From positions 62,001-126,000 of the IMG/VR virus record IMGVR_UViG_3300011116_000922: DNA of 64,000 bases; one strand, written 5' to 3'. The position numbers and the translations under genes were made by a program. Origin of the DNA: a virus. Below are positions 1 to 64,000 of the stretch, piece by piece (position 1 is the stretch's first letter; every line of letters starts with the position of its first letter). The notes beneath the pieces are model-generated. The model saw only the letters and a program-made list of their open reading frames with translations, had not been told where the DNA came from and ran no database searches.

Positions 1-2
1 TG

Positions 3-644
3 TTTATACTGTCAACATGTGTGTTTCCATCAGAGGCTGTTCTGCCTATCAGAGAATCGGTGATTCACGATGGAGAACCCCATCACACAAACTATGGATA
101 TGCATACGCAAAGAGGATGCTTGAGGTCGGATCTAGAGTGTTGAAGCAGCAATACGGAGTCAATACCACTTGCTTGATACCAACAAATCTGTACGGAGAA
201 AACGACAACCACGATCTTATGAACGGGCATCTCATTCCTAGCCTAATCCACAAGTGCTATTTGGCAAAGAAAAACAATACCGATTTTATAATTTGGGGTG
301 ATGGAACTCCTCTTCGTGAAATAATCTATGCGGGAGATGTTGTCAGAATAATAGAACACATCAGCGAAGGACAAAATCGTGGAGTGGAATATCCGCGCAT
401 GATTATTGTTTCTTCTTCGGTTGAGCATTCCACTAGGCAGGTAGCCGAACTCATAGCCAAGAAGATGGGATTTACTGGAAATATAGTTTTCGACACCACT
501 CGCCCTAACGGTGCCCACAAAAAGACTTCAGACAATAGCGTACTGAGGCAGCACTTCCCGGAATTCACATGGACGGAATTGGAAAAGGGTATAGAGTTGT
601 CCATAAACCACTTCATAAACAACTATCCGAATGTTAGAAAATGA
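3..644 (+). CDS. fcl: GDP-L-fucose synthase, C-terminal part (5' end outside window)
   Basis: NADPH-dependent 3,5-epimerase/4-reductase that makes GDP-L-fucose from GDP-4-keto-6-deoxymannose. The frame is open to the window edge, and the residues before the first GTG (reading STCVFP) match the conserved serine-containing stretch of this SDR subfamily, so the true start lies upstream. The catalytic YxxxK (YAYAK) follows about 30 residues later, then the substrate-binding part with NLYGENDN and WGDGTPLREIIY. It overlaps the next gene by 4 bases (ATGA). Its pathway partner, GDP-mannose 4,6-dehydratase, lies about 18.5 kb downstream inside the replication genes. The family call is firm; the enzyme is presumably complete but cannot be judged in full here. 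Confidence 0.88.
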   Translation, partial: FILSTCVFPSEAVLPIRESVIHDGEPHHTNYGYAYAKRMLEVGSRVLKQQYGVNTTCLIPTNLYGENDNHDLMNGHLIPSLIHKCYLAKKNNTDFIIWGDGTPLREIIYAGDVVRIIEHISEGQNRGVEYPRMIIVSSSVEHSTRQVAELIAKKMGFTGNIVFDTTRPNGAHKKTSDNSVLRQHFPEFTWTELEKGIELSINHFINNYPNVRK

Positions 645-1492
645 AATCAGTAGTAATACCAACTAGAAATGATAACTATGGTTATTTTTTGACAGAAAGA
701 ACCATTCAGTGCTTGAACAATATGGTGTCGAATTTCGATGAGGTGATAGTTGTTGATTGGAATTCGCCTGATGGTGTTCCTGCTATACGGCAAGCCATAA
801 ACTCCATTCAGAAAACCGGGAAAATTCGGTGTATTGTTGTTCCAAAAGAAGTAGTGGAAAAACATATTCCGCATGATACAAATCCGTGTTGTGATGTGAT
901 TGCACGGAATGTGGGAATACAGCGGGCAAGAAGCGACTGGATTCTGTCTTCAAATATTGATATATTGTGTTCGCCTTTTGACGAACGCTCTTTGTCTTCC
1001 GACACCATGTATACATCTGCGAAATATACAGTTCCCGAACATGTACATCTGCTTCACACTCTTCCTATGAGTAATGATGACAAGATGATGTTTTTGAAAA
1101 ATAACAAACAACATTTTCCGAGGATGGAACTGTGTGCAAATAGTATTCACCATAGGGATGATGTGTATTCCTTATGCACGGGATGTGGGGATTTTCAACT
1201 TGCACACCGTGATCTTTGGAATGCCATTCGTGGATATGAAGAAGCACTGCATAAGAGAGATTATGCTGACACCAATGTTCAGGTTAAGGCAGCAAACCAT
1301 CCATCTAAAAAAATCAGTCTTTTGGATGTTGATATTTTCCACATGAATCACGACACGAAGTGCCCATATTTAACAAAAGGCTCTTCTTTGGCAATGAACA
1401 AAAAGGAAGACGCTTTCGTCACCTATGCCACAACAGCCAACTCTGAAACATGGGGATTGGCTGACCACACCTTTGAGGAGATAGTGATCTGA
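641..1492 (+). CDS. GT-A family glycosyltransferase
   Basis: 283 aa. The N-terminal strand with IPTRND, then VVDWNSPDG and the block ARNVGIQRARSDWILSSNID, are typical of GT2-like (GT-A fold) glycosyltransferases; the NID takes the place of the metal-binding DxD. The C-terminal half has CTGCGDFQLAHRD, resembling the acceptor-side region of family 2 enzymes. The start overlaps the upstream fcl stop (ATGA), so it is translationally coupled to sugar-nucleotide synthesis. Donor and acceptor cannot be told. With the neighbouring transferases it probably builds a glycan on a virion protein, DNA or host surface; that role is inferred from context only. Confidence 0.75.
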   Translation: MKSVVIPTRNDNYGYFLTERTIQCLNNMVSNFDEVIVVDWNSPDGVPAIRQAINSIQKTGKIRCIVVPKEVVEKHIPHDTNPCCDVIARNVGIQRARSDWILSSNIDILCSPFDERSLSSDTMYTSAKYTVPEHVHLLHTLPMSNDDKMMFLKNNKQHFPRMELCANSIHHRDDVYSLCTGCGDFQLAHRDLWNAIRGYEEALHKRDYADTNVQVKAANHPSKKISLLDVDIFHMNHDTKCPYLTKGSSLAMNKKEDAFVTYATTANSETWGLADHTFEEIVI

Positions 1493-1493
1493 C

Positions 1494-2393
1494 ATGAACA
1501 AGTATATTGTTACAACCACAATTCATCCCCCGACAGAAGCACTTATTCGTTTTTCAAAAATGAATGATTGGAAACTGATTGTGGTGGGAGACATGAAGAC
1601 TCCACACGAATCATACAGGGATGTGAATTGTTCGTATCTGCACCCGGAGTATCAGAGCGAAAGATACAAGAAATTGAGTGATGTTTTAGGATGGAATACT
1701 ATCACTCGTAGGAATATTGGATTTGTCGAAGCGTACAATTGTGGAGCAGACATCATAGCAACTGTAGATGACGACAACATTCCATACGATTTTTGGGGAA
1801 CCAATGTTGTTGTTGGAAAAGAAGTTTTGCTTGATGTGTACGATGCATCATCGGTTGGTGTGTTTGATGCTTTGAGTGTAACAAATCATTCTAATCTATG
1901 GCACCGAGGATTCCCTACCCAAAGACTAGAAGTCAAGAACAATGTAAAATATCTTGGCAAGCATATGGTAAAGATTGATGTTCAGGCAGACCTATGGGAC
2001 GGTCATCCCGATGTTGACGGTGTTTGCAGACTGATTCACAAGCCAGTTGTGAAATTCAATGTCACCGAGCCGTACACATCAAATACGATAACCCCGTTTA
2101 ATACTCAAAACACTTTCTTGAGCAGAGAAGCAATCAAGGTCTTTATGGATCTACCTTTCATTGGAAGAATGTCGGATATATGGGGAGCCTATGTGTTGCA
2201 GAAGAGAATGAAATGCAATGTTGCATTTTCTCCGGCATCGGTGTATCAGGATAGAAACTTGCAAGACACCGTGAACAATATTGTAGATGAGTTGATTGGA
2301 TACCGACATAGCCACAGTTTTGTTGATGGCAAATACGAATTGCCTGATAATGTCAAGACTGCGTATGATACATACTGTGAGTGCTTTGAATAA
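1494..2393 (+). CDS. STELLO-like glycosyltransferase
   Basis: 299 aa. The opening (VTTTIHPPTEALIRF, then WKLIVVGDMKTP) and the metal-binding TVDDDN are hallmarks of the STELLO/DUF288 group of GT-A transferases, known from plant Golgi proteins and from bacterial and phage glycan clusters. It begins one base after the previous stop and has no membrane segment, so it is probably cytosolic. The C-terminus overlaps nothing; a clear AAGGAG for the next gene follows. The specific sugar is unknown. Confidence 0.72.
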   Translation: MNKYIVTTTIHPPTEALIRFSKMNDWKLIVVGDMKTPHESYRDVNCSYLHPEYQSERYKKLSDVLGWNTITRRNIGFVEAYNCGADIIATVDDDNIPYDFWGTNVVVGKEVLLDVYDASSVGVFDALSVTNHSNLWHRGFPTQRLEVKNNVKYLGKHMVKIDVQADLWDGHPDVDGVCRLIHKPVVKFNVTEPYTSNTITPFNTQNTFLSREAIKVFMDLPFIGRMSDIWGAYVLQKRMKCNVAFSPASVYQDRNLQDTVNNIVDELIGYRHSHSFVDGKYELPDNVKTAYDTYCECFE

Positions 2394-2403
2394 GGAGAAT
2401 ATT

Positions 2404-3381
2404 ATGAAGAAAGCATTGGTTCTTGGTGGTGGTGGATTCATCGGATCACATCTTGTCAACCGTCTTAAGCGCGAAGGATTTTGGGTACGAGCGGTTGATC
2501 TAAAGTATCCCGAGTACGCAAAAACACAAGCAGACGATTTTGTCCAAGGCGATTTGCGTTCGCAGAGTCTGTGTGATTATGTGTTCGATCAGCAATTTGA
2601 TGAAGTGTATCAGTTGGCTGCTGACATGGGTGGCGCGGGTTATATTTTCACTGGTGAGAACGATGCAAATGTGATGCACAACTCTGCACTCATCAATCTA
2701 AATGTTGTTGAGAAGTGCCATGAAACAAAAGCAGGAAAGGTGTTCTATTCCTCCTCTGCCTGCATGTATCCTGCTCACAACCAAGAAGATCCCGACAATC
2801 CAAAGTGTTCCGAGGATTCTGCGTATCCTGCTGCTCCCGATAGCGAATACGGTTGGGAAAAACTTTTCAGCGAAAGACTGTTTTTGGCGTATGCTAGAAA
2901 TCATGGTCTGAATGTCAAAGTTGCCCGATTCCACAATGTCTTTGGGATTGAAGGGTCATGGGACAACGGAAAGGAAAAGGCTCCTGCTGCTGTTTGTCGC
3001 AAGGTTGCAGAAGCAGAAGACGGAACCCATATCGAAATTTGGGGTGACGGAAAACAGACTCGTTCTTTCATGTATGTTGACGAGTGCCTTGAGGCAGTTC
3101 GTAGGTTCATGGATTCGGAGTTTTCTGGTCCTGTCAATATTGGAACCGAAGAAATGATCGCTATCAACGATCTTGCAGAGATGGTGATTCGTATCTCTGG
3201 AAAGAATCTAACCATCAAAAATATTCCCGGCCCAATTGGTGTGCGTGGCAGAAACTCTGATAACAAACTGTACAGAGAGAAGATTGGTTGGGAATCGAAG
3301 AAGACCCTTGAAGAAGGAATAACAACCACATTTGCTTGGATCAATGAGCAAGTAAAAGCCAAGAAGATGATGGCGGTTTAA
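2404..3381 (+). CDS. GDP-mannose 3,5-epimerase-like SDR enzyme
   Basis: 325 aa. Extended SDR with an N-terminal Rossmann motif GGGGFIGSHL, then AADMGGAGYI, SSACMYP, YGWEK (YxxxK), ARFHNVFG and EKAPAAVCRK. These follow the plant GDP-mannose 3,5-epimerase pattern closely, including WGDGKQTRSF and GVRGRNSDN. That enzyme makes GDP-L-galactose or GDP-L-gulose. The start at 2404 is chosen because AAGGAG lies just upstream and the Rossmann strand begins there; in-frame codons further upstream overlap the previous gene. Together with fcl and gmd it suggests the phage supplies more than one GDP-hexose. Confidence 0.82.
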   Translation: MKKALVLGGGGFIGSHLVNRLKREGFWVRAVDLKYPEYAKTQADDFVQGDLRSQSLCDYVFDQQFDEVYQLAADMGGAGYIFTGENDANVMHNSALINLNVVEKCHETKAGKVFYSSSACMYPAHNQEDPDNPKCSEDSAYPAAPDSEYGWEKLFSERLFLAYARNHGLNVKVARFHNVFGIEGSWDNGKEKAPAAVCRKVAEAEDGTHIEIWGDGKQTRSFMYVDECLEAVRRFMDSEFSGPVNIGTEEMIAINDLAEMVIRISGKNLTIKNIPGPIGVRGRNSDNKLYREKIGWESKKTLEEGITTTFAWINEQVKAKKMMAV

Positions 3382-3382
3382 C

Positions 3383-4399
3383 ATGAATACAAAGACATCT
3401 CTGACCGTTGGATTCTATTCCAACCAACTGTGTGTTCGTGGCACAGAAGTTGCCATGTATGATTATGCCCACTACAATGAAACTCTGTTGGGAAACAAGT
3501 CTGTAATTTTCTATAACGAGGACTCGCCCAACAACGATTCTAATGCTGTAGAAAAATTTCGTGCTAGGTTTCCGGTTGTTGGATTGCGGGGAGCCTTTTC
3601 TAGCGGTGCAAGAAGCGCAAACGGAAATACTGTAAACGCTCTACTGAATGATGCGATTTTATCAAATAATATTGATGCCATTTACATCATCAAAAACGGA
3701 GAAAAGAGTGACGGTATTTTACCCACTGCTTGCAAAACTCTTGTTCATGCAATAGGAACTCCCGATCCAAGTGAAAAGCACGGAGACAGATATGCTTATG
3801 GATCGTATTGGTTGAGCGAGGAGTTTTCAAAAAACACCATTCCTGCCGTTCCATATATGATAGACCTTCCCGAAGAAACCGGGAACTTGAGGAGCGAATT
3901 AGGGATACCGGAAGACGCTGTGGTGTTTGGAAGAAACGGCGGAAACGATACTTTTGATCTTCCTTGGGCAAAACAAGTTGTAGCAGAAGTTGTTAATCGG
4001 GTATCAGACTCTTATTTTATATTTCAAAACACCGACAAGTTCTACGATCATCCAAGGGTGATTCATCTTCCCAAAAATGCAGACATGAAATACAAGGTGA
4101 AGTTTATAAATTCGTGTGATGCAATGCTACATTGTCGTTACATTGGCGAAAGTTTTGGTTTGTCTTGCGGAGAATTCTCTGTTCGAAACAAACCAGTAAT
4201 CACATGGAACGGCTCTCCACAGAGAAATCACATATTTGTGTTGGGGGACAAGGGCATATACTATGACACCGCACAGGAGTTGTTTGAAATACTAATGACA
4301 TTCGACAAACAAGATCCCGCTGTGGATTGGAATGCATATGCCGATTACTCTCCCGAAAAGGTAATGGGTGTATTCAAATCTGTTTATTTAGAAGAGTGA
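3383..4399 (+). CDS. GT-B family glycosyltransferase (GT4-like)
   Basis: 338 aa. The N-terminus (VGFYSNQLCVRGTEVAMYDYA) looks like the acceptor domain of GT-B enzymes. The C-terminal domain carries ESFGLSCGEF, the E-x7-E type signature of retaining GT4 enzymes that binds the nucleotide sugar. VVFGRNGGNDTFD fits the linker strand at the start of that domain. The gene starts one base after the preceding epimerase stop. It is probably a further transferase of the same glycan pathway; donor and acceptor are unknown. Confidence 0.7.
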   Translation: MNTKTSLTVGFYSNQLCVRGTEVAMYDYAHYNETLLGNKSVIFYNEDSPNNDSNAVEKFRARFPVVGLRGAFSSGARSANGNTVNALLNDAILSNNIDAIYIIKNGEKSDGILPTACKTLVHAIGTPDPSEKHGDRYAYGSYWLSEEFSKNTIPAVPYMIDLPEETGNLRSELGIPEDAVVFGRNGGNDTFDLPWAKQVVAEVVNRVSDSYFIFQNTDKFYDHPRVIHLPKNADMKYKVKFINSCDAMLHCRYIGESFGLSCGEFSVRNKPVITWNGSPQRNHIFVLGDKGIYYDTAQELFEILMTFDKQDPAVDWNAYADYSPEKVMGVFKSVYLEE

Positions 4400-4428
4400 T
4401 TGACTTTTAATATCTACTGGAAAAAATA

Positions 4429-5054
4429 ATGGACAACAAACACAAATTATACGAGCAGATCCGGCGTTCTAATGTTAAGACCGTATTGGACATTGGTGCT
4501 AATGTTGGTCAGTTTGCGATGGAAATAAAAGCAAACTTTCCACACCTGTTTGTCGTTAGCATTGAACCAAATAGAGACTGTGAACCGTATTTGAAATCAT
4601 ACGGATTGAACTACATCATCTGTTGTCCATCTGATCGCAAAACTACTAAAAAATTCTATAGAACAAAAAATAATCGTGTTGGTACTGGGTTTTCTTTGTC
4701 AAAGAAAATACCTGTCATTATGATGGAGATAATCTAGTGGTCGAAGACATGCAAACCGACACTATGGATTCTATTTTAGATCAGAGTTGGCTTGGGAATC
4801 TGTCGTTTGATCTTATCAAATTAGACACTCAAGGAAGCGAACTTGACATCTTAAAAGGATGCCCCAAAACTATGTCCAATTGCAAAATGATTCTTGCAGA
4901 GACAGATGTTGGAAACTATAACCAAGGATGTCCTTCGCAGGCTGAAGTAATAGATTATCTATCGACAGTCGGATTCCGTGTTCTAGAAATAATAGAAGAC
5001 CAAGTATCAGACGGTAAAATTATTCAGCAAGACATATTGTTCATCAAGGACTAA
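4429..5054 (+). pseudogene. FkbM-type methyltransferase, split by a frameshift
   Basis: SAM-dependent O-methyltransferase of the FkbM family in two frames. The first part (4429-4737, 102 aa) holds the SAM-binding motif VLDIGANVGQ. The second (ORF 4737-5054) holds VEDMQTDTMDSIL and DLIKLDTQGSELDILKG, both typical of FkbM. Between about 4699 and 4736 the frame-0 reading KENTCHYDGDNLVVE joins the halves smoothly, so one base appears to be missing near the A-rich stretch at 4701-4709. Either the gene is broken, or the base loss is an assembly error, or a -1 slip occurs there. The A AAG AAA run is not a strong slippery site. The normal product would methylate a sugar. Confidence 0.72.
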
Positions 5055-5057
5055 CAA

Positions 5058-5999
5058 ATGAAAATGCTAGTGACAGGTGGGGCGGGGTTTATTGGATCGA
5101 ATCTTGTTGATCGGCTAATTGCAGAGGGTCACGAAGTAGTAGTGATCGACAACGAGTCATCAGATTCTAACGAACAATTCTATTGGAATCCCACAGCACA
5201 GAACTATAAGTACGACATCAACGATTACACGATGGTACGCAAACTGTACGAGGGTGTGGACACTGTGTTCCACCTTGCTGCGGAAGCCCGTATTCAGCCG
5301 TGTATCGAAGATCCCGTAAAGGCTGTGGAAGCCAATATGCTTGGTACCGCTAGTGTGTTGCAGTGTTCCCGTGTATGTGGTGTGAAGCGGGTAATCTACT
5401 CGTCCACATCGTCTGCCTACGGACTCAAGAACACTCCTCCCCTTGTGGAAACCATGCCCAACGATTGCCTGAATCCGTATTCGGTCAGCAAGGTAGGCGG
5501 CGAGGAGTTGTGCAAGATGTACTCCAAACTGTACGGGTTGGAGACAATCGTATTCCGCTACTTTAATGTGTACGGAGAGCGTCAGCCCCTGCGTGGTCAG
5601 TACGCGCCAGTGATTGGTATTTTCCTGCGTCAACGAGCCGCAGGAGAACCCATGACGATTGTGGGTGATGGCGAACAACGCCGCGACTTTACCCATGTGA
5701 GTGATGTGGTGGAAGCCAACATCAAGGCATCACAGTTTACTGCCCCTGAATACAATGTCATAGACAACGGTTCGTGTCAGACCTACAGAGGATGGGAATG
5801 GGGTCAGGTGTACAATATTGGCACGGGAACCAACCATTCCGTGAATCAAATTGCTGAACTTATGGGAGGAGAAACTGTAAATATTCCTCCCCGCGCAGGC
5901 GAATCGCGTATCACTCTTGCAAACGCAAAAAAGGCACAAGAACATTTTGCGTGGACTGCGAAGATTCGTCTTGAAGATTGGATTGCCGAGCATAAATAA
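5058..5999 (+). CDS. NAD-dependent UDP-sugar 4-epimerase-like protein
   Basis: 313 aa extended SDR. It has the Rossmann motif TGGAGFIGSNL at residues 6-16, a YSVSK-type catalytic YxxxK preceded by SSTSSAYG, and RYFNVYGERQ, as in GalE and WbpP-type UDP-glucose/UDP-GlcNAc 4-epimerases. The late region GDGEQRRDFTHVSDVV binds the nucleotide sugar. It starts three bases after the FkbM remnant. GalE versus UDP-GlcNAc epimerase specificity cannot be decided by eye. Confidence 0.8.
   Translation: MKMLVTGGAGFIGSNLVDRLIAEGHEVVVIDNESSDSNEQFYWNPTAQNYKYDINDYTMVRKLYEGVDTVFHLAAEARIQPCIEDPVKAVEANMLGTASVLQCSRVCGVKRVIYSSTSSAYGLKNTPPLVETMPNDCLNPYSVSKVGGEELCKMYSKLYGLETIVFRYFNVYGERQPLRGQYAPVIGIFLRQRAAGEPMTIVGDGEQRRDFTHVSDVVEANIKASQFTAPEYNVIDNGSCQTYRGWEWGQVYNIGTGTNHSVNQIAELMGGETVNIPPRAGESRITLANAKKAQEHFAWTAKIRLEDWIAEHK
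5991..5998 (+). promoter_or_regulatory. T4-type late promoter motif (CATAAATA)
   Basis: One base from the T4 late consensus TATAAATA. It ends 20 bases before the start codon of the GT2 gene at 6019 and has AAGGAG in between. Confidence 0.45.
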
Positions 6000-6018
6000 C
6001 GGTACAAGGAGATCGTGA

Positions 6019-7260
6019 ATGTCTACAGTATGCCTGTCAATGATCGTCAAAAACGAAATGCATATCATCCAAGAGTGCTTTGATTCTGTCTATAAGTACA
6101 TCGACTACTGGGTGATTGTTGATACTGGTTCCACCGATGGAACACAGGAATTCATCAAGAAGTACTTTGCCGAGAAGGGCATTCCCGGAGAACTGATTGA
6201 GCGTCCGTGGGTGGGTTTCGGTCACAACCGCAGCGAAGCCCTTGATCTCTGCACAGGCAAGGCAGACTACGCTTGGATGATTGATGCGGACGACAAGATT
6301 GTTGGCGACTTCAAGTTTCCAAACAACAAGAACCTGACGGTTGATGCGTATGCCCTGAAGTGCGGACGCGACCAGTGCATTTGGTGGCGCAACCAAATCT
6401 TCAAGACAGGAATTGGTTGGAAGTATGTTGGTATTCTCCATGAGTACGCACACTGCGAAAAGCAGCCTCTTGTTCAGGAAAAGATTGACGGCAACTACCA
6501 CCTAGAGGCTCGTACACTAGGAGCGCGTAATGTCAACATCACACCCGTTGAAAAGTACTCCAAGGACGCAGAACTTCTGCTTGAAGCCCTCAAGACTGAA
6601 CCGGGCAATACCCGTTACCAGTTTTATCTTGCTCAGTCTTACTTTGATTCTCAGCAGTGGGACAAGGCTACAGAAGCGTATTACAAGCGCGTGGAGATGG
6701 GCGGTTGGGAAGAGGAGTGCTACTACTCGCTGTTCCGAGTTGCCCTGATTGCTATGGCACAGGAAAAGGAGTGGCCCGTCATTCAGCAGAAACTGCTTGA
6801 TGCCTACGACTACCGTCCGTGCCGTGCTGAACCCCTCCATGCCATTGCGCGTACCCTACGCATGATGGGTCGCCCTCGCGCTGCGTATATGTTTGCCAAG
6901 GAAGCAGCCAACATTCCGTTCCCGCAGCAAGACATCCTGTTCATTGACACCAATGTGTACACTTGGATGGCACTGGACGAACTTGCGGCTACTGCCTTCT
7001 ATGTGCATGACTACAAGAACGGCTTTGCTGCTGCGGATTTCCTGCTCAAGCAGAACCGCCTTCCCCCAACGGAAATTCAGCGCGTTCAGCAGAACCACGC
7101 TGCGTACCGTGACAAACTGGAAGAAGTGCAGCGTATGCAGACCGGACAGCCGGGACAGTTCCCCATTCCCGCAATCCCCGCCGTTCCGCCTCCAGTAGTG
7201 CAACAAAAAATTGCCTACATACCTCCTAGAGCGAACCGCTTTAAGACGAGGAAAAAGTAA
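6019..7260 (+). CDS. GT2 glycosyltransferase with C-terminal TPR-like region
   Basis: 413 aa. Residues 1-100 are a GT2 domain: LSMIVKNE at the start, VIVDTGSTDGT, a metal-binding DADD (WMIDADDKI) and a WR acceptor-side motif. The middle (about 170-350) is rich in helical pairs with ALKTEP and YQFYLAQSYFDSQQWDKA, a tetratricopeptide-like pattern also seen in SunS-like and other phage transferases. The last 50 residues are proline-rich and end in a basic RFKTRKK tail. The gene is preceded by a late-type promoter motif and overlaps the next gene by one base, so it may act on virion proteins late in infection. That target is inferred. Confidence 0.78.
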   Translation: MSTVCLSMIVKNEMHIIQECFDSVYKYIDYWVIVDTGSTDGTQEFIKKYFAEKGIPGELIERPWVGFGHNRSEALDLCTGKADYAWMIDADDKIVGDFKFPNNKNLTVDAYALKCGRDQCIWWRNQIFKTGIGWKYVGILHEYAHCEKQPLVQEKIDGNYHLEARTLGARNVNITPVEKYSKDAELLLEALKTEPGNTRYQFYLAQSYFDSQQWDKATEAYYKRVEMGGWEEECYYSLFRVALIAMAQEKEWPVIQQKLLDAYDYRPCRAEPLHAIARTLRMMGRPRAAYMFAKEAANIPFPQQDILFIDTNVYTWMALDELAATAFYVHDYKNGFAAADFLLKQNRLPPTEIQRVQQNHAAYRDKLEEVQRMQTGQPGQFPIPAIPAVPPPVVQQKIAYIPPRANRFKTRKK

Positions 7261-7718
7261 TGGCATCAGCAAATTACGATATCTATGTAAAGCAGGACGA
7301 AACCTTTAATTTCCATATTGAGTATTACGATACCAATGGAAACGCCGTGGATGTTTCTTCGTACACAGGTACTCGTTTTCAGGTGCGTCCAAACACGGGC
7401 AGCATCTACAAGTACCTTGATGCCACCATTTCGGGAGTCACCGGAGGCGGTTACACTGGTGATTGGCTAGCAGGAGTCACCATGAAGAACGGCATTACAT
7501 GGGTTTCTTCGGGTGTCAAGGGCACAGGCGGAATATATCTGAATGCGGGAGAAACCGCAGGAGCGTTCACGGGCGGCATCCGCCTCACCGTGGACTACAC
7601 CACGATGGGAAATGTCCCGGTGGGTACATGGGTCTACGGATTGGACTTGGTGCAGGGCATCACCGTAAACGAACTCCTTACGGGTCGATTTGTTGTCAGC
7701 GATAAGGTGGTTCGATGA
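7260..7718 (+). CDS. putative virion (baseplate/fibre-associated) protein
   Basis: 152 aa, glycine- and threonine-rich, all beta in character. The start (YDIYVKQDETFNFHIEYYDTNGN) resembles the N-terminal domains of phage baseplate upper proteins that dock receptor-binding proteins. No catalytic motif is visible. The gene sits between the glycosyltransferases and small unknown genes, so it could be a glycosylated virion component, but that is speculation. Confidence 0.5.
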   Translation: MASANYDIYVKQDETFNFHIEYYDTNGNAVDVSSYTGTRFQVRPNTGSIYKYLDATISGVTGGGYTGDWLAGVTMKNGITWVSSGVKGTGGIYLNAGETAGAFTGGIRLTVDYTTMGNVPVGTWVYGLDLVQGITVNELLTGRFVVSDKVVR

Positions 7719-7951
7719 AAATAAAAATCAAGGAAGTTTCATATGTTACTCCCGCTAACTATGACGGACGAGTCAAGCGGAAGAACAACAAGATGCTTCT
7801 CAAGGCTCCTGATATTTTGATTCTGCGCCCCAAGCCCAGTGGGCTAGTCATAAATTCCAAAAAAAATACTCGCGTCTACAAAGAAGACAGCGTGGACGGA
7901 ATAGTACTACAGGCATCCATCCACACTGTAATGTACAAACAAAACCCTTGA
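7715..7951 (+). CDS. hypothetical protein
   Basis: 78 aa, strongly basic in its first half (RVKRKNNKMLLK). It overlaps the previous stop by 4 bases (ATGA). I do not recognise a family. It ends just before a sigma70-like promoter for the dUTPase. Confidence 0.55.
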   Translation: MKIKIKEVSYVTPANYDGRVKRKNNKMLLKAPDILILRPKPSGLVINSKKNTRVYKEDSVDGIVLQASIHTVMYKQNP

Positions 7952-7975
7952 CAGCCGCCTGACATCGTGTACACT
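7948..7975 (+). promoter_or_regulatory. sigma70-like promoter for dut
   Basis: A perfect -35 TTGACA (7948-7953), a 16-base spacer and -10 TACACT (7970-7975). It overlaps the end of the preceding gene. An AGGAG follows at 7982-7986 ahead of the dUTPase start at 7995. This looks like a host-polymerase (early) promoter. Confidence 0.6.
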
Positions 7976-7994
7976 CCTCACAGGAGATTTTATT

Positions 7995-8570
7995 ATGGAA
8001 CTAGTAGAAACACTCGGCTTTTATTGCATTCCTGAAACTGGTGCAACCGTACCGCAGTTTGCCACAGACGGCTCTGCGTGTTTTGACATCTGTGTGCGCT
8101 TCCACCCTGATCCCGAAAACTCGGACGAGCAGTGGGGGGCATACAAGCCCGTGACCGCGTATGGTCCGCAGAATGTCAAGATGGAAATCTATCCCAACCA
8201 AGGCTGCTTGGATATTCCGCCCGGATGGCGGTTCCTGCTGCCCACGGGACTGATCCTAGACATTCCCACAGGCTTCTCCGTGCGCCTCCATGCCCGTAGC
8301 GGCATGGCACTCAAGGAAGGCTTCATGCTGTCCAACGCAGAGGGCGTGATTGATTCAGACTACACCGATGAACTCAAGGTAATGGTGTCCACGCAGAGTT
8401 CGTGTCTTGTCAGCATCCCCAACGGTGCGCGGATCTGCCAAGCGGAACTTGTACGGAACCAACCCACCAAACTGGAACAGATTGATTCCCCTCCGCAAAA
8501 GAAGACCCAACGCGAAGGCGGATTCGGCAGCACCGGACTGTATACTTTTGACGCAAATATGGGAGACTAA
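7995..8570 (+). CDS. dut: dUTP diphosphatase
   Basis: 191 aa trimeric-type dUTPase, which hydrolyses dUTP to dUMP and keeps uracil out of phage DNA while feeding thymidylate synthesis. All five motifs are visible: I DGSACFDI (about 25-32), II HARSGMA, III VIDSDYTDEL with the catalytic Asp, IV RICQAEL and V REGGFGSTG. The protein is longer than the usual 150 aa because of an insertion (about 33-60) between motif I and the next strand. It has its own sigma70-like promoter and a good RBS, suggesting early expression. It works with ThyX and the ribonucleotide reductase of this window. Confidence 0.93.
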   Translation: MELVETLGFYCIPETGATVPQFATDGSACFDICVRFHPDPENSDEQWGAYKPVTAYGPQNVKMEIYPNQGCLDIPPGWRFLLPTGLILDIPTGFSVRLHARSGMALKEGFMLSNAEGVIDSDYTDELKVMVSTQSSCLVSIPNGARICQAELVRNQPTKLEQIDSPPQKKTQREGGFGSTGLYTFDANMGD

Positions 8571-8571
8571 A

Positions 8572-8578
8572 CTAAATA
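8572..8578 (+). promoter_or_regulatory. T4-type late promoter motif (CTAAATA)
   Basis: Lies just after the dUTPase stop and about 50 bases before the HNH gene. It matches the CTAAATA form seen upstream of many late genes here. Confidence 0.35.
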
Positions 8579-8607
8579 TTTGTCTATCAGTCTAACTACT
8601 ACAGAGT

Positions 8608-8616
8608 CTACATACT
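8608..8616 (+). promoter_or_regulatory. CTACATACT motif
   Basis: A 9-base motif found upstream of the RBS of several unrelated genes in this window. Here it is followed closely by GGAGGAG and the start at 8631. It may be a -10-like element of a phage promoter class. Confidence 0.3.
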
Positions 8617-8630
8617 TTGGAGGAGTTACG

Positions 8631-9230
8631 ATGGCAAAACGCATTCAATCAAGAGTGTATCGTAAAATATACGAAGACTTTCATGGTGTCAAAATCCCAA
8701 AGGGATATCATATACACCACATTGATGGAAATAGGTCAAACAACCATCCACAAAATTTGAAAATGCTGACTCCCGAAGAACACCACCAATTACACTTGCA
8801 ACAGGGTGATTCCGTTGCTTGTCGTAGTAAGTTTATACAAGGAGCAGGTTCCGCAGGAAAAATTGGTGGATCGGTTAGAAGTGAGCGAAAGATAAACGCC
8901 TCCTCCGAAAACTTGAAACGAGGAAGGCGTGCGGATTTGGGCGCACAAGCATCTATCGAATCAAGACGAAAAAGCAAAACCTTCTTCTTTTCGGATGAAT
9001 ATCAGAATTCACTACATTCAAAAATGAAAGATAAAGCGATTGGACCATATAGCGAGGCTCAAAGAAATGCCATGCGCGAAATGGGTAAAACCAAAGGTAA
9101 GCGACCAGTATTTCATAACAAGATTTGGAATAGTTCATACGAAGCAAGCATTGATACGGATTTACCCGCAAGCACGATACGGTATCGTTGCAGAAACAAC
9201 ACTTTAGGATGGAGATACGAAGATGAATGA
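8631..9230 (+). CDS. free-standing HNH homing endonuclease
   Basis: 199 aa. The HNH nuclease core is at residues 26-60: GYHIHHIDGNRSNNHPQNL followed by an HHxLH stretch. The C-terminal part has a WNSSYEASID...STIRYRC segment, probably the DNA-recognition helix region. The start at 8631 follows a strong GGAGGAG; an in-frame TTG at 8580 has no such site. It is a selfish element likely to home into related phages at the dut/9223 region. It overlaps the next gene by 8 bases. Confidence 0.85.
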   Translation: MAKRIQSRVYRKIYEDFHGVKIPKGYHIHHIDGNRSNNHPQNLKMLTPEEHHQLHLQQGDSVACRSKFIQGAGSAGKIGGSVRSERKINASSENLKRGRRADLGAQASIESRRKSKTFFFSDEYQNSLHSKMKDKAIGPYSEAQRNAMREMGKTKGKRPVFHNKIWNSSYEASIDTDLPASTIRYRCRNNTLGWRYEDE

Positions 9231-9567
9231 TTACAAAATGACCCGTGACGAACTACTTGCATTTCACGAAGAACTTTGCAAGCAAGCAAGAGAACTGATG
9301 AATCTGAAGAATCGGGACTATGCAGGTGGTGAGGGTCTTGAGCCGTTTGCAAACTTTACCCGTGTTGAGGCAATGGGTATTTGCAAAACCGAGGCTGGTA
9401 TGCTTGTGCGCCTCACGGACAAGATGAGCCGCCTGTCGTCTTTTGTTCGCGCTGGTAAGATGAATGTCAAGGACGAGTCCTTCATGGACACCTGCGTGGA
9501 TGTCATCAACTACATGGTGCTGCTTGCTGCGTATCTGAAGGAACAGGAAGAAAAGAAGGCAAAGTGA
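9223..9567 (+). CDS. DUF1599-like nucleotide-modification-associated protein
   Basis: 114 aa, all helical. The pattern LMNLKNRDYAGGEG, then RLTDKMSRLSSFV and DTCVDVINYMVLLAAYL resembles the DUF1599 family, which shares the MazG-like all-alpha NTP-pyrophosphohydrolase fold and is found near nucleotide-modification genes. An enzymatic role on a modified nucleotide is plausible but unproven. It overlaps both neighbours. Confidence 0.6.
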   Translation: MNDYKMTRDELLAFHEELCKQARELMNLKNRDYAGGEGLEPFANFTRVEAMGICKTEAGMLVRLTDKMSRLSSFVRAGKMNVKDESFMDTCVDVINYMVLLAAYLKEQEEKKAK

Positions 9568-9791
9568 TCCACGAATTTCGCAATCCCCTGCCTGTGGTTA
9601 CCCCAATGGGGGACGGCTACGCCATTTATGTGCGGGACGGCGGAACATGGGAAAATGATATATTTGCGGTGGTTATGTGCCACGGCGGTCAAATATTTCA
9701 TTTCACAAGCAGCCAAATCCGTGTTTTCAAAAATGGAACTTTGGGGATTGTGGTTGACACACAGCCGCCATCGGGTATTATAGAGGCATGA
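9564..9791 (+). CDS. hypothetical protein
   Basis: 75 aa starting at GTG, which overlaps the preceding stop by 4 bases (GTGA). It contains YAIYVRDGGTWENDIFAVV and VFKNGTLGIVVD and looks like a small beta-rich domain. I do not recognise it. The promoter for the next gene lies inside its 3' end. Confidence 0.5.
   Translation: MIHEFRNPLPVVTPMGDGYAIYVRDGGTWENDIFAVVMCHGGQIFHFTSSQIRVFKNGTLGIVVDTQPPSGIIEA
9754..9781 (+). promoter_or_regulatory. sigma70-like promoter, leaderless arrangement
   Basis: TTGACA (9754-9759), a 16-base spacer and TATTAT (9776-9781). The -10 ends six bases before the ATG at 9788, so transcription would start at or next to the start codon. No RBS is present in the gap. Confidence 0.6.
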
Positions 9792-10717
9792 TTCGCCACC
9801 TTGGCTACGCCTGTATGAATCTGTCCCTGTGCGAAGGGCGCAAGGCAAAGGATCGGCTTTTCACCGACCGTACTCTGCGTATGGATCGGTTCTCGCTTGA
9901 GCGGGTGGGGGAACTCGCCGTACTCAATACCGCAGACCTTTTGCCCATCCTGCAATGGAATATTGCAAATGGAATTCGGTTTTTCCGTATTGGTAGCGGC
10001 GTGTTCCCCTTCATGGATCACCCCACACTGCGCTACGCTATTGGCGACCTCCATCCACAGCACGAAGCGGCTATCCGTAAGTCTCTTGCGGACGCGGGTG
10101 CGTATGCCAAGGCACACGGGATGCGCCTGTCGTGCCATCCCGGTCCGTACACTTGCATTGCCTCACCTGATCCGGACACCGTTGCAAAAAGTGTGCAGTG
10201 CTTGAATATGCATTCACTGATTGCCGACCTGTTGGGCTACGGTGACGAGTTTGCCATCAACATCCACATGGGTGGCGTGTACGGCGACAAGCACTCCACC
10301 GCAGGACGGTTCCTGAAGTCATTCTGCGCGTTGGATCCGTCCATCAAGCGGCGACTCACACTTGAGAATGACGACAAGCCCACAATGTGGAGCATGACCG
10401 AACTGTACACTCAAGTTGCCAAGCACTGCCCCATTAAGTTGGTGTTGGATGTTCACCACCACCGCTTCTGCCATCAGAATTCACTGCGCGAAGCCGCTGC
10501 TATGGCATTCAGCACATGGGACGGCTTTTGCGAAATTCCCAAGGTACACTACTCGGAGTCCAAGGCAGGAGCGCGACCGCAAGCCCACTCGGACTATATT
10601 TGTGAAGAAATTCCTCTACTGTCGGATACGGTGGAGTACGATGTGATGATTGAAGCCAAGGCAAAGGACTTGGCACTTCTTGAGTATCGAAAGGCTCATA
10701 CCCCATGTTTGCTGTGA
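9788..10717 (+). CDS. uvsE: UV damage endonuclease (UvdE-like)
   Basis: 309 aa TIM-barrel endonuclease that nicks DNA 5' to UV photoproducts. Visible family motifs are LGYACMN at the start, SCHPGPY, NIHMGGVYGDK, LENDD, LDVHHHRFCH, and HYSESKAG with HSDYI; their His, Asp and Glu residues bind the metal cluster. The length matches the family. It is probably transcribed from its own promoter (9754-9781) as a leaderless mRNA. It gives the phage a light-independent repair pathway besides UvsX. Confidence 0.9.
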   Translation: MIRHLGYACMNLSLCEGRKAKDRLFTDRTLRMDRFSLERVGELAVLNTADLLPILQWNIANGIRFFRIGSGVFPFMDHPTLRYAIGDLHPQHEAAIRKSLADAGAYAKAHGMRLSCHPGPYTCIASPDPDTVAKSVQCLNMHSLIADLLGYGDEFAINIHMGGVYGDKHSTAGRFLKSFCALDPSIKRRLTLENDDKPTMWSMTELYTQVAKHCPIKLVLDVHHHRFCHQNSLREAAAMAFSTWDGFCEIPKVHYSESKAGARPQAHSDYICEEIPLLSDTVEYDVMIEAKAKDLALLEYRKAHTPCLL

Positions 10718-11139
10718 TTCTCGCTACCGTGATTTGCTCTGCTGCCCACCCCGATCAGACGGGCAAGCCGTATCCCGTGCTGCCGCTGTCTGCACACTTT
10801 TATACCGTTGACAACCTGTTGGATGCCATGTACACTGTGGAGTCTAATCGCGGCAAGATTACTGTTGGCGACAACGGCAAGGCAATTGGTCCGTATCAGA
10901 TTTGGCGTGAGTACTGGCAGGACGCTGTTGAGTTCGACAAGACCATCGGCGGCAAGTACGAGGACTGCATGAACAAGGAGTATGCCGAAAAGATTGTTCG
11001 TGCGTACTGGAAGCGATACGCACCCAAGGGTGCAACGCTTGAGCAGTTGGCGCGTATTCACAACGGCGGACCGCAGGGACACACGCGCACTGCAACTTTG
11101 AAGTATTGGAAGAAGATTGTAAAGGAGATGACCAAGTGA
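10705..11139 (+). CDS. i-type (destabilase) lysozyme, putative endolysin
   Basis: 144 aa. A short hydrophobic N-terminus (MFAVILATVICSAA) looks like a signal peptide or signal-arrest-release segment. Residues 38-125 follow the i-type lysozyme pattern: MYTVESNRG with the catalytic Glu46, GPYQIWREYWQDA, and the hallmark ARIHNGGPQG. Most of the cysteines typical of animal i-type lysozymes are absent. It presumably cleaves peptidoglycan at lysis, reaching the periplasm through its own signal. It overlaps the UV endonuclease gene by 13 bases and shares 4 bases with speD. Confidence 0.75.
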   Translation: MFAVILATVICSAAHPDQTGKPYPVLPLSAHFYTVDNLLDAMYTVESNRGKITVGDNGKAIGPYQIWREYWQDAVEFDKTIGGKYEDCMNKEYAEKIVRAYWKRYAPKGATLEQLARIHNGGPQGHTRTATLKYWKKIVKEMTK

Positions 11140-11531
11140 GCAAGCCATTCGGATATTCGTATTACCTTGATATGTACAATTGCCGCATCGGTGCAGCCGA
11201 TGACTTGGAGTTGCACTACCGCTTTCTTGAGCGCGTGGTGGACAAGATCGGCATGACCCGCATGAGTCAGCCCGTAGTCATGCACGGTCCAACGAACCAC
11301 GGCACGGAACTGTACCCCGACAAGGCAGGGGTAAGCGGTTGGGTTCCACTCATTGAGAGCGGAATTCAGATTCACTCAATGGAGCCAAAGCGGTTCATCA
11401 CGCTTGATGTGTACTCCTGCAACAAGTTCGACAAGGACATCATTCTCAACTACGCACGGGAGTGTTTTGGCTTTGAAGGGCACGAAGAGAACTTCTTTGT
11501 ACGCGGCAAGGGATACGGAGACATTGAATGA
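11136..11531 (+). CDS. speD: S-adenosylmethionine decarboxylase-like protein
   Basis: 131 aa bacterial-type AdoMet decarboxylase, the enzyme that makes the aminopropyl donor for spermidine. The self-processing site is kept: LIESGIQIH contains Glu74-Ser75 (cleavage point giving the pyruvoyl group), His80 and then Cys95 in LDVYSC. The GTG start at 11136 is chosen for the AAAGGAG upstream and the GTGA overlap with the lysozyme stop. Phage copies of speD are known from marine T4-type phages; polyamines may help DNA packaging or host metabolism. Confidence 0.8.
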   Translation: MSKPFGYSYYLDMYNCRIGAADDLELHYRFLERVVDKIGMTRMSQPVVMHGPTNHGTELYPDKAGVSGWVPLIESGIQIHSMEPKRFITLDVYSCNKFDKDIILNYARECFGFEGHEENFFVRGKGYGDIE

Positions 11532-12448
11532 GTGAAACCGAAGACGCTTGCCTACGCGAATACGAAAAGAACCACTGTTGGCAATACGACATCCGCCTCC
11601 GCAACCGCGAGGAGGATCTTAAAGCCGCAGGACTCACGGAGGAGGTCGCACAGACCCTCCGTGTTTCGCATTTCACATTCCGCCCCATTACTTCTGCCGA
11701 GGACAAGGCAGAGGCAGTGGAGTTCATCAAGCGTCACGAATGGCTAGGCACTCTTTCGCAGTACACCACGCACTGGTTTGGCGCGTACTACCACGATCCC
11801 GATCAGGGCTTGGTGGGCAAGGACATTCTTGCGGGTGTGTGCTTGATGAATCTGCCCAATGCATTTTCTAAATTGCTTGGGGAAGACACCAAGAAAATCG
11901 AACGGCTCATCAGCCGTGGGGCTTGTGTGTCGTGGAGTCCCAAGAATCTTGCAAGTTCATTTCTTATGTGGTGCTGCGGGTGGATGGTAAAGAATTCGCC
12001 GTACCGCCTGTTTACCGCGTACTCTGATCCCACCGCAAAGGAACTGGGCACGATCTACCAAGCGTGTAACTTCTACTATTTGGGAAATGAAAGCGGAACC
12101 ACCACGCGGTACATCAACCCGTACACGGGCAAAGTGGTGAGCGACCGATTCTTCCGGGTGCGTTCTGCGTACAAGAAGTACGCCAAGGAACTTGGGATCC
12201 CGTGGGAAAAGGATTGGAACAACGATCAGAGTATGCTGTGGGAGAACATCCCGGACAATGTGGAAAAGCAGTTGCGGGAACACTCCAAGAAGAAGCAGCA
12301 GGGTGCAACCAAGATCACCATGCCAAGCAAGCACAAGTATGCGTTCGTGCTTGGTGCAACAAAAGCCGAAACCAAAAAGTTGCGGCAGGAGTTTGAGACA
12401 CGGAACGCAAATATCATCAAGCCGTATCCAAAGGATCGTGGCAAATGA
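11528..12448 (+). CDS. Mom-like DNA modification protein
   Basis: 306 aa. The central region (about 60-200) resembles phage Mu Mom and its relatives, a GNAT-fold group that modifies adenine to resist restriction: HEWLGTL, FGAYY, LAGVCLMNLPNAFSKLLG, IERLISRGAC, then YSDPTAKELGTIYQACNFYYLG. The C-terminal 80 residues are basic and may bind DNA. It overlaps speD and the next gene by ATGA. If active it would modify the phage's own DNA; DUF1599-like 9223-9567 nearby fits that theme. The family call is by motif only. Confidence 0.6.
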   Translation: MSETEDACLREYEKNHCWQYDIRLRNREEDLKAAGLTEEVAQTLRVSHFTFRPITSAEDKAEAVEFIKRHEWLGTLSQYTTHWFGAYYHDPDQGLVGKDILAGVCLMNLPNAFSKLLGEDTKKIERLISRGACVSWSPKNLASSFLMWCCGWMVKNSPYRLFTAYSDPTAKELGTIYQACNFYYLGNESGTTTRYINPYTGKVVSDRFFRVRSAYKKYAKELGIPWEKDWNNDQSMLWENIPDNVEKQLREHSKKKQQGATKITMPSKHKYAFVLGATKAETKKLRQEFETRNANIIKPYPKDRGK

Positions 12449-12981
12449 GTACAGACGAAACATGGTTGCCTCTTAAACGGTTTGGCAAGGTGATTCCCGA
12501 TTATGTCATTTCCGATCAGGGAAGAGTGCGAAAAATAAGCACCAACGAAATTCTCACACCAAACACCACGGGTCAGCCCGACAAGGGGTGGGCAGCACTG
12601 TGCGTCAGCATACGAATCCCGTCTACCGATTTTTTTGGTGAGGAGTACAGGTACGCATCACGCAGCATTACTGTGAGAATTCACAGGCTTGTCATGGAAG
12701 CGTTTCGTCCTATTGACGAATATCCGCCCATTCCCAAGAGTGATTGGGAAGCCGCGCCGGAAAGTGCAAAGCAGTTCATCCGTGAAAGTGTGCTGATAGA
12801 TCACATAAACAACGATCCCCTAGATAATCGTTTGGAGAATCTGCGGTGGATTTCGGCTCTGCAAAATAGCGGAGTGCGAAAGAAAGCCAAGATGTTAAAA
12901 GACGGAATTGAATTGCCGCAAAAGCGTGAAGTAAAAATTAAAGAATCATCAACCTCAACATTAGAAAGTGTATTCGCATGA
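12445..12981 (+). CDS. NUMOD4-HNH homing endonuclease
   Basis: 178 aa. The N-terminus (WLPLKRFGKVIPDYVISDQGRVRK) is a NUMOD4 DNA-binding motif. The HNH core is IDHINNDPLDNRLENLRW at about residues 113-130. ATGA overlaps on both sides show it is fitted into the operon. It is the second homing-type nuclease within 4 kb. Confidence 0.85.
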   Translation: MSTDETWLPLKRFGKVIPDYVISDQGRVRKISTNEILTPNTTGQPDKGWAALCVSIRIPSTDFFGEEYRYASRSITVRIHRLVMEAFRPIDEYPPIPKSDWEAAPESAKQFIRESVLIDHINNDPLDNRLENLRWISALQNSGVRKKAKMLKDGIELPQKREVKIKESSTSTLESVFA

Positions 12982-13244
12982 AGAATAAGTTCAAGCCAAT
13001 TGGAAAGTGGATCGCGGTTCAGACAAACTTGGGCGGCGAAAAGACCACCGAAGCGGGAATCATTTATACGGAGAAGGTGAAGAGCCGACTAATTTGGAGT
13101 ACCGTGGTGGCAGTCAGCCCCGATCTCACCGAGGACATTAAAGTGGGAGACAAGGTGCTTTGGGACTTGACGAAGAACGCAGGTCGCGGGTATGATGGCA
13201 AGGATATGGTTCATCAGGATTGGGTCGAACTCGTAGATCGCTAA
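12978..13244 (+). CDS. GroES-like co-chaperonin (T4 gp31 analogue)
   Basis: 88 aa. It follows the Cpn10 layout: FKPIGKWIAV at the N-terminus, EAGIIYTEK, a STVVAVSPDL turn, DIKVGDKVLWDL and the closing strand DWVELV. The mobile loop is short. T4 encodes the analogous gp31, which directs host GroEL to fold the major capsid protein. The same role is inferred here. It overlaps the HNH gene by ATGA and precedes the polymerase by 9 bases. Confidence 0.7.
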   Translation: MKNKFKPIGKWIAVQTNLGGEKTTEAGIIYTEKVKSRLIWSTVVAVSPDLTEDIKVGDKVLWDLTKNAGRGYDGKDMVHQDWVELVDR

Positions 13245-13253
13245 AGGAGCATC

Positions 13254-15809
13254 GTGGACTTTTACACTTCCGTTGATATTCGTGGCAAGAACATCCTGTA
13301 CCGTGGATGGAAGAACGGGCAGCGGCAGCACATTCGTGTTCCGTTCTGTCCCACTCTGTACATTCCAAGCAACAAGGACAAGACCGAATTCACCACGATC
13401 AACGGCAATCCCGTTGAGCCTGTTCAGTTTGACGGCATTCAGGAAGCGCGAGAGTTTATTGACCGCTTCAAGGATGTGTCCAACTACTCCGTGTACGGCA
13501 ACACGAACTTTGTGTACCAGTACTTGTACAAGGAGTTTCCCAACGAGGTGGAATACAATTTCAATGCCCTGAAGATTGCCAATCTAGACATTGAGACTTC
13601 CTGCGAAGGCGGATTCCCCAATGTGGATTCGCCCATCGAGCGTATCCTTGCCCTTACCGTTTCAATGGGCGGCAAGACCTATATGTTGGGATTGGGAGAC
13701 TTCCATATCGTGGAAGAAGGAGTCCAGTACACGCCATACGAGGACGAGCGCGAAATGATTGCTGCGTTCGTGGAGTTGTGGAAGTGGCTTGATCCCGATG
13801 TCGTGACGGGGTGGAACATCCGGTTCTTCGATATTCCGTACCTTGTGGCACGGATGAACCGCCTTGAAGAAGAGTGGGGAAACTGCCTGTCGCCTTGGGG
13901 ACGGTTGCGGGAAACCAACATCACCCGCATGGGACGGGAGCAGAAGGCATATGTGATTAGTGGCATTGCCCAACTGGATTACTTTGAGTTGTATCAGACA
14001 TTCACCTATGTGAAGCAGGAGTCGTACACCCTGAACCATATTGCAAAGGTGGAATTGAATGAAGGCAAGTTGTCGTATGGCGAGTACGAAACCATTCAGG
14101 AATTCTACACCAAAGACTTTCAGAAGTTCATGGAGTATAACCTGCAAGATGTGCGGCTTGTGGACAAACTGGAATCCAAACTGAAACTCATGGAACTGGC
14201 AGTAGCCTTGGCGTATTCTGCCCATGTGAATCTTGAGGATGTGTTTTCGCAAGTCCGCACATGGGATGCCATTATCCACCACCACTTGATGAGCAAGGGC
14301 ATGGTGATTCCGCAGAAGAAGACCAACGACAAGGACGAGCAGTACGCGGGTGCGTATGTCAAGGATCCCCTTGTGGGCAAGCACGATTGGGTGGTGAGTT
14401 TCGACTTGAACTCCCTGTATCCCCACCTTATCATGCAGTACAATATTTCCCCTGAAACCAAGGATCCCAATCCGGTTTGGAAGCGCGGAGTGATTAGCCC
14501 CGACTCCATCTTGAGCCGCAATCGTGGTCAGCCTGTAACCACATTCATTGATCCTGCGGAATATCTGAATGACGCAAAGCGGTGCAACATGGCTATAGCC
14601 GCCAACGGCGTTGCGTTCCGGCGTGATCGGCAGGGGTTCCTGCCTGAACTCATGGAGAAGATGTACGCAGAACGCAAGCACTACAAGGGCTTGATGATTG
14701 CCGCGCAGAAGCGGTTGGTGGACTTGGACAAGACTGCCCCTGCGGAAGAGCGGCAGCGGATTGAGTACGAGATTTCCAAGTACCACAACTTCCAGTTGGT
14801 TCGTAAGATTCAGTTGAACTCTGCTTACGGCGCAATCGGCAACCAGTACTTCCGGTTCTTTGATGTGGCACTCGCGGAAGCCATTACCCTGTCGGGGCAG
14901 TTGAGCATTCAATGGATTGGTGACGCACTCAACCGCTTCCTGAACAAAGTGCTGAAGAAGGAAGGCGAGGACTATGTGATTGCTTCCGACACGGACTCCG
15001 TGTATCTGCGCCTTGGCGATGTGGTGAAGCAGTCCATCAAGGACGAGAGCGACACGCAGAAGATCGTGGACTTTCTGAACCAGTTCTGTGATCGGGTGCT
15101 TCAGCCGTACATTGACAAGCAGTTCGAAGAACTGGCTTCCATTATGAATGCGTATGCCGACAAGATGGCAATGGGACGCGAAGTCATTGCAGAGCGAGGC
15201 GTGTGGACTGCCAAGAAGCGGTATATGCTGTCTGTGTGGGATACCGAAGGTGTGCGCTACAAGACTCCCAAGTTCAAGATCATGGGCATGGAGACTGCGC
15301 GTTCGTCCACCCCTGCGTATGTTCGCAAGGCTCTGAAGACCGCGATTGAAATGGTTCTCATGCGGGACGAAGCCACGCTGCAAAGGTATGTCCGCAAGAC
15401 CGAGCAAGAATTCAAGTCCTTGCCTGTTGAGGATGTTGCTTCTCCCCGTGGTGTTTCGAATATTCGTGAGTACTCAACGGAGTCCACGATTTACAAGAAA
15501 GCCACGCCCATTGCGGTGAAGGCAGCACTGCTGCACAACAGCATCGTGAAGAAACTGAAACTGGATCGCAAGTATCGTCTGATTGGCGAAGGCGAGAAGA
15601 TCAAGTTCATTTATCTGAAGACTCCCAATCCAATTCGTGAAACCGTTATTGGATTCACCACATCGCTGCCGAAGGAATTCGAACTTCAGAAATACATTGA
15701 CTACGACACCCAGTTCAACAAGACTTTCTTGGAACCACTCCGTGCCATCACCGATGCGGTGGGATGGAATCCCGAGGAAACGAATACTCTAGATTCACTG
15801 TTTGCTTGA
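13254..15809 (+). CDS. 43: family B DNA polymerase (T4 gp43-type)
   Basis: 851 aa replicative polymerase with 3'-5' proofreading. Exonuclease motifs: I LDIET (about residue 110), II GWNIRFFDIPYL, III YNLQDVRLV. Polymerase motifs: A DLNSLYPHLI (about 383), B KIQLNSAYGAIGN (about 518), C ASDTDSVYL (about 577) with the catalytic Asp pair, and the KKRYML motif (about 653). Length is close to T4 gp43 (898 aa). The start is GTG at 13254 behind AAAGGAGC. It lies at the head of the replication operon. Confidence 0.97.
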   Translation: MDFYTSVDIRGKNILYRGWKNGQRQHIRVPFCPTLYIPSNKDKTEFTTINGNPVEPVQFDGIQEAREFIDRFKDVSNYSVYGNTNFVYQYLYKEFPNEVEYNFNALKIANLDIETSCEGGFPNVDSPIERILALTVSMGGKTYMLGLGDFHIVEEGVQYTPYEDEREMIAAFVELWKWLDPDVVTGWNIRFFDIPYLVARMNRLEEEWGNCLSPWGRLRETNITRMGREQKAYVISGIAQLDYFELYQTFTYVKQESYTLNHIAKVELNEGKLSYGEYETIQEFYTKDFQKFMEYNLQDVRLVDKLESKLKLMELAVALAYSAHVNLEDVFSQVRTWDAIIHHHLMSKGMVIPQKKTNDKDEQYAGAYVKDPLVGKHDWVVSFDLNSLYPHLIMQYNISPETKDPNPVWKRGVISPDSILSRNRGQPVTTFIDPAEYLNDAKRCNMAIAANGVAFRRDRQGFLPELMEKMYAERKHYKGLMIAAQKRLVDLDKTAPAEERQRIEYEISKYHNFQLVRKIQLNSAYGAIGNQYFRFFDVALAEAITLSGQLSIQWIGDALNRFLNKVLKKEGEDYVIASDTDSVYLRLGDVVKQSIKDESDTQKIVDFLNQFCDRVLQPYIDKQFEELASIMNAYADKMAMGREVIAERGVWTAKKRYMLSVWDTEGVRYKTPKFKIMGMETARSSTPAYVRKALKTAIEMVLMRDEATLQRYVRKTEQEFKSLPVEDVASPRGVSNIREYSTESTIYKKATPIAVKAALLHNSIVKKLKLDRKYRLIGEGEKIKFIYLKTPNPIRETVIGFTTSLPKEFELQKYIDYDTQFNKTFLEPLRAITDAVGWNPEETNTLDSLFA

Positions 15810-15816
15810 CCGACAC

Positions 15817-15825
15817 CTACATACT
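15817..15825 (+). promoter_or_regulatory. CTACATACT motif
   Basis: Lies in the gap between the polymerase stop and the gene at 15852. It is the same motif as at 8608 and 27309. Confidence 0.3.
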
Positions 15826-15851
15826 ATAACCCTTAACAATGGAGATTTATC

Positions 15852-16187
15852 ATGGCTACCAAGATTTTGAAGATGCGTAGTGGAGAAGAAGTGATCGCAA
15901 GAACCACCGAGAAGTTTGAAGGCGACAAGGTGGTTGCGTATACCCTCAAGAATCCGTGTATGCTTGTGCCCATGCCCGGTCGTGGCAATCAGGGCCCAAG
16001 CCTTGCCATCGTGCCGTGGATGGCATCGGTCAAGCAGGATCAGGGATTTGATATTCCAAAGGATGCCGTGCTGTTCACCGCAGAACCACTGGACGAACTC
16101 GCAAATGAATTTAATAGCGCGTTTGGTTCCGGTCTTGTTGTGCCAACCAAGGACATGGCAGTTCCCTCGCTCAAGTTGACTACTTGA
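15852..16187 (+). CDS. small conserved protein, LSm-like fold suspected
   Basis: 111 aa. The start ILKMRSGEEVIARTTEKFEGD has the strand-turn-strand look of LSm/Hfq-like barrels, and similar small proteins sit near uvsX in marine T4-type phages. No experimentally known function comes to mind. GGAG lies upstream of the ATG. Confidence 0.55.
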   Translation: MATKILKMRSGEEVIARTTEKFEGDKVVAYTLKNPCMLVPMPGRGNQGPSLAIVPWMASVKQDQGFDIPKDAVLFTAEPLDELANEFNSAFGSGLVVPTKDMAVPSLKLTT

Positions 16188-16188
16188 A

Positions 16189-16368
16189 ATGATTCCACCC
16201 GAGGTGGACAAGCCATATATTTGTAACCTCCTGCGGCAACGCAAGGAGTGGTTGCAAAATGAAGTAAAGCGTCTGACCCTTGACAAGTCAGGTTCTTTGG
16301 CTATCATAGAGCAGTATATCCGTGAGATGGAAAACATAGACACACAACGAAAGGCATTGAGCAAATGA
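16189..16368 (+). CDS. small hypothetical protein
   Basis: 59 aa, starting at the ATG at 16189 immediately after the previous stop and ending in an ATGA overlap with uvsX. It is helical and charged (LLRQRKEWLQNEVKRL, then IIEQYIREMEN) with a likely coiled coil. The tight coupling to uvsX on its 3' side supports it as a real gene. Function unknown. Confidence 0.6.
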   Translation: MIPPEVDKPYICNLLRQRKEWLQNEVKRLTLDKSGSLAIIEQYIREMENIDTQRKALSK

Positions 16369-17411
16369 AACTGAAGGACATTCTGAAGGCAGCAGGAAAC
16401 AAGTACGCCACCGTAGCCTCTGACGGCTTGGAGGGCAGCGATGTGAAGGGTTACATCTCCACGGGATCGTATGCATTCAACGCCCTGTTGAGCGGTTCCA
16501 TCCACGGTGGAATGCCTGACAACAAGATCATTGCCCTTGCAGGTGAGCAAGCCACGGGCAAGACCTACTTTGCGCTGAATGTGGTTCGGGAATTCCTGAA
16601 CTCCGATCCCAACGCAATGGTCATGTACTTTGACACGGAGCAATCCATTACATCGGATCTGCTGCGGGATCGTGGAATTGACACCGACCGCGTAGCCGTG
16701 CTGCCCGTGGCTACGGTGGAAGAGTTCCGCCACCAGTGTGTTCTCGCGGTGGACAAGTACCTTGAAGCAGACAAGGACTCTCGCCCACGCATGATGATCG
16801 TGTTGGATTCCCTTGGAATGTTGTCCACCGAGAAGGAAATGAACGACACCGCAGAAGGCAAGAACACCCGCGACATGACTCGCGCACAGGTCACGAAGGC
16901 AGCGTTCCGCGTCCTGACCATCAAGTTGGGTCACGCACGGATTCCCCTGCTGATGACAAACCACACCTACGATGTGGTGGGTGCGTATGTTCCAATGAAG
17001 GAGATGGGCGGTGGTAGCGGTCTGAAGTACGCTGCGTCCACCATCATCTACCTGTCCAAGAAGAAGGACAAGGTGGACAACGAGGTGGTGGGCAACATCA
17101 TTCACTGCAAGGCACACAAGAGCCGTTTGACCAAGCAGGACAAGATGGTGGATGTCCAGTTGAATTTTGAAACAGGACTAAACAAGTATTACGGACTGCT
17201 TGACATTGCCATCAAGTACGGTATCTTCAACAAGGTGTCCACGAAGATCCAGTTGCCTGACGGCAAGACTGCGTTTGAGTCGCAGATCAACAAGAACCCC
17301 GAGAAGTACTACACCGAAGACATCCTGAAGGCTATTGACATTGCTGCCAAGAAGGAGTTCTGCTACGGCAAGGACGAGGCTCAACCCGTTGAGGAAGACA
17401 CCGATGGATAA
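16365..17411 (+). CDS. uvsX: UvsX, RecA-like recombinase
   Basis: 348 aa strand-exchange protein for recombination-dependent replication and repair. Walker A is GEQATGKT at residues 60-67; the Walker B strand is MMIVLDSLG; NHTYDVVG and GGGSGLKYAAS fit the DNA-binding loop region of T4 UvsX. The C-terminal about 30 residues are acidic, as in RecA and UvsX. It is coupled to both neighbours (ATGA upstream, 8-base overlap downstream). Confidence 0.93.
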   Translation: MKLKDILKAAGNKYATVASDGLEGSDVKGYISTGSYAFNALLSGSIHGGMPDNKIIALAGEQATGKTYFALNVVREFLNSDPNAMVMYFDTEQSITSDLLRDRGIDTDRVAVLPVATVEEFRHQCVLAVDKYLEADKDSRPRMMIVLDSLGMLSTEKEMNDTAEGKNTRDMTRAQVTKAAFRVLTIKLGHARIPLLMTNHTYDVVGAYVPMKEMGGGSGLKYAASTIIYLSKKKDKVDNEVVGNIIHCKAHKSRLTKQDKMVDVQLNFETGLNKYYGLLDIAIKYGIFNKVSTKIQLPDGKTAFESQINKNPEKYYTEDILKAIDIAAKKEFCYGKDEAQPVEEDTDG

Positions 17412-17685
17412 GATGGATCGGGAACGGTACATCCGTATCCAAAACGGAGCGGAGGATCTGACACCCGAAGAGGTGGAGGACGGGTGGCATTTTTGTACTG
17501 AATGGGATGATATGTTGATCCATCCCGACCATGACGAGTTTCAGTGCTGCCACTGCTCTTGGATGGACAAATTCCGCACTCCCGAGCGTCAGGCTGCATA
17601 CGAGAAGCGTATGGACGAGTGGCAGAAGCGACAGGAAGCAATGAATAAACTCTCTGATCTAGACGAAGAGTTGGGTCTGTTTTAA
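17404..17685 (+). CDS. hypothetical cysteine-containing protein
   Basis: 93 aa starting at ATG 17404, inside the end of uvsX. It has WHFC and then FQCCHCSW, which could form a small zinc site, followed by a helical charged tail (RQAAYEKRMDEWQKRQ). It lies between uvsX and the gp41-type helicase, so a role in replication or recombination is possible but not shown. Confidence 0.6.
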   Translation: MDKMDRERYIRIQNGAEDLTPEEVEDGWHFCTEWDDMLIHPDHDEFQCCHCSWMDKFRTPERQAAYEKRMDEWQKRQEAMNKLSDLDEELGLF

Positions 17686-17694
17686 GGAGATATA

Positions 17695-19107
17695 ATGAGC
17701 AGCATTGAACAAACCATTATTGCAGGACTCCTCAACAACGAAGAGTTCTGCAAGAAGGCTGCGCCATTTGTTCAGGAAGAGTACTTTGCGAGTCGATCCG
17801 ACCGTTCGGTATTCCGAGAGATCAAGTCCTTCATGGACAAGTACAAGGGGGTTCCTTCCAAGGAAGCCCTCCTTATCTCTTTGGAGGGTGACAAGTCCCT
17901 GACAGAAGAGGAAGTCAAGCGTTCCCGTGACATGGTTGATACCGTGTCGCGTTCTGCCAAGCAGGACACGCAATGGCTACTGGACACCACGGAGAAGTTC
18001 TGCAAGGACAAAGCCCTGTACAACGCGGTGCTTGAATCCATTCATATCATTGACGGCAAGGACAAGGTGCGTACACCCAATGCCCTGCCTGAAATATTGA
18101 GCAAGGCTCTTTCGGTTTCGTTTGATACAAATATCGGTCACGATTATTTGGAAAACTACGAATCCCGATACGAAGTCCTGCACCGTGAAGAGGACAAGAT
18201 TCCGTTTGACTTGGAGATGTTCAACCTTATCACCAAGGGCGGCGTGTCTCCCAAGACATTCAATGTAATCATGGCAGGAACAGGCGTGGGCAAGTCCCTG
18301 TTCATGTGCCACCACGCCGCTTGCTGCCTGATGCAAAACAAGAATGTCCTGTACATTACGCTTGAAATGGCAGAAGAGCGCATTGCAGAGCGTATTGACG
18401 CAAACATCATGGACATCACAATGGATGAACTCCATGAACTGCCAATGGAAATGTACGAGAAGCGGCTCAAGGCATCCACCCGTGGGGTAAGCGGTAAACT
18501 CATCATCAAGGAGTACCCCACATCGGTGGCAAATGCCAACCACTTCAGAATTCTCATGGACGAACTTAAACTAAAGAAGGGGTTCGTGCCTGATATCGTG
18601 TTCATCGACTATATCAATATTTGTTCTTCTGCTCGTCTAAAGAGCGGTGGCAGCAATGTGAATTCATATAGTTACATCAAGGCAATTGCAGAAGAACTGC
18701 GCGGTCTTGCAATGGAACGGAATGTGCCCATCTTTACAGCCACACAGGTGAACCGTTCAGGATATTCGTCCACCGATGTGGAACTCACCGATACTTCAGA
18801 GTCATTCGGTCTGCCCCACACCGCAGACTTCATGGCAGCACTTATTACAACTGAAGAATTGGAAAAGGCAGGACAGATCATGGTAAAGCAGTTGAAGAAC
18901 CGCTACAATACCAAAGCCGCGAACAAGAAGTTTATCGTGGGTCTGAACTACTCCAAGATGAAGTTCTACGATGTCAAGAAGGACGAATTTGAAGACCTGA
19001 CCGATGCCAAGAGTACCAAGGAAGAAGGTTTCGGCAGCGGGTACGGCAAGCGTGACTTCAACAAGAAGTTTGGTGGCGACAAAGACGCAAGCAGTTGGAA
19101 TTTTTAA
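17695..19107 (+). CDS. 41: replicative DNA helicase (T4 gp41/DnaB type)
   Basis: 470 aa hexameric 5'-3' helicase. The N-terminal part (1-150) is helical. The RecA-like core begins with SPKTFNVIMAGTGVGKS (Walker A about 194-201), then YITLEMAEERIAERIDAN, the Walker B strand PDIVFIDYI and the sensor TATQVNRSGY, all matching DnaB-family motifs. It has a good RBS (AAGGAG). It acts with the primase at 20135. Confidence 0.95.
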   Translation: MSSIEQTIIAGLLNNEEFCKKAAPFVQEEYFASRSDRSVFREIKSFMDKYKGVPSKEALLISLEGDKSLTEEEVKRSRDMVDTVSRSAKQDTQWLLDTTEKFCKDKALYNAVLESIHIIDGKDKVRTPNALPEILSKALSVSFDTNIGHDYLENYESRYEVLHREEDKIPFDLEMFNLITKGGVSPKTFNVIMAGTGVGKSLFMCHHAACCLMQNKNVLYITLEMAEERIAERIDANIMDITMDELHELPMEMYEKRLKASTRGVSGKLIIKEYPTSVANANHFRILMDELKLKKGFVPDIVFIDYINICSSARLKSGGSNVNSYSYIKAIAEELRGLAMERNVPIFTATQVNRSGYSSTDVELTDTSESFGLPHTADFMAALITTEELEKAGQIMVKQLKNRYNTKAANKKFIVGLNYSKMKFYDVKKDEFEDLTDAKSTKEEGFGSGYGKRDFNKKFGGDKDASSWNF

Positions 19108-19110
19108 ATA
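19104..19110 (+). promoter_or_regulatory. TTAAATA late-like motif before gmd
   Basis: It overlaps the stop of the helicase gene and lies 18 bases before the gmd ATG. It could give gmd its own late transcription inside the replication operon. Confidence 0.35.
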
Positions 19111-19127
19111 ATCAGGGTATTCCTTAC

Positions 19128-20135
19128 ATGAATAATACAACAAAAAAAGCAATAATTACAGGCGTAAACGGACAAGACGGCTCGTACCTTGCGGATCTGC
19201 TGATCTCTAAGGGGTACTTTGTGGTGGGACTCAAGCGGCGCACCTCGCTCATCAACACAGAGCGCGTTGACCACATCTACACCAACGAGGTTTCCAACTC
19301 TCAGTTCAAAATGTGCTATTACGATCTGACTGACAGCGGAGCGTTCACAAATCTGCTTGTGAAGCACAAGCCTGATGAGGTGTACAATCTTGCAGCACAG
19401 TCCCATGTCGCGGTTTCGTTTGATGTTCCTGAGTACACCAGTGATGGTATTGCGGGTGGAACGCTGAAGATGCTTGAAGCCATTCGGTCGGTGTCTCCAC
19501 AAACCCGCTTCTATCAGGCTTCGTCTTCGGAAATGTACGGAGACTCAACCGATTACGGCACTACAGGCTACACCGAAAACAGCCGAATGACCCCAGTGTC
19601 ACCGTATGCGGTAGCCAAACTCCACGCACACCACATGACTCGCGTGTATCGTGAAGCCTACGGACTCCACGCAAGTTCAGGCATTCTGTTCAACCACGAA
19701 AGCCCACGCCGTGGAGAGACTTTCGTGACGCGCAAGATCACCATTGCTGCCGCTCGTATTGCACAGGGCAAGCAGAAGAAACTGCTGCTTGGCAACATTG
19801 ACGCAAAGCGCGATTGGGGATTCGCAGGAGACTATGTGGATGCCATGTGGCAAATGCTGCAACAGCCGCAGGGCGATGACTATGTGGTGGCTACGAATCG
19901 TACTCACTCCGTGCGTGAATTTTTGGAAGTAGTATTTGATTATGCGGGCTTGGGCGATTATGAAAAGTATGTGCAGATTGACCCGCGTCTATTCCGTCCC
20001 AACGAGGTTCCGTATCTGCTTGGCAATCCTGAAAAAGCCAAACGGGTATTGCATTGGGAACCAAAGCATGATATGATCGCGCTTGCAAAGATGATGTACG
20101 ATTCAGATTATTTGCGAGAGAATTCTAAACCCTAA
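19128..20135 (+). CDS. gmd: GDP-mannose 4,6-dehydratase
   Basis: 335 aa SDR enzyme converting GDP-mannose to GDP-4-keto-6-deoxymannose, the first step to GDP-L-fucose. It has TGVNGQDGSYLAD, SSSEMYG and SPYAVAKLHAH (YxxxK), and FNHESPRRGETFVTRKI, diagnostic of Gmd. The start at 19128 gives the normal N-terminus; an in-frame ATG at 19095 lies within the helicase gene. It is set between helicase and primase, far from fcl, suggesting it was inserted separately. Its stop shares one base with the primase ATG. Confidence 0.93.
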   Translation: MNNTTKKAIITGVNGQDGSYLADLLISKGYFVVGLKRRTSLINTERVDHIYTNEVSNSQFKMCYYDLTDSGAFTNLLVKHKPDEVYNLAAQSHVAVSFDVPEYTSDGIAGGTLKMLEAIRSVSPQTRFYQASSSEMYGDSTDYGTTGYTENSRMTPVSPYAVAKLHAHHMTRVYREAYGLHASSGILFNHESPRRGETFVTRKITIAAARIAQGKQKKLLLGNIDAKRDWGFAGDYVDAMWQMLQQPQGDDYVVATNRTHSVREFLEVVFDYAGLGDYEKYVQIDPRLFRPNEVPYLLGNPEKAKRVLHWEPKHDMIALAKMMYDSDYLRENSKP

Positions 20136-21127
20136 TGTCCGCTCTCATAGACAAGAAATACATTAATTTGGTTTCGCCCCAGTTGCAGCGGTTCAAGTGG
20201 AAAAGCGATAAACTTGCCAATTGCAGGTGTCCTATTTGCGGTGACTCGCAAAAGAACAAGACCAAGGCGCGTGGATTTTTCTTTCCCAAGAAGAACGACT
20301 ACTTCTTCAAGTGCCACAACTGCGGCATCGGGCACACCATGTACAAGTTCTTGGAGATCGTGGCTCCGGTGCTGTGCCGTGAGTACGCATTGGAGCGGTG
20401 GCGCAACGGCGAGAACGGGCATTCCAATTACACCAAGCCTGTTGAGACAGAAATCATCAAGCCCAAGATTCGAATGTCCCTGCCGAAGATTTCTGAATTG
20501 CCGCCCAACCACGCAGCCCGTGTATATTTGGAATCGCGCAAGATCCCGTGCTTGGATCGGTTTTATTTCAGTAGTGGGTTCGGTGATTGGGTTCGTGGGA
20601 TCGACCCTACATATTCCACCGTTCCAAATGACGAACGAATCGTCATCCCGTTCCTGAACAAGAGTGGAGAACTGCTTGGTGTGCAAGGACGAGCAATCGG
20701 TGGCTCCAAGAATGCCATACGGTACATTACCGTGAAGTTTGTAAAGAATGGCAGAATATTTTTTGGAGGAGACACCGTTGACTATTCCCGAAGAGTGTAT
20801 GCCACGGAAGGCCCGATTGATTCCGTATTTGTTGATAATGGGATTGCTTTTGCAGGTAGCGAAGTGGGAGATATCATTAGGGGCTTTAGCGATGTGGTTG
20901 TTGTTTTGGATAATGAGCCGCGCAACCGAGAAATTGTGGAAGCCACCCGTGAAGCCATTGAAGCGGGTCACCAAGTCTGCGTGTGGGATACTGGAATTCT
21001 AGAAAAAGATATTAACGACATGGTGCTTTCAGGAAAAAGCCCGCAGCAGATCCGCGAAGACATTGATAGATACTCTTGCAGCGGAATGGAAGCACGATTA
21101 AGATGGAGCCAATGGAAAAGGATCTAA
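20135..21127 (+). CDS. 61: DNA primase (T4 gp61 type)
   Basis: 330 aa. The N-terminal zinc ribbon has CPIC at 32-35 and CHNC at 60-63. The TOPRIM domain follows: YATEGPIDSVF (Glu) and VVVLDNEPRN (Asp motif). Size matches T4 gp61 (342 aa). It makes primers for the lagging strand with the gp41-type helicase. Its start overlaps the gmd stop by one base. Confidence 0.93.
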   Translation: MSALIDKKYINLVSPQLQRFKWKSDKLANCRCPICGDSQKNKTKARGFFFPKKNDYFFKCHNCGIGHTMYKFLEIVAPVLCREYALERWRNGENGHSNYTKPVETEIIKPKIRMSLPKISELPPNHAARVYLESRKIPCLDRFYFSSGFGDWVRGIDPTYSTVPNDERIVIPFLNKSGELLGVQGRAIGGSKNAIRYITVKFVKNGRIFFGGDTVDYSRRVYATEGPIDSVFVDNGIAFAGSEVGDIIRGFSDVVVVLDNEPRNREIVEATREAIEAGHQVCVWDTGILEKDINDMVLSGKSPQQIREDIDRYSCSGMEARLRWSQWKRI

Positions 21128-21128
21128 C

Positions 21129-21371
21129 ATGAGCAACGAAGAAGAAGACGAATACAGCATCAAGCACCCCATCGTTAGTTACGCATTCGCAATAATGGAA
21201 TATGTGCAAAGCACCGATCCCGAACTGTTCAAGAGAGCCGTGGAATACGCGGAAGACCTGACAGGCGTAAACATCAGCGATTTCAAACTAGAAGAAATCA
21301 CTGACGAAGACGATGATCTGGAAAACGACATCACCGAAGAAATCGAAGAATACAACGAAGACGATGAGTGA
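21129..21371 (+). CDS. small acidic hypothetical protein
   Basis: 80 aa, extremely acidic at the C-terminus (runs of Glu/Asp from about residue 55). It has a helical N-terminal half (VSYAFAIMEYVQ). It overlaps the next gene by 8 bases. The acidity could mimic DNA, but there is no direct evidence. Confidence 0.6.
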   Translation: MSNEEEDEYSIKHPIVSYAFAIMEYVQSTDPELFKRAVEYAEDLTGVNISDFKLEEITDEDDDLENDITEEIEEYNEDDE

Positions 21372-21597
21372 ATACAGACTAAATGACATAAACGATTACT
21401 GCAACGAGCAAGTAACCAAACTACTGCTTGATCGTATAAGTCAGATGCCTGTGCTGACCCGTGTGGAAGCAGCGTCCATGTCACAGATGTTTTCGTTTTG
21501 GAATGAGATTCAAGACACCCTTATTTGTGCTGCTGAAGAAATCAAGCGGCTAAATGCAAAAATAGCAGAACTGGAATCACAGAATGGCGGAAAGTGA
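21364..21597 (+). CDS. hypothetical coiled-coil protein
   Basis: 77 aa from ATG 21364. The last 25 residues (AAEEIKRLNAKIAELESQ) form a clear heptad coiled coil. It overlaps its neighbours on both sides. Function unknown. Confidence 0.55.
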   Translation: MSEYRLNDINDYCNEQVTKLLLDRISQMPVLTRVEAASMSQMFSFWNEIQDTLICAAEEIKRLNAKIAELESQNGGK

Positions 21598-22312
21598 AAA
21601 GGCATTCGTGCCTGTACTCAATTGCGGTTTTGTTGAATATGTTTCGCACATGGGTGATGATCTCACCGTTGTAAACGCTGCCCGCGTTTCCTTTAACAAG
21701 GAAAGCAAGTGGGAAGGCGACTACATGGATTCGGAATTGAAGTTCCACGAAAAGCACATGGATCCACGGGACGAGAAACTGATCGCGTACCTTGCCAAGC
21801 ACAAGCACTGGACTCCGTTCGCGCATCCACAGATCACCCTGCGGATCAAGGCTCCCATCTTTGTCCGCACCCAACTTTTCAAGCACAAAGTTGGAATGGT
21901 CGAAAATGAAGTGTCCCGGCGTTATGTCAAGGACACCCCACAGTTCTACAACCCCGAGTGGAGAGCCGCACCCACAGACGGAGCCAAGCAGGGCAGCAGC
22001 GATTTCATTCGTGGCGAGATCACGCACGAACTGGACGAGATGTACATGGGCGTGATAAAGCAAGCAGAGTATGTGTACGATCAACTGATTCTGCGTGGCG
22101 TTGCTCCCGAGCAAGCCCGAAGCGTTCTGCCGCAAGGCACATACACCGAGTGGTGGTGGACGGGTTCGCTTTCGGCTTTTGCCCGGATCTACGCACAGCG
22201 GATTGATGCCCATGCCCAATGGGAAGTGCAGCAGTACGCAGGAGCAATCTCGGAAATCATTGCTCCGCTGTTTCCGCACTCTTGGAAGGCACTAACTGGT
22301 CGTCCTACATAA
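21584..22312 (+). CDS. thyX: flavin-dependent thymidylate synthase ThyX
   Basis: 242 aa FAD-dependent enzyme methylating dUMP to dTMP. The family signature RHRx7S appears as KHKVGMVENEVS (Lys100-His101-Lys102 and Ser111), followed by RRY. The N-terminal block (VVNAARVSF and KHKHWTPFAH) and ARSVLPQGTYTEWWWTG are typical ThyX. The two Arg-to-Lys changes in the signature are conservative but unusual. With dUTPase and the ribonucleotide reductase it makes dTTP supply independent of host ThyA. It overlaps the previous gene by 14 bases. Confidence 0.92.
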   Translation: MAESEKAFVPVLNCGFVEYVSHMGDDLTVVNAARVSFNKESKWEGDYMDSELKFHEKHMDPRDEKLIAYLAKHKHWTPFAHPQITLRIKAPIFVRTQLFKHKVGMVENEVSRRYVKDTPQFYNPEWRAAPTDGAKQGSSDFIRGEITHELDEMYMGVIKQAEYVYDQLILRGVAPEQARSVLPQGTYTEWWWTGSLSAFARIYAQRIDAHAQWEVQQYAGAISEIIAPLFPHSWKALTGRPT

Positions 22313-22316
22313 AGGG

Positions 22317-24542
22317 ATGGAACAGTTTAAGCGTTTTTCAACCCCTAAAGCCGTCCCATCGGCTTCTAAGCCCCTACCGTTTTCGGAGGGGCATTATGGG
22401 TTTGGATCCCGTTTTGCGCTGACCCATCGGATCAAAGGCACGGAATACGCGGTTGGGGATGTGTTTACATATATTCCCGAAGGCGAATCGCGCCGCCACG
22501 ATCCTTATATTTTGAAAATTGGCGAAGGCATTGGGGAAACTTGTTTTCTTGACCCCCACGGTAGAGCAGTGATTCTGTCCGCTGATGTCAGCGTGGTCAA
22601 CACTATTTTTGAATACCGGGAAACACCACCACAGACGGTGGTGCTGTCAGAGGGTGAGGAGTACACTCCCCCTCCTGCGCCTCCGGTGTTTATTACGGAA
22701 GGTGAATTCAAGCAATTCCGCAAGGGTTTGGCTACAGTTCTTTCCGAAATTGCTGCTATTGCTCCCGACAAGGGAGAGCGCGGTGATCGGGGAGAGCGCG
22801 GCGAACGCGGCGAGAAGGGTGATCCGGGCGAACCCGGAGCGCAGGGGGTTCCCGGTGAAACGGGACAACCGGGCATTCAGGGTGAACAGGGCGAAAAAGG
22901 AGAACCCGGAGAACGGGGAGAAAAAGGAGAACGCGGTGACAAAGGCGAAAACGGCGAAAAAGGCAATCAAGGCGAACCGGGAGAGCATGGAAGACCGGGT
23001 GAGAAGGGTGATAGAGGAGAAGTGGGCCCTCGCGGTGAACGCGGTGAGAAGGGTGATCGCGGCAATCCGGGGCGTGATGGGCTTCCGGGCAAGCCCGGAG
23101 CAGACGGCAAAGACGGCAAGCCCGGTGCGAAAGGCGAGAAGGGCGACCGGGGCGAAAAAGGCGAACGGGGGCTAAAGGGAGAACCCGGTGCCGCAGGAAC
23201 AAAAGGCGACAAGGGAGATCCGGGGGAGCAGGGCGAACCCGGACTCCTTTCCGCCAAGTTCCCGTTGGTGTACAACGCGGAAGACAAGTCTGTTTCCATT
23301 GACGAAGAACGCCTTGACAAGATTCTGAAGAAGATCATGGGCGGTGGCAAGGTTTCGCCGCAGGACATGGGCTGGCTTGCTTCCACAGGTGGCGGCGGCA
23401 AGGTGGCTGTGTACCACAATGGGGTGAAAATCACACCCGATGTGCGTGGCATAAACTTCACTGGCTCGGGTGTGGCTTCCGTCACCAAAGAAAACGGGGT
23501 GGGCGGCAAACTCATCGTGAACATTCAGGGAGGCGGTGGAAGCGGTGTCACTGGTCCCACTGGTCCCACTGGTTCTGCGGGTGCAACGGGTGCAGGCGGT
23601 GCGCTTGGATACTGGGGATCGTTTTGGGATACAGGCAAAAAAACCGTAGTAAGCACCACTACTGCTTACGGCATCACATTCAACAACAGTGACCCGCAGA
23701 ACAATGGTGTAACGGTGGTTGACGGCAGCAAGATCACCTTCCAAAGCACAGGAGTGTACAACCTACAGTTCTCTGCACAGGTTTTCAATACCGAGAACAA
23801 CCAAGAACACGAAGCCACATTCTGGCTGAAGAAAAACGGAAACAACATTCCCGATACTGCGGGTACCATAACAGTAATAGGAAAGCATTCAGATATCACT
23901 GGCGCAGCACTGCCGTCTTGGAACTGGATGCTGCCACTGAACGCAAACGATTATGTTGAATTGTATTGGCACACCAATTCAACGAATGTGCTGCTTGGCA
24001 CACTTCCCGAAGGCACATCCCCTGTGCATTCGGTGTCTCCTGCGGTCATATTCACTGCACAACAGGTCATGTACACGCAAGTTGGTCCCACAGGACCGAC
24101 TGGTCCCACAGGAGCCACCCCCACGGACTATGTGTCTTCCGCTAACGGCTTGACGGGTGCGATTGAGTTTCGGGGTGGTAGAGGAATCACACACACCACT
24201 GGCAGCAATGGTATATCTTTTGGCATTGACTACATTAAGGGTGGCACAACTTTTACAGCCATAGCAAATGTTCCTTCCTCGGGATATCAAGCAGGAACAG
24301 ACTTGATGCTGTTCCAAGACAAGAACGGGACAAATCCGCCGTATCTTACAAACATTTCAAACTTCTTGGGTTACTTTCTTCCGTACACGAAAACAATCAG
24401 TACTGTTGATATTGCCCCACTAACAACTAATAGTTTTCTTATGTCTTCAAGCGGAGGATCTGAAGGCGGTGTCACATTTTCTGATATGGTGGCACTTATT
24501 TCAACAAATCTGACCATTGTGGACGGTGGAACCTACACCTAA
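22317..24542 (+). CDS. collagen-like tail fibre protein
   Basis: 741 aa. Residues 1-150 form a non-repetitive domain, probably for attachment to the tail. Residues about 153-309 are about 52 uninterrupted Gly-X-Y triplets rich in GEKGER and GEPG, predicting a collagen triple helix. After KAEDKS-type linker sequence there are short GPTGPTG spacers on each side of a beta-rich, TNF/C1q-like domain (about 430-590), then NGLTGAI. Trimeric fibres with this layout are common in phages. It probably contributes to host recognition. Confidence 0.82.
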   Translation: MEQFKRFSTPKAVPSASKPLPFSEGHYGFGSRFALTHRIKGTEYAVGDVFTYIPEGESRRHDPYILKIGEGIGETCFLDPHGRAVILSADVSVVNTIFEYRETPPQTVVLSEGEEYTPPPAPPVFITEGEFKQFRKGLATVLSEIAAIAPDKGERGDRGERGERGEKGDPGEPGAQGVPGETGQPGIQGEQGEKGEPGERGEKGERGDKGENGEKGNQGEPGEHGRPGEKGDRGEVGPRGERGEKGDRGNPGRDGLPGKPGADGKDGKPGAKGEKGDRGEKGERGLKGEPGAAGTKGDKGDPGEQGEPGLLSAKFPLVYNAEDKSVSIDEERLDKILKKIMGGGKVSPQDMGWLASTGGGGKVAVYHNGVKITPDVRGINFTGSGVASVTKENGVGGKLIVNIQGGGGSGVTGPTGPTGSAGATGAGGALGYWGSFWDTGKKTVVSTTTAYGITFNNSDPQNNGVTVVDGSKITFQSTGVYNLQFSAQVFNTENNQEHEATFWLKKNGNNIPDTAGTITVIGKHSDITGAALPSWNWMLPLNANDYVELYWHTNSTNVLLGTLPEGTSPVHSVSPAVIFTAQQVMYTQVGPTGPTGPTGATPTDYVSSANGLTGAIEFRGGRGITHTTGSNGISFGIDYIKGGTTFTAIANVPSSGYQAGTDLMLFQDKNGTNPPYLTNISNFLGYFLPYTKTISTVDIAPLTTNSFLMSSSGGSEGGVTFSDMVALISTNLTIVDGGTYT
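22773..23243 (+). repeat. Gly-X-Y collagen triplet repeat
   Basis: A 9-base-periodic GC-rich stretch in which every third codon is Gly, about 52 triplets. It lies inside the tail fibre gene and may change in length by slippage. Confidence 0.85.
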
Positions 24543-24545
24543 ATA
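24539..24545 (+). promoter_or_regulatory. T4-type late promoter motif (CTAAATA)
   Basis: It overlaps the stop of the collagen-like gene and lies 25 bases before the ATG at 24571. Confidence 0.45.
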
Positions 24546-24570
24546 CTGTACGCACTATTAGGACACAACT

Positions 24571-26562
24571 ATGGCAACACAGATCACATTCCGCCGAGGC
24601 TCGTCCTTCCCCACCGCAGGATCGGGAATCACCTTGGCAGAACCAGTATTTGAAACCACGCTGCACACCTTCCATATCGGCTTGGGGTACGGTATAACGG
24701 CAGAGTGGGTTGGTGCGCCCATCAGCGGATTGAGCGCAGACATTGCCGCAGGCATTACCTACAAGATTCCCACAGCCGCAGCGGTAAAGAACTATATCAA
24801 CGGGCTGTGTTTCGGCAACACTGGTGGTGGAGCAGTTTCTTCTGTTTCAGGATCGGGAAACGGAGTATTGGTTTCTCCCACCACAGGTGCGGTTGTGGTA
24901 TCCAATACTGGTGTCCACTCATTCAACGGATTGACGGGCGCAGTACAAGGTGTGTCGGCTGCTGTGGCAGGAACAGGAATATCGGTTAGCGGAGCCACTG
25001 GTTCTGTCACTATTACAAACATAGGTGTTCAGTCCTTCAACGGGCGCACAGGTGCAGTCACAGGCGCATCACTGGGTGCAAACACTTTCACTGGTTTGCA
25101 GACCATGACTTTGGGCATCAGTGCTGCGGGTGGCATGACTCTTGCAGGTACGCTGAACACTACTGGTGATATCAAGTTCAACGGAACCGCTGCCAAGAGC
25201 ATTACAACCACACAGGCTCCCCTCACCATCAAGGGAGTGACAAGTAGTGGTATTTCTGTGTCTGGTTACAATGCTATTGTGCTTGGTGTTCAAACGACTG
25301 ATCCATTAAAACTATGGTCTGCTAGTGGTGTAGTTGATATTAATTCCGATACGGCAACTGCTTTTAGCACAAGTATTAAACTCAATACAAACGATGGTAA
25401 TTTCGAGCCACTTACAGCATCTGTAACCATTCAGCCTAGCACCTATTTCACCGCAGACAGAACCCTGAACATACAGGACGCTTCAGGCACGATTGCGCTG
25501 ACAAACCAGTTGATGGGGACAGTGAACGGCTCCACCGCTGCAACCACTGCTGTTACTTCGTTCAATGGACTCACGGGAGCCGTGGGCGGTGTATGTGCTG
25601 CACAAGCCAACACCTTTACCGCACTACAGACATTCAACAGCGGAATCTCCGCTGCGGGTGGAATTACATTTGGAGCCACTGCTGCTTTCTCCAACAGCGC
25701 AGTGTTTGCAAACGCAGAGTACATTCGGAATACCACGAACGGTCAACTTGACCTCATGCCTGCTCCTGCGGGATCAACGGCATTCGGAATTTATTTTGAC
25801 ATGACATCGTGGAGTTACGGTGTCATCATGGGCACTATCCGCACATCCGATGGACTCAAGAACACGGGCGGAAACTTCCGATTCGATGCTCCGCTGACAA
25901 TCAACAACGACACATTCTTCCAGTTGGGTTCTGACGGACAGTACAGATTCCAAAGAACATCCACTGGAAACGATACCGCACAGTTTGGTGCGTACTGCGA
26001 CGGCGTGAACAACAGCGGTGCGTATGCGATTGTTGGATTCGGATCGGAAGGTACTGCAAACCGCAGTCCTGCAACCAAGCACAGTAATCCCAACCTGTAC
26101 ATCTACGCCAACGGCAACGCAAGCGCAAACGATTTCGTGCGATTTGAGCATGATCGCACAAACGCGAACATCGTAAGCGGCGGAACAAGCGGAATTTTTG
26201 TTCAGCCCGGAAACGGAATCGTTGGTGTCAGTGGTGGTGTTTCTGCTGACGCTTTCATGTTGGCTGGCGGGGGCATCAGGACACTCACCGGAACCACATA
26301 CACTTTCCTTGCAACTGACAACGGAAAAGTGATAACCATGAACAACGCCAGTGGCATAACTGCAACGGTTCCTTCAGGACTTCCTGTGGGGTACAGCGTG
26401 ACCGTGATTCAACTTGGTGCTGGTCAGGTCGGCTTTACTGCTGCTTCCGGTGTTACTCTCAACTCGTATACATCGCTGAGAAAGATCGCTGGACAGCACG
26501 GTTCTGCGTCAGTTGTTTCGTACAGCAGCAATGTGTTCAATCTAGCAGGAAATCTGGCATGA
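24571..26562 (+). CDS. tail fibre / receptor-binding protein with NGLTGAV repeats
   Basis: 663 aa, rich in Gly, Ser, Thr and Ala. The start (MATQITFRRG, then IGLGYGITAEW) resembles marine phage fibre proteins. Three copies of the motif SFNG[LR]TGAV occur (about residues 113, 150 and 330), each followed by a beta-rich block with GISAAGG. The C-terminal part (from about 545) has LTGTTYTFLATDNGKVITM, typical of a fibre tip domain. It overlaps the next gene by ATGA. It is probably part of the adsorption apparatus. Confidence 0.72.
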   Translation: MATQITFRRGSSFPTAGSGITLAEPVFETTLHTFHIGLGYGITAEWVGAPISGLSADIAAGITYKIPTAAAVKNYINGLCFGNTGGGAVSSVSGSGNGVLVSPTTGAVVVSNTGVHSFNGLTGAVQGVSAAVAGTGISVSGATGSVTITNIGVQSFNGRTGAVTGASLGANTFTGLQTMTLGISAAGGMTLAGTLNTTGDIKFNGTAAKSITTTQAPLTIKGVTSSGISVSGYNAIVLGVQTTDPLKLWSASGVVDINSDTATAFSTSIKLNTNDGNFEPLTASVTIQPSTYFTADRTLNIQDASGTIALTNQLMGTVNGSTAATTAVTSFNGLTGAVGGVCAAQANTFTALQTFNSGISAAGGITFGATAAFSNSAVFANAEYIRNTTNGQLDLMPAPAGSTAFGIYFDMTSWSYGVIMGTIRTSDGLKNTGGNFRFDAPLTINNDTFFQLGSDGQYRFQRTSTGNDTAQFGAYCDGVNNSGAYAIVGFGSEGTANRSPATKHSNPNLYIYANGNASANDFVRFEHDRTNANIVSGGTSGIFVQPGNGIVGVSGGVSADAFMLAGGGIRTLTGTTYTFLATDNGKVITMNNASGITATVPSGLPVGYSVTVIQLGAGQVGFTAASGVTLNSYTSLRKIAGQHGSASVVSYSSNVFNLAGNLA

Positions 26563-26999
26563 GACATTTAATTGGTCTTCGTGGTCACGCCAACACCATC
26601 ATCAGTACAACCGATGTAACACCAAATGCCGTGAATTGGTCAAACGTTGGATTCTCGGAAATGTTGGGGGCTTTCACCTATAGCGAAAGACAGATCACGG
26701 GAATAAACACAACAATAACTGTAAAAGTTGACTACAACATGGCTGAAGGTGATCTGTACTACTATGTGAGCAGCACAGCAGGAGCAATTGGCAGCGGAGA
26801 TTTCGATATCTTTCTTGGACCGTATGACACGGTTGCACAATACATTTCGTCGGGAACCACATTCACGGTTTCAAACAACCAGTATGTCACATTCGGGGCA
26901 GACGGTTTTGGTAGCACGGTTAATCCGTGGGTAACAGTAACAAATGTAAGCGATTCCAACACCACTCTTGACACCTTCGGATTGTTCTATTCCCTCTAA
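26559..26999 (+). CDS. putative virion protein following the fibre gene
   Basis: 146 aa, beta-rich, Thr/Ser/Gly-rich. It is coupled to the fibre gene by ATGA. No family is recognised. Placement suggests a fibre-associated or receptor-contacting role. Confidence 0.5.
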   Translation: MRHLIGLRGHANTIISTTDVTPNAVNWSNVGFSEMLGAFTYSERQITGINTTITVKVDYNMAEGDLYYYVSSTAGAIGSGDFDIFLGPYDTVAQYISSGTTFTVSNNQYVTFGADGFGSTVNPWVTVTNVSDSNTTLDTFGLFYSL

Positions 27000-27007
27000 T
27001 ACATAAA

Positions 27008-27247
27008 ATGACAGAAACACCAGAACAAAGAACCGAACGCCACCTGTCCGTGATGCAATCACATGCTGATTCCATCAACACCATAGTTTCCGCACAACAA
27101 AAAGACGAAGAAAAAATACAATCCGTGCAGTGTTCAATTCGTGTGCTTGGAATCATGTTGAAACGAAATTACATACAGAACTGTGGCACAGACTTGACAG
27201 GGTTCCACGCTGCGGTGACAGCAGGAACAGATTTTTTAACTGCATAA
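27008..27247 (+). CDS. hypothetical protein
   Basis: 79 aa, mostly helical (RHLSVMQSHADSINTIVSAQQKDEEKIQS). It is the last gene before a strong terminator at 27273. It could be a small structural or fibre-assembly helper. Confidence 0.5.
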   Translation: MTETPEQRTERHLSVMQSHADSINTIVSAQQKDEEKIQSVQCSIRVLGIMLKRNYIQNCGTDLTGFHAAVTAGTDFLTA

Positions 27248-27272
27248 CCCAAATACTGTTTTCAATACTTTA

Positions 27273-27293
27273 GGGGGGCGAAAGCCCCCCTTT
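27273..27293 (+). terminator. rho-independent terminator after the fibre operon
   Basis: A 7-bp GC stem GGGGGGC/GCCCCCC with GAAA tetraloop (27280-27283), followed by TTT. Confidence 0.8.
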
Positions 27294-27308
27294 ATGTTAT
27301 GATTCGCT

Positions 27309-27317
27309 CTACATACT
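27309..27317 (+). promoter_or_regulatory. CTACATACT motif before the RNR gene
   Basis: It follows the terminator directly and lies 26 bases before the RNR ATG, with AAGGAG in between. Because a terminator isolates this gene, a promoter is needed here, which makes this the best case for the motif being a promoter element. Confidence 0.4.
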
Positions 27318-27342
27318 CTACCTAATAACCAAGGAGTTACAC

Positions 27343-29265
27343 ATGAAGCAACTGCCAACACTCTATCAATCTTTCATCCATCTTTCACGCTACAGTCGTT
27401 GGCTTGATTCTGAAATGCGGCGCGAGACTTGGGAGGAAACGGTTGACCGTTACTTCCGTTTCTTTGACGAGCATTTTGCCGACAAGGGCGTGAAGATAAA
27501 TAAGGCAGTCCGTGAAGAACTTCGTGAAGCAGTCCTGAATCTTGAAGTCATGCCGTCCATGCGGTCGCTGATGACCGCAGGGGAAGCCCTCAAGCGTGAC
27601 AACACCGCTGGTTACAACTGCTCCTATGTTGCGGTCAACAAGGTTCGCGCATTTGATGAGATCCTGTATGTTCTCATGTGCGGAACAGGTGTAGGCTTTA
27701 GCGTGGAGAGGCAGTATGTTGAAAAACTTCCTACAATTGCTGAAGAGTTTACGCACAGCGATACACTTATTGTGGTCAAGGACTCCAAAGAAGGTTGGGC
27801 AAAAGCCTACCGAGAACTGGTGTCCCTACTTATTGGAGGTCAAATCCCCCGATGGGACTTGTCTCACATTCGTCCTCTTGGTGCGCGCCTCAAGACTTTC
27901 GGTGGACGCGCAAGTGGACCGCAGCCACTGGAAGACCTCTTCCGATTTACCGTCAGTACTTTTAAGAAGAGTGCTGGTCGCAAACTCACCTCTATTGAAT
28001 GCCACGACATTATCTGTAAGATTGCAGAGATTGTCGTTGTCGGTGGAGTCCGTAGATCGGCTCTTATCTCGCTTTCCAATCTCACGGACGAACGGATGCG
28101 TGATGCTAAGGTGGGACAGTGGTGGTTGGAAAATCCACAACGGGCACTAGCCAACAACTCTGTTGCCTTCAAGGAGAAGCCCGAGATCGGCACATTCATG
28201 GAGGAGTGGGTTTCGCTGTACAAGTCCAAGAGCGGTGAGCGTGGACTGTTCAACCGCGAAGCGTGTCAGAAGACCGTGGAGAAACTGGGCGACCGCCGTG
28301 ATCCTTCATACGAGTTCGGCACAAACCCCTGCTCCGAGATCATTCTGCGCGACAAGGAGTTCTGCAATCTGAGCGAAGTCATTGTTCGCGCAGACGACAC
28401 GCCTGATACCCTGAAGCGCAAGACTCGCCTTGCTGCAATTCTTGGTACTTGGCAGGCTTCTCTCACGAACTTCCCGTACCTCAGCAGTGAGTGGCGGAAG
28501 AATTGTGAAGAAGAGTGCTTGCTTGGTGTTTCGCTCACAGGCATTCTTGACAACAAACTGATGCGTACACAGGGCGACAATCTGAATGTGCTGCTTGAAA
28601 CGCTGAAGGCGGATGCGGTTGCGGTCAACAAGGAGTGGGCAAAGCGGATTGGCATCAACCCCGCAGCGGCTATTACTTGCGTGAAGCCAAGCGGCACGGT
28701 GTCGCAGTTGACTGATGCGGCTAGCGGCATCCACGCCCGTCACTCGGAGTACTACATTCGCACTGTTCGTGCAGACCGCAAAGACCCCATGTGTCAGTTT
28801 ATGATTGACAAGGGCTTCCCTGCGGAGCCGTGTGTCATGCGCCCCGACCACACAATGGTGTTCTCGTTCCCGCAGAAGGCTGTGGGATCGGTGACGCGCA
28901 ACGACATGACGGCTATTGAACACCTTGAGTTGTGGCTTACCTATCAGCGTCACTGGTGCGAACACAAGCCAAGCATCACCGTGACGGTCAAGGAGCATGA
29001 GTGGATGGCGGTGGGTGCGTGGGTGTACGCGCACTTTGACGAGATCAGCGGCATTTCGTTCCTGCCGCACTCTGACCACACCTATCAGCAGGCTCCGTAT
29101 CAGGACTGCACAGCGGAGCAGTACGAAGCCGCTGCGGCTAAACTGCCACAGTCCATTGATTGGAGCAAGTTGACCCAGTACGAGAAGGAAGACACCACCA
29201 AGGGTACGCAGACCTTTGCGTGCAGTGCGGGTGTCTGCGAGGTCGTGGACTTGACTTCACAGTAA
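27343..29265 (+). CDS. nrdJ: adenosylcobalamin-dependent ribonucleotide reductase (class II)
   Basis: 640 aa monomeric class II reductase, producing deoxyribonucleotides with coenzyme B12 as radical source. Visible catalytic parts are NCSY (Cys93, one of the redox pair), CGTGVGFSVERQ, NPCSEI (thiyl-radical Cys and Glu, about 329/331), FCNLSEV (second redox Cys) and a C-terminal CSAGVC pair (about 627/632) that shuttles electrons. This is the Lactobacillus RTPR type and somewhat shorter than that enzyme (739 aa). It needs cobalamin from the host. It stands alone between two terminators. The CobT-like/CobS-like genes at 53719-57520 may or may not be connected. Confidence 0.92.
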   Translation: MKQLPTLYQSFIHLSRYSRWLDSEMRRETWEETVDRYFRFFDEHFADKGVKINKAVREELREAVLNLEVMPSMRSLMTAGEALKRDNTAGYNCSYVAVNKVRAFDEILYVLMCGTGVGFSVERQYVEKLPTIAEEFTHSDTLIVVKDSKEGWAKAYRELVSLLIGGQIPRWDLSHIRPLGARLKTFGGRASGPQPLEDLFRFTVSTFKKSAGRKLTSIECHDIICKIAEIVVVGGVRRSALISLSNLTDERMRDAKVGQWWLENPQRALANNSVAFKEKPEIGTFMEEWVSLYKSKSGERGLFNREACQKTVEKLGDRRDPSYEFGTNPCSEIILRDKEFCNLSEVIVRADDTPDTLKRKTRLAAILGTWQASLTNFPYLSSEWRKNCEEECLLGVSLTGILDNKLMRTQGDNLNVLLETLKADAVAVNKEWAKRIGINPAAAITCVKPSGTVSQLTDAASGIHARHSEYYIRTVRADRKDPMCQFMIDKGFPAEPCVMRPDHTMVFSFPQKAVGSVTRNDMTAIEHLELWLTYQRHWCEHKPSITVTVKEHEWMAVGAWVYAHFDEISGISFLPHSDHTYQQAPYQDCTAEQYEAAAAKLPQSIDWSKLTQYEKEDTTKGTQTFACSAGVCEVVDLTSQ

Positions 29266-29288
29266 TTCACCGCGCCATCCAGTATGAG

Positions 29289-29314
29289 CAGCCCCCGTAA
29301 CTGGGGGCTGTTTC
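29289..29314 (+). terminator. terminator after nrdJ
   Basis: An 8-bp stem CAGCCCCC/GGGGGCTG with a 6-base loop, followed by TTTCATTT. Confidence 0.8.
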
Positions 29315-29363
29315 ATTTAAGAAAATGAGAATTTTTATATCGTAAACTGGTCTAGATATTTGT

Positions 29364-30131
29364 ATGAAGAGAGGTGTAGTAAATTCTCTTCTCGCGGCTC
29401 TAGCACTCGTCTTGCTGCAAGCCTGTGTTACAGATATCGCTCCCTCTGCGCCTAAGAGCGCACCCCCGCCGAAGAGCGGGGTGACTGAACCAAAGCGAGA
29501 AGCCCCCGTGGAGACTCAACTCTTCATGCGGGGCTTCTCGCCTTTGGACGATGCCGCAGATCCTGCGGTTGGACACTTGGAGGGTGAAGAAGGAAACACA
29601 ATTGGCAGCGCGGTTCTTGTTACCCCAACTGAAATACTCACAGCGGGACACTGCGTGGAAGACGGCTCTGCTGTGTGGTTTGTGACACAGGGCGAGTGCC
29701 ACCGCATTTCCAAATATACCCTGCATCCACGCTACAAAATAGGCGAAACGGTGTTCTGTGATCTTGCCGTGGCACACCTAGAAAAGCCCTGCGCTGCCCC
29801 CACAATGCCTTTGGTGGGCAAGGAATACCAATACGAGCGTGGACAGCCTTTAAGCGTAATAGGATACGGTGGAGGCATCCGGCGACACAGCAACCCCGGC
29901 GTATTTTTTTACTTTGGAACCATAATAGAAGATCCAACCGTATTCAAATTCCTGCCCATTCGTGGCACGATTTGGTTTGGTGATTCCGGTGGAGCGGTGG
30001 TAGACGCAGACGGAAATCTGATTGGCATTGTGGCATCATTCGCAATAGTAAACGGACAACTATACGAAAACTCTGCCACTCGCCTTGACTTGTTCCGGGA
30101 TTGGATACTGGAGGAAATAGGATGCAATTAA
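29364..30131 (+). CDS. trypsin-like serine protease, secreted lipoprotein
   Basis: 255 aa. The N-terminus is a lipoprotein signal peptide with lipobox LLQAC (Cys21), then a proline-rich linker. The catalytic triad of the S1/chymotrypsin family is complete: His96 in TAGHC, Asp133 in FCDLAVAHL and Ser208 in GDSGGA. There is no aspartate at +2 after Cys21 (it is Val), so export to the outer membrane is expected. It lies between terminators with no RBS of note. A phage-encoded periplasmic protease could act at lysis or in superinfection exclusion; which is unknown. Confidence 0.85.
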   Translation: MKRGVVNSLLAALALVLLQACVTDIAPSAPKSAPPPKSGVTEPKREAPVETQLFMRGFSPLDDAADPAVGHLEGEEGNTIGSAVLVTPTEILTAGHCVEDGSAVWFVTQGECHRISKYTLHPRYKIGETVFCDLAVAHLEKPCAAPTMPLVGKEYQYERGQPLSVIGYGGGIRRHSNPGVFFYFGTIIEDPTVFKFLPIRGTIWFGDSGGAVVDADGNLIGIVASFAIVNGQLYENSATRLDLFRDWILEEIGCN

Positions 30132-30208
30132 CCAAGACACAACGCGCCCTAATTGGTGCTTGCAGTTTTCTTGTGGGCATCCTGTTGGGAAGACTGCTCC
30201 ACATATGA
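30122..30208 (+). CDS. 28-residue membrane microprotein (possible)
   Basis: A short frame overlapping the protease stop by 10 bases. It encodes LIGACSFLVGILLGRLLHI, a clean single membrane segment. It ends directly at the terminator hairpin. Such peptides occur in lysis modules, but the short length keeps confidence low. Confidence 0.35.
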   Translation: MQLTKTQRALIGACSFLVGILLGRLLHI

Positions 30209-30210
30209 AA

Positions 30211-30231
30211 AGACCCCCGAAAGGGGGTCTT
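30211..30231. terminator. bidirectional terminator
   Basis: An 8-bp stem AGACCCCC/GGGGGTCT with GAAA loop, flanked by AAAA on the left and TT on the right. It separates convergent genes (protease + and 30416 -). Confidence 0.75.
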
Positions 30232-30233
30232 GC

Positions 30234-30416
30234 TCACGATACCGTGGATGATACGGGTTCTGCTGTCTGTTCTGCCAACTGCTTTTGCAGTTCTGCCTTT
30301 TCCTTTAGTGCAATCTGAAGGCGGGCTTCTGCCAAGATGTTGGCAGTGGTCAGATCGTGAACCTTCTTCTCAAGAAGAGGAATCAGCACGGTTTCGTTGT
30401 AGTTTTCTTCGCTCAT
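30234..30416 (-). CDS. small coiled-coil protein
   Basis: 60 aa. After a short start it is one long amphipathic helix (LLEKKVHDLTTANILAEARL, then ALKEKAELQKQLAEQ). AGGAGG lies just upstream of the ATG at 30416, and a perfect late motif TATAAATA lies 20 bases upstream. It is monocistronic and ends at the bidirectional terminator. Function unknown; late timing suggests a virion or lysis role. Confidence 0.7.
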   Translation of the reverse strand: MSEENYNETVLIPLLEKKVHDLTTANILAEARLQIALKEKAELQKQLAEQTAEPVSSTVS

Positions 30417-30435
30417 ATTGAGTCCTCCTGTACCG

Positions 30436-30443
30436 TATTTATA
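30436..30443 (-). promoter_or_regulatory. late promoter, exact TATAAATA
   Basis: On the minus strand it reads TATAAATA, identical to the T4 late consensus, and lies 19 bases before the start codon at 30416 with AGGAGG between. Confidence 0.65.
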
Positions 30444-30464
30444 ACCCATGCCATACATACTTGT

Positions 30465-31037
30465 ATGGTTATAGCAGGAATTGATTATTCTCTTTGCGGT
30501 CCTGCAATATGCTTGTTTCGTGCAAACGCAACAGGAGTTTTTTCGTACAGCGGTTGCTCCTTCTATTTCCTGACAGACAACAAGCGGCAAAGCGAGATCC
30601 GCACCCTGAATATTTTTGGAGAGCGGTTGAGTGATTGGGACAGCGACCAACACCGCTACGAAACCATTGCTGATTGGGCACTGGACATTGTGATGGGCTG
30701 CACCCATGTAGCCCTTGAAGGGTATGCGTATTCTGCAAGCGGACGGGTGTTCAATATCGCAGAAAACACGGGCATACTCAAATATAAACTGTACCAGTTG
30801 GGAATACCTGTCACTATCATTCCGCCTACCGAAGTAAAAAAGTATGCCACCACCAAGGGCAATGCAGACAAGAATGCCATGTACTCTGCGTGGACACACG
30901 AAACAGGAGTGGATTTAAAAACACTCTTGACACCGAAGCGTCAAGAGTGCGTTAGTCCTGTTGCGGATATTGTGGATTCGTACTATATTTGCAAGAAGAT
31001 GTACGACACACTGCGTCCCGGAATAGAAGACGATTAA
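30465..31037 (+). CDS. RuvC-like Holliday junction resolvase
   Basis: 190 aa RNase H-fold endonuclease. Acidic catalytic residues are Asp7 in GIDYS, Glu85 in ALEGYAYS and Asp168/Asp171 in ADIVDSYYI, in the order of RuvC/poxvirus-type resolvases. The start at 30465 places the first strand at the N-terminus; upstream in-frame codons overlap the divergent gene. It would clear branched DNA before packaging, the job T4 does with gp49. It ends with its stop codon overlapping the stop of a convergent gene by 3 bases. Confidence 0.75.
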   Translation: MVIAGIDYSLCGPAICLFRANATGVFSYSGCSFYFLTDNKRQSEIRTLNIFGERLSDWDSDQHRYETIADWALDIVMGCTHVALEGYAYSASGRVFNIAENTGILKYKLYQLGIPVTIIPPTEVKKYATTKGNADKNAMYSAWTHETGVDLKTLLTPKRQECVSPVADIVDSYYICKKMYDTLRPGIEDD

Positions 31038-31339
31038 ACTGTTGGAGCAGGGGGCTGAGTGTCTGTAGCCTTGGGCTTCTCTGTTTCGCTGTCTGTCTTG
31101 TCGTCAAGGTGCAGGGGCTTGTTGATGAATTCCTTCCAAACCCACGCAAGAATCATCAACAGGATGGGCACATACCACAGCACCCATCCCCAGTTTTGAC
31201 CAATCTTGTCGCCGTTCAGAATGTCGTGCTTGAGTTTCAGCATGACAGGGCTATCTGATGTGGTGTCAGGAACAATAGCGGGTGCGGTGTTGCACGCTGC
31301 GAGGCAGAGAAGAGACAGGGTGTATGCTAGTTTACGCAT
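31034..31339 (-). CDS. lipoprotein with one membrane segment (possible spanin-like)
   Basis: 101 aa. Signal peptide with lipobox LAAC (Cys16) followed by about 30 periplasmic residues, a membrane segment VLWYVPILLMILAWVW (about 53-68) and a hydrophilic, Pro/Thr-rich tail. A lipidated N-terminus plus a membrane segment recalls unimolecular spanins, but here the segment is central and the periplasmic part is too short to span the periplasm. It follows the holin-like gene, so a lysis role is likely though not certain. Confidence 0.6.
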   Translation of the reverse strand: MRKLAYTLSLLCLAACNTAPAIVPDTTSDSPVMLKLKHDILNGDKIGQNWGWVLWYVPILLMILAWVWKEFINKPLHLDDKTDSETEKPKATDTQPPAPTV

Positions 31340-31348
31340 GGCTTCTCC

Positions 31349-31786
31349 TTAAGACTTGTTGGAAGCAGCGGCTGAACCAAAGTAGAATCCTACGATGCTC
31401 ACCAAGATTTGACGAGTTTCAGACGCAAACAGGAAGCCGTTGATCTCCACGAAATACTTGCGGGTGGACTGCGGGATAAGCCCAAACAGTCCCTCGGGCG
31501 TGGTTGCGTCCACTTCCACGAAAGTGGGCAGACCAAAGAACGGCAGGATGAAGGGAGCCATCAAGGTGGCAAACAGCACAGACAGTACGATGAGTTGGCG
31601 AATGCCCTTGCCTGTGTCCAGTGGGACTCGCAGGGCGGCTTTGTCCTGATTCTCGGTGGTCTGCTTGTTTGCCGCTATGAGGCGTTCAAAGATTTCCTTC
31701 TGATCCTGACTCTTTTGAGCCATGTATCGAAACAGGAATCCTGTAGCCGCGCCACCAACCAAAGAAATAAGTTCGGAACTAATCAT
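31349..31786 (-). CDS. putative holin with three membrane segments
   Basis: 145 aa. Hydrophobic segments are at about 5-22, 64-86 (IRQLIVLSVLFATLMAPFILP) and 125-142 (VSIVGFYFGSAAA), with a charged helical linker between the first two. This matches the 3TM holin layout seen in phages and gene-transfer agents. It has AGGAAG upstream of its ATG, a late motif at 31822 and the lipoprotein gene directly downstream. It would time release of the lysozyme at 10705. Confidence 0.6.
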   Translation of the reverse strand: MISSELISLVGGAATGFLFRYMAQKSQDQKEIFERLIAANKQTTENQDKAALRVPLDTGKGIRQLIVLSVLFATLMAPFILPFFGLPTFVEVDATTPEGLFGLIPQSTRKYFVEINGFLFASETRQILVSIVGFYFGSAAASNKS

Positions 31787-31821
31787 TCACGCCACTTCCT
31801 TTCTGAAACGGTGTACACTAT

Positions 31822-31828
31822 TATTTAG
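31822..31828 (-). promoter_or_regulatory. T4-type late promoter motif (CTAAATA)
   Basis: Minus-strand CTAAATA, 35 bases before the holin-like start. It lies at the stop of the preceding gene. Confidence 0.45.
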
Positions 31829-32007
31829 GTTTTGGGAAGTCTACGGCGGCGAATATTTGTTTTAGTGAGTTTGTTCTTGGCAGGGACGGGAGGAAAGTCA
31901 CTTCCAAGCCCTGCGATTTTCTGATTGCCAACAGTGTTGGTGGGTGCGCTTGTGGGCAAACCACCGTCTTGTTCCATGAACGCAGCGAACCGCTTTAGTT
32001 TGCCCAT
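31825..32007 (-). CDS. small basic hypothetical protein
   Basis: 60 aa, ending in KTNIRRRRLPKT. It contains a Gly/Pro-rich centre. It begins 9 bases after the stop of the next upstream gene with AAGGAGG in front. Function unknown. Confidence 0.5.
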   Translation of the reverse strand: MGKLKRFAAFMEQDGGLPTSAPTNTVGNQKIAGLGSDFPPVPAKNKLTKTNIRRRRLPKT

Positions 32008-32016
32008 AAACCCTCC

Positions 32017-32400
32017 TTAAAGGCTCCGTAGAGCCTCCGCTAGCCTTCCGTCTAGCGGAATGGCATCCATGTCCTTTTCGTCCAATACCATGCCCTCTCC
32101 TATGTAGTTCAAAAATAGGAGTGTCGTCTTTAAAGCCGGATACAGAGGTTCGTCTAGTTTAAAAAATAACAGACGCGAGGCTACACGGGGCGTAAACACA
32201 TTACCCAAAATGGTAAGGTGATTCAGCAACAAGATGGGTCGGATCTTGCCGCTGCGGTTGTATTTTTTAAGAAGCCGCTTTACATATTTGATGCGGTTCA
32301 GGTCTTCCTGAAACTCACGCATACCCTCACACTGGGGATTGGTGTATTCTCCCATTGCATATAACAAGAAATTGTCGCGGTTGAGTTTCTTAAAGTCCAT
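32017..32400 (-). CDS. conserved phage protein of unknown function
   Basis: 127 aa, helical, with RIKYVKRLLKKYNRSGKIRP and ILLLNHLTILGNVF. Proteins of this appearance recur in marine T4-type phages next to structural genes. No catalytic motif is visible. Confidence 0.6.
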   Translation of the reverse strand: MDFKKLNRDNFLLYAMGEYTNPQCEGMREFQEDLNRIKYVKRLLKKYNRSGKIRPILLLNHLTILGNVFTPRVASRLLFFKLDEPLYPALKTTLLFLNYIGEGMVLDEKDMDAIPLDGRLAEALRSL

Positions 32401-32418
32401 GACGAAGAGGGGTTGTTT

Positions 32419-32604
32419 TCAGCGTTCCCGTTGCGCGTTCTTTTTCTTGAATTTGTTTTGCTTTTGCTTGGGAGTCAAATCAGTATCTGTAATTTGCGTT
32501 CCGGGAATGGGATCCTGCAATTGCGATCCTTGACCAATGAAAATGCCTTCCGACACTGATTGGTCGTAATTACTTTTGCGAAAATATTCGCAGAAGCCCT
32601 TCAT
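32419..32604 (-). CDS. small hypothetical protein
   Basis: 61 aa from ATG 32604, whose last base overlaps the stop of the upstream gene (TGATG arrangement). The C-terminus is Lys/Gln-rich (PKQKQNKFKKKNAQ). An upstream in-frame TTG is less likely because the ATG is coupled to the preceding stop. Function unknown. Confidence 0.5.
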   Translation of the reverse strand: MKGFCEYFRKSNYDQSVSEGIFIGQGSQLQDPIPGTQITDTDLTPKQKQNKFKKKNAQRER

Positions 32605-34763
32605 CACCAACGCATTCCGTGCTTGTCAAGCATACGCTTGATGGACTTTTGCTTTCCGATTTCGGTTCTTGCGCCTGCGTGTGGATCAGCCTTTGGCGCG
32701 GGCTTCTTTGCCTTGGCAGCGGCTTCTTCCTTGACCGCAGCGATGGGACGAGCCGCACCAATCTTCTTGCCCCCCTCCACCTTTTGGGTCAGGATGCTCT
32801 TCTTGGGCTTGCTGCGAACCGCGTCACGGTTTGCCATGAGTTTGTCCAAGCGGGGAGTCCACGCCTTGAACTTCTTGCCTTCCTCCACAGTCTCTTCCTT
32901 CACGGTCTTCTTTTTGGCACGAAGCAGGGCAAAGTCCTGTGCGTCCAGTTTCTTGTTCTTGTTGACATCCAGTTTCTTTTGACCGCCAACAAGTTCTTCC
33001 TGTACACCCATAGCCCGCTTGATGCCCTTCACGGCATTGGCTTGCTGCTTGCCTGTCAGAAGATTGCGGTATCTATCAAGTCCAGTAGTCATGCGTTGCA
33101 GTTGTGAACCGCGCTTGGCAACATATGCGTCCTTTGTTGCCTTGCTCAACTCGTCAATCTGCTCTGCTTCTTCCTTGACAGACTTCTTGGCTTTGGAAAC
33201 GCGGTACAGGGTATCGCCTTCGCCGTGCTGAACGCTTACCTTCTTGCCGCTTGCACGAATGGCATTCAAGTCGGCTTTGGTCTTCTTGAGAGACTTCCAC
33301 TCTTCCTTCACGATCTTGTGGTGAGGAACGGTGATGCTGCTGTACTCGCCAACATCAACCACATAGCCGCCACCGTGCTGCGCTGCCTTGCTGCTGCCAC
33401 CGTTGTCGTGGCGCACGATCTTGCCCTTCACCATCTTGCCCTTGTGGGGAACCTTGACGGTATCTCCCACTTTGTGCATTTCCTCAATTGCCTCAATCTC
33501 TTCCTTCACTTCAGCGCGACTGCCACGCTTCACCAGTTTGCCACCGCGACCGTAGGTGCGGGGCGAATCATATTCCTTGCGATCTTGTGCCAACAGAGCA
33601 TTCACCTTTTTTTCAGTCTTATCAAGACGCTTTTCTGCTGCTTTTGCCTTCTTGTAAGAAGGGGAATTCATTTTGGTGGTGTAAGCGCGATCAGCACGGT
33701 CGTCTTGCTTGGCAATCTTGCGCTCCATTTCTTTCTGACGGGAAGCGGTCTGTGCCATCTCGTCCAGTTCTGCTTCTTCCTTTACAGGCTTCGTGGCAGG
33801 CTTGCCCATGCCCGGACGAATGGTTGCCAACTGATCCTTGGTCAACTTCTTCTTGGCTTCGTCCAGTTCGGTTTCTTCCTTCTGCATCTTCTTGTTGTGC
33901 AGTTTCCAAGCGGTAGCATACATGACGCTCTTGCCACGCTTGCCGTACTGCTTGGTGAACGAAGCCTTGGTCTTCTTGGAGCCTGTCATCTTCTCCATGT
34001 CGGGAGGCGACACTTCATCCAACTGCTCGGTTTCTTCGTACATGGAAGGCTTTTCGCTCTTGCTCTTCTTCTTTTCAGCCTTCTTCTCTTCTTCGCTGTC
34101 GTGGCTGTACACACCCATCTTCTTGTCTTCGTCCACCTGCTCTACTTCTTCTGCCACAACAGGAGCAGCGGGAGCGAGTTTCGCGCTCACCACATACAGC
34201 GAATCGGGATTCAGTTCCACATCAATGTGGAGATTGAGTTCGGTGTAGCCACCTGTTGGGTTAGCCTTGCCGTCAAAGCGAATCTGTCCGGTCAGCGCAT
34301 CGTAACCGTCAACGCGACCAAACTGCTTGACAGTGATGTCATACGAGCCAACGCCTTGCAGGAGCATTCCCGGTCGCCAATCAAAGTCCAGTTGCACAAC
34401 ATTCAGGCGAACCTTCATCTTGAGCAGGGCTTCGTTGGGATCAAGGTAGGTGGCACGGGAAATGGTGGACAGCATGGCATTCACGCCGTTGAGCGCACCC
34501 GCAGAGTGAATGTGGTGCAGACCTGCGCCGTCCTTGTGAGCGGAGCGGTTGCCGTATCCGGTAAGAACTTCCGAGTACTCGCTCTCGTTGAGGGTGCTGC
34601 GGAACGCCTTGAACGACTTGTTTTCGTGTTGCATATGTTTTGCCTTTGAAATTTCAATTGCAGCGAGTTGCTTGGCTGCTTTTTCCTTGGAAGGATGAGT
34701 TCCCAATACTTTGGTTCCGCTCTTGTCGGTGACTACGAATTTGTTGCCGCGCTTCTGTATCAT
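32604..34763 (-). CDS. large modular virion protein with repeated [IL]xE linker sites
   Basis: 719 aa. An N-terminal basic module (MIQKRGNKFVVTDKSGTKVL) is followed by a CTS-like stretch FKAFRSTLNE (to residue 60) and a beta domain (about 85-195). Then come modules each joined by Glu-rich linkers with LDE or IDE: ends at about 212 (VDE), 250, 302, 335, 428 (IEE) and 538. Other parts are a Tudor/SH3-like strand set (431-455), an EF-hand-like loop DVNKNKKLDAQD (599-610) and a basic tail. T4 prohead protease cuts after [IL]xE, so this may be a precursor of several internal peptides. An internal start at 34634 is possible. It lies in the operon from the late motif at 35813. Confidence 0.65.
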   Translation of the reverse strand: MIQKRGNKFVVTDKSGTKVLGTHPSKEKAAKQLAAIEISKAKHMQHENKSFKAFRSTLNESEYSEVLTGYGNRSAHKDGAGLHHIHSAGALNGVNAMLSTISRATYLDPNEALLKMKVRLNVVQLDFDWRPGMLLQGVGSYDITVKQFGRVDGYDALTGQIRFDGKANPTGGYTELNLHIDVELNPDSLYVVSAKLAPAAPVVAEEVEQVDEDKKMGVYSHDSEEEKKAEKKKSKSEKPSMYEETEQLDEVSPPDMEKMTGSKKTKASFTKQYGKRGKSVMYATAWKLHNKKMQKEETELDEAKKKLTKDQLATIRPGMGKPATKPVKEEAELDEMAQTASRQKEMERKIAKQDDRADRAYTTKMNSPSYKKAKAAEKRLDKTEKKVNALLAQDRKEYDSPRTYGRGGKLVKRGSRAEVKEEIEAIEEMHKVGDTVKVPHKGKMVKGKIVRHDNGGSSKAAQHGGGYVVDVGEYSSITVPHHKIVKEEWKSLKKTKADLNAIRASGKKVSVQHGEGDTLYRVSKAKKSVKEEAEQIDELSKATKDAYVAKRGSQLQRMTTGLDRYRNLLTGKQQANAVKGIKRAMGVQEELVGGQKKLDVNKNKKLDAQDFALLRAKKKTVKEETVEEGKKFKAWTPRLDKLMANRDAVRSKPKKSILTQKVEGGKKIGAARPIAAVKEEAAAKAKKPAPKADPHAGARTEIGKQKSIKRMLDKHGMRW

Positions 34764-34766
34764 GGT

Positions 34767-35780
34767 TTAGTCCGATGTGGTTTCAGAACGATAGTCTGCA
34801 TCGGATGCTCTCTTGCTGCCACTGCCAGACTTCTTGCGCCGATCTGCTGCCCACGACATCTTGCCGCTCTTGGTGTCCTGACGAGCCAGTGGATTGGTGG
34901 AGCCACGCGCAGGAGGAACAGGCTTCTTGATTTCCGCAGCGTGTGCTGCGTAATCGGCTTTGGCTTTCTTTAGTTTGGCTTGAGCCGGGGAACCTTCCCA
35001 CGCTTCTTCAATATCCGAGCGCATTTGGAAGAACGACTTGCCTTCGCTCACACTCTTCCATCCGCCGCCCTTGGAGTTGTACCACTTGACTGCCCATCCG
35101 TTGGCATAAGCCGAAGGGTACACATCAAACTTGCTCTTGGCAGCAGCCTTGGCTTGCGACCACAGGCTTGGATTGGTGGGCTTGTTGGCTTCAAGAATTT
35201 CTTGAGCGGTTTCGTCAAGTCCAACCAGTGCAATGCTTTCAGCGCAGGCATAGTCAAAAGACTCTTCGATGTTTGCGGCATCACCCATCGTGCGCTTGAA
35301 TGCGTTGAACAGGGTAGGGTTGCCTGTGATCTTCTTGACCATTGAATCCAACAGGTCAATCATCATTTCGCGGTACACCTTGCCCACAGCCATCTTTTTC
35401 ATGTTGCTCTTGGACGAGAAAGCCTTACGAGCAGCAGTCACCTTTTCCTTGTCAACCAATCCACTGCGGAACAGCACATTGGCTCGGCTGGTTTCAACGC
35501 TCTCACCAATCTTCTGTGTGCTGCCTGCGTACATATCCGCATCGTCTTTGATGCCCTTTTCGTGGCTCAAGGTGGCACGGACAGCGTTGTACACGGTGCG
35601 ATTGTTCAGGATTGTGTCAACCACATCCACTAGGAGTTCCTGCATCACGGTGCGGTACGCGGGACTCTTGGCGTATCGCTCGGGGTCTTGCATCATGGTG
35701 ATGACGCGGCGCATATTGTTTTTCGACACTAGACCCAAGCGGAGCAGTGTCTGTAGTTTGGACTTGATAGCAGTATCCAT
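34767..35780 (-). CDS. modular virion protein with tandem helical domain
   Basis: 337 aa. Two related helical repeats occupy about 10-72 and 102-170 (LLRLGLVSKNN... and LFRSGLVDKEK..., each with an AV/MQELL or MMIDLLDSMV core). Then come GLDETAQEI (an [IL]xE site) and a module FDVYPSAYANGWAVKWYNSKGGGW that recurs in marine T4-type phage structural proteins. The tail is basic. A late motif lies 33 bases upstream. It is probably a virion or internal protein; biochemical role unknown. Confidence 0.55.
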   Translation of the reverse strand: MDTAIKSKLQTLLRLGLVSKNNMRRVITMMQDPERYAKSPAYRTVMQELLVDVVDTILNNRTVYNAVRATLSHEKGIKDDADMYAGSTQKIGESVETSRANVLFRSGLVDKEKVTAARKAFSSKSNMKKMAVGKVYREMMIDLLDSMVKKITGNPTLFNAFKRTMGDAANIEESFDYACAESIALVGLDETAQEILEANKPTNPSLWSQAKAAAKSKFDVYPSAYANGWAVKWYNSKGGGWKSVSEGKSFFQMRSDIEEAWEGSPAQAKLKKAKADYAAHAAEIKKPVPPARGSTNPLARQDTKSGKMSWAADRRKKSGSGSKRASDADYRSETTSD

Positions 35781-35812
35781 GCGGTTGATTCCTTTAAGAA
35801 GGCTCTTTTCTT

Positions 35813-35819
35813 TATTTAG
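35813..35819 (-). promoter_or_regulatory. T4-type late promoter motif (CTAAATA)
   Basis: Minus-strand CTAAATA between the 37120 and 35780 genes, reading toward the latter. Confidence 0.45.
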
Positions 35820-35836
35820 ACCGTGAAATATTGCCG

Positions 35837-37120
35837 TCAGGTCATGCGAACAGGACCGTAAACTGTCCTGCCGTTGTTGATTCGATAGATTGCGGTCTTG
35901 CCGTTTTTCAGGGTCACATAGATTTCTTCACCGTACCGGATAGCCGATACCGCGTCATTTGCAAATATTTGATACGGTTGGCTGCATCGACCAATATAAA
36001 AATACACTCTTCCGCCCTTGACTGCCACCCATGTGTTTTCGGCATTGTTTTGCGGGGTGCGTGGGCACGATGCGTCTTCACCCAAAGACTTGTGGCTTAC
36101 CACCACTGGCTTGTTGCCCTTGCCGCTCTTGGAGGCTTTGGATTCGGCTCTGCGCTTTTGGGACACAGCAGCCTTGCGTTCCTTGGGAGTCATCTCGCCA
36201 ACGGTTTCGGGGGTCTTGCCCACCTTGTGCAGCGGACGGCACTTGGGGTACGCGCCGCCTTCGCTTGCGCTTTTGCGACCACACGGCGGATACTCTCCGG
36301 TCTTGGGGTCTTTCTTGCCGCCAATGTTTACCCACTTCTGCTTGAACCAATCGCCCAAGTCTTCGTCAATCTTGCACGGCGGCGTGGGGAACTGGGTGTT
36401 GTGCTTGGAGAATCCTCCCGTTTGACCGGGGGTGGGAGGTCTGCGCTTTTTCTTGTCGCTTTCAAGAATGTTCTTGGCAGCGGCGGTATACAATTCGCTG
36501 AAGTCCATTTCTTCCTTCATGCTGCCGCGCATTCCGCGCTTGATGTCATCAAACAGCCGCTTGGTGTCGTCCTTCTTTACTTCGCGGGGCATTCCACTTG
36601 CAAATGCCTTCATATCGTTTTGAGCAACGGCTTCGCGCATCTTGCTTGCGCTCATGCCTCTCACGCCCGATGCATTGGCATCGCGCTTTCCTGCCATGAT
36701 GAAATCGTACTTTTTGAGTTTGAGCCGTTTCTTTGGATCAGGATGCTTCATCAATTTCTTGATTACGCTGTCATCGTAATCCTCGCTGCGGTCTTCTCCC
36801 CCCACAAACACAACATGATCGTAGCCCTGATCTGCCAAATAGTAAATCAAGTCAAACGGTGTGCGGATGGTGTCCGCATTCAGGAAATTAACTCCCGGAA
36901 AAAGGCGTTTCAACCAATAGTATTTACGAGATGGCGACAGTGGATTCTTTTTGGGATCCTGACTGCGACTGAAACCAATCGCGTGTTCGGCTCCCATCTT
37001 TCTCGCTGTGTCAACCACCTTGTCGAACAAGAGTTGGTGCCCTGAAGTTGGTGGCTGAAAACGACCGAAAGCAACTACGATAGTTTTGCTTCGTCGTGGA
37101 TCTTTTAAAGATTTAGCCAC
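35837..37120 (-). CDS. nucleotidyltransferase-domain virion protein
   Basis: 427 aa. The N-terminal about 170 residues are a cytidylyltransferase/NMN-adenylyltransferase-like Rossmann domain: VAFGRFQPPTSGHQLL (TxGH in the place of HxGH), VFVGGEDRS and GMSASKMREAV (the ISSTxxR-type site). Then come a KEEMDF linker and KIDE (an [IL]xE site), followed by a Cys-containing module WVNIGGKKDPKTGEYPPCG and PKCRP seen in other marine phage virion proteins, and a small beta domain at the C-terminus. The enzyme domain could act on NAD or another nucleotide; substrate unknown. Confidence 0.6.
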   Translation of the reverse strand: MAKSLKDPRRSKTIVVAFGRFQPPTSGHQLLFDKVVDTARKMGAEHAIGFSRSQDPKKNPLSPSRKYYWLKRLFPGVNFLNADTIRTPFDLIYYLADQGYDHVVFVGGEDRSEDYDDSVIKKLMKHPDPKKRLKLKKYDFIMAGKRDANASGVRGMSASKMREAVAQNDMKAFASGMPREVKKDDTKRLFDDIKRGMRGSMKEEMDFSELYTAAAKNILESDKKKRRPPTPGQTGGFSKHNTQFPTPPCKIDEDLGDWFKQKWVNIGGKKDPKTGEYPPCGRKSASEGGAYPKCRPLHKVGKTPETVGEMTPKERKAAVSQKRRAESKASKSGKGNKPVVVSHKSLGEDASCPRTPQNNAENTWVAVKGGRVYFYIGRCSQPYQIFANDAVSAIRYGEEIYVTLKNGKTAIYRINNGRTVYGPVRMT

Positions 37121-37162
37121 TTTGGATCACCTCCCGCAATGCACTTCAAATGCACCAACTCT

Positions 37163-38380
37163 TTACTGTTTCCACGCCTTGGACAGCGTGAAATTTGCCT
37201 TTGAGAATTCGATGCGATCAACCAATTTGACTGCATCGTTACTCATACGATCTATTGCAACGAATCCTTCGGGAACCGTTGCCACATACTTGTCGCCCTT
37301 CTGCACAAAAGTACCAAACTCCGTGGTCAAGGCAGACAGTTTTGCTAGTACATGCTTCTTCAGCATGGCTACACGATTATGTAGGGCAAACAACCGATTG
37401 ATTTGGTTGCGGTTGTTGCGGATGTAATCCAGTGTAGGCGTGGGAGTTTTAGCGGGAACTTTTGATTTGCGCGCTTTGCGCTTTGCGTCAATCTTTGCAG
37501 AGATGAACGCAATAAGTTCGTTGGTGTCTCCCAACTCCCGTCCTGCACGGATGATTCCGTTAAAGTAAGTCTTGATTTCTGCTACCAGTGCGGTGTTCTT
37601 GGCAACCGCATTCATGGCAGACTTTAGTGCAATTCCGTCTTTGATGATTCCATCAATTTGTGAATTGATGTGGGCAATATCCGTGGCACTAAACAAGCCA
37701 TTACCCTTGGAGAAACGGTAGGTGGCATTGTCGAACCACACCTTGCGGCTCTTTGCCAATCCTGAAAGGTCGGGATTGAACTGGACAACTTTCAGGTCAG
37801 CAATGCTCTTGCCACCGTATTCCGTGTGGAACACAATTCCAATATCCGCAGCAGTGATTCGCGCACCCAAATCGGACTTGGGATCAACAGCGTACTTGAT
37901 GGTGTTGGGTTGGAAAGTAATGTACCGCTTGCCGTCAATGGTTTCACGCTTGAGCGAATCCTTGTCGAACAGCAGATCGCCTTGCAGCACGGTGCTGATC
38001 CGCAAGGACTTGAAATACTTGAGAGCCAGTTTGAGTTTGGCATTCAAGCCTTCTGCCGGATGGTTGCGGTCAATGTCGGCTTCGGTGTAGTTCACCTTGG
38101 GTGTCACATTGAACACGCTCTTGGTGCCCACGAAGAACTTGCCGTTGTTTGGATCGGTTCCCACGATGATTGCGGGTGCGCCGTCCCACTTCACGGAAAT
38201 ATCATACGGCACGGTGTCGTTGCCGTGCAGCGACTGCACCACACCGCGCAGGGAATTCATGGACTTGGAAAAACCCACAAACCCGTGATTGAATATTTCG
38301 TCCTCCAAATGCTCCAAGTGGACATTTTTGCCACCTGTGCTTTGCAGGGATTCCGCCAAGAAGGGAATAAATGAGTTCAT
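37163..38380 (-). CDS. capsid-targeted ligase-like nucleotidyltransferase
   Basis: 405 aa. The start at 38380 gives MNSFIPFLAE followed by S, a match to the T4 capsid-targeting leader and cleavage site. The body has SVKWDGAPAIIVG, the KxDG motif I of ATP-dependent DNA/RNA ligases and capping enzymes, then VLQGDLLFD, ITFQPNTIKYAV and IGIVFHTEY, which can serve as later ligase-fold motifs. A basic linker (KRKARKSKVP) precedes the C-terminal helical part. A late motif lies 15 bases upstream. I infer a ligase-fold protein packed in the head and possibly ejected with the DNA; activity is untested. Confidence 0.6.
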   Translation of the reverse strand: MNSFIPFLAESLQSTGGKNVHLEHLEDEIFNHGFVGFSKSMNSLRGVVQSLHGNDTVPYDISVKWDGAPAIIVGTDPNNGKFFVGTKSVFNVTPKVNYTEADIDRNHPAEGLNAKLKLALKYFKSLRISTVLQGDLLFDKDSLKRETIDGKRYITFQPNTIKYAVDPKSDLGARITAADIGIVFHTEYGGKSIADLKVVQFNPDLSGLAKSRKVWFDNATYRFSKGNGLFSATDIAHINSQIDGIIKDGIALKSAMNAVAKNTALVAEIKTYFNGIIRAGRELGDTNELIAFISAKIDAKRKARKSKVPAKTPTPTLDYIRNNRNQINRLFALHNRVAMLKKHVLAKLSALTTEFGTFVQKGDKYVATVPEGFVAIDRMSNDAVKLVDRIEFSKANFTLSKAWKQ

Positions 38381-38394
38381 GGGTTTCACCCCAT

Positions 38395-38401
38395 TATTTA
38401 G
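38395..38401 (-). promoter_or_regulatory. T4-type late promoter motif (CTAAATA)
   Basis: Minus-strand CTAAATA 15 bases before the start codon at 38380, overlapping the stop region of the nuclease gene at 38398. Confidence 0.5.
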
Positions 38402-39063
38402 ACTACGGAAACCTGTTCGGACTTCCAAAGTGCAATGGCATCAGCCAGTGGCTCCACCCAATCCATAGTCTTGGCTTCGAATACTTGACATTCGCCCGTG
38501 TTGCTTACACCAATAATGATGGTGATATTGTCCACGCGCTGCCCTGTCAGGTCTTGCCACATGAGCGCATACGCTGCTCCCTGAGTAAAATAATCAGAGA
38601 TAGCGTCTTCACTTTTTGGATTTTTTGAAGTCTTGAAGTCCACCACAGATAGTACACCGTTGTACTCCGCAATACAATCTGTGCGCCCCGCCAATCCAAC
38701 CTTTTTCGACCACAGCGCAACTTCAATTGCGCGGATGTTGTCGATGCAGTCGATGTGCGGCTGCATGGTATTGAAAATATCCAATTCTTCCGTGCCCTTG
38801 GCTTCTTGCAGGGTGGTTTCGAATCGGTTTTGCAGGTAGTCTTCAATTATGGAGTGAACCTTCGTGCCGCGAGACAGGACCCTCTTGGATTCTTCGGGAT
38901 TGTCGCGCCGCCACTTGGCAAAGAAAGCACGCTTTGCCCATCCGGTCACGGTGGTAACAGAAGGAAAAACACCATGAGGTGTTGCGTAACGCCTTGATCC
39001 GTTTTCTTCAATTGTATTGATTTCACCCGTGATGTTCACGAACGCATGATGAAAAGTTTTCAT
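38398..39063 (-). CDS. RecB/MGME1-like PD-(D/E)xK exonuclease
   Basis: 221 aa. The motifs are GTKVHSIIEDYL (His70 and Glu74), GRTDCIAEYNG (Asp129) and VVDFKTSK (Asp142, Lys144), the order of MGME1-like single-strand exonucleases common in T4-type marine phages. It begins 3 bases after the small gene at 39067-39234. It probably processes DNA ends in recombination or host DNA breakdown. Confidence 0.82.
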   Translation of the reverse strand: MKTFHHAFVNITGEINTIEENGSRRYATPHGVFPSVTTVTGWAKRAFFAKWRRDNPEESKRVLSRGTKVHSIIEDYLQNRFETTLQEAKGTEELDIFNTMQPHIDCIDNIRAIEVALWSKKVGLAGRTDCIAEYNGVLSVVDFKTSKNPKSEDAISDYFTQGAAYALMWQDLTGQRVDNITIIIGVSNTGECQVFEAKTMDWVEPLADAIALWKSEQVSVV

Positions 39064-39066
39064 GTA

Positions 39067-39234
39067 TTACTCTTTGTCTGTGGGCTTTTCGTCCACAATC
39101 TGTACATCCTTGGCAGGCGTTGCCTTGGGCGTGATTGCTGTTTGGTTCCGTTCAAGCCACTTCTTTGCAGCGGCGAATTCGGGCTTCTGCTGTTGCTGTT
39201 GCATCCACAGTAGCATGTCTCTCATGTTTGCCAT
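39067..39234 (-). CDS. small hypothetical protein
   Basis: 55 aa with a strong GAAGGAG upstream and a CTACATACT motif before that. The start MANMRDMLLWMQQQQQKPE is followed by a Lys-rich helix and an acidic end. Function unknown. It is coupled to the exonuclease gene. Confidence 0.65.
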   Translation of the reverse strand: MANMRDMLLWMQQQQQKPEFAAAKKWLERNQTAITPKATPAKDVQIVDEKPTDKE

Positions 39235-39248
39235 AGTGTTCTCCTTCT

Positions 39249-39257
39249 AGTATGTAG
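39249..39257 (-). promoter_or_regulatory. CTACATACT motif
   Basis: Minus-strand copy directly upstream of GAAGGAG and the ATG at 39234, in the gap between two genes. Confidence 0.35.
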
Positions 39258-39289
39258 GTTGCCGACTTGAAATATTTTACACTAACTGG

Positions 39290-40114
39290 TTACTTTCCTT
39301 CATTCAAATGGTTCAGGCACTCTTCATATGTTTCAAGTAGTGCCTGCGATGTACTAATGTAATCAGCGGCTCCACTGGTGAATGCTTCTGTTATTGCTTT
39401 TGTGAATTTGTTTCCAGTTCCGAAAAGCACAATGGACGGCAGGCATATCCCCACCATTGCCTCATGCAAATATGAAATCTTGTTGTCAAAAGAAACCGAG
39501 CCGTTCTTTTGCTGATCTTCAATCCGGCACAGAACCTGTTCAAAGGCTTCGCGGTGTGATCCGGTCGCGGATAGATTTTCATTTGCCCGATCAATAATGG
39601 ATCGCGTTGCCTTGACACACGCACACTGAACACTGTAGTCGCATTCTTCCTTTACGGAAAGGAATTCCAAAGGCTTCATGTGCTTTCGCAGTTGGGCTAG
39701 AATGGTGTAGCGATTGAAGAATTGCAGATCCTCTTCCAGTGATCGAACGAATGAGTACTCGCTCATGGCTTCTGCAAGCGACCACAGGCGACCGAACGGC
39801 TTTCCCGCATTGAAGGGCAGGGTGTACAGCGATTCTTCTTTTTGTGTGGAGTGCCTGCACACGCTGCCTATCCACGGTGAATATCGGAGTTCTGCATTTC
39901 CTGTTCGCAACCACACAACAGGCGATTCGTACCGCTCAATCAGGCTGTTTGCCAATGCAAGCAGGAGCCGAGCGTCACTGGGTGACTCCTCAACAATGCG
40001 TAGCGTGAGTGGATGTGATGTGGAATCGGAAACGGTGAATGTCACGACCGCTTCCGCGTTTTTGTCCATTACAGAAATACGACCACCGTTTTCGGTGCGT
40101 TCACATTGAATCAT
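39290..40114 (-). CDS. hypothetical protein
   Basis: 274 aa, mixed alpha/beta with several cysteines (ECDYSVQCACVKATR). It contains LLLALANSLIERYESPVVWLR and a C-terminal helical region. No family is recognised. It has its own late-type motif 19 bases upstream. Confidence 0.6.
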   Translation of the reverse strand: MIQCERTENGGRISVMDKNAEAVVTFTVSDSTSHPLTLRIVEESPSDARLLLALANSLIERYESPVVWLRTGNAELRYSPWIGSVCRHSTQKEESLYTLPFNAGKPFGRLWSLAEAMSEYSFVRSLEEDLQFFNRYTILAQLRKHMKPLEFLSVKEECDYSVQCACVKATRSIIDRANENLSATGSHREAFEQVLCRIEDQQKNGSVSFDNKISYLHEAMVGICLPSIVLFGTGNKFTKAITEAFTSGAADYISTSQALLETYEECLNHLNEGK

Positions 40115-40131
40115 TGTGTAGTCTCCTGTTG

Positions 40132-40674
40132 TTATTTATGCTTGCGTGGGCGCAAGCCAAACGACAGCCGTTTACGCATGGAGATTTTACGCCGCCGCTT
40201 GGAAACATTCCGCTTGGAACGAGCCTTCCGAGCAGAACGCTTTGAGCGGAGTTTTAGTTTACGCAACTGCGAACCGGGACGGCGCACACAGATGCGTGCC
40301 CCCTTTTTCATCATGCCCGGACCACACTTGAAGATGATTCGCTTCTTGCCCTTGCGAACCACGATCTTGCGCCGTGCGGCGGCTTCGTTAATCATCTGTG
40401 TTTCCACTTCCACAGACTCTTCAATCTCTTCGTCTTCATCAATCTCTACATCAATCTCTGCTTCTTCAACAGGATCAAGAATAGAGATTACGCCGTCTTC
40501 GCCTTCTTCCCATTCGATACCTTCTTCTTCAAGATATTCGATGACTTGTTCGCGGCTAAAGTTGGGCATATCCAAAACGATCTTGGTTTCGGTGAGTTCA
40601 GCATCAAACTCTTCAGAAAACAGTCTCTGAAGGGAATTGAAAGCGTGGTCGCGCAAGTCTTTAAAGTCTTTCAT
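40132..40674 (-). CDS. acidic-basic precursor protein, prohead-core-like
   Basis: 180 aa in two very different halves. Residues 1-97 are acidic (VEEAEIDVEIDEDEEIEE). Residues 98-180 are extremely basic (RRKIVVRKGKKR..., then KRSARKARSKRNVSKRRRK). The junction is MINE/AAARR, an ideal [IL]xE-A prohead-protease site, so maturation would release an about 83-residue basic peptide. Such basic C-terminal regions are common in T4-type marine phages. The start at 40674 (MKDFKDL) is chosen over an upstream in-frame codon inside the 40676 gene. I infer a head-core or DNA-binding internal peptide. Confidence 0.65.
   Translation of the reverse strand: MKDFKDLRDHAFNSLQRLFSEEFDAELTETKIVLDMPNFSREQVIEYLEEEGIEWEEGEDGVISILDPVEEAEIDVEIDEDEEIEESVEVETQMINEAAARRKIVVRKGKKRIIFKCGPGMMKKGARICVRRPGSQLRKLKLRSKRSARKARSKRNVSKRRRKISMRKRLSFGLRPRKHK
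40133..40139 (-). promoter_or_regulatory. T4-type late promoter motif (ATAAATA)
   Basis: Minus strand reads CATAAATA (one base from T4 consensus), 19 bases before the start at 40114. It overlaps the end of the basic-protein gene. Confidence 0.5.
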
Positions 40675-40675
40675 T

Positions 40676-42610
40676 TTAGGCATCCCATATGTAATCGTTT
40701 CCGCGATCCAGTACAATCTTACGAGTCTTCTTGTCTAGCACCTGAAGTCCGGTTCCTGCGGGGTTGAGTACAACCACGCGACCGCTAACGGTTTCGTAGA
40801 ATTCAACACCCATCTTGCGAACCTTTTTCACCTTGAGGGTGTAGTCTTTTCCGTTCTTCGTGCCGTAGATTTCGAATGTCGTTCCAACAGGATGGCTGTC
40901 GATTTCCGACATGAGTTGGGTTGCCAGTTTTACCGCGGTGTTTGCATCCAAGCCGACCATCTTGGATTTCTTCTTGGACTCAGGCTTGGAAATCAAATTA
41001 CCACGGGCATCTGTTTTGCGAGGCTTCAGGGGCTTATTCGAACCCACATAACGGTTGGGATCGTCTTGATCCACTCCGTAATTAATTGTTCCCATTTGAG
41101 GATTGCGGTCGCGCTTGATCTTGATGGCTTCAAGCAGCGATTCTACCAAGCGATTGCGCGAATTTCCAAACATATAGAATCCCTCTGTTTTCGTTTTTTC
41201 GTTTTTTGCTTCAGGCTTCTTCTCGGGGATGGTTTCACCACCGCGAGTCTGACTCAATAGCCCGATATCCTTTTGGAACTTATTAGAGAAGTCGATGATC
41301 TCGTCAACAGGAACAGGCTTGCCGCCCTTGGTGATGGTGCGAGTCTTCATGGTGGTGTTTGCGCCGCCACCGTTGGCAATGTCCACCGCACACTGTGCTG
41401 CCCAACGGTGGTGACCGTCAATCACATAACCGTCACTCACATAGATGGGTTCAAGCAGACGAGCGGCTTGCTTGGCGTAAGTCTCGTCTTCTTGTGCAGC
41501 AAGCAGTGTTCCGTACATTCCCGCAACCTTCTCGCCCTTCAACTGACCCTGAATGGGCTTCAGTGATGTCACAGGAACTTCCTGTTCTTCAATGGTGTAG
41601 CCCGCTGCTTCAAGAGCCTCGCGGTACTGCTTTTCCATGTTGACTTCGCTCTTCAGATCATCAGGAGTGACCTGATCGGGAGAAGTGTAACCCTTTCCTG
41701 CCATGAGTGCCTTGAAAGCAGGAGTGTCCTTGCGGCTTGAATCCACTTGCGAAGAAAACTGCGGCATACGGTCGCGGGGAATGCCCTTGGACACGCCGCT
41801 CTTTGTCTTGGGATCAAAGCAAAACCCAACATCAGCAAAAGCCTGTGAACACAACTCAAAGTCATACGCTTTTTCTCCACGCATAGCCGAAAGCGCAGCG
41901 TGGTTCAGTTCGTCCACGAACATACGCTCTTTCTTTGGATCACCAAAGACCGATTCCTTTGTGTCGCGTGGTCCAGCAAACTTCTTGGCTTTGATAGCCG
42001 CTGCCACGATATTTGCTTTACGCATATCGCGCTTGGTCTTGGCTGCGGCTGTAGCCTTGGGGTCTTCTTTGAACTCCGGGTCAAACTCGGTTTGTGGATT
42101 TTCTGCGCCAACATCAGGATGCTCATCCTTGGCTTGTGGCTCTACCTTGGCTTGCGCTGCACCCGCTTGGCTACCTTGCGGTTGTGCTTGATACTGCGTA
42201 TTAGCGGGAACCGCTTGCGCTTTTTGGGTGGACTGTCCTGCTCCGGGTTGTCCTGCTGTTGCGGGTTTTCCTGCATTCGGTTGTGCGGCTCCCTGTGGTT
42301 GAGGATTCTTTTCGTTTCCGTCCTTGTCCAATTCCACTTCCTGCGATGTGTCCATTTTGCTGTGGTCTACACCGCTTGCAGGTCCTGTTCCTGCTGCCCA
42401 TGACTTGGCTTTCTTCTCGTCATCAAAGCCGTAGTCCTTTTCGCCGTCTTTGTTCATGGCACCAAAGCGACCACTGGCAGTTTTCCACACTTCACCGGGC
42501 TTGTGACGGCTAGGCTTGGCAGGAGTCTGTGCAGGAGCCGATGGCTTCGGGGCTGCTGTGGCTTGAACTTCAAAAATAATGCTGCGTAGGCTTTTGTATT
42601 CTTCGCTCAT
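40676..42610 (-). CDS. large modular virion protein with ParB/sulfiredoxin-like domain
   Basis: 644 aa. The N-terminus MSEEYKSLRSIIFE followed by V resembles a longer CTS. A Pro/Gln/Ala-rich low-complexity linker (about 100-165) follows. A helical domain (200-340) leads to a ParB/Srx-like domain with VPVTSLKPIQ and YVIDGHHRW (about 395-403), the site that binds nucleotide in ParB-like folds. A later RLVESLLEAI is another [IL]xE-A site, before the C-terminal beta domain. It overlaps the next upstream gene by ATGA. A packaged enzyme is possible; activity is unknown. Confidence 0.6.
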   Translation of the reverse strand: MSEEYKSLRSIIFEVQATAAPKPSAPAQTPAKPSRHKPGEVWKTASGRFGAMNKDGEKDYGFDDEKKAKSWAAGTGPASGVDHSKMDTSQEVELDKDGNEKNPQPQGAAQPNAGKPATAGQPGAGQSTQKAQAVPANTQYQAQPQGSQAGAAQAKVEPQAKDEHPDVGAENPQTEFDPEFKEDPKATAAAKTKRDMRKANIVAAAIKAKKFAGPRDTKESVFGDPKKERMFVDELNHAALSAMRGEKAYDFELCSQAFADVGFCFDPKTKSGVSKGIPRDRMPQFSSQVDSSRKDTPAFKALMAGKGYTSPDQVTPDDLKSEVNMEKQYREALEAAGYTIEEQEVPVTSLKPIQGQLKGEKVAGMYGTLLAAQEDETYAKQAARLLEPIYVSDGYVIDGHHRWAAQCAVDIANGGGANTTMKTRTITKGGKPVPVDEIIDFSNKFQKDIGLLSQTRGGETIPEKKPEAKNEKTKTEGFYMFGNSRNRLVESLLEAIKIKRDRNPQMGTINYGVDQDDPNRYVGSNKPLKPRKTDARGNLISKPESKKKSKMVGLDANTAVKLATQLMSEIDSHPVGTTFEIYGTKNGKDYTLKVKKVRKMGVEFYETVSGRVVVLNPAGTGLQVLDKKTRKIVLDRGNDYIWDA

Positions 42611-43086
42611 ACCCCGAAACTCCGTGTAAGTGTGGTGATCTTGTCGATTTGGGCTTGCAGTTTCTCTGTGCGTTTGGGCCAGTGAATATATTCTTTCTGC
42701 GGGTTCTTCATCAAATTAGTTAGAAGGGGCAGAATGAGTGCTTCCACCTCTGCCATCTTGACTTTGCACTCGTCACGCATGGCATTGGTTCTGTCCTCAA
42801 TCTCGTTAAGAACGGAAGACAGGCTTTCGCCCTGTTGCTGAAGGGATGCATTCAGTTCCCCCAGTTCCATGTTCAGCACCCGATCAATCTTTTCCTCCAC
42901 CCGAGCAACTTGAGCGGATGAAGCAGGCTTGATTGCGGCAATCTTTACCTCAAGGTCTGCCAGTTTAGCCGCGATTGCCGAAACTGCATCAGCCGAAACC
43001 ACTGGTTGCGGCTGCACCGGAGCAGAGATGTGGAGTTCTTCCTCATCTACTGCGGTGAAGCCGAAATCAAAAGTGGTGTCTGCCAT
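42607..43086 (-). CDS. coiled-coil structural protein
   Basis: 159 aa. It begins MADTTFDFGFTAVDEEEL, like a recurring family in marine T4-type phages. Residues 35-125 are heptad-like helices. It is coupled to the 42610 gene by ATGA. Likely virion-associated, function unknown. Confidence 0.6.
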   Translation of the reverse strand: MADTTFDFGFTAVDEEELHISAPVQPQPVVSADAVSAIAAKLADLEVKIAAIKPASSAQVARVEEKIDRVLNMELGELNASLQQQGESLSSVLNEIEDRTNAMRDECKVKMAEVEALILPLLTNLMKNPQKEYIHWPKRTEKLQAQIDKITTLTRSFGV

Positions 43087-43092
43087 ATGATA

Positions 43093-45018
43093 TTATGAGA
43101 TTGGCGGTGTGTATCTGAGACATCGTTTAACGAGCAGTTCTCCGAGGTACGAATATCCTCCGGTTATTCCCGCTCCATCCAAGTGAGCCGGGAAGTCTCC
43201 AACAGTTCCACTGGCTGTTTGATAGAAATTGCGGTTTCCATTGAACGCATTTCCTAAACTCAATCCGCCGTAGGTGGTTCCGAAAGATCCGGTACCCAAT
43301 TTTGTAATATCTACAAATAGCACATTTGAATACGAGGACAAAGCAGAATAATCCGGTAGAGTTTCTGAATAATTTTTACCAACAACCCTCAATGAATCCA
43401 TGTTTCCGTCATCAGGATTTGTGGGGTGAGTTACCGATATAATAAATGCCAAATCATTTTCCGGGTATCCTAGAGTGTCCCAATTTGTTTTATACGAGTC
43501 AACGAGAATTTTTACTTGTATTGGAAAATTAGTAGCCGCTTGGGTTTCCGTGGTTCCCGGAGTACCACCAACATCGTTGATTCCGCTATTCAACCACACA
43601 ATAACATTACCGCTTCCGCCTGCCTCAATCTGGCGTTCTCGTATTTCTTGAAGAATAGTCTTCATTCCGCTATTGTTGTAACCAACAGGGTCTGTTCTTC
43701 CAAACTTGACCGCTTCTTTTGCAATTCCTTCAGTTGTATAACCACTCAAGCATATCATGGGCTGAATTGCCCAACCTTTTTTGTTGCAGTGAACGGATTC
43801 AACAAACACACAAACTGGCCCCAGAGTATGATAATTCGGAACAGTAACTTGTCCAAACGCACTTTGATTTTGATTCCACTGATATGAAAGAGACACACCA
43901 ACACGATTTGCATCAGCGGGCCATGTTAGTTTACTTACGGTTTTTGCTGTTACGCCATTTAATCCTGCCCAAGCACTGAATGTCCTTCCACGATCCGTTG
44001 TACCAGTGCATGGTGGATAAACAGTGGCTCCTACTTGATAGGGGTTTCCACCGGGCTGTCCCCAAACATAAGGAGAAATGCCTGATGCTGCACTATATCC
44101 AATTCCGGTTGACAATCCACCCATCCACAACACCAAACAAGAGGTTGATGCACCTGTTCCGGGAAGAAGAGAGTGGACTACGCGATAGGTTAAAGCATTT
44201 CTGCTGTCTATTCCACTTCCTCGTACATCAGCATCGCTTGGATTAAATTCGTGTATGTTTGCGTATTCGTTGTACATATAAGTTGCACCGGGTTTCGGCA
44301 ACCATGCACACGCAGACAAATAAATATTTGCTCCTGATCCTCGGTCGTATGCAAATCCAACATCCATTCCCGTAAAATCCATGAAAGATCGAACATCAGC
44401 AGGAGCATCCCGCAAATCTGCAAATGTATTTCCAGAACCGTCTACATTCACTCTTGGCATAACATTATCGTTTCTCCACCAAGCCGAAGTAAAAGCAGCA
44501 CCACCAAGCGGCAGAGAAATGCCACTGGCATACAGCGGTGTTGCGTACATTCCCGAGCAACAACCACGAATCAAACCACGGGCAAGACCTAATACCCAAC
44601 CTGCGCCAGCGGGAGAACTGGTATTAGAATCACCAGTAACAATAAAGTCTACGCTATCGGTTCCTGCCTTTAGTTTTGCCAACATAGCAAGAGCAGCAGG
44701 AGAACCATACAATCCGGTCGGCAATGCCGATGGAATATATGTTTGTGCAATCAACTGGTCTTGCGTTGCAGCCGTGGTTCCAAGGGCAGTATTAATAACA
44801 GTAAAACTCAAAGCACTGGCATTTTCCCTACCAAGGCTGTCCAAAGCAACCTTTTTGCCCGCGATCCGATTCACTAGCACACTGACAGGAATACCCGCGC
44901 TTGCACCCGCCCCAAGTGTCACACCTGTGAACAAGCCATTTCCGAACTTCTGTGCCATTCGGGTTGCAACGCGAGACAGCCGATCCTGCAATGAACGCTT
45001 ATCATTTGGTAAAGCCAT
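43093..45018 (-). CDS. SGNH-hydrolase-domain virion/fibre protein
   Basis: 641 aa, Gly/Ser/Thr-rich and beta-rich in parts. From about residue 120 it follows the SGNH (GDSL) esterase order: block I FIVTGDSNTS (Ser131), a Gly-containing block II region, block III WLNSGINDV and a C-terminal DFPAHLDGAG with the His. Phage virion SGNH domains deacetylate surface polysaccharides during adsorption. It lies in the operon from the late motif at 45790, next to another structural gene. The enzyme call is by motifs only. Confidence 0.65.
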   Translation of the reverse strand: MALPNDKRSLQDRLSRVATRMAQKFGNGLFTGVTLGAGASAGIPVSVLVNRIAGKKVALDSLGRENASALSFTVINTALGTTAATQDQLIAQTYIPSALPTGLYGSPAALAMLAKLKAGTDSVDFIVTGDSNTSSPAGAGWVLGLARGLIRGCCSGMYATPLYASGISLPLGGAAFTSAWWRNDNVMPRVNVDGSGNTFADLRDAPADVRSFMDFTGMDVGFAYDRGSGANIYLSACAWLPKPGATYMYNEYANIHEFNPSDADVRGSGIDSRNALTYRVVHSLLPGTGASTSCLVLWMGGLSTGIGYSAASGISPYVWGQPGGNPYQVGATVYPPCTGTTDRGRTFSAWAGLNGVTAKTVSKLTWPADANRVGVSLSYQWNQNQSAFGQVTVPNYHTLGPVCVFVESVHCNKKGWAIQPMICLSGYTTEGIAKEAVKFGRTDPVGYNNSGMKTILQEIRERQIEAGGSGNVIVWLNSGINDVGGTPGTTETQAATNFPIQVKILVDSYKTNWDTLGYPENDLAFIISVTHPTNPDDGNMDSLRVVGKNYSETLPDYSALSSYSNVLFVDITKLGTGSFGTTYGGLSLGNAFNGNRNFYQTASGTVGDFPAHLDGAGITGGYSYLGELLVKRCLRYTPPIS

Positions 45019-45038
45019 ATGATCCCCTGATTGGATTT

Positions 45039-45752
45039 TTAGTTAACCGACCAAGTGTGTCCGCCGCCACTAGTGGAGTTAAAGTAAATGGTTGCGGTGT
45101 AGCCCGAAACCGTGTAGTTCTCGAAAGTTGCGCCTGCGATGCCACGGGTTCCGCGAGTCACTCCCACAACTTCAATGCTGAACCCGGTTCCCGCAGCCTT
45201 TGCGAATGGCGAAGCGTAACCAAGTGGAACTCCTGTGTTTGTGAGTCGGGCTGCGCCACCACCAGTAACACCCACTGTGAGGTATTCTCCGGGATTGAAC
45301 ACAATTCTGTCCAAATATGTCAGCGTGATTCCGGCTGCGCCACCGTTCAGGTTGACTTGGAAATCTCCCGCAGAAAGCGCGGTGCCAAGAGTGTATCCAC
45401 TGTAAGTGAACACATCGAAATCCGCTCCGCTGCGGACAAACTTGGGCATATAGATGCCAAGGGTCTGTCCTTCAAATGCTCCAATATTGATTCCGCTGGC
45501 AGCAGTTTCACCACGGGGATTCTGCAAAGACGATGTGAGCGCAAGTGAAACAGGCGCGGTTCCGAAAGGAGGGAACCCCTTACCAGTGGTTACTCCGGTG
45601 ATTCCGAAGCCCAGTTTCTTTGCCTGACGCTCAAATGCCACTGCGCCAGTGCGTCCGGTCGAGTTTACGCCGTGTGAGGCATACAAGTGACCAAGAATGT
45701 TTCCAAGTTTGTTTGCTCTTGCCAGTTCGGCTGATCCTGCGGTAAATGCCAT
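45039..45752 (-). CDS. putative virion structural protein
   Basis: 237 aa, Gly/Ala/Thr-rich. It starts with a helix (SAELARANKLGNILGHLY) and then contains many short strands (YLDRIVFNPGEYLTVGV). First gene of the operon behind a late motif. Position before the SGNH protein suggests a fibre or base component. Confidence 0.55.
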   Translation of the reverse strand: MAFTAGSAELARANKLGNILGHLYASHGVNSTGRTGAVAFERQAKKLGFGITGVTTGKGFPPFGTAPVSLALTSSLQNPRGETAASGINIGAFEGQTLGIYMPKFVRSGADFDVFTYSGYTLGTALSAGDFQVNLNGGAAGITLTYLDRIVFNPGEYLTVGVTGGGAARLTNTGVPLGYASPFAKAAGTGFSIEVVGVTRGTRGIAGATFENYTVSGYTATIYFNSTSGGGHTWSVN

Positions 45753-45789
45753 TGGTATATCCTTTCGATGGGGGGATGGCTTGTCTCTT

Positions 45790-45796
45790 TATTTAT
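45790..45796 (-). promoter_or_regulatory. T4-type late promoter motif (ATAAATA)
   Basis: Minus strand reads AATAAATA, 37 bases before the start at 45752 and just beyond the end of the CTS-protein operon. Confidence 0.45.
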
Positions 45797-45830
45797 TCAT
45801 TTGCAAAGTGCCACGCACCAAACTAATATT

Positions 45831-46310
45831 TCATTTCATCAGTTTAGCCGTGGTCACGGTGCGCTGATTTTCCACACTGGAAAAACGGTTTGTTACATTA
45901 GTTCCCACAATCTTGTAGCCGAACTCCTTGCCGAATCGCTTCATCATGGCACTGTAGACAGCATCGCGCTTGCCTTCGCTTGTCTTTGACACCATGTCCA
46001 GTTCCTTCGGCAGTTCACCCCGTGCTTCCATGTGGTCTTTCAGGAACAGGCGCACTGCCTCCACCACCGTAGCCAGTATGCGATACGGCTTGCCTGCGTG
46101 TGTGAGGTCGTGTGAGCCGTCAAGCGTAAAGTTGATTTCCCATCCACTCACCTTGATCTTGCTGATGTCAATGTTCAGGTACTGACCGTTTTCGGTCTGT
46201 GCCTGATAGGTGACTTCAATAGTGGTGGGACCGTAACCAATCCGCTTCATTTCGCGCACAGGCAACGGACGGTCAAATACTTCAGTAAGGTAGGAGCGGA
46301 AGTCTATCAT
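45831..46310 (-). CDS. capsid-targeted internal protein, paralogue of the next upstream gene
   Basis: 159 aa. The leader MIDFRSYLTE followed by V has the CTS form. After it comes FDRPLPVREMKR, closely like the 47005 protein, then a C-terminal domain ATVVEAVRLFLKDH...KRDAVYSAMMKRFGKEFGY shared with it. No catalytic motif is obvious. It overlaps its upstream neighbour by ATGA and is the last gene of the six-gene operon. Presumably cleaved by the prohead protease and packed in the head. Confidence 0.65.
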   Translation of the reverse strand: MIDFRSYLTEVFDRPLPVREMKRIGYGPTTIEVTYQAQTENGQYLNIDISKIKVSGWEINFTLDGSHDLTHAGKPYRILATVVEAVRLFLKDHMEARGELPKELDMVSKTSEGKRDAVYSAMMKRFGKEFGYKIVGTNVTNRFSSVENQRTVTTAKLMK

Positions 46311-47005
46311 TGCATATCCTTGAATGGATCGTGGGATTTGTCAAACCACACAATCGCGGGTGCTGCCATTTCTCCACGCCCAAACGCCAAGTCGTAAACC
46401 TTTCCACCTGCTGCGGTGGCGGCTTTACGAGCCAGTGCCTTGTAGATGCGACCACGCGCAGGATTTGCGTCTTTCTTTGTGCCAATCAAAACGCCTCGGG
46501 GTTTCACTTCATCAACGAATTTCTTTGTAGCGTCCACTACCGTGCCAAGGATTGCTGCTGCTTCTCCTGCACCAAGCCAGTTCAGGTCTTCGTCTGATCC
46601 TATATCAAACGAGTGCCAGTAGTATTGGCTGTAATCGTGGATTTTAGAACCAACAGGACGCGGACGGGGCGGCATACGGCGTAGTTCCGTGAGTTGGCGT
46701 TCAAAGCCCAATTCCCAAATGTTTTTAGTGTCCAACAAATTATAGAACAGCGAAAACTCTTCGTATCCTTCAACCCAACCGCTGCTGATTTCCGTGAAGT
46801 CCACAGAATAGGTGTACACCGTTGGCTCAATCCCGTTTACATAGTTGGCTTCCACCCAATCGTCCAGTTGCTTTCCGAATCTCGGAACAGGATACAAGCG
46901 ACCGCGCTTCTCCTGCACAATGAAAGTGTAGGTGTCGCGGGACATCCGTTCCAATTGGAACTTTTTGTCAAACAGTTCGGTCAGATATGAACGGAATGTG
47001 TTCAT
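46307..47005 (-). CDS. capsid-targeted internal protein, paralogue of the next downstream gene
   Basis: 232 aa. The leader is MNTFRSYLTE followed by L. Homology with the 46310 protein covers the leader, FDKKFQLERM and the C-terminal block LGTVVDATKKFVDEV...ARGRIYKALARKA. It has an extra central region (about 60-140) with many aromatic residues. It ends FKDMQ. ATGA overlaps on both sides. Function unknown. Confidence 0.65.
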   Translation of the reverse strand: MNTFRSYLTELFDKKFQLERMSRDTYTFIVQEKRGRLYPVPRFGKQLDDWVEANYVNGIEPTVYTYSVDFTEISSGWVEGYEEFSLFYNLLDTKNIWELGFERQLTELRRMPPRPRPVGSKIHDYSQYYWHSFDIGSDEDLNWLGAGEAAAILGTVVDATKKFVDEVKPRGVLIGTKKDANPARGRIYKALARKAATAAGGKVYDLAFGRGEMAAPAIVWFDKSHDPFKDMQ

Positions 47006-47742
47006 ACGGCTTTACGCTTCACCTTTCCGTGCAGTTGACGGGAGAAGGTTTCGGAGCGGTAGTCCACAGCCTTGTCGGAGTATGTGGTGTAGCCGCCCTT
47101 TACCCACGAATCAGCGTAGGTCATCTGATTTCCGCCTGTCATCTGCGACAACTTCAAACCCGTGACTTCAACGGTGTCGCCCAAGCGAATGGGCGGCAAG
47201 CCTTCCTTGCGATCCGCTGTGCCAATGTAGCCCATGAGCATCCAGCCTTCATCAGTCTGAATGCGAACACGCCACCGCCACACGCTCATCTTTGCGTCAT
47301 ACGCTTTCTGACCGGGAGTATCCACACGCGGACTATTACTCTTCCCTTCACGCTCTCCAATGCGGAAGCGCGTCATTCTGTATTTCTTTGTCTTCACGGG
47401 AACATCAAACACAGGAACCAACTGCACAATCTTGCCGCTGATGCTGAACGGCATCCGAAAGTACTCGGGCTTGGGCTTGGCTGTGTCGCCGTGTTCTGTG
47501 CCTTCGCGCACTGCCTTGCCGAATGCGGCACTGGCATTGAACGGTTTGGACAGGTCAAGCACTTGCACACGGAATGAATGCCATCCGTCCTTGGCAGCGA
47601 GTGCCTTTACGCGCTCCACATCCGCTTCGCTCTTGGCTTGGGTGTACAGAATCTTTTCGTGGATGCGATCACGCTTGCCGCGAGGCAGTCCCCACAGCAC
47701 CCATTCCTTGGCTTCAGTGAGATAATTGCTAAACCCTTTCAT
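47002..47742 (-). CDS. capsid-targeted internal protein
   Basis: 246 aa. The leader MKGFSNYLTE followed by A aligns position by position with the T4 internal-protein leader. The mature part begins AKEWVLWGLPRGKRDRIHEK and contains DGWHSFRVQVLDLSKP and a beta-rich centre, with a basic C-terminus. I recognise no enzyme family. ATGA overlaps on both sides place it in the operon. Confidence 0.65.
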   Translation of the reverse strand: MKGFSNYLTEAKEWVLWGLPRGKRDRIHEKILYTQAKSEADVERVKALAAKDGWHSFRVQVLDLSKPFNASAAFGKAVREGTEHGDTAKPKPEYFRMPFSISGKIVQLVPVFDVPVKTKKYRMTRFRIGEREGKSNSPRVDTPGQKAYDAKMSVWRWRVRIQTDEGWMLMGYIGTADRKEGLPPIRLGDTVEVTGLKLSQMTGGNQMTYADSWVKGGYTTYSDKAVDYRSETFSRQLHGKVKRKAV

Positions 47743-48308
47743 ATCGCGCCCTCCACATCCATGTCTACCACTGTGTAGCCGGGGAACATACGCGCAAGGT
47801 TGTTTGCCACGCGGTTCTTGCCCCGCTGAAGCGCACGATCACGCAGCAGATTATCGCCTGTAGACGCAGAGATGAGTGAAACGGTTTTGCGGAAACGGTC
47901 AACGCGACCTTGGTAATCAGGCATACCGTTCTTGTTGGCGGATCGTTCAGCCGCAACATTGTATTCAGGAATATCGTTGTGTATCACATTCGCGGTTTCG
48001 TGTGGAGGAATTTCCCAGACAATGATTTTTCCACTGTCCCACCACCACAGCAGGGGCAAGTACTGGCGCAGAGTCTTTGCATCGCTTGTGGGCGGCAGTC
48101 CCCACTTCTCAAGCCAACGGGCATTGGGATTGTCGTGACCAGTGGAATCATATGCTGCGTACACCTTGCCGTCATAGGTGGTTTCGTCACGCAACCGCTT
48201 CAGCGTTTTCGCTGCGGTGGTTTTGTAGCCCCGTGGCTTTCGTGCGCCTGCCACGGCTTTTGTTGATGCGATCACTGCTTCGTGAAGATGTGCGCGGAAT
48301 GACTTCAT
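47739..48308 (-). CDS. capsid-targeted internal protein
   Basis: 189 aa from ATG 48308. The leader is MKSFRAHLHE followed by A. An in-frame start 36 bases upstream would bury the leader and lies in the previous gene, so 48308 is preferred. The body has a basic helix (RKPRGYKTTAAKTLKRL) and KIIVWEIPPHETANV. No family is recognised. It follows the preceding stop by one base. Confidence 0.62.
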   Translation of the reverse strand: MKSFRAHLHEAVIASTKAVAGARKPRGYKTTAAKTLKRLRDETTYDGKVYAAYDSTGHDNPNARWLEKWGLPPTSDAKTLRQYLPLLWWWDSGKIIVWEIPPHETANVIHNDIPEYNVAAERSANKNGMPDYQGRVDRFRKTVSLISASTGDNLLRDRALQRGKNRVANNLARMFPGYTVVDMDVEGAI

Positions 48309-48309
48309 T

Positions 48310-49479
48310 TTAGATCCAAGTGTAAGACATTTGAACTGGTTCAATTCCCAAGAACTCCATGAATGCAGAGAATCCTGCGCTCAAGAGTCCTGCAAAGAAA
48401 TCAACGATTTTGCGGACAGCGGACACCAAGATGTCCCATCCGCGCCCAATTGCGGTTTTTGCTGCCGCGTACCAATCGCTTAAGCCTTCATTCAAGTGAT
48501 TGCGGATTTCAGTGTATCGGGCTTCGTCAAGTGGCTTTCCGCCCGAGAAGTCGATTCGCGCAGCAATGCCGCGTGAGCCACCGCCGCTTGCGCTGCTCTT
48601 GCGACCACGATCACGCAGCGAAAACTTGAAGTGCGGCAAAGTGTTGCGGATGAATTCATCTGCATTGGCAAACTTCACCGTGCCGTTGTCGAACCACTCA
48701 AGGAAATGCGAGGCAATAAAGTCGGGCTTGTTGAAGCGGCGTTCGCCTGTTGCGAATTCACGCAGCAGTGCAACACGGTTCTCGGGCTTGTTCATAAACT
48801 CGCTCATCTCAAGCGTGAGCCGTTCCTTGATGCCCAATACGCTCAGAAACTTGTTCATTTGCGCTATTTCGGCTTTGGTGGGCGTGACTGCTCCGCTCTT
48901 GAATCCGGTCACGCGAGACAGCAGTGCATCGAATCCGTCTTCGCCGTACATTTTCTCGTACCGCTTGCGCGTAGCCTTGTACACTGCTTCATTGCCTGTT
49001 TCAAGAATGATCTGCGAAATTGCCCGTGCAATGGGTGCGCCGCGACCACCATTAAACACTGCGTTAAGCACTGCGTATATTTCGTTGGTCTGTGCAGACG
49101 CGATTTGTGCGTTCACGCCGTACTTCACGGAGCAGCGGTACTTGTCACCCGTGGTGATGAACACCACATCGGTCTTGGGTTCGCCGCTCTTCACGCTCTT
49201 TCCTGTGCCGCCGCTTGTGTACGCAAGTGTGAGTGCTTCGCGTGGAGCCTTTCCTGCCATGCGGAAAGCCAATCGCGGCTTGCCGTCCATGTGTACCAAC
49301 ATACTGTTTACACAGCCACGCGCAACGGCTTCTGCGGCTTTGCTTTGGTACTTCAGCGCAGCACCGCGATCCGCACCTTCGGATGAAGCGTCATTGAACG
49401 CTTTCACCAAGTCACCTTCGAATTTTGTGGTGTTGATTTTAGCCGTGGCTTCGGAAAGATATGAAACGAATCGCTTCAC
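48310..49479 (-). CDS. capsid-targeted internal protein, possible restriction-endonuclease-like fold
   Basis: 389 aa from GTG 49479, chosen because GGAG lies about 10 bases upstream, it makes a 4-base GTGA overlap with the upstream stop, and it gives the leader MKRFVSYLSE followed by A. An ATG 15 bases upstream has no RBS. The part TDVVFITTGDKYRCSVKYG followed by an Asn/Glu-containing helix has the strand-turn-strand look of PD-(D/E)xK nucleases, with SxK in place of ExK. The C-terminus has an amphipathic, Ala/Phe-rich helix (SAVRKIVDFFAGLLSAGF). The nuclease idea is tentative. Confidence 0.58.
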   Translation of the reverse strand: MKRFVSYLSEATAKINTTKFEGDLVKAFNDASSEGADRGAALKYQSKAAEAVARGCVNSMLVHMDGKPRLAFRMAGKAPREALTLAYTSGGTGKSVKSGEPKTDVVFITTGDKYRCSVKYGVNAQIASAQTNEIYAVLNAVFNGGRGAPIARAISQIILETGNEAVYKATRKRYEKMYGEDGFDALLSRVTGFKSGAVTPTKAEIAQMNKFLSVLGIKERLTLEMSEFMNKPENRVALLREFATGERRFNKPDFIASHFLEWFDNGTVKFANADEFIRNTLPHFKFSLRDRGRKSSASGGGSRGIAARIDFSGGKPLDEARYTEIRNHLNEGLSDWYAAAKTAIGRGWDILVSAVRKIVDFFAGLLSAGFSAFMEFLGIEPVQMSYTWI

Positions 49480-50240
49480 GATATGGTTCTCCATTCTTTT
49501 GGATTGTACCGATTGAAATGCGATGATAATGGTTTCAGTCCAACGCGCTCCACCACGACCACCTCAAAGTTGCCACCGCTTTCGCTGATCTCGCGCAAGG
49601 CTGCACGAATGGACTCTGCGTTGGTGCCTTCCAGTGACGGTGAGTTCTGTGGAGTTCCCGAGTACACTTTGAGCCACCCGCGCTGATACGCAAGCATCTG
49701 CACACTGTGCGACAAGTCAATGTCTTCCTTCAGGATTGCCTTCTTGATTTCTTCTGCCGTCCACGGATGCTCCGCACCGTCATTTCCGTAGCGCGGCAAG
49801 TTGTGTGTATTGCGGCGATCCGCTTCTGCTTGCAGACCCTGTTCCAGTTCGGTATTTGAAATGCCGAACTTGGCAGGAGACTTCACGATTTGCGTGACAT
49901 GGTAACCGTCTTTGGCATGGAGGAAGGTGAACCACTGCTTGGTGGGATGCCACCACCCCGCTCGTTGGGTATATCCCGTGCCGCCCCACGGAAACGGATC
50001 GCGCTGTGGTGCGGATTTTTGTGCGCTCTTTTTCCGTTGTGAGTTTGCAAATGCCTTTGCTGCCACCCGTGCCATCATTGCGCCGTACTTCTTTTGCTGC
50101 CTGCGGTCAAACATGATGTCTGCACGGCTACGGGCACTGGCAACTTCCGGTGGCGTGTACGCATTGGGATTGTCTAAAATCTCAAGTCGCTCACCAATGG
50201 CAAGCCGTGCCTCTTTTAGAAATGCAAAAATGTCTTTCAT
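49476..50240 (-). CDS. capsid-targeted internal protein
   Basis: 254 aa. The leader is MKDIFAFLKE followed by A. Next comes a basic helical region (DRRQQKKYGAMMARVAAKA) and a Trp-rich stretch (WWHPTKQWFTFLHAKDGYHV). First gene of the six-gene operon, 25 bases downstream of a late motif. Function unknown. Confidence 0.65.
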   Translation of the reverse strand: MKDIFAFLKEARLAIGERLEILDNPNAYTPPEVASARSRADIMFDRRQQKKYGAMMARVAAKAFANSQRKKSAQKSAPQRDPFPWGGTGYTQRAGWWHPTKQWFTFLHAKDGYHVTQIVKSPAKFGISNTELEQGLQAEADRRNTHNLPRYGNDGAEHPWTAEEIKKAILKEDIDLSHSVQMLAYQRGWLKVYSGTPQNSPSLEGTNAESIRAALREISESGGNFEVVVVERVGLKPLSSHFNRYNPKEWRTIS

Positions 50241-50264
50241 GTCCGCAGACCCCCTGTATCAAAG

Positions 50265-50271
50265 TATTTAG
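50265..50271 (-). promoter_or_regulatory. late promoter motif for the internal-protein operon (CTAAATA)
   Basis: Minus-strand CTAAATA 25 bases before the start at 50240. No other promoter-like site is obvious in the 37-base gap. Confidence 0.55.
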
Positions 50272-50277
50272 CCCCAT

Positions 50278-51198
50278 TCAACTCCACGGGTCACCGGAGA
50301 ACTTGATGGTGGATGCCAGTTTTTCGGATTCAAACTTGGCACGCATTTTCAGGATCTTCTTGCCACCCGCGCTCACGCCAATGCTTTCATTGCCCACCTT
50401 CTCAAGAGTGATGGGCTTGGACATGATGGCACTCAATTTTTCGTTTTGCAGGGGATCGTCCACCTTGGCAGTAATCTTTCCGGGCTTGTCGCCCATGCCT
50501 GTCACCTTGACATACGGCGGATACAGGTCATTGGAAGCGTCCAACCAGTTGCTCAAGATGTAGTCCCGCAGTGCGGCTTGGCTCATGCTGTTCAGTTTTT
50601 GGTACATGGTGTCGCGCACCTTGTGCAGCACAACCGATCCCATTTCCTGTGTCTGTGCCTGAACCTTGGGGGACTTGCGGATGGCATCCTTGCGTGCTTT
50701 GGAGTTCTCGGGCAAGTGGAACTTGCGGACAGCGGTGTTTACTGCTTCGGTCAGTACCGTGCCCAAGTCAATCTTGAGTGCGGCTTCCACCGTGCCCACG
50801 CCCGGATTCTTGAAGCCAATGTCACCCGACCCCGATGTGGATTTGGCAGACAGCCCAAGGAATCCGTCTGTTGGGCCCGAAGTAAACTGGATCAGAATGT
50901 CCGTGGGGTTCTTGCGCGAATCCACTTCCCGTCCCACTGCCCGTGCCAGTACCCCCGGTCGCGCAGTCCACCACACCTTTTTCACCGTGCCTGAATACTT
51001 GTGCTTTTTTGCCCACTGGAGGAATTCCTCCACCATGCGTTCGGCGCGTTCCACCTGAATAGCCGTCCGCACCGCACCAATCACTTTGGACTTGCGGTTG
51101 AACTGGGCTTTGGCTTCGGGATCCCACCACTTCTCTCCCGCAAGCAAATATCCCACATAAATTTCGTTTACATGTGCAAGGTCTGTGTTTGCAAGCAT
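50278..51198 (-). CDS. hypothetical protein, possible PD-(D/E)xK-like fold
   Basis: 306 aa. The central region NPTDILIQF...GFLGLSAKSTSGSGDIGFKNPG resembles the acidic-strand plus SxK arrangement of restriction-like nucleases, similar to the 49479 protein though not closely related. It lacks a CTS-type leader. The C-terminal half is mixed alpha/beta. A late motif lies 17 bases upstream. Treat the fold as a hint only. Confidence 0.55.
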   Translation of the reverse strand: MLANTDLAHVNEIYVGYLLAGEKWWDPEAKAQFNRKSKVIGAVRTAIQVERAERMVEEFLQWAKKHKYSGTVKKVWWTARPGVLARAVGREVDSRKNPTDILIQFTSGPTDGFLGLSAKSTSGSGDIGFKNPGVGTVEAALKIDLGTVLTEAVNTAVRKFHLPENSKARKDAIRKSPKVQAQTQEMGSVVLHKVRDTMYQKLNSMSQAALRDYILSNWLDASNDLYPPYVKVTGMGDKPGKITAKVDDPLQNEKLSAIMSKPITLEKVGNESIGVSAGGKKILKMRAKFESEKLASTIKFSGDPWS

Positions 51199-51214
51199 AA
51201 AGCCTCCCTCCCGG

Positions 51215-51221
51215 TATTTAG
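51215..51221 (-). promoter_or_regulatory. T4-type late promoter motif (CTAAATA)
   Basis: Minus strand, 17 bases before the start at 51198, after a terminator for the upstream gene. Confidence 0.5.
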
Positions 51222-51224
51222 CAC

Positions 51225-51252
51225 CAAAAGAAAAGCCCCCAGTGCGGGGGCT
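51225..51252 (-). terminator. rho-independent terminator
   Basis: On the minus strand: stem AGCCCCC/GGGGGCT with loop of 5 bases, followed by TTTTCTTTT. It closes the 52299-51289 gene. Confidence 0.75.
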
Positions 51253-51288
51253 GATCGTTTGCCAAGGTGGACGGATGCATTAATCGTT

Positions 51289-52299
51289 TCAATACACGCC
51301 CCAACCGCGTAGTCGCTCTGCGTGGTAAGCGTCCCGCAACTTGGTTTCCGTGTTGCCCTTGGGTTTTCGCAGATTGCCTGCCGCTCCAACGGTCTTGCCC
51401 TTGTACCGTTTGGGGTCAATCTCCTTGCCGCCCTTGCCGTACAGTTTCTTGCTGCTCTTTTCACGCGCATTCTGATTGTCTAACTTTAGGTAATCACTGT
51501 CTATTTTTCGTATCCGCTTGGAGCCTTCGCCGTGCCCTGCTGCAAACGCCTTCTCCAAGGCACGGTCTTTCTTGATGTACGCCGCGTCCACCTTCTTGTT
51601 CATCTGTTTGGAACGCTCCGCGGTCTGTGCCATCTCATGCACCGTGCCTTCAGCCACTGGCGATTTGCCGTTTACAATTTGAGCAATTACATCGCCAATG
51701 TCAGTGCGGTTCTCGGGGGTACGAAAGGGAAATGGATCTGTGAATGGTTTCATGTGCGGTTCTCCTCTTGTCCAATTATATAGGCATTCACGGGATTCTC
51801 GGCTTGCGACCACCGCTCCGCTCATGCACTGGTCACACGCTTCCGCAAAGGTTTTGCCCTTGCCGCTTAACCCGTTCTTGGCGGCTTGCAGCAGGTCTTC
51901 ACCCCCCACGATGCGCTCGTCCAATACCCCTTCGTCCACCGTGCTTCCCGCGCCCTTGGCACGGAGCAGACCACGAACAGTCGCCAGTTCTTCCGATGCC
52001 TTGCGGTCACCCTTTAGCACTGCGGCTGCGTACTTTTTTTGCAGTTCACGCAACTGGGTAATGGACAACTTTTCCAATGCGGCACGGGAGTGGGATTCCT
52101 CCACCTTCTCCACCTTTTCGTACCGCTTGCCACTGGGCAGGGTAGACTTTTTTGTGGGAATGGGAGCAGAAGCCTTTTCTACTTTGGCGTAGCCCTTGTG
52201 TTTGGGCTGCTCACCACGGCTTGTGATCTCCGCAATGACTTCCCCAATGCTGCTGCGGGTTTCGGGATTACGGAAGGATGGATCTGTGAATGGTTTCAT
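51289..52299 (-). CDS. in-frame duplicated modular virion protein
   Basis: 336 aa. The N-terminal sequence MKPFTDPSFRNPETR recurs at an internal Met (start 51753) as MKPFTDPFPFRTPENR, and each copy has its own AGGAGA-type RBS upstream, so the locus is a tandem duplication whose first copy lost its stop. It may make a 336-aa protein and a 154-aa one. The C-terminal module HEMAQTAERSKQMNKKVDAAY is related to residues 335-410 of the 719-aa protein. Linkers contain VDEGVLDE. Likely virion-internal. A late motif lies 24 bases upstream. Confidence 0.6.
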   Translation of the reverse strand: MKPFTDPSFRNPETRSSIGEVIAEITSRGEQPKHKGYAKVEKASAPIPTKKSTLPSGKRYEKVEKVEESHSRAALEKLSITQLRELQKKYAAAVLKGDRKASEELATVRGLLRAKGAGSTVDEGVLDERIVGGEDLLQAAKNGLSGKGKTFAEACDQCMSGAVVASRESRECLYNWTRGEPHMKPFTDPFPFRTPENRTDIGDVIAQIVNGKSPVAEGTVHEMAQTAERSKQMNKKVDAAYIKKDRALEKAFAAGHGEGSKRIRKIDSDYLKLDNQNAREKSSKKLYGKGGKEIDPKRYKGKTVGAAGNLRKPKGNTETKLRDAYHAERLRGWGVY

Positions 52300-52322
52300 T
52301 GTTGGGTGTTCTCCTGTGGGAA

Positions 52323-52329
52323 TATTTAG
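52323..52329 (-). promoter_or_regulatory. T4-type late promoter motif (CTAAATA)
   Basis: Minus strand, 24 bases before the start at 52299 and overlapping the end of the small gene upstream. Confidence 0.5.
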
Positions 52330-52538
52330 CGTTCCGCGTTCCGCAGTGGGCGCATCCACTCCGCATAGCCTCGGGCTTCCAGTACTGCGTACAGCCTACA
52401 CGCAAGTTCCGCCCCTACTGGATACGGATCCCCCCACTCGTTCTGTAGAGCGTAGTACTCTTCGGGAATGCTGTGGGTGCGGCGTTCGTCCCCACCAATA
52501 CGAATATGACCCCCTGTACCGCTTTCGTCCGAGTCCAC
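52326..52538 (-). CDS. small hypothetical protein, start uncertain
   Basis: About 70 aa from GTG 52538. The C-terminal part (RRTHSIPEEYYALQNEWGDP, then LYAVLEARGYAEWM) looks like normal protein. The frame extends to an ATG at 52670, but that extra part is low-complexity (HTSTHTSSHLLHR) and not protein-like. No RBS supports either start. Function unknown. Confidence 0.4.
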   Translation of the reverse strand: MDSDESGTGGHIRIGGDERRTHSIPEEYYALQNEWGDPYPVGAELACRLYAVLEARGYAEWMRPLRNAER

Positions 52539-52811
52539 CGTGTTTACAATAATGCAGTAGTGTAGAGTAGAGGACAGGGAATAGAAAGAGAACCTGTACC
52601 AATCACCACCACGGTGTAGTAGGTGGGAGGAGGTGTGTGTGGAGGTGTGTGGGCGAAAATGCTGTGTCATGGGCGTGGGTGGGAGAAAACCGCGTTATGA
52701 GCGTGTGGGCGGGGGGTGTGATTAATATTTGAGAATATTGGCACACTTTGCCCCACTTCCACCCACTTTGGGAAATGGTTGAATTAATATAGTTTGCCGT
52801 GCTACACCGTT

Positions 52812-53099
52812 TTATTGTGCGCCGTATTTTCTACCACGCAGGGACGCTGCTTGGTCTAGTTTTTCGTGGGTGGACTTGGGCTGACCGCGCTTAATTTTGT
52901 TCATCAATTTTTTGAAGTCACTGCCCGGTCCCTTCGTGGCATCCACGCCCATGACCGGAGGCGTGGTAAAAGCGCGGCGCACTTTGCGCTTGCCACACCC
53001 GCCACATTTTTCTTTCAGGGGAGCCTCGCGCTCGCTCACAGGGAGAATGCGCTCAAAGGGGTGTTGACACGCTTCACAACGGTACTCGTATACTGGCAT
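52812..53099 (-). CDS. FmdB-like zinc ribbon protein
   Basis: 95 aa. The N-terminus MPVYEYRCEACQHPFE with CEAC and a later CGGC forms a zinc ribbon of the FmdB type. The C-terminal part is basic. A CTACATACA motif and GGAGG lie upstream. Small zinc-ribbon proteins of this kind are often regulatory or of unknown role. Confidence 0.75.
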   Translation of the reverse strand: MPVYEYRCEACQHPFERILPVSEREAPLKEKCGGCGKRKVRRAFTTPPVMGVDATKGPGSDFKKLMNKIKRGQPKSTHEKLDQAASLRGRKYGAQ

Positions 53100-53115
53100 A
53101 ATAAAAATCCTCCGC

Positions 53116-53124
53116 TGTATGTAG
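53116..53124 (-). promoter_or_regulatory. CTACATACA motif (variant)
   Basis: Minus strand, one base off the CTACATACT motif, followed by GGAGG and the FmdB-like start. Confidence 0.25.
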
Positions 53125-53130
53125 GGAGGA

Positions 53131-53553
53131 TTACACCGTATCAGACTTGAGTTTCCGCAGATACACCCGCCGCTGCTCCTGTAGCAGTCTGCGTGGAATA
53201 GGAAGTTTAAATTCGCGGCAGATGTCCAGTGCTTCGGCTTCCGTCTGCACCTCTAGGGTGTAGTAGTCCCGTTCACGCCAAATGGGATCGTCACGCATCC
53301 ACTGGAGAAAGTGGGCGTACTCATGGGCTAGGGTGTACAGCCAATCCGAAGCCTTGCGACCACCAATGGCTACACGCAGTTCACCGGGGTGACCCTTGGA
53401 GTGCCACGGTTCAATGAAATAGCCTTGGCAGCGTTCGCCTCCTGCATTTACTTTATGGCTGTGTGCCAGTACAAAGCGCACATTGGTTTTGTGGCACTGG
53501 GAGCGGACGGTTTTAAGGAAGTGCTGTACGCGGGGATTCGTCAGGTATGCCAT
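53131..53553 (-). CDS. HExxH zinc metallopeptidase-like protein
   Basis: 140 aa. The catalytic helix is TLAHEYAHFLQW, with HExxH and a downstream Glu (in TEAEALDI) that could be the third metal ligand. No signal peptide is visible, so it would act in the cytoplasm or virion. The target is unknown. It is divergent from the CobT-like gene; an inverted repeat lies at its promoter. Confidence 0.7.
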   Translation of the reverse strand: MAYLTNPRVQHFLKTVRSQCHKTNVRFVLAHSHKVNAGGERCQGYFIEPWHSKGHPGELRVAIGGRKASDWLYTLAHEYAHFLQWMRDDPIWRERDYYTLEVQTEAEALDICREFKLPIPRRLLQEQRRVYLRKLKSDTV

Positions 53554-53567
53554 GCGGGGATCCTCCT

Positions 53568-53590
53568 ATGGTATATTGGTAGGATACCAT
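53568..53590. promoter_or_regulatory. operator-like inverted repeat
   Basis: ATGGTAT (53568-53574) and its complement ATACCAT (53584-53590) with 9 bases between, just upstream of the metallopeptidase start. It could bind a repressor dimer. Confidence 0.3.
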
Positions 53591-53654
53591 GTAGATTTTG
53601 TAAGAAAAGCGTAACCCCTTTATTTTAAAGGACTTATGTGCAGTATTATTGGAC

Positions 53655-53662
53655 ATTAAATA
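53655..53662 (+). promoter_or_regulatory. ATTAAATA late-like motif
   Basis: It lies in the divergent region 57 bases before the CobT-like start. It may add late transcription to the sigma70-like promoter at 53682. Confidence 0.25.
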
Positions 53663-53681
53663 TTTAAATGCGGGAAAGGGC

Positions 53682-53710
53682 TTGCAAAGCCTGTAAATAT
53701 AGGGTATTAT
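53682..53710 (+). promoter_or_regulatory. sigma70-like promoter, near-leaderless arrangement
   Basis: TTGCAA (53682-53687), a 17-base spacer and TATTAT (53705-53710). The -10 ends 8 bases before the ATG at 53719. No RBS lies in the gap. Confidence 0.5.
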
Positions 53711-53718
53711 TTGGGTAT

Positions 53719-56028
53719 ATGAAGACTCTTTCCCCGACTGCCCCCATCGCACCTGTGACGGCCGTGAAGTCCGTGCTTGCGCGTCTGCTTGCCACCGAGA
53801 ATATTTCGGTTGAGCATCAAGATGTGCCCACGGCTGCGTTTGACCTCAAGACCCGTACCCTTATTCTGCCCCGTTGGAAGGACATGAGCAACGCGCTGTA
53901 CGATATGCTCGTCGGCCACGAGGTGAGCCATGCCCTCCACACGCCGCAGGACGGGTGGAAGACGGATGCCGATGCCCTTGCCGCCAAGCACGGCGTGGAC
54001 GGTGGCGTGGCGCGTCAGTACCTGAATATTGCAGAAGACGCGCGTATTGAGCGCATGATCAAGGACAAGTTCCCCGGTCTGCGTTCGGACTTCTTCAAGG
54101 GCTACGGCGAACTCCACGCCAAGAATTTCTTTGGTGTCACCGAAGCGCAGATGCCCTCGCTGGCCCTTGGCGACCGCGTGAACCTCCACTCCAAGTTGGG
54201 TCTGCATGTGGACGCGATTGTGCCGTTCACTGCGGACGAGGCCCTCATCCGCGATTTCGTGATGGGCGCACAGACTTGGGCAGACACCGTGGACGGTGCT
54301 GACCGTATGCTTGCGGTTGACGCTGCCAAGTGGAAGCAGAAGCAGGAGCCGCAGGAACGCGCACCCGAAGGGCAGTCTGCTCCGCAGGGCGACGAAACGG
54401 AAGACGGCGAAGACGCGCCCGGTGCTGACGGCGAAGACTCGCAGGGCAGCGAAGGCGAAGACAAGTCCGAGAGCGGTTCGGGCACCGAGGGTGGCGAAGA
54501 CAATTCGCAGGGTCGCGCCAACGACAACCCCACCGAAACGCAGACGGGTGAAGACGATCACGGCGGTTCGGGTGGCGAGAAGTCCACCAAGAGCGACATG
54601 CCCGGCCCGATCACGAACTCCTCCCTTGAGAACGCGCTCAAGAGTCTGAACGAAACCGCTAGCCGTGCCCCCAATGTGGTGCGCCTGAAGATGACCGCGC
54701 CCACGCTTGATGTGGTTGTGCCCTTTGCTGATGTGCTGAAGGATCTCAACGAGATGGCTACCCGTGGCAAGTGGAACCCCGCGCCTGTGCGCGAGGCTGA
54801 CTACAAGCGGGCTAGCAGCGCAATGGCTACCGCGTTCGACCGCCGCAAGTCTGCGGATATTTGGAAGCGCACCACTGTTGCCAAGACGGGTGCCATTGAT
54901 CCGCTCCGCATGACCCAGTACAAGTGGAATGAAGACATTTTCCGCCGTGGCACCCGCATTGCCGAAGGCAAGAACCACGGCATCGTGATTCTGCTTGACT
55001 GGAGCGGTTCGATGGGCAGCATCATGCAGCAGACCATTGGGCAGTTGATGATCCTCACGGACTTCTGCCGCATGGCAGGTGTGCCGTTCGAAGTGTACGC
55101 TTTCTGCGACCGCCCGTACACCACGCTGCCGGAAGGCATGGATCAGTACAGCGACGAAGCGTACCGTCTGCGCGACAAGGAGTACAAGCGTTTCAACAGC
55201 AATGAACACAACACCGCTTCTCCCACCTACATGCGTCTGCTGAACTTCCTGTCCAACCGCATGACTGCCGCGCAGTACGAGCGCATGAAGTCCCTGCTGT
55301 TCAACCACTGGAGCAGCATCGGCTACGATTCGCGCTACGGCATGGGCAGCACCCCCACTGCTGCTGCTCTGCACCACGCTTCTGCGGTGGTTGCGGAGTT
55401 CACGAAGCGCAATCGCATTCAGATCGCGCACACCATCGTGCTGACGGACGGCGATGCCACGGACGAGTACCGTGTGAACCGTGGCGGTGACGCGGTGCGC
55501 TCCACTTGGACGCGGGACACGCACTGGGTGATTGAAGACCCTGCCACTGGCGCGTCCTATGACCTGTGGAACACGCAGTACCGTGACGCTGACGGCAAGA
55601 CGCAGACCATGCGCCGTGGCACCGTGAACTGGGAAGCCGCTGCTAACCGTTCGGTGTGCATTGCAATCGACGCTCTGCGCCGCCGCACTGGTTCCAAGGT
55701 TCACTGGATTGGTCTGTCTGCCAGTACGCGCAAGACTGCGCCGAGCGGCATGGGCGGTTTCGTGCCGTTCGAAGACTCCAACTGGGGGCGTGACGGGTTT
55801 GCCCGTGGCAGTGCGGAAGGTTGGGACACCGCGGTGATGGCAGCGTCCTGCCGTTTCGGTGGCGCGGGTAACAACTGGATCGAAAAGCAGTTGGAAGCAA
55901 TGGACGACAAGATTGAAGGAGCCAAGACTAGCCGCACTCTCGTTAATGCAGTGGTGGACAAGCAGGCCATGACCAACTCGCTCCGGTCGCTTGCCACCAT
56001 CATCGGTGAATTCATCGCGGTGGCATAA
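53719..56028 (+). CDS. CobT-like protein: HExxH domain plus von Willebrand A domain
   Basis: 769 aa. The N-terminal domain has GHEVSHALHTP (HExxH at 67-71). A highly acidic Asp/Glu/Ser/Gly linker spans about 210-300. The C-terminal vWA domain has the MIDAS DWSGSM (about 426) and LTDGDATD. This is the layout of the CobT-like partners of MoxR/CobS-type ATPases in marine T4-type phages. The ATPase partner follows at 56177. A true cobalt chelatase role is not shown; a chaperone or metal-insertion machine is the safe description. The start at 53719 is taken because the promoter -10 ends just before it. Confidence 0.8.
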   Translation: MKTLSPTAPIAPVTAVKSVLARLLATENISVEHQDVPTAAFDLKTRTLILPRWKDMSNALYDMLVGHEVSHALHTPQDGWKTDADALAAKHGVDGGVARQYLNIAEDARIERMIKDKFPGLRSDFFKGYGELHAKNFFGVTEAQMPSLALGDRVNLHSKLGLHVDAIVPFTADEALIRDFVMGAQTWADTVDGADRMLAVDAAKWKQKQEPQERAPEGQSAPQGDETEDGEDAPGADGEDSQGSEGEDKSESGSGTEGGEDNSQGRANDNPTETQTGEDDHGGSGGEKSTKSDMPGPITNSSLENALKSLNETASRAPNVVRLKMTAPTLDVVVPFADVLKDLNEMATRGKWNPAPVREADYKRASSAMATAFDRRKSADIWKRTTVAKTGAIDPLRMTQYKWNEDIFRRGTRIAEGKNHGIVILLDWSGSMGSIMQQTIGQLMILTDFCRMAGVPFEVYAFCDRPYTTLPEGMDQYSDEAYRLRDKEYKRFNSNEHNTASPTYMRLLNFLSNRMTAAQYERMKSLLFNHWSSIGYDSRYGMGSTPTAAALHHASAVVAEFTKRNRIQIAHTIVLTDGDATDEYRVNRGGDAVRSTWTRDTHWVIEDPATGASYDLWNTQYRDADGKTQTMRRGTVNWEAAANRSVCIAIDALRRRTGSKVHWIGLSASTRKTAPSGMGGFVPFEDSNWGRDGFARGSAEGWDTAVMAASCRFGGAGNNWIEKQLEAMDDKIEGAKTSRTLVNAVVDKQAMTNSLRSLATIIGEFIAVA

Positions 56029-56040
56029 GAAAATACTCGC

Positions 56041-56096
56041 TGCCCCGGCAGGAAAACCCCAAAAATTACGCAAAAGGCGTAAATCCTGCCGGGGCA
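56041..56096. repeat. long perfect inverted repeat between the CobT- and CobS-like genes
   Basis: A 13-bp perfect stem (TGCCCCGGCAGGA at 56041-56053 with 56084-56096), enclosing an inner 6-bp hairpin TTACGC/GCGTAA (56066-56082). No T-run follows on either side, so it is not a standard terminator. It may be an RNA element that stabilises or attenuates the transcript. Confidence 0.7.
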
Positions 56097-56140
56097 AGGG
56101 GTTAAGTCAGTAATTATCGGACACTTTTTCACGCAAAGCC

Positions 56141-56169
56141 TTGAAATACAGGCAAAAATACAGTAGAAT
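56141..56169 (+). promoter_or_regulatory. sigma70-like promoter, leaderless arrangement
   Basis: TTGAAA (56141-56146), a 17-base spacer and TAGAAT (56164-56169). The -10 ends 7 bases before the ATG at 56177. No RBS is present. Confidence 0.55.
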
Positions 56170-56176
56170 AAACACC

Positions 56177-57520
56177 ATGAAGACCGCTTTCTCGCTTTCG
56201 TCCTCCCAGTTCGCCTTTATCGCTGCCGTCCGTCCGCACCTCGCGGCCTTCGGCATCACCGCGAAGACCACTTCCAACGGTCAGAGTGTTGGATTCTCGC
56301 CCCTGTTCCGTGCCGCGCACAAGGCGGGCTATTCGGCTGTTCCCGCGTGGTGCATGAGCGCGGATCGCAAGTGCGGTCGCGGCGTGTATGTGCTGCCGGA
56401 ACTGTTTGCCGCTGACGGGGACATCACCGTGACCGAAGTGAAGCGTGGTCGCAAGCCCGGTTCCACTGCCGCGAAGGCAGAGAAGACCGCGAAGACCACT
56501 AGCGCGGTTCCGGCAGCACTCGCTGCTGCCGTTGTTGCTGCCGCGCCCACCACGCTGACGGCTTCCACCGTGTCCGGTGGCATTGCCGTGGGCACTGCCG
56601 CGTCCATGATCCTGTCGCTCACGGACGGTGAGCGCGACACCTTCACGCCTGACCGCGATGCCAACTATGTGGCATGGGGTTTCCACAGCGAAATCGAAAC
56701 CATTATCAAGTCCAAGGCATTCTGCCCCGTGTTCATCACTGGTATGTCGGGCAACGGCAAGACCACGATGGTGGAGCAGGTGTGTGCCAAGTTGAAGCGC
56801 GAGTGTGTGCGCGTCAACTTCACCGTGCAGACGGACGAAGACGAACTGCTTGGCGGCTTCCGCCTCATGGGCGGCGAAACCAAGTTCGTGCCCGGTCCCG
56901 TCCTTGTTGCAATGGAGCGCGGCGCGGTGCTGCTGCTTGACGAGGTGGATCTCGGTAGCCATGCCATCATGTGCTTGCAGTCCGTGCTTGAAGGCAAGGG
57001 CAAGTTCATTCCCAAGATCGGCAAGTATGTGCGTCCTGCTCCGGGCTTCACCATCGTGGCTACTGCCAACACGAAGGGCAAGGGCAGTGCGGACGGTCGA
57101 TTCGCGGGTACGAACCAGTTGAATGAGGCGTTCCTTGACCGCTTCCACTTCTGCTACGAGCAGGACTACGCTAGCGTGGCTGTTGAGAAGAAGATTCTCA
57201 AGAAGTACGCGGAGAGCGTGAGCGTGAACGATGACCAGTTCATCGAAAACCTTGTGAACTGGGCTGATCTCATCCGCAAGTCCTTCAAGCAGCAGATCGT
57301 GAACGAGATCATCACCACGCGCCGTCTGCGTGACATCGTGTTCGCGTACTCCGTGTTCGGTGACAAGATGCAGAGCATCGACCGCTGCGTGGCGCGTTTC
57401 GATGAGGACACGAAGTCCGCGTTCATGGAGTTCTACACGAAGGTGGATGCCACGGTGACCGCTGCCGCTGCTCCGGTTGATGCTCCGAAGAGCAACGATC
57501 CCAACGCTTGCCCGTTCTGA
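56177..57520 (+). CDS. CobS/MoxR-like AAA+ ATPase with N-terminal adaptor domain
   Basis: 447 aa. Residues 1-100 form a small domain (FAFIAAVRPHLAAF, YSAVPAW, RGVYVLPE) ending in a RGRKPGS AT-hook-like turn, also found alone in the 57927 gene. An Ala-rich linker follows. The AAA+ core has Walker A GMSGNGKT (about 188), ELLGGFRL, Walker B VLLLDEVD (about 255), sensor ATANTKG and an Arg finger region. It pairs with the CobT-like vWA protein upstream, as in MoxR/vWA systems. The start at 56177 is supported by the promoter just upstream. Confidence 0.85.
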   Translation: MKTAFSLSSSQFAFIAAVRPHLAAFGITAKTTSNGQSVGFSPLFRAAHKAGYSAVPAWCMSADRKCGRGVYVLPELFAADGDITVTEVKRGRKPGSTAAKAEKTAKTTSAVPAALAAAVVAAAPTTLTASTVSGGIAVGTAASMILSLTDGERDTFTPDRDANYVAWGFHSEIETIIKSKAFCPVFITGMSGNGKTTMVEQVCAKLKRECVRVNFTVQTDEDELLGGFRLMGGETKFVPGPVLVAMERGAVLLLDEVDLGSHAIMCLQSVLEGKGKFIPKIGKYVRPAPGFTIVATANTKGKGSADGRFAGTNQLNEAFLDRFHFCYEQDYASVAVEKKILKKYAESVSVNDDQFIENLVNWADLIRKSFKQQIVNEIITTRRLRDIVFAYSVFGDKMQSIDRCVARFDEDTKSAFMEFYTKVDATVTAAAAPVDAPKSNDPNACPF

Positions 57521-57550
57521 TCCACACGCAACCCTACAGGAGAAACCCCA

Positions 57551-57889
57551 ATGATTAAGGGCATTACTGTCAAGTCTGACGAACACGAAAACTTCTTTAA
57601 GCGTTCCATTCTGCTGTTCCTGTCCAACGGCTACAAGGTTAGTGCCATCTACGGCACTGGCGCGTACTCGCAAACCATTAACAAGGATCGTCACGGCAAG
57701 ACCGGACTGCTGCCCACGGAGCAGTACATGACCACCCCCGAAGCGTCCACCGTGGAAGTAGCCATCATCGACCCCAAGGGGGATTTCGTGCCGTTCAAGG
57801 AACACAATGAAGATGTTCGCGGCAACACGGATTTCGAAACGCTTCTGAAGATTGCAGCGTGGGCAGACGGTCTGCCGTACACTGCCTGA
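57551..57889 (+). CDS. hypothetical protein
   Basis: 112 aa, mixed alpha/beta, with ITVKSDEHENFFKRSILLFL at the start. AGGAG precedes the ATG. It lies between the ATPase and its single-domain homologue. No family recognised. Confidence 0.6.
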   Translation: MIKGITVKSDEHENFFKRSILLFLSNGYKVSAIYGTGAYSQTINKDRHGKTGLLPTEQYMTTPEASTVEVAIIDPKGDFVPFKEHNEDVRGNTDFETLLKIAAWADGLPYTA

Positions 57890-57926
57890 TCCACTCACAC
57901 ACTCACACACAAAGGAAACACTTTCA

Positions 57927-58298
57927 ATGACTACTGCCAACACCAACACCGTCCTCCTCGCCTCGTACACCCCCGGTCAGATCGCGTTCATCACTTGGCT
58001 TCAGAGCAACCGCACGAAGATCACCGTGTTTGATGACTGCACCGTGAGCCGCAAGGAACTCCTCGCGCTGCTTCAGAGCGATTCGTCGTATGTGGCAGTC
58101 CCTGCGTGGATTGCTGCGCCCAAGGCTCGGCGTTCGGGTCGCGGCAACTACCTGATCCCGGAGATCAACGCGGACATCACCACGCTCACGGTGAACACCA
58201 ACAACCGTGGTCGCAAGGCAGGATCCCGCAACAAGAAGGGTCGCGTGGGCGCGGCTCCTGCGGCTCCTGCTCCGGCGGCTCCTGTCACCACTGCCTAA
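57927..58298 (+). CDS. stand-alone copy of the CobS-like adaptor domain
   Basis: 123 aa. Its first 100 residues match the N-terminal domain of the 56177 ATPase: QIAFITWLQSNRTKI, YVAVPAW, RGNYLIPE, then RGRKAGSRNKKGR, followed by an Ala/Pro-rich tail. It lacks the ATPase core. The start at 57927 follows AAAGGAAA. It may compete for or share the ATPase's DNA or protein partner. Inferred function only. Confidence 0.75.
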   Translation: MTTANTNTVLLASYTPGQIAFITWLQSNRTKITVFDDCTVSRKELLALLQSDSSYVAVPAWIAAPKARRSGRGNYLIPEINADITTLTVNTNNRGRKAGSRNKKGRVGAAPAAPAPAAPVTTA

Positions 58299-58326
58299 TC
58301 ACACTCCACCACAAGGACTCCACACA

Positions 58327-58542
58327 ATGCTTGGAATGACCACCATCAAAATTCTCCGTGCCCGTGTAAACTGCCTTATGCACGAAAACGGCGTACTCCT
58401 CCGCGAGAATGCCCGTCTGCGTCAGGCACTGGAAGTGTCGGGCAACACCGCACCGACCCGCACCGACCGCGACTACTCACTGGGTGGGCACGAATGGATT
58501 GACCCCGTGAGCGGCATCGACACTTGGAGCGGCGCAGACTAA
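58327..58542 (+). CDS. small coiled-coil protein
   Basis: 71 aa. MTTIKILRARVNCLMHENGV with a helical heptad region (LLRENARLRQALE) then a polar tail. It starts at ATG 58327. Function unknown. Confidence 0.55.
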   Translation: MLGMTTIKILRARVNCLMHENGVLLRENARLRQALEVSGNTAPTRTDRDYSLGGHEWIDPVSGIDTWSGAD

Positions 58543-58551
58543 ACGCATTCT

Positions 58552-58625
58552 GTCCCTGTAACTCAGCCGGATAGAGTAGCGACCTTCTAAGTCGCAAGTC
58601 AGTGGTTCGAATCCACTCAGGGACG
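58552..58625 (+). tRNA. tRNA-Arg (anticodon TCT)
   Basis: A full cloverleaf: acceptor GTCCCTG/CAGGGAC, D-arm with AGCCGGATAGAGT, anticodon stem GCGAC/GTCGC with loop CTTCTAA (anticodon at 58586-58588) and T-arm AGTGG TTCGAAT CCACT. No encoded CCA. It reads AGA, a codon often rare in mid-GC hosts. Confidence 0.93.
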
Positions 58626-58647
58626 CTAGAACAAAGGAATAAATTAA

Positions 58648-58812
58648 ATGCCACGAATTGCAGTGCTTGAATCCGACCTCCGTGACGACACCATTGACTG
58701 GAGCGAATTTGAGAATTCCATCCGTTCCGATGCCGACCCCCGCGAGATCCGCCGACCCGCCGAAGAGGACGAATGGGAAGACGAAGACGACAGTGACGAC
58801 GACCGCCGCTAA
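58648..58812 (+). CDS. small acidic hypothetical protein
   Basis: 54 aa between the two tRNAs, with AAAGGA upstream of the ATG. The C-terminus is a run of Asp/Glu (DEWEDEDDSDDD). Function unknown. Confidence 0.6.
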   Translation: MPRIAVLESDLRDDTIDWSEFENSIRSDADPREIRRPAEEDEWEDEDDSDDDRR

Positions 58813-58815
58813 ATA
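58809..58815 (+). promoter_or_regulatory. T4-type late promoter motif (CTAAATA) before tRNA
   Basis: It overlaps the stop of the small acidic gene and lies 8 bases before the second tRNA. Confidence 0.35.
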
Positions 58816-58822
58816 AACCCCC

Positions 58823-58895
58823 GGCACTGTAGCCCAATGGCAGAGGCATTCGACTCAAAATCGAAACAGTGTGGGTTCGACTCCCACCAGTGCTA
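58823..58895 (+). tRNA. tRNA with CAA anticodon (Leu), lacking a long variable arm
   Basis: Acceptor GGCACTG/CAGTGCT (first pair G-U) with discriminator A, D-arm GCCCAATGGCAGAGGC, anticodon stem TTCGA/TCGAA with loop CTCAAAA (anticodon CAA at 58856-58858), and T-arm GTGGG TTCGACT CCCAC. The cloverleaf is good, but bacterial Leu tRNAs normally have a long variable arm and this one has about 5 bases. It could be a Trp-like tRNA that lost CCA, or a real reduced Leu tRNA. Confidence 0.75.
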
Positions 58896-58903
58896 CTAAA
58901 AAA

Positions 58904-59218
58904 ATGCCCACTATGCAAAACGCCCAATTCCGCAATACCGTTTCGCAACACCGCTGCTCCCGCTATGCCATCCTCATGCAGCCCGGTAGTCACGGGCGCA
59001 CCACCGTGACTTTTTTCTATGATCCCCAACGCGCTTCCGTATTCGTGTGGTTGACTGCCAACACAGAGGACGGCTCACCGCTGTCCGTGGACGGTGGGCA
59101 GTACAGGCTAGAGCGCGATTGGCATATCTCACTGTTCACTGACAACGCTCGGCGCATATGGGCGGAACTGCTAGCGGGGGGATGGCGCGAGATTGCTGTG
59201 GGTAGCCTCGGCACATGA
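58904..59218 (+). CDS. hypothetical protein
   Basis: 104 aa from ATG 58904. It has FFYDPQRASVFVWL and RRIWAELLAGGW. No family recognised. It lacks a good RBS, and its start is right after the tRNA. Confidence 0.5.
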   Translation: MPTMQNAQFRNTVSQHRCSRYAILMQPGSHGRTTVTFFYDPQRASVFVWLTANTEDGSPLSVDGGQYRLERDWHISLFTDNARRIWAELLAGGWREIAVGSLGT

Positions 59219-59224
59219 TGCAGA

Positions 59225-59231
59225 CTAAATA
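59225..59231 (+). promoter_or_regulatory. T4-type late promoter motif (CTAAATA)
   Basis: It stands about 45 bases before a strong terminator with no gene between. Confidence 0.35.
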
Positions 59232-59274
59232 AAATTGTAGCCGTGTGGGATTCGTCCCGTACATCGCTACCACG

Positions 59275-59308
59275 CCCCTGACCGCTACACGCTGTCAGGG
59301 GTTTTTTT
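59275..59308 (+). terminator. rho-independent terminator
   Basis: An 8-bp stem CCCCTGAC/GTCAGGGG with an 11-base loop, followed by seven T. Confidence 0.8.
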
Positions 59309-59448
59309 GTTTTTACAGGCAATTTGCGCGCCTCTACAGGGTGTGCGTACAGGCGTGGCGTACAGGTGTTCGGGGACCAGTGATTTTGGGGCCGGGGGTG
59401 GGTACGGTAGGGCCGCTAGCACAGCCCGGTCAATTTCGCGCAACGGAA

Positions 59449-59704
59449 TTCAAAAATTTGGGACTCCGGTAAATGGCTCAAATAGATTTCAAATATTGGG
59501 ACTCCAGCAACCCCGTGCAGAGATTTCAAATATTGCCGGGGCATCCTAGCCACACCACAGCCCCCACACAACCCTGCCGCCGCACAGCCCCTCCCTAGCC
59601 TCTCTAGCCCCTCCCTAGCCCCATCCCCCAATACGCTTACAGGAATCCCTAAACGCTTACGCCGCCGTGCCCCCACACCAAAACAGTTTTCAAATATGGG
59701 GAGC
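59449..59704. repeat. dispersed iteron-like repeats
   Basis: Copies of a 17-19 base motif around TTCAAATATTGGGACTCC at 59449, 59488 and 59525 (spacing 37-39), with a divergent one at 59688, and a pair of 15-base repeats at 59586 and 59606. Confidence 0.55.
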
Positions 59705-59811
59705 AGCACAGGGGTTCAAAGCCTCCGGTGGACGCGGGCAGGACTGCATCTATTACCGCAGCCACCAGTAAAGTGGTTTAATAGGATTACTGTAGAGCGC
59801 ATGAAACAGGG

Positions 59812-59819
59812 ATTAAATA
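59812..59819 (+). promoter_or_regulatory. ATTAAATA late-like motif
   Basis: It lies 55 bases before the 59875 start, upstream of the sigma70-like promoter there. Confidence 0.2.
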
Positions 59820-59840
59820 TTGGAACGGGGGGTGGGGGTC

Positions 59841-59868
59841 TTGCGCGGAGGCAGGGGTGTGCTATACT
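59841..59868 (+). promoter_or_regulatory. sigma70-like promoter, leaderless arrangement
   Basis: TTGCGC (59841-59846), a 16-base spacer and TATACT (59863-59868). The -10 ends 6 bases before the ATG at 59875. Confidence 0.45.
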
Positions 59869-59874
59869 AGGGGC

Positions 59875-59994
59875 ATGACACACTTTCTATTCCACTGGCT
59901 GATTCCTGTGCTTACTGCGGGAATCGGAATCCTCCTCGCTACCATTATTGCGTCTGTGGCATGGGACACCCTGTACGGACACGGCAAGAACTAA
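59875..59994 (+). CDS. 39-residue membrane microprotein
   Basis: A single hydrophobic segment (LIPVLTAGIGILLATIIASVAW) with a short basic tail. It starts next to a -10 box. It is followed 4 bases later by the 59999 gene. Function unknown; small membrane peptides are typical early phage host-takeover products. Confidence 0.55.
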   Translation: MTHFLFHWLIPVLTAGIGILLATIIASVAWDTLYGHGKN

Positions 59995-59998
59995 AGCA

Positions 59999-60226
59999 AT
60001 GCCCAACCACACCACTACAACAGACTCCTCGCTGCGGGTTGAACTGCGATTGCGTGAAATGGCAGACAAGTGGCATGACGCAAATCGTGCAGTATACGAA
60101 ATGTGCCGTGACGCTGCGGAAGAGATTCGGGTGTTGCGTGTGGAGCGCAGGGCAGCGGAAGCCGCTGCTGCTCTTACACACTCGTATCCCTACGGCACGG
60201 GATGGGGCAAGGGCAAGGACGAATGA
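59999..60226 (+). CDS. small helical hypothetical protein
   Basis: 75 aa, mostly one helix (LRVELRLREMADKWHDANRA, then EEIRVLRVERRAAEAAAAL) and a Gly-rich tail. It overlaps the next gene by ATGA. Function unknown. Confidence 0.55.
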   Translation: MPNHTTTTDSSLRVELRLREMADKWHDANRAVYEMCRDAAEEIRVLRVERRAAEAAAALTHSYPYGTGWGKGKDE

Positions 60227-60636
60227 ACAGCACCGGAGACAAGCACTACACGGAATACCTGCTGATAGACAAGCACGCCTGTCAGTGGATTTTCCGCGTG
60301 TTTGAAACCGATTGGGCAGATGTGCTTGTGCAGGTGTTACCGCAGGATGGGAGCAGCACTCCCCTTGTGTGGGCGCATCAGGTGCGGTACGCTCCGAATT
60401 TTCTAGCCCAGTTGCCGCCGGACACACGGCAAGCGGAAATGGCAAAGGCACACCTGTTTGAAAAGAAATATCGTGAGGTAACGGAGTTTGGGTACGACGA
60501 CCCCTCAACAGGCTGGGCCGTGGCAGGAATTCGCATCCGGTTCAACCGGGACAACACCATGCGGTTGGGCAAGGGTGACGCACGGCGGCTGTGGGAGCGG
60601 ATACGGCAAGACTCCCCCCACACATCTAAAATATAA
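60223..60636 (+). CDS. hypothetical protein
   Basis: 137 aa from ATG 60223 (ATGA overlap). It contains HACQWIFRVFETDWADVLV and a C-terminal RLWERIRQDS. No family recognised. It ends before a late motif and bidirectional terminator. Confidence 0.55.
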   Translation: MNSTGDKHYTEYLLIDKHACQWIFRVFETDWADVLVQVLPQDGSSTPLVWAHQVRYAPNFLAQLPPDTRQAEMAKAHLFEKKYREVTEFGYDDPSTGWAVAGIRIRFNRDNTMRLGKGDARRLWERIRQDSPHTSKI

Positions 60637-60655
60637 AAATCACGAACGGTAGCCG

Positions 60656-60663
60656 TATAAATA
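60656..60663 (+). promoter_or_regulatory. late promoter, exact TATAAATA
   Basis: Identical to the T4 late consensus. It lies after the 60636 stop and reads into a gene-free stretch. Confidence 0.6.
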
Positions 60664-60749
60664 AGTGTGGTCCGGGCAGCGTAGACAGGAGCGAACACTG
60701 ATTACGCTATTCGTGCAAAGGAACTTCGCTACCTTTCGACCGTCATAGA

Positions 60750-60787
60750 GGGGGAGTCCCACGGGTAGGGACTCCCCCGCTTTTTTA
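60750..60787. terminator. strong bidirectional terminator
   Basis: An 11-bp stem GGGGGAGTCCC/GGGACTCCCCC with a 7-base loop, followed by GC and six T. It separates the convergent 60636 (+) and 60794 (-) genes. Confidence 0.8.
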
Positions 60788-60793
60788 TTTGCA

Positions 60794-61138
60794 TCAGGTT
60801 TCATCGAAAAGGCCACCCGCGACCATAATTTCTGCAATTAGTGTGGCATCCAGTACGAGATCAAGATTTCCGTACTTGATGGGAAAGCCTGTGGGGCGAT
60901 CACGCGAGGGCCACAGCGGCGGCACGGGTTCGGCTTTCACCGTGCCTGTGGCAATATCCACCTCAATGGGTGACACGCCTTCAATTCTCCAGTTGGGCAC
61001 AGACTCCACCACTGCGGATTGGATTTTTGCAGTGGTGCCCAAATCCGTGTCCGTGGTGGGTGCTGCTGCGGGGGTGTCGTTTAATTCGTTTGTACGGGCA
61101 GTGCGTTGTGCCTGAATAGCGTTCCAAGATAATGCCAT
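60794..61138 (-). CDS. hypothetical protein
   Basis: 114 aa from ATG 61138 with GGAGG upstream. It has a Thr/Ala-rich N-terminal third and a C-terminal domain with FPIKYGNLDLVLDATLIAEI. No family recognised. It is divergent from the 61203 gene and has a CTACATATG motif in its leader. Confidence 0.55.
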   Translation of the reverse strand: MALSWNAIQAQRTARTNELNDTPAAAPTTDTDLGTTAKIQSAVVESVPNWRIEGVSPIEVDIATGTVKAEPVPPLWPSRDRPTGFPIKYGNLDLVLDATLIAEIMVAGGLFDET

Positions 61139-61178
61139 AGGGTTCCTCCCCCATATGTAGGAGCATGGAATAAAAAAA

Positions 61179-61185
61179 CTAAATA
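61179..61185 (+). promoter_or_regulatory. T4-type late promoter motif (CTAAATA)
   Basis: It lies 17 bases before the 61203 start, with GGAGG between. Confidence 0.5.
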
Positions 61186-61202
61186 GTGCTGGAGGACACC
61201 CC

Positions 61203-61742
61203 ATGCGATTTGAATCACAGAAATACCGCGCACTGAATGAAAGCATTTCCCGTATTGAAGAGGCTCCGGGCAGCGGAGTGGAAGGCGACTACGAAGGCGA
61301 GATGGCACGGGGTGAACTCAAGTCTGCCATTGCCAACGCACAGGAACTGCTTGAACTGCTTGGCGAAGACGACGAGATTGAAGCGTGGGTGCAGTCCAAG
61401 ATCACCAAAGCCGCGGACTACATTTCCGCTGTTCGCAACTACATGGTGGGCAACACCATTGAGGAAGCCACCGCTGCATGGCAGCGCAGTGCAGGAAAGA
61501 ACCCCGAGGGCGGCTTGAACCGCAAGGGCGTGGAATCGTACCGCCGTGAACACCCCGGCTCCAAATTGCAGACAGCGGTCACAACCAAACCAAGCAAACT
61601 CAAGCCCGGTTCCAAAAGCGCAAACCGCCGCAAGTCGTTCTGCTCACGCATGAAGGGCATGAAGGCTAAACTCACATCGGCTGAAACAGCGCGGGATCCT
61701 GATTCGCGCATCAACAAGTCTCTGCGAAAGTGGAACTGCTGA
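61203..61742 (+). CDS. virion-internal protein with CTS-like leader (DUF6321-like end)
   Basis: 179 aa. The start MRFESQKYRALNE followed by S, and SRIEE followed by A, give two [IL]xE sites. The middle is helical (ELLELLGEDDEIEAWVQ). The C-terminal half (AWQRSAGKNPEGGLNRKG, then RRKSFCSRMKGMKAKLTSAE, DSRINKSLRKWNC) matches a family seen in marine T4-type phages and annotated DUF6321. A late motif lies just upstream. Probably a head-internal protein. Confidence 0.65.
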   Translation: MRFESQKYRALNESISRIEEAPGSGVEGDYEGEMARGELKSAIANAQELLELLGEDDEIEAWVQSKITKAADYISAVRNYMVGNTIEEATAAWQRSAGKNPEGGLNRKGVESYRREHPGSKLQTAVTTKPSKLKPGSKSANRRKSFCSRMKGMKAKLTSAETARDPDSRINKSLRKWNC

Positions 61743-61743
61743 A

Positions 61744-62007
61744 ATGGCTTCATCAACACCGCGTCCCGGACTCGCTGACCCAACAGGTCATGCCACACAG
61801 ATAAACGCTGTTGCGGTAACCACCACCGACATCACCGCGATCAAGGAAGAATTGATTGTTGAAATTGGTGAACTGCCACTGCCTATTCAGGGCAGTGTGG
61901 TGACTTCATACAACGGACTCACAGGTGCAGTGCAAGGCGTTTCCCAATTCAACGGTGCCACGGGCGCGGTGAGTTTCTTGGTGGACGGCGGCGAGTTTAC
62001 CGCGTAA
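61744..62007 (+). CDS. short fibre-like protein with NGLTGAV repeats
   Basis: 87 aa starting one base after the previous stop. The C-terminal half has YNGLTGAVQGVSQFNGATGAV, the motif found in the fibre genes at 22317 and 24571. It lacks their other domains. It could be a fibre remnant or a small cap protein. Confidence 0.5.
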   Translation: MASSTPRPGLADPTGHATQINAVAVTTTDITAIKEELIVEIGELPLPIQGSVVTSYNGLTGAVQGVSQFNGATGAVSFLVDGGEFTA

Positions 62008-62119
62008 ACTCCAAATTTTATATTCCGTAAAACCCTGTTCCTGCGGCGTGAGCGGGGGTACAGCAATAAAGTATGGGATTGATTGCCCCAACCATCGGGG
62101 CTTTCCTCTAGATAAAGCA

Positions 62120-62142
62120 CCCTTCGCGTGAAGGGCTTTTTC
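62120..62142 (+). terminator. terminator in the leader of the OMP-like gene
   Basis: CCCTTC/GAAGGG stem with GCGT loop and CTTTTTC. It precedes the RBS at 62146, so it ends the previous operon or attenuates the next gene. Confidence 0.65.
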
Positions 62143-62159
62143 TTAAAGGAGAAGAACTG

Positions 62160-62909
62160 ATGAAGACTTTTATTGCAACGGCACTACTTGGAGCAGCGAC
62201 TAGCGTAGCCTCTGCCCAAACCGTCCCTGCCACCACGGCACCCGCGACCGCTCCTGCTGTCATCAACAGCATCAGCGTAAACGAGAGCCTGACATTTTGG
62301 GGCAAGACCAATGCTGACACGGTAGTGGAACTGGACTCCACCATCAAGGGCAAGATTTACGATCTGCTTGGTTGGCATATCACTGCTCCCGTGTACACGC
62401 AGGACTACACTGGATACGGCGCACTTGATCTTGGCGCGGACTACGGCTTGGTTAAGGATGCCAAGTTCATTGGCTCCGTCACCAACTTCAACCTTGAAGG
62501 CGGCGCGTGGATGCCCACGGGTTCCGCAGGTTACGGCACCGACAATGTGAATCCCCATGTTGGCTTTGACTACAACATGACTTGGGGTTCGATTGTGTAC
62601 ACCCAAACCTTTGACTTCCGTTGGGTTGGCTCGGTTGCGTATAGCCCCGTGTTCGGCAACTTCAACAACTACGGCGCGAATGCCGATTCGTTTGTTGCGT
62701 ACAAGTGGGACAACCTCTCGGTTGGTGTGGAACTCAACCAGTGGTACACCGATGGCGAGAATGTTGGTTACCTCGGCCCCAAGGCTGAATGGTCGGTTGC
62801 CAACAATGTAAACCTGAGTGCAGGAATCGGCATTCCTGTTTGGCAGGAAGTTAATTCCGCAAATGAGAATTCGTGGAATTTCACTGCTGGCGTTGGTATC
62901 AAGTTCTAA
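62160..62909 (+). CDS. outer-membrane beta-barrel-like protein with signal peptide
   Basis: 249 aa. The signal peptide MKTFIATALLGAATSVASAQ ends in a plausible ASA cleavage site. The mature part is rich in Gly, Asn and aromatics in alternating strands (WGSIVYTQTFDFRW, then NLSVGVELNQWY) and ends VGIKF, the C-terminal Phe that signals barrel assembly. AAAGGAGAAG precedes the start. A phage-encoded porin-like protein may change the host surface, for example to block superinfection. Inferred role. Confidence 0.7.
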   Translation: MKTFIATALLGAATSVASAQTVPATTAPATAPAVINSISVNESLTFWGKTNADTVVELDSTIKGKIYDLLGWHITAPVYTQDYTGYGALDLGADYGLVKDAKFIGSVTNFNLEGGAWMPTGSAGYGTDNVNPHVGFDYNMTWGSIVYTQTFDFRWVGSVAYSPVFGNFNNYGANADSFVAYKWDNLSVGVELNQWYTDGENVGYLGPKAEWSVANNVNLSAGIGIPVWQEVNSANENSWNFTAGVGIKF

Positions 62910-62930
62910 TTCATTTTAAAGAAGAAACAC

Positions 62931-63086
62931 ATGAGTACAAAGAATCATTGCCCCGTTACCGGATGCTTTTGTTGGAAGAACCCCCTGCACCTCGCAGGCT
63001 TCCTTGCCTTGCTCCCGTTTGCGGTCAAGGGCTTCGTTTGGGTTTGGGCTGCGGCTACGGCAGCAGTAAACAACCTCGTCAAGTAA
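62931..63086 (+). CDS. 51-residue membrane protein with N-terminal Cys pair
   Basis: An N-terminal CPVTGCFCW motif is followed by a hydrophobic segment (LAGFLALLPFAVKGFVWVWAAATAA). It starts 21 bases after the OMP-like stop with AAAGAAG upstream. Function unknown. Confidence 0.55.
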   Translation: MSTKNHCPVTGCFCWKNPLHLAGFLALLPFAVKGFVWVWAAATAAVNNLVK

Positions 63087-63108
63087 TTGACGAAACCACT
63101 TTCGGAAG

Positions 63109-63134
63109 GGGAGGGCAGAAATGCCCTCCCTTTT
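63109..63134 (+). terminator. rho-independent terminator
   Basis: A 9-bp stem GGGAGGGCA/TGCCCTCCC with GAAA loop, followed by TTTTC. Confidence 0.8.
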
Positions 63135-63237
63135 CATTTGGAAAGAAACAACCCCCTTGCGGGGGTTGTCGGGCTAGAGATGCTATCTCTAGCGGGGCGG
63201 GGTGATCGCTACCTTTTAAACTAATCAGGTAAGGATT

Positions 63238-63303
63238 ATGTATACAGGAAATACTTTTAGTTTTCCTGACTGGCTGGTTGTCTGGAAACACTTGTGGAAT
63301 TAA
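63238..63303 (+). CDS. 21-residue microprotein (possible)
   Basis: ATG with AGGTAAGG 5 bases upstream, encoding FSFPDWLVVWKHLWN after a short start. Trp-rich and amphipathic. Too short to be certain. Confidence 0.25.
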   Translation: MYTGNTFSFPDWLVVWKHLWN

Positions 63304-63381
63304 GGGCTTCCACTTAATCCCTTTAGTTCAAGTCCCGTCATATTTGTTTTGTTTATCCCGCAGAAAGTTTTGTGTCCCGGC

Positions 63382-63409
63382 TTGACACCGTGGCAGGGCA
63401 TGGTATATT
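63382..63409 (+). promoter_or_regulatory. sigma70-like promoter, leaderless arrangement
   Basis: TTGACA (63382-63387), a 16-base spacer and TATATT (63404-63409). The -10 ends six bases before the ATG at 63416. Confidence 0.6.
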
Positions 63410-63415
63410 TTGTGT

Positions 63416-64000
63416 ATGGAACTTCTCAACGCTTGGATGTTGTACCGACCTGCAACCGACACCCGGTTGCCTGATTGCGTGTTCTTTGAACATGGCGCAG
63501 ACGAGCGGTGGATGTGTGTGCAGTACCGTTCCGATGCGGACTACAAAACCGCTACTCGCGGTGCCGTGGGTCTGCCTGTGTGTCTTCTTCGCCGCAGCGT
63601 GGAATCCATGCGTGAGATTTGGACGCGATTCATTGATGACGGTTGGGTTCGTGTGGACGCTTGTACTCCGCAGGGCTGTTCGTTTGCTACTGCGGCAAAA
63701 CACGCATTTGTTCACCGCAACAAGATTGCCACCGATCAGCACAGCGGTGTGGACGGTATGTTTGGAACACTGACCCGAGACAGCGACCTGTTCAGCGAGT
63801 TGTATTTCGCAAAGAAACTTCCCACCCCTGATGGATTCCACGCGGTCAAGGGAATGCCCTTGTATTCGTTCCTGCGTTCCCATCGTGGCATGTTCACCAC
63901 TCCCCCGACTCCGCGCCCGGTTGCACTCCCCGATCCGGCACAGCAAATTGCAGAAATCTTCCGCCAAGCAATGGAAGAGGAGCGGGAGAAGTACGAGTCT
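63416..64000 (+). CDS. hypothetical protein, 3' end outside window
   Basis: 195 codons open to the window edge from ATG 63416. It starts MELLNAWMLYRPATDT and contains TRGAVGLPVCLLRRS, DAYTPQG-like DACTPQGCSF and a helical charged end (IFRQAMEEEREKY). The promoter's -10 box ends six bases before the ATG, supporting this start. No family recognised. Confidence 0.65.
   Translation, partial: MELLNAWMLYRPATDTRLPDCVFFEHGADERWMCVQYRSDADYKTATRGAVGLPVCLLRRSVESMREIWTRFIDDGWVRVDACTPQGCSFATAAKHAFVHRNKIATDQHSGVDGMFGTLTRDSDLFSELYFAKKLPTPDGFHAVKGMPLYSFLRSHRGMFTTPPTPRPVALPDPAQQIAEIFRQAMEEEREKYES

Follow-up and report, generated by a model that had tools for sequence, protein, structure and literature searches.

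The closest described systems are the internal proteins (IPs) of phage T4, with which the locus described here shares leaders of about 10-19 residues that are hydrophobic at positions 4 and 7, a cut following [IL]xE, mature parts that are basic and unrelated to one another, gp21 and gp22 genes in the same genome, and a late-type expression signal. Genetic work on T4 IPIII assigns residues 4 and 7 of the leader to targeting and residues 8 and 10 to processing (PMC9026906). IPI inhibits a type IV restriction enzyme, and on strain ECOR17 the phage depends on IPIII (PMC3012670, PMC9391042); IPIII mutants also show slower head assembly (PMC9026906). In the T4 record the leaders are MKTYQEFIAE/A for IPII and IPIII, MKTFKEFTSTTTPVSTITE/A for IPI and MELITELFDEDT for Alt (a slash marks the cut, positioned in these leaders by the [IL]xE rule); the exact cut in Alt is taken to be MELITE/LFDE. 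T4 has three IP genes, with ipII and ipIII near e and ipI apart, whereas the present locus has six leader genes in an overlapping operon and a further one encoding a DUF6267 protein; its mature parts are larger (17-41 kDa), and no search tied the cassette proteins to the T4 IPs. The operon is likely to encode capsid-targeted, ejected internal proteins of a T4-superfamily (Kyanoviridae-like) phage, with targeting, cleavage and ejection all inferred from T4. T4-type internal proteins are already known; what is new is the one-operon, slot-swapping form found in this lineage.

The window is a 64,000-base stretch comprising bases 62001-126000 of a 147,410-base IMG/VR virus record; PHROGs and Pfam scans also covered the rest of the record. 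A preliminary description, made from sequence alone, had proposed six tightly packed minus-strand genes, each opening with a T4-like leader, behind a late motif at 50265. All six ORFs are real and the quoted leaders exact, including that of gene 2 despite its GTG initiation; the packing is also as claimed, four junctions being 4-base overlaps and one a 1-base gap (Table 1). The ATG of gene 3 sits within a longer TTG-started ORF. The count of six leader genes was too low, as the DUF6267 gene adds a seventh outside the operon, and its leader is kept in all close relatives. The late motif held with the sequence CTAAATA, which is also found 21-43 bases before the gp67-like, gp22, DUF6267 and other starts; 13 of its 22 genome copies are no more than 60 bases from an ORF start, where 0.84 would be expected. 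The sequence TATAAATA was considered as the late motif and rejected here, CTAAATA fitting instead.

Table 1. Leader genes and promoter-like motif of the locus (window coordinates; slash, predicted cut)
Feature	Position	Strand	Description	Basis
Gene 1	49476..50240	-	254 aa, leader MKDIFAFLKEARLAIGE, predicted mature start RLEILDNPNAYTPP, pI ~9.7	ORF
Gene 2	48310..49479	-	389 aa, GTG start, leader MKRFVSYLSE/A, phrog_22045	
Gene 3	47739..48308	-	189 aa, leader MKSFRAHLHE/A	alignment, relatives
Gene 4	47002..47742	-	246 aa, leader MKGFSNYLTE/A	
Gene 5	46307..47005	-	232 aa, leader MNTFRSYLTE/LFDKK	
Gene 6	45831..46310	-	159 aa, leader MIDFRSYLTE/VFDRP	
DUF6267 gene (seventh leader gene, outside operon)	37163..38380	-	leader MNSFIPFLAE/S; PF19782 E 2e-98	
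CTAAATA late-promoter-like motif	50265..50271	-	31 bases upstream of gene 1 start	

The six leaders have F or I at position 4, Y, F or H at position 7, L at position 8 and E at position 10; the claimed likeness to T4 leaders thus held at each of the four positions of known importance, and the DUF6267 leader likewise satisfies the critical positions 4 and 7. Each of the six ends in a gp21-type cleavage motif [IL]xE, gene 1 offering two candidates. A strict pattern derived from T4 (M-x-x-hydrophobic4-x-x-[FYHLIMW]7-[LIVM]8-x-E10) matches 8 of 188 ORFs genome-wide, namely the six cassette genes, the DUF6267 gene and an ORF of doubtful status. With shuffled N-termini 0.58 ORFs per genome match, and at this chance rate of about 0.001 per start six adjacent leaders cannot be ascribed to chance. 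Among 44 distinct leaders from relatives, F occupies position 4 in 43 and Y, H or F position 7 in all, with L, I or M at position 8 and E at position 10 throughout; E10 was imposed by the search pattern, while the preferences for F4 and Y/H/F7 were not. The residues following the cut site differ (A, L, R, K, G, V, M), which counts against the internal-protein reading; the T4 Alt cut ITE/LFDE, however, resembles LTE/LFDK of gene 5 and LTE/VFDR of gene 6, so that a Leu or Val following the cut is no objection. An ADP-ribosyltransferase domain, as in T4 Alt, was not found in the cassette.

The common 5' ends could instead reflect a recombination feature or a recent duplication of gene starts rather than a targeting signal. 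In favour of this, genes 5 and 6 remain similar past the leader and modules are swapped between genes. Against it, the leader codons have diverged synonymously while residues 4, 7, 8 and 10 were retained: over residues 4-10 only 8-17 of 21 nucleotides are identical, with the differences at synonymous sites, so the leaders are not one copied stretch of DNA. The leader is also present on DUF6267, cytidylyltransferase, kinase and SAM hydrolase proteins elsewhere and in other phages, and the recombination reading is considered very unlikely. Alternatively, the leader might send proteins to the tail, the baseplate or a host membrane. Membrane binding is known for amphipathic N-termini, but the leader matches T4 at the head-targeting positions and carries the gp21 cut motif, and with gp21 present little room is left for this alternative. 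The reading preferred here remains a head-targeting leader.

Two further ORFs begin in a comparable way. A 644-aa protein (window 40676-42610, minus strand) starts MSEEYKSLRSIIFE/VQATAA and could likewise be a leader protein, its leader being longer; its relatives (L107, L108, L109, L113, L114) retain YKSL[RH]xxI[FL]E/[VIL]Q. Beyond the window, a 284-aa ORF (genome 140775-141629, plus strand) starts MKKFSQYLDQKGLNE/WV with a CTAAATA motif upstream, and is a possible additional capsid-targeted protein.

The head machinery with which such leaders would interact is encoded in the same genome. The preliminary description had named the absence of a gp21-type protease as a potential refutation; one is present (PF03420, E 8e-41). 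It belongs to a morphogenesis module of T4-superfamily type that lies outside the window and includes terminase, gp20 portal, gp67-like, gp21, gp22 scaffold (core type PF25623) and gp23 genes, identified by PHROGs and Pfam; the gp23 major capsid protein itself carries MLVE/APGAA. The nearest named homologues of the DUF6267 gene are from Kyanoviridae phages of Synechococcus, Methylophilales and Pelagibacter, and it is on this inference that the virus is called Kyanoviridae-like.

Relatives were collected by DUF6267, gene 1, gene 3 and leader scans, the DUF6267 scan yielding 20 contigs at 81-87% identity as well as more distant ones. A search for the leader in related phages, also proposed in the preliminary description, finds that it recurs there with exchanged mature parts. 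At least 14 related virus contigs have the cassette at the same site between conserved neighbours, with 2-7 leader genes each; the slots contain a NUDIX hydrolase, HNH nuclease fusions, the PKTD...SxK family of gene 2 and several unknown families. The second slot holds a NUDIX hydrolase (PF00293) in L107 and L108 versus gene 2 in the window, the PF00293 match coming from the contig that also carries L105; the fourth slot differs between the window, L107, L108 and L110. Relatives of gene 6 have an extra C-terminal HNH_3 nuclease domain, which the window copy lacks. The C-terminal part of gene 4 also recurs as a fusion, following gene 3 in L102 and gene 6 in L029. The mature parts are thus both divergent and exchangeable among relatives, and cargo is exchanged slot by slot behind the leader. 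Since relatives swap cargo behind the leader at the same spot, the locus resembles a set of interchangeable proteins that reach the bacterium with the phage DNA. The two gene 4 module fusions (L102:732-1802 and L029:691-1917) have LSE or MSE at the joint, and may be split by gp21 into two mature proteins.

A more serious alternative is that the six proteins are prohead core or assembly proteins, like gp67 and gp68 or in the manner of the assembly role of IPIII, being targeted and cleaved but serving in head building instead of as ejected effectors. The slower head assembly of T4 IPIII mutants supports this, as does the promoter-like CTAAATA that the cassette has in common with the gp67-like and gp22 genes. 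However, close relatives differ sharply in content (2-7 genes with different mature parts), unlike core assembly genes, and enzymes (NUDIX, HNH) are found behind the leader; an assembly role is therefore thought unlikely, and the exchangeable internal-protein reading is retained.

None of the six proteins could be assigned a function by Pfam, PHROGs or PADLOC; the mature parts lack a clear family, with only weak or partial PHROG matches, and a DNA similarity search of the cassette against known phage records found none. The mature parts of five of the six have a pI above 9.4, compared with 15% of other long ORFs. The preliminary description had held that they are unrelated except for the last two, and genes 5 and 6 do share a domain; their similarity crosses the cut site (FRSYLTE[LV]FD[KR]), so part of their leader likeness is due to common descent.

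Gene 1 is the one case in which the originally proposed cut, LKE/ARLAI, is probably wrong. The protein has LKE (residue 10) and IGE (residue 17), and in nearly all homologues of the family alignment [IL]xE directly precedes RLxIxDNPNAY, with sites such as ITE/RLAIEDNPNAY, ISE/RLEIQDNPNAY, LHE/RLGIYDNPNAF and LQE/ALAIYSNPNAY. As IGE alone aligns with this common boundary, IGE/RLEILDNPNAY is the likely cut, predicted from the alignment. The AF2 model of gene 1 (mean pLDDT 80.7) is confident only past the leader, residues 1-25 being mostly below 50; a PDB fold search with it gave no match, and the only viral match is a weak one to Agrobacterium phage Atu_ph07 (E 7e-4). Profiles of genes 1 and 2 gave nothing significant against PDB sequences.

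Gene 2 falls in phrog_22045 (E 4e-10) and has the invariant residues E21, P101 K102 T103 D104 (PKTD), and S117 and K119 (SxK), a pattern resembling PD-(D/E)XK nucleases. The nuclease reading is unconfirmed because the AF2 model is poor (pLDDT 50, no PDB match), and a nuclease-like activity is only a speculative possibility inferred from the motif. In cyanophages most phrog_22045 members are short and lack a leader, but both a leader and an extra C-terminal helical tail, amphipathic in gene 2, are found in the members from the window, L143, L144 and the Methylophilales phage Melnitz. The Melnitz homologue (about 24% identity) has the leader MQGFKTFLSE/A and the same tail and adjoins a DUF6267 gene with LINFSKYITE/D; unlike the present locus, the Melnitz stretch examined has no six-gene cassette. 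A single-sequence scan for close gene 2 homologues found none, whereas the alignment-based scan did find homologues. Gene 3 is found at 14 IMG/VR loci, and in an alignment of 6 homologues F4, H7, L8, E10 and A11 are invariant.

Independent support comes from cyanophage S-CREM2, in whose virions a SAM hydrolase, an APH-like kinase, a cytidylyltransferase and the small protein ORF13 were detected by mass spectrometry (PMC10665884). These proteins begin MKDFDSFLEE, MKRFDAFLTE, MKNFSSFLTE and MKDLHSFLTE, the same leader type as in the cassette; unlike the cassette, their genes do not form one operon, as ORF13 and ORF14 are adjacent and the others apart. A leader is not mentioned in the sections of that paper examined here. 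Of the six S-CREM2 ORFs matching the strict pattern, four were detected in virions (ORF6, ORF13, ORF14 and ORF154) and two were not, compared with roughly one in five overall among 201 coding sequences checked (P ~0.018). This enrichment test was chosen once the leader was known and is modest, yet it derives from experiment; only one peptide supports the detection of ORF13, and the S-CREM2 authors consider it possible that the particles were contaminated (PMC10665884). ORF12 of S-CREM2 (L140:7704-10313), a virion-detected Cas9-like protein, has the leader-like LRFASFMAE/A at residues 17-25; its annotated start may lie too far upstream.

By the mechanism proposed, each cassette protein would be synthesised late, carrying at its N-terminus a leader of about 10-17 residues, of which residues 4 and 7 would bind the gp22-based prohead core; cleavage by gp21 behind [IL]xE would then free the mature protein, which would stay in the head beside the DNA. 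Injected along with the genome, the mature, mostly basic proteins would be active in the cell immediately, with host defence or metabolism as the probable target. Binding, cutting and entry are inferred from T4. The leaders themselves, their recurrence on unrelated mature parts and the gp21, gp22 and gp23 genes are shown. Packaging in the head is very likely, but remains an inference, as the virus exists only as a metagenomic contig without proteomics; cleavage by gp21 is well supported, again by analogy with T4. The preliminary description had spoken of head-packed, probably ejected effectors: packaging is supported by inference, while ejection rests on the T4 analogy only, with no ejection data, and the balance tips slightly towards ejected effectors. 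A counter-defence role is plausible but no more than a possibility; individual activities of the mature parts are speculative, none having been assigned in this genome.

A bolder reading, for which belief and doubt are evenly matched, is that a T4-superfamily lineage has a dedicated hypervariable injection cassette at a fixed locus, and that the same tag explains the hitherto unexplained non-structural enzymes of cyanophage virions (kinase, SAM hydrolase, cytidylyltransferase and Cas9-like nuclease). Any protein, including nucleases and NUDIX enzymes, might then be turned into head cargo by gaining a tag of 10-17 residues, and since the tag would account for the virion enzymes, cargo would be predictable genome-wide from sequence. 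If the leader does mark cargo beyond coliphages, sequence alone would suffice to list the first-response proteins that a very abundant phage group injects, and a testable account would be available of the non-structural enzymes already detected in cyanophage virions. The cassette locus offers several unstudied candidate families for counter-defence or host takeover.

Other genes of the window are recorded here as separate observations. The conserved upstream neighbour of the cassette (50278-51198, minus strand; 84-86% in relatives) has no strict leader but contains NPTDI...LSAKST, possibly another nuclease-like fold. Beside it, a protein at 51289-52359 (minus strand) has two copies of the motif KPFTDP-F-R-PE-R--IG-VIA-I; its relatives begin NPFSRDEYPxLTxAIxGVVN, a second type of conserved N-terminus adjoining the cassette. 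At 641-7260 (plus strand) there is a run of sugar epimerase-like and glycosyltransferase-like genes, with N-termini resembling those of NAD-epimerases.
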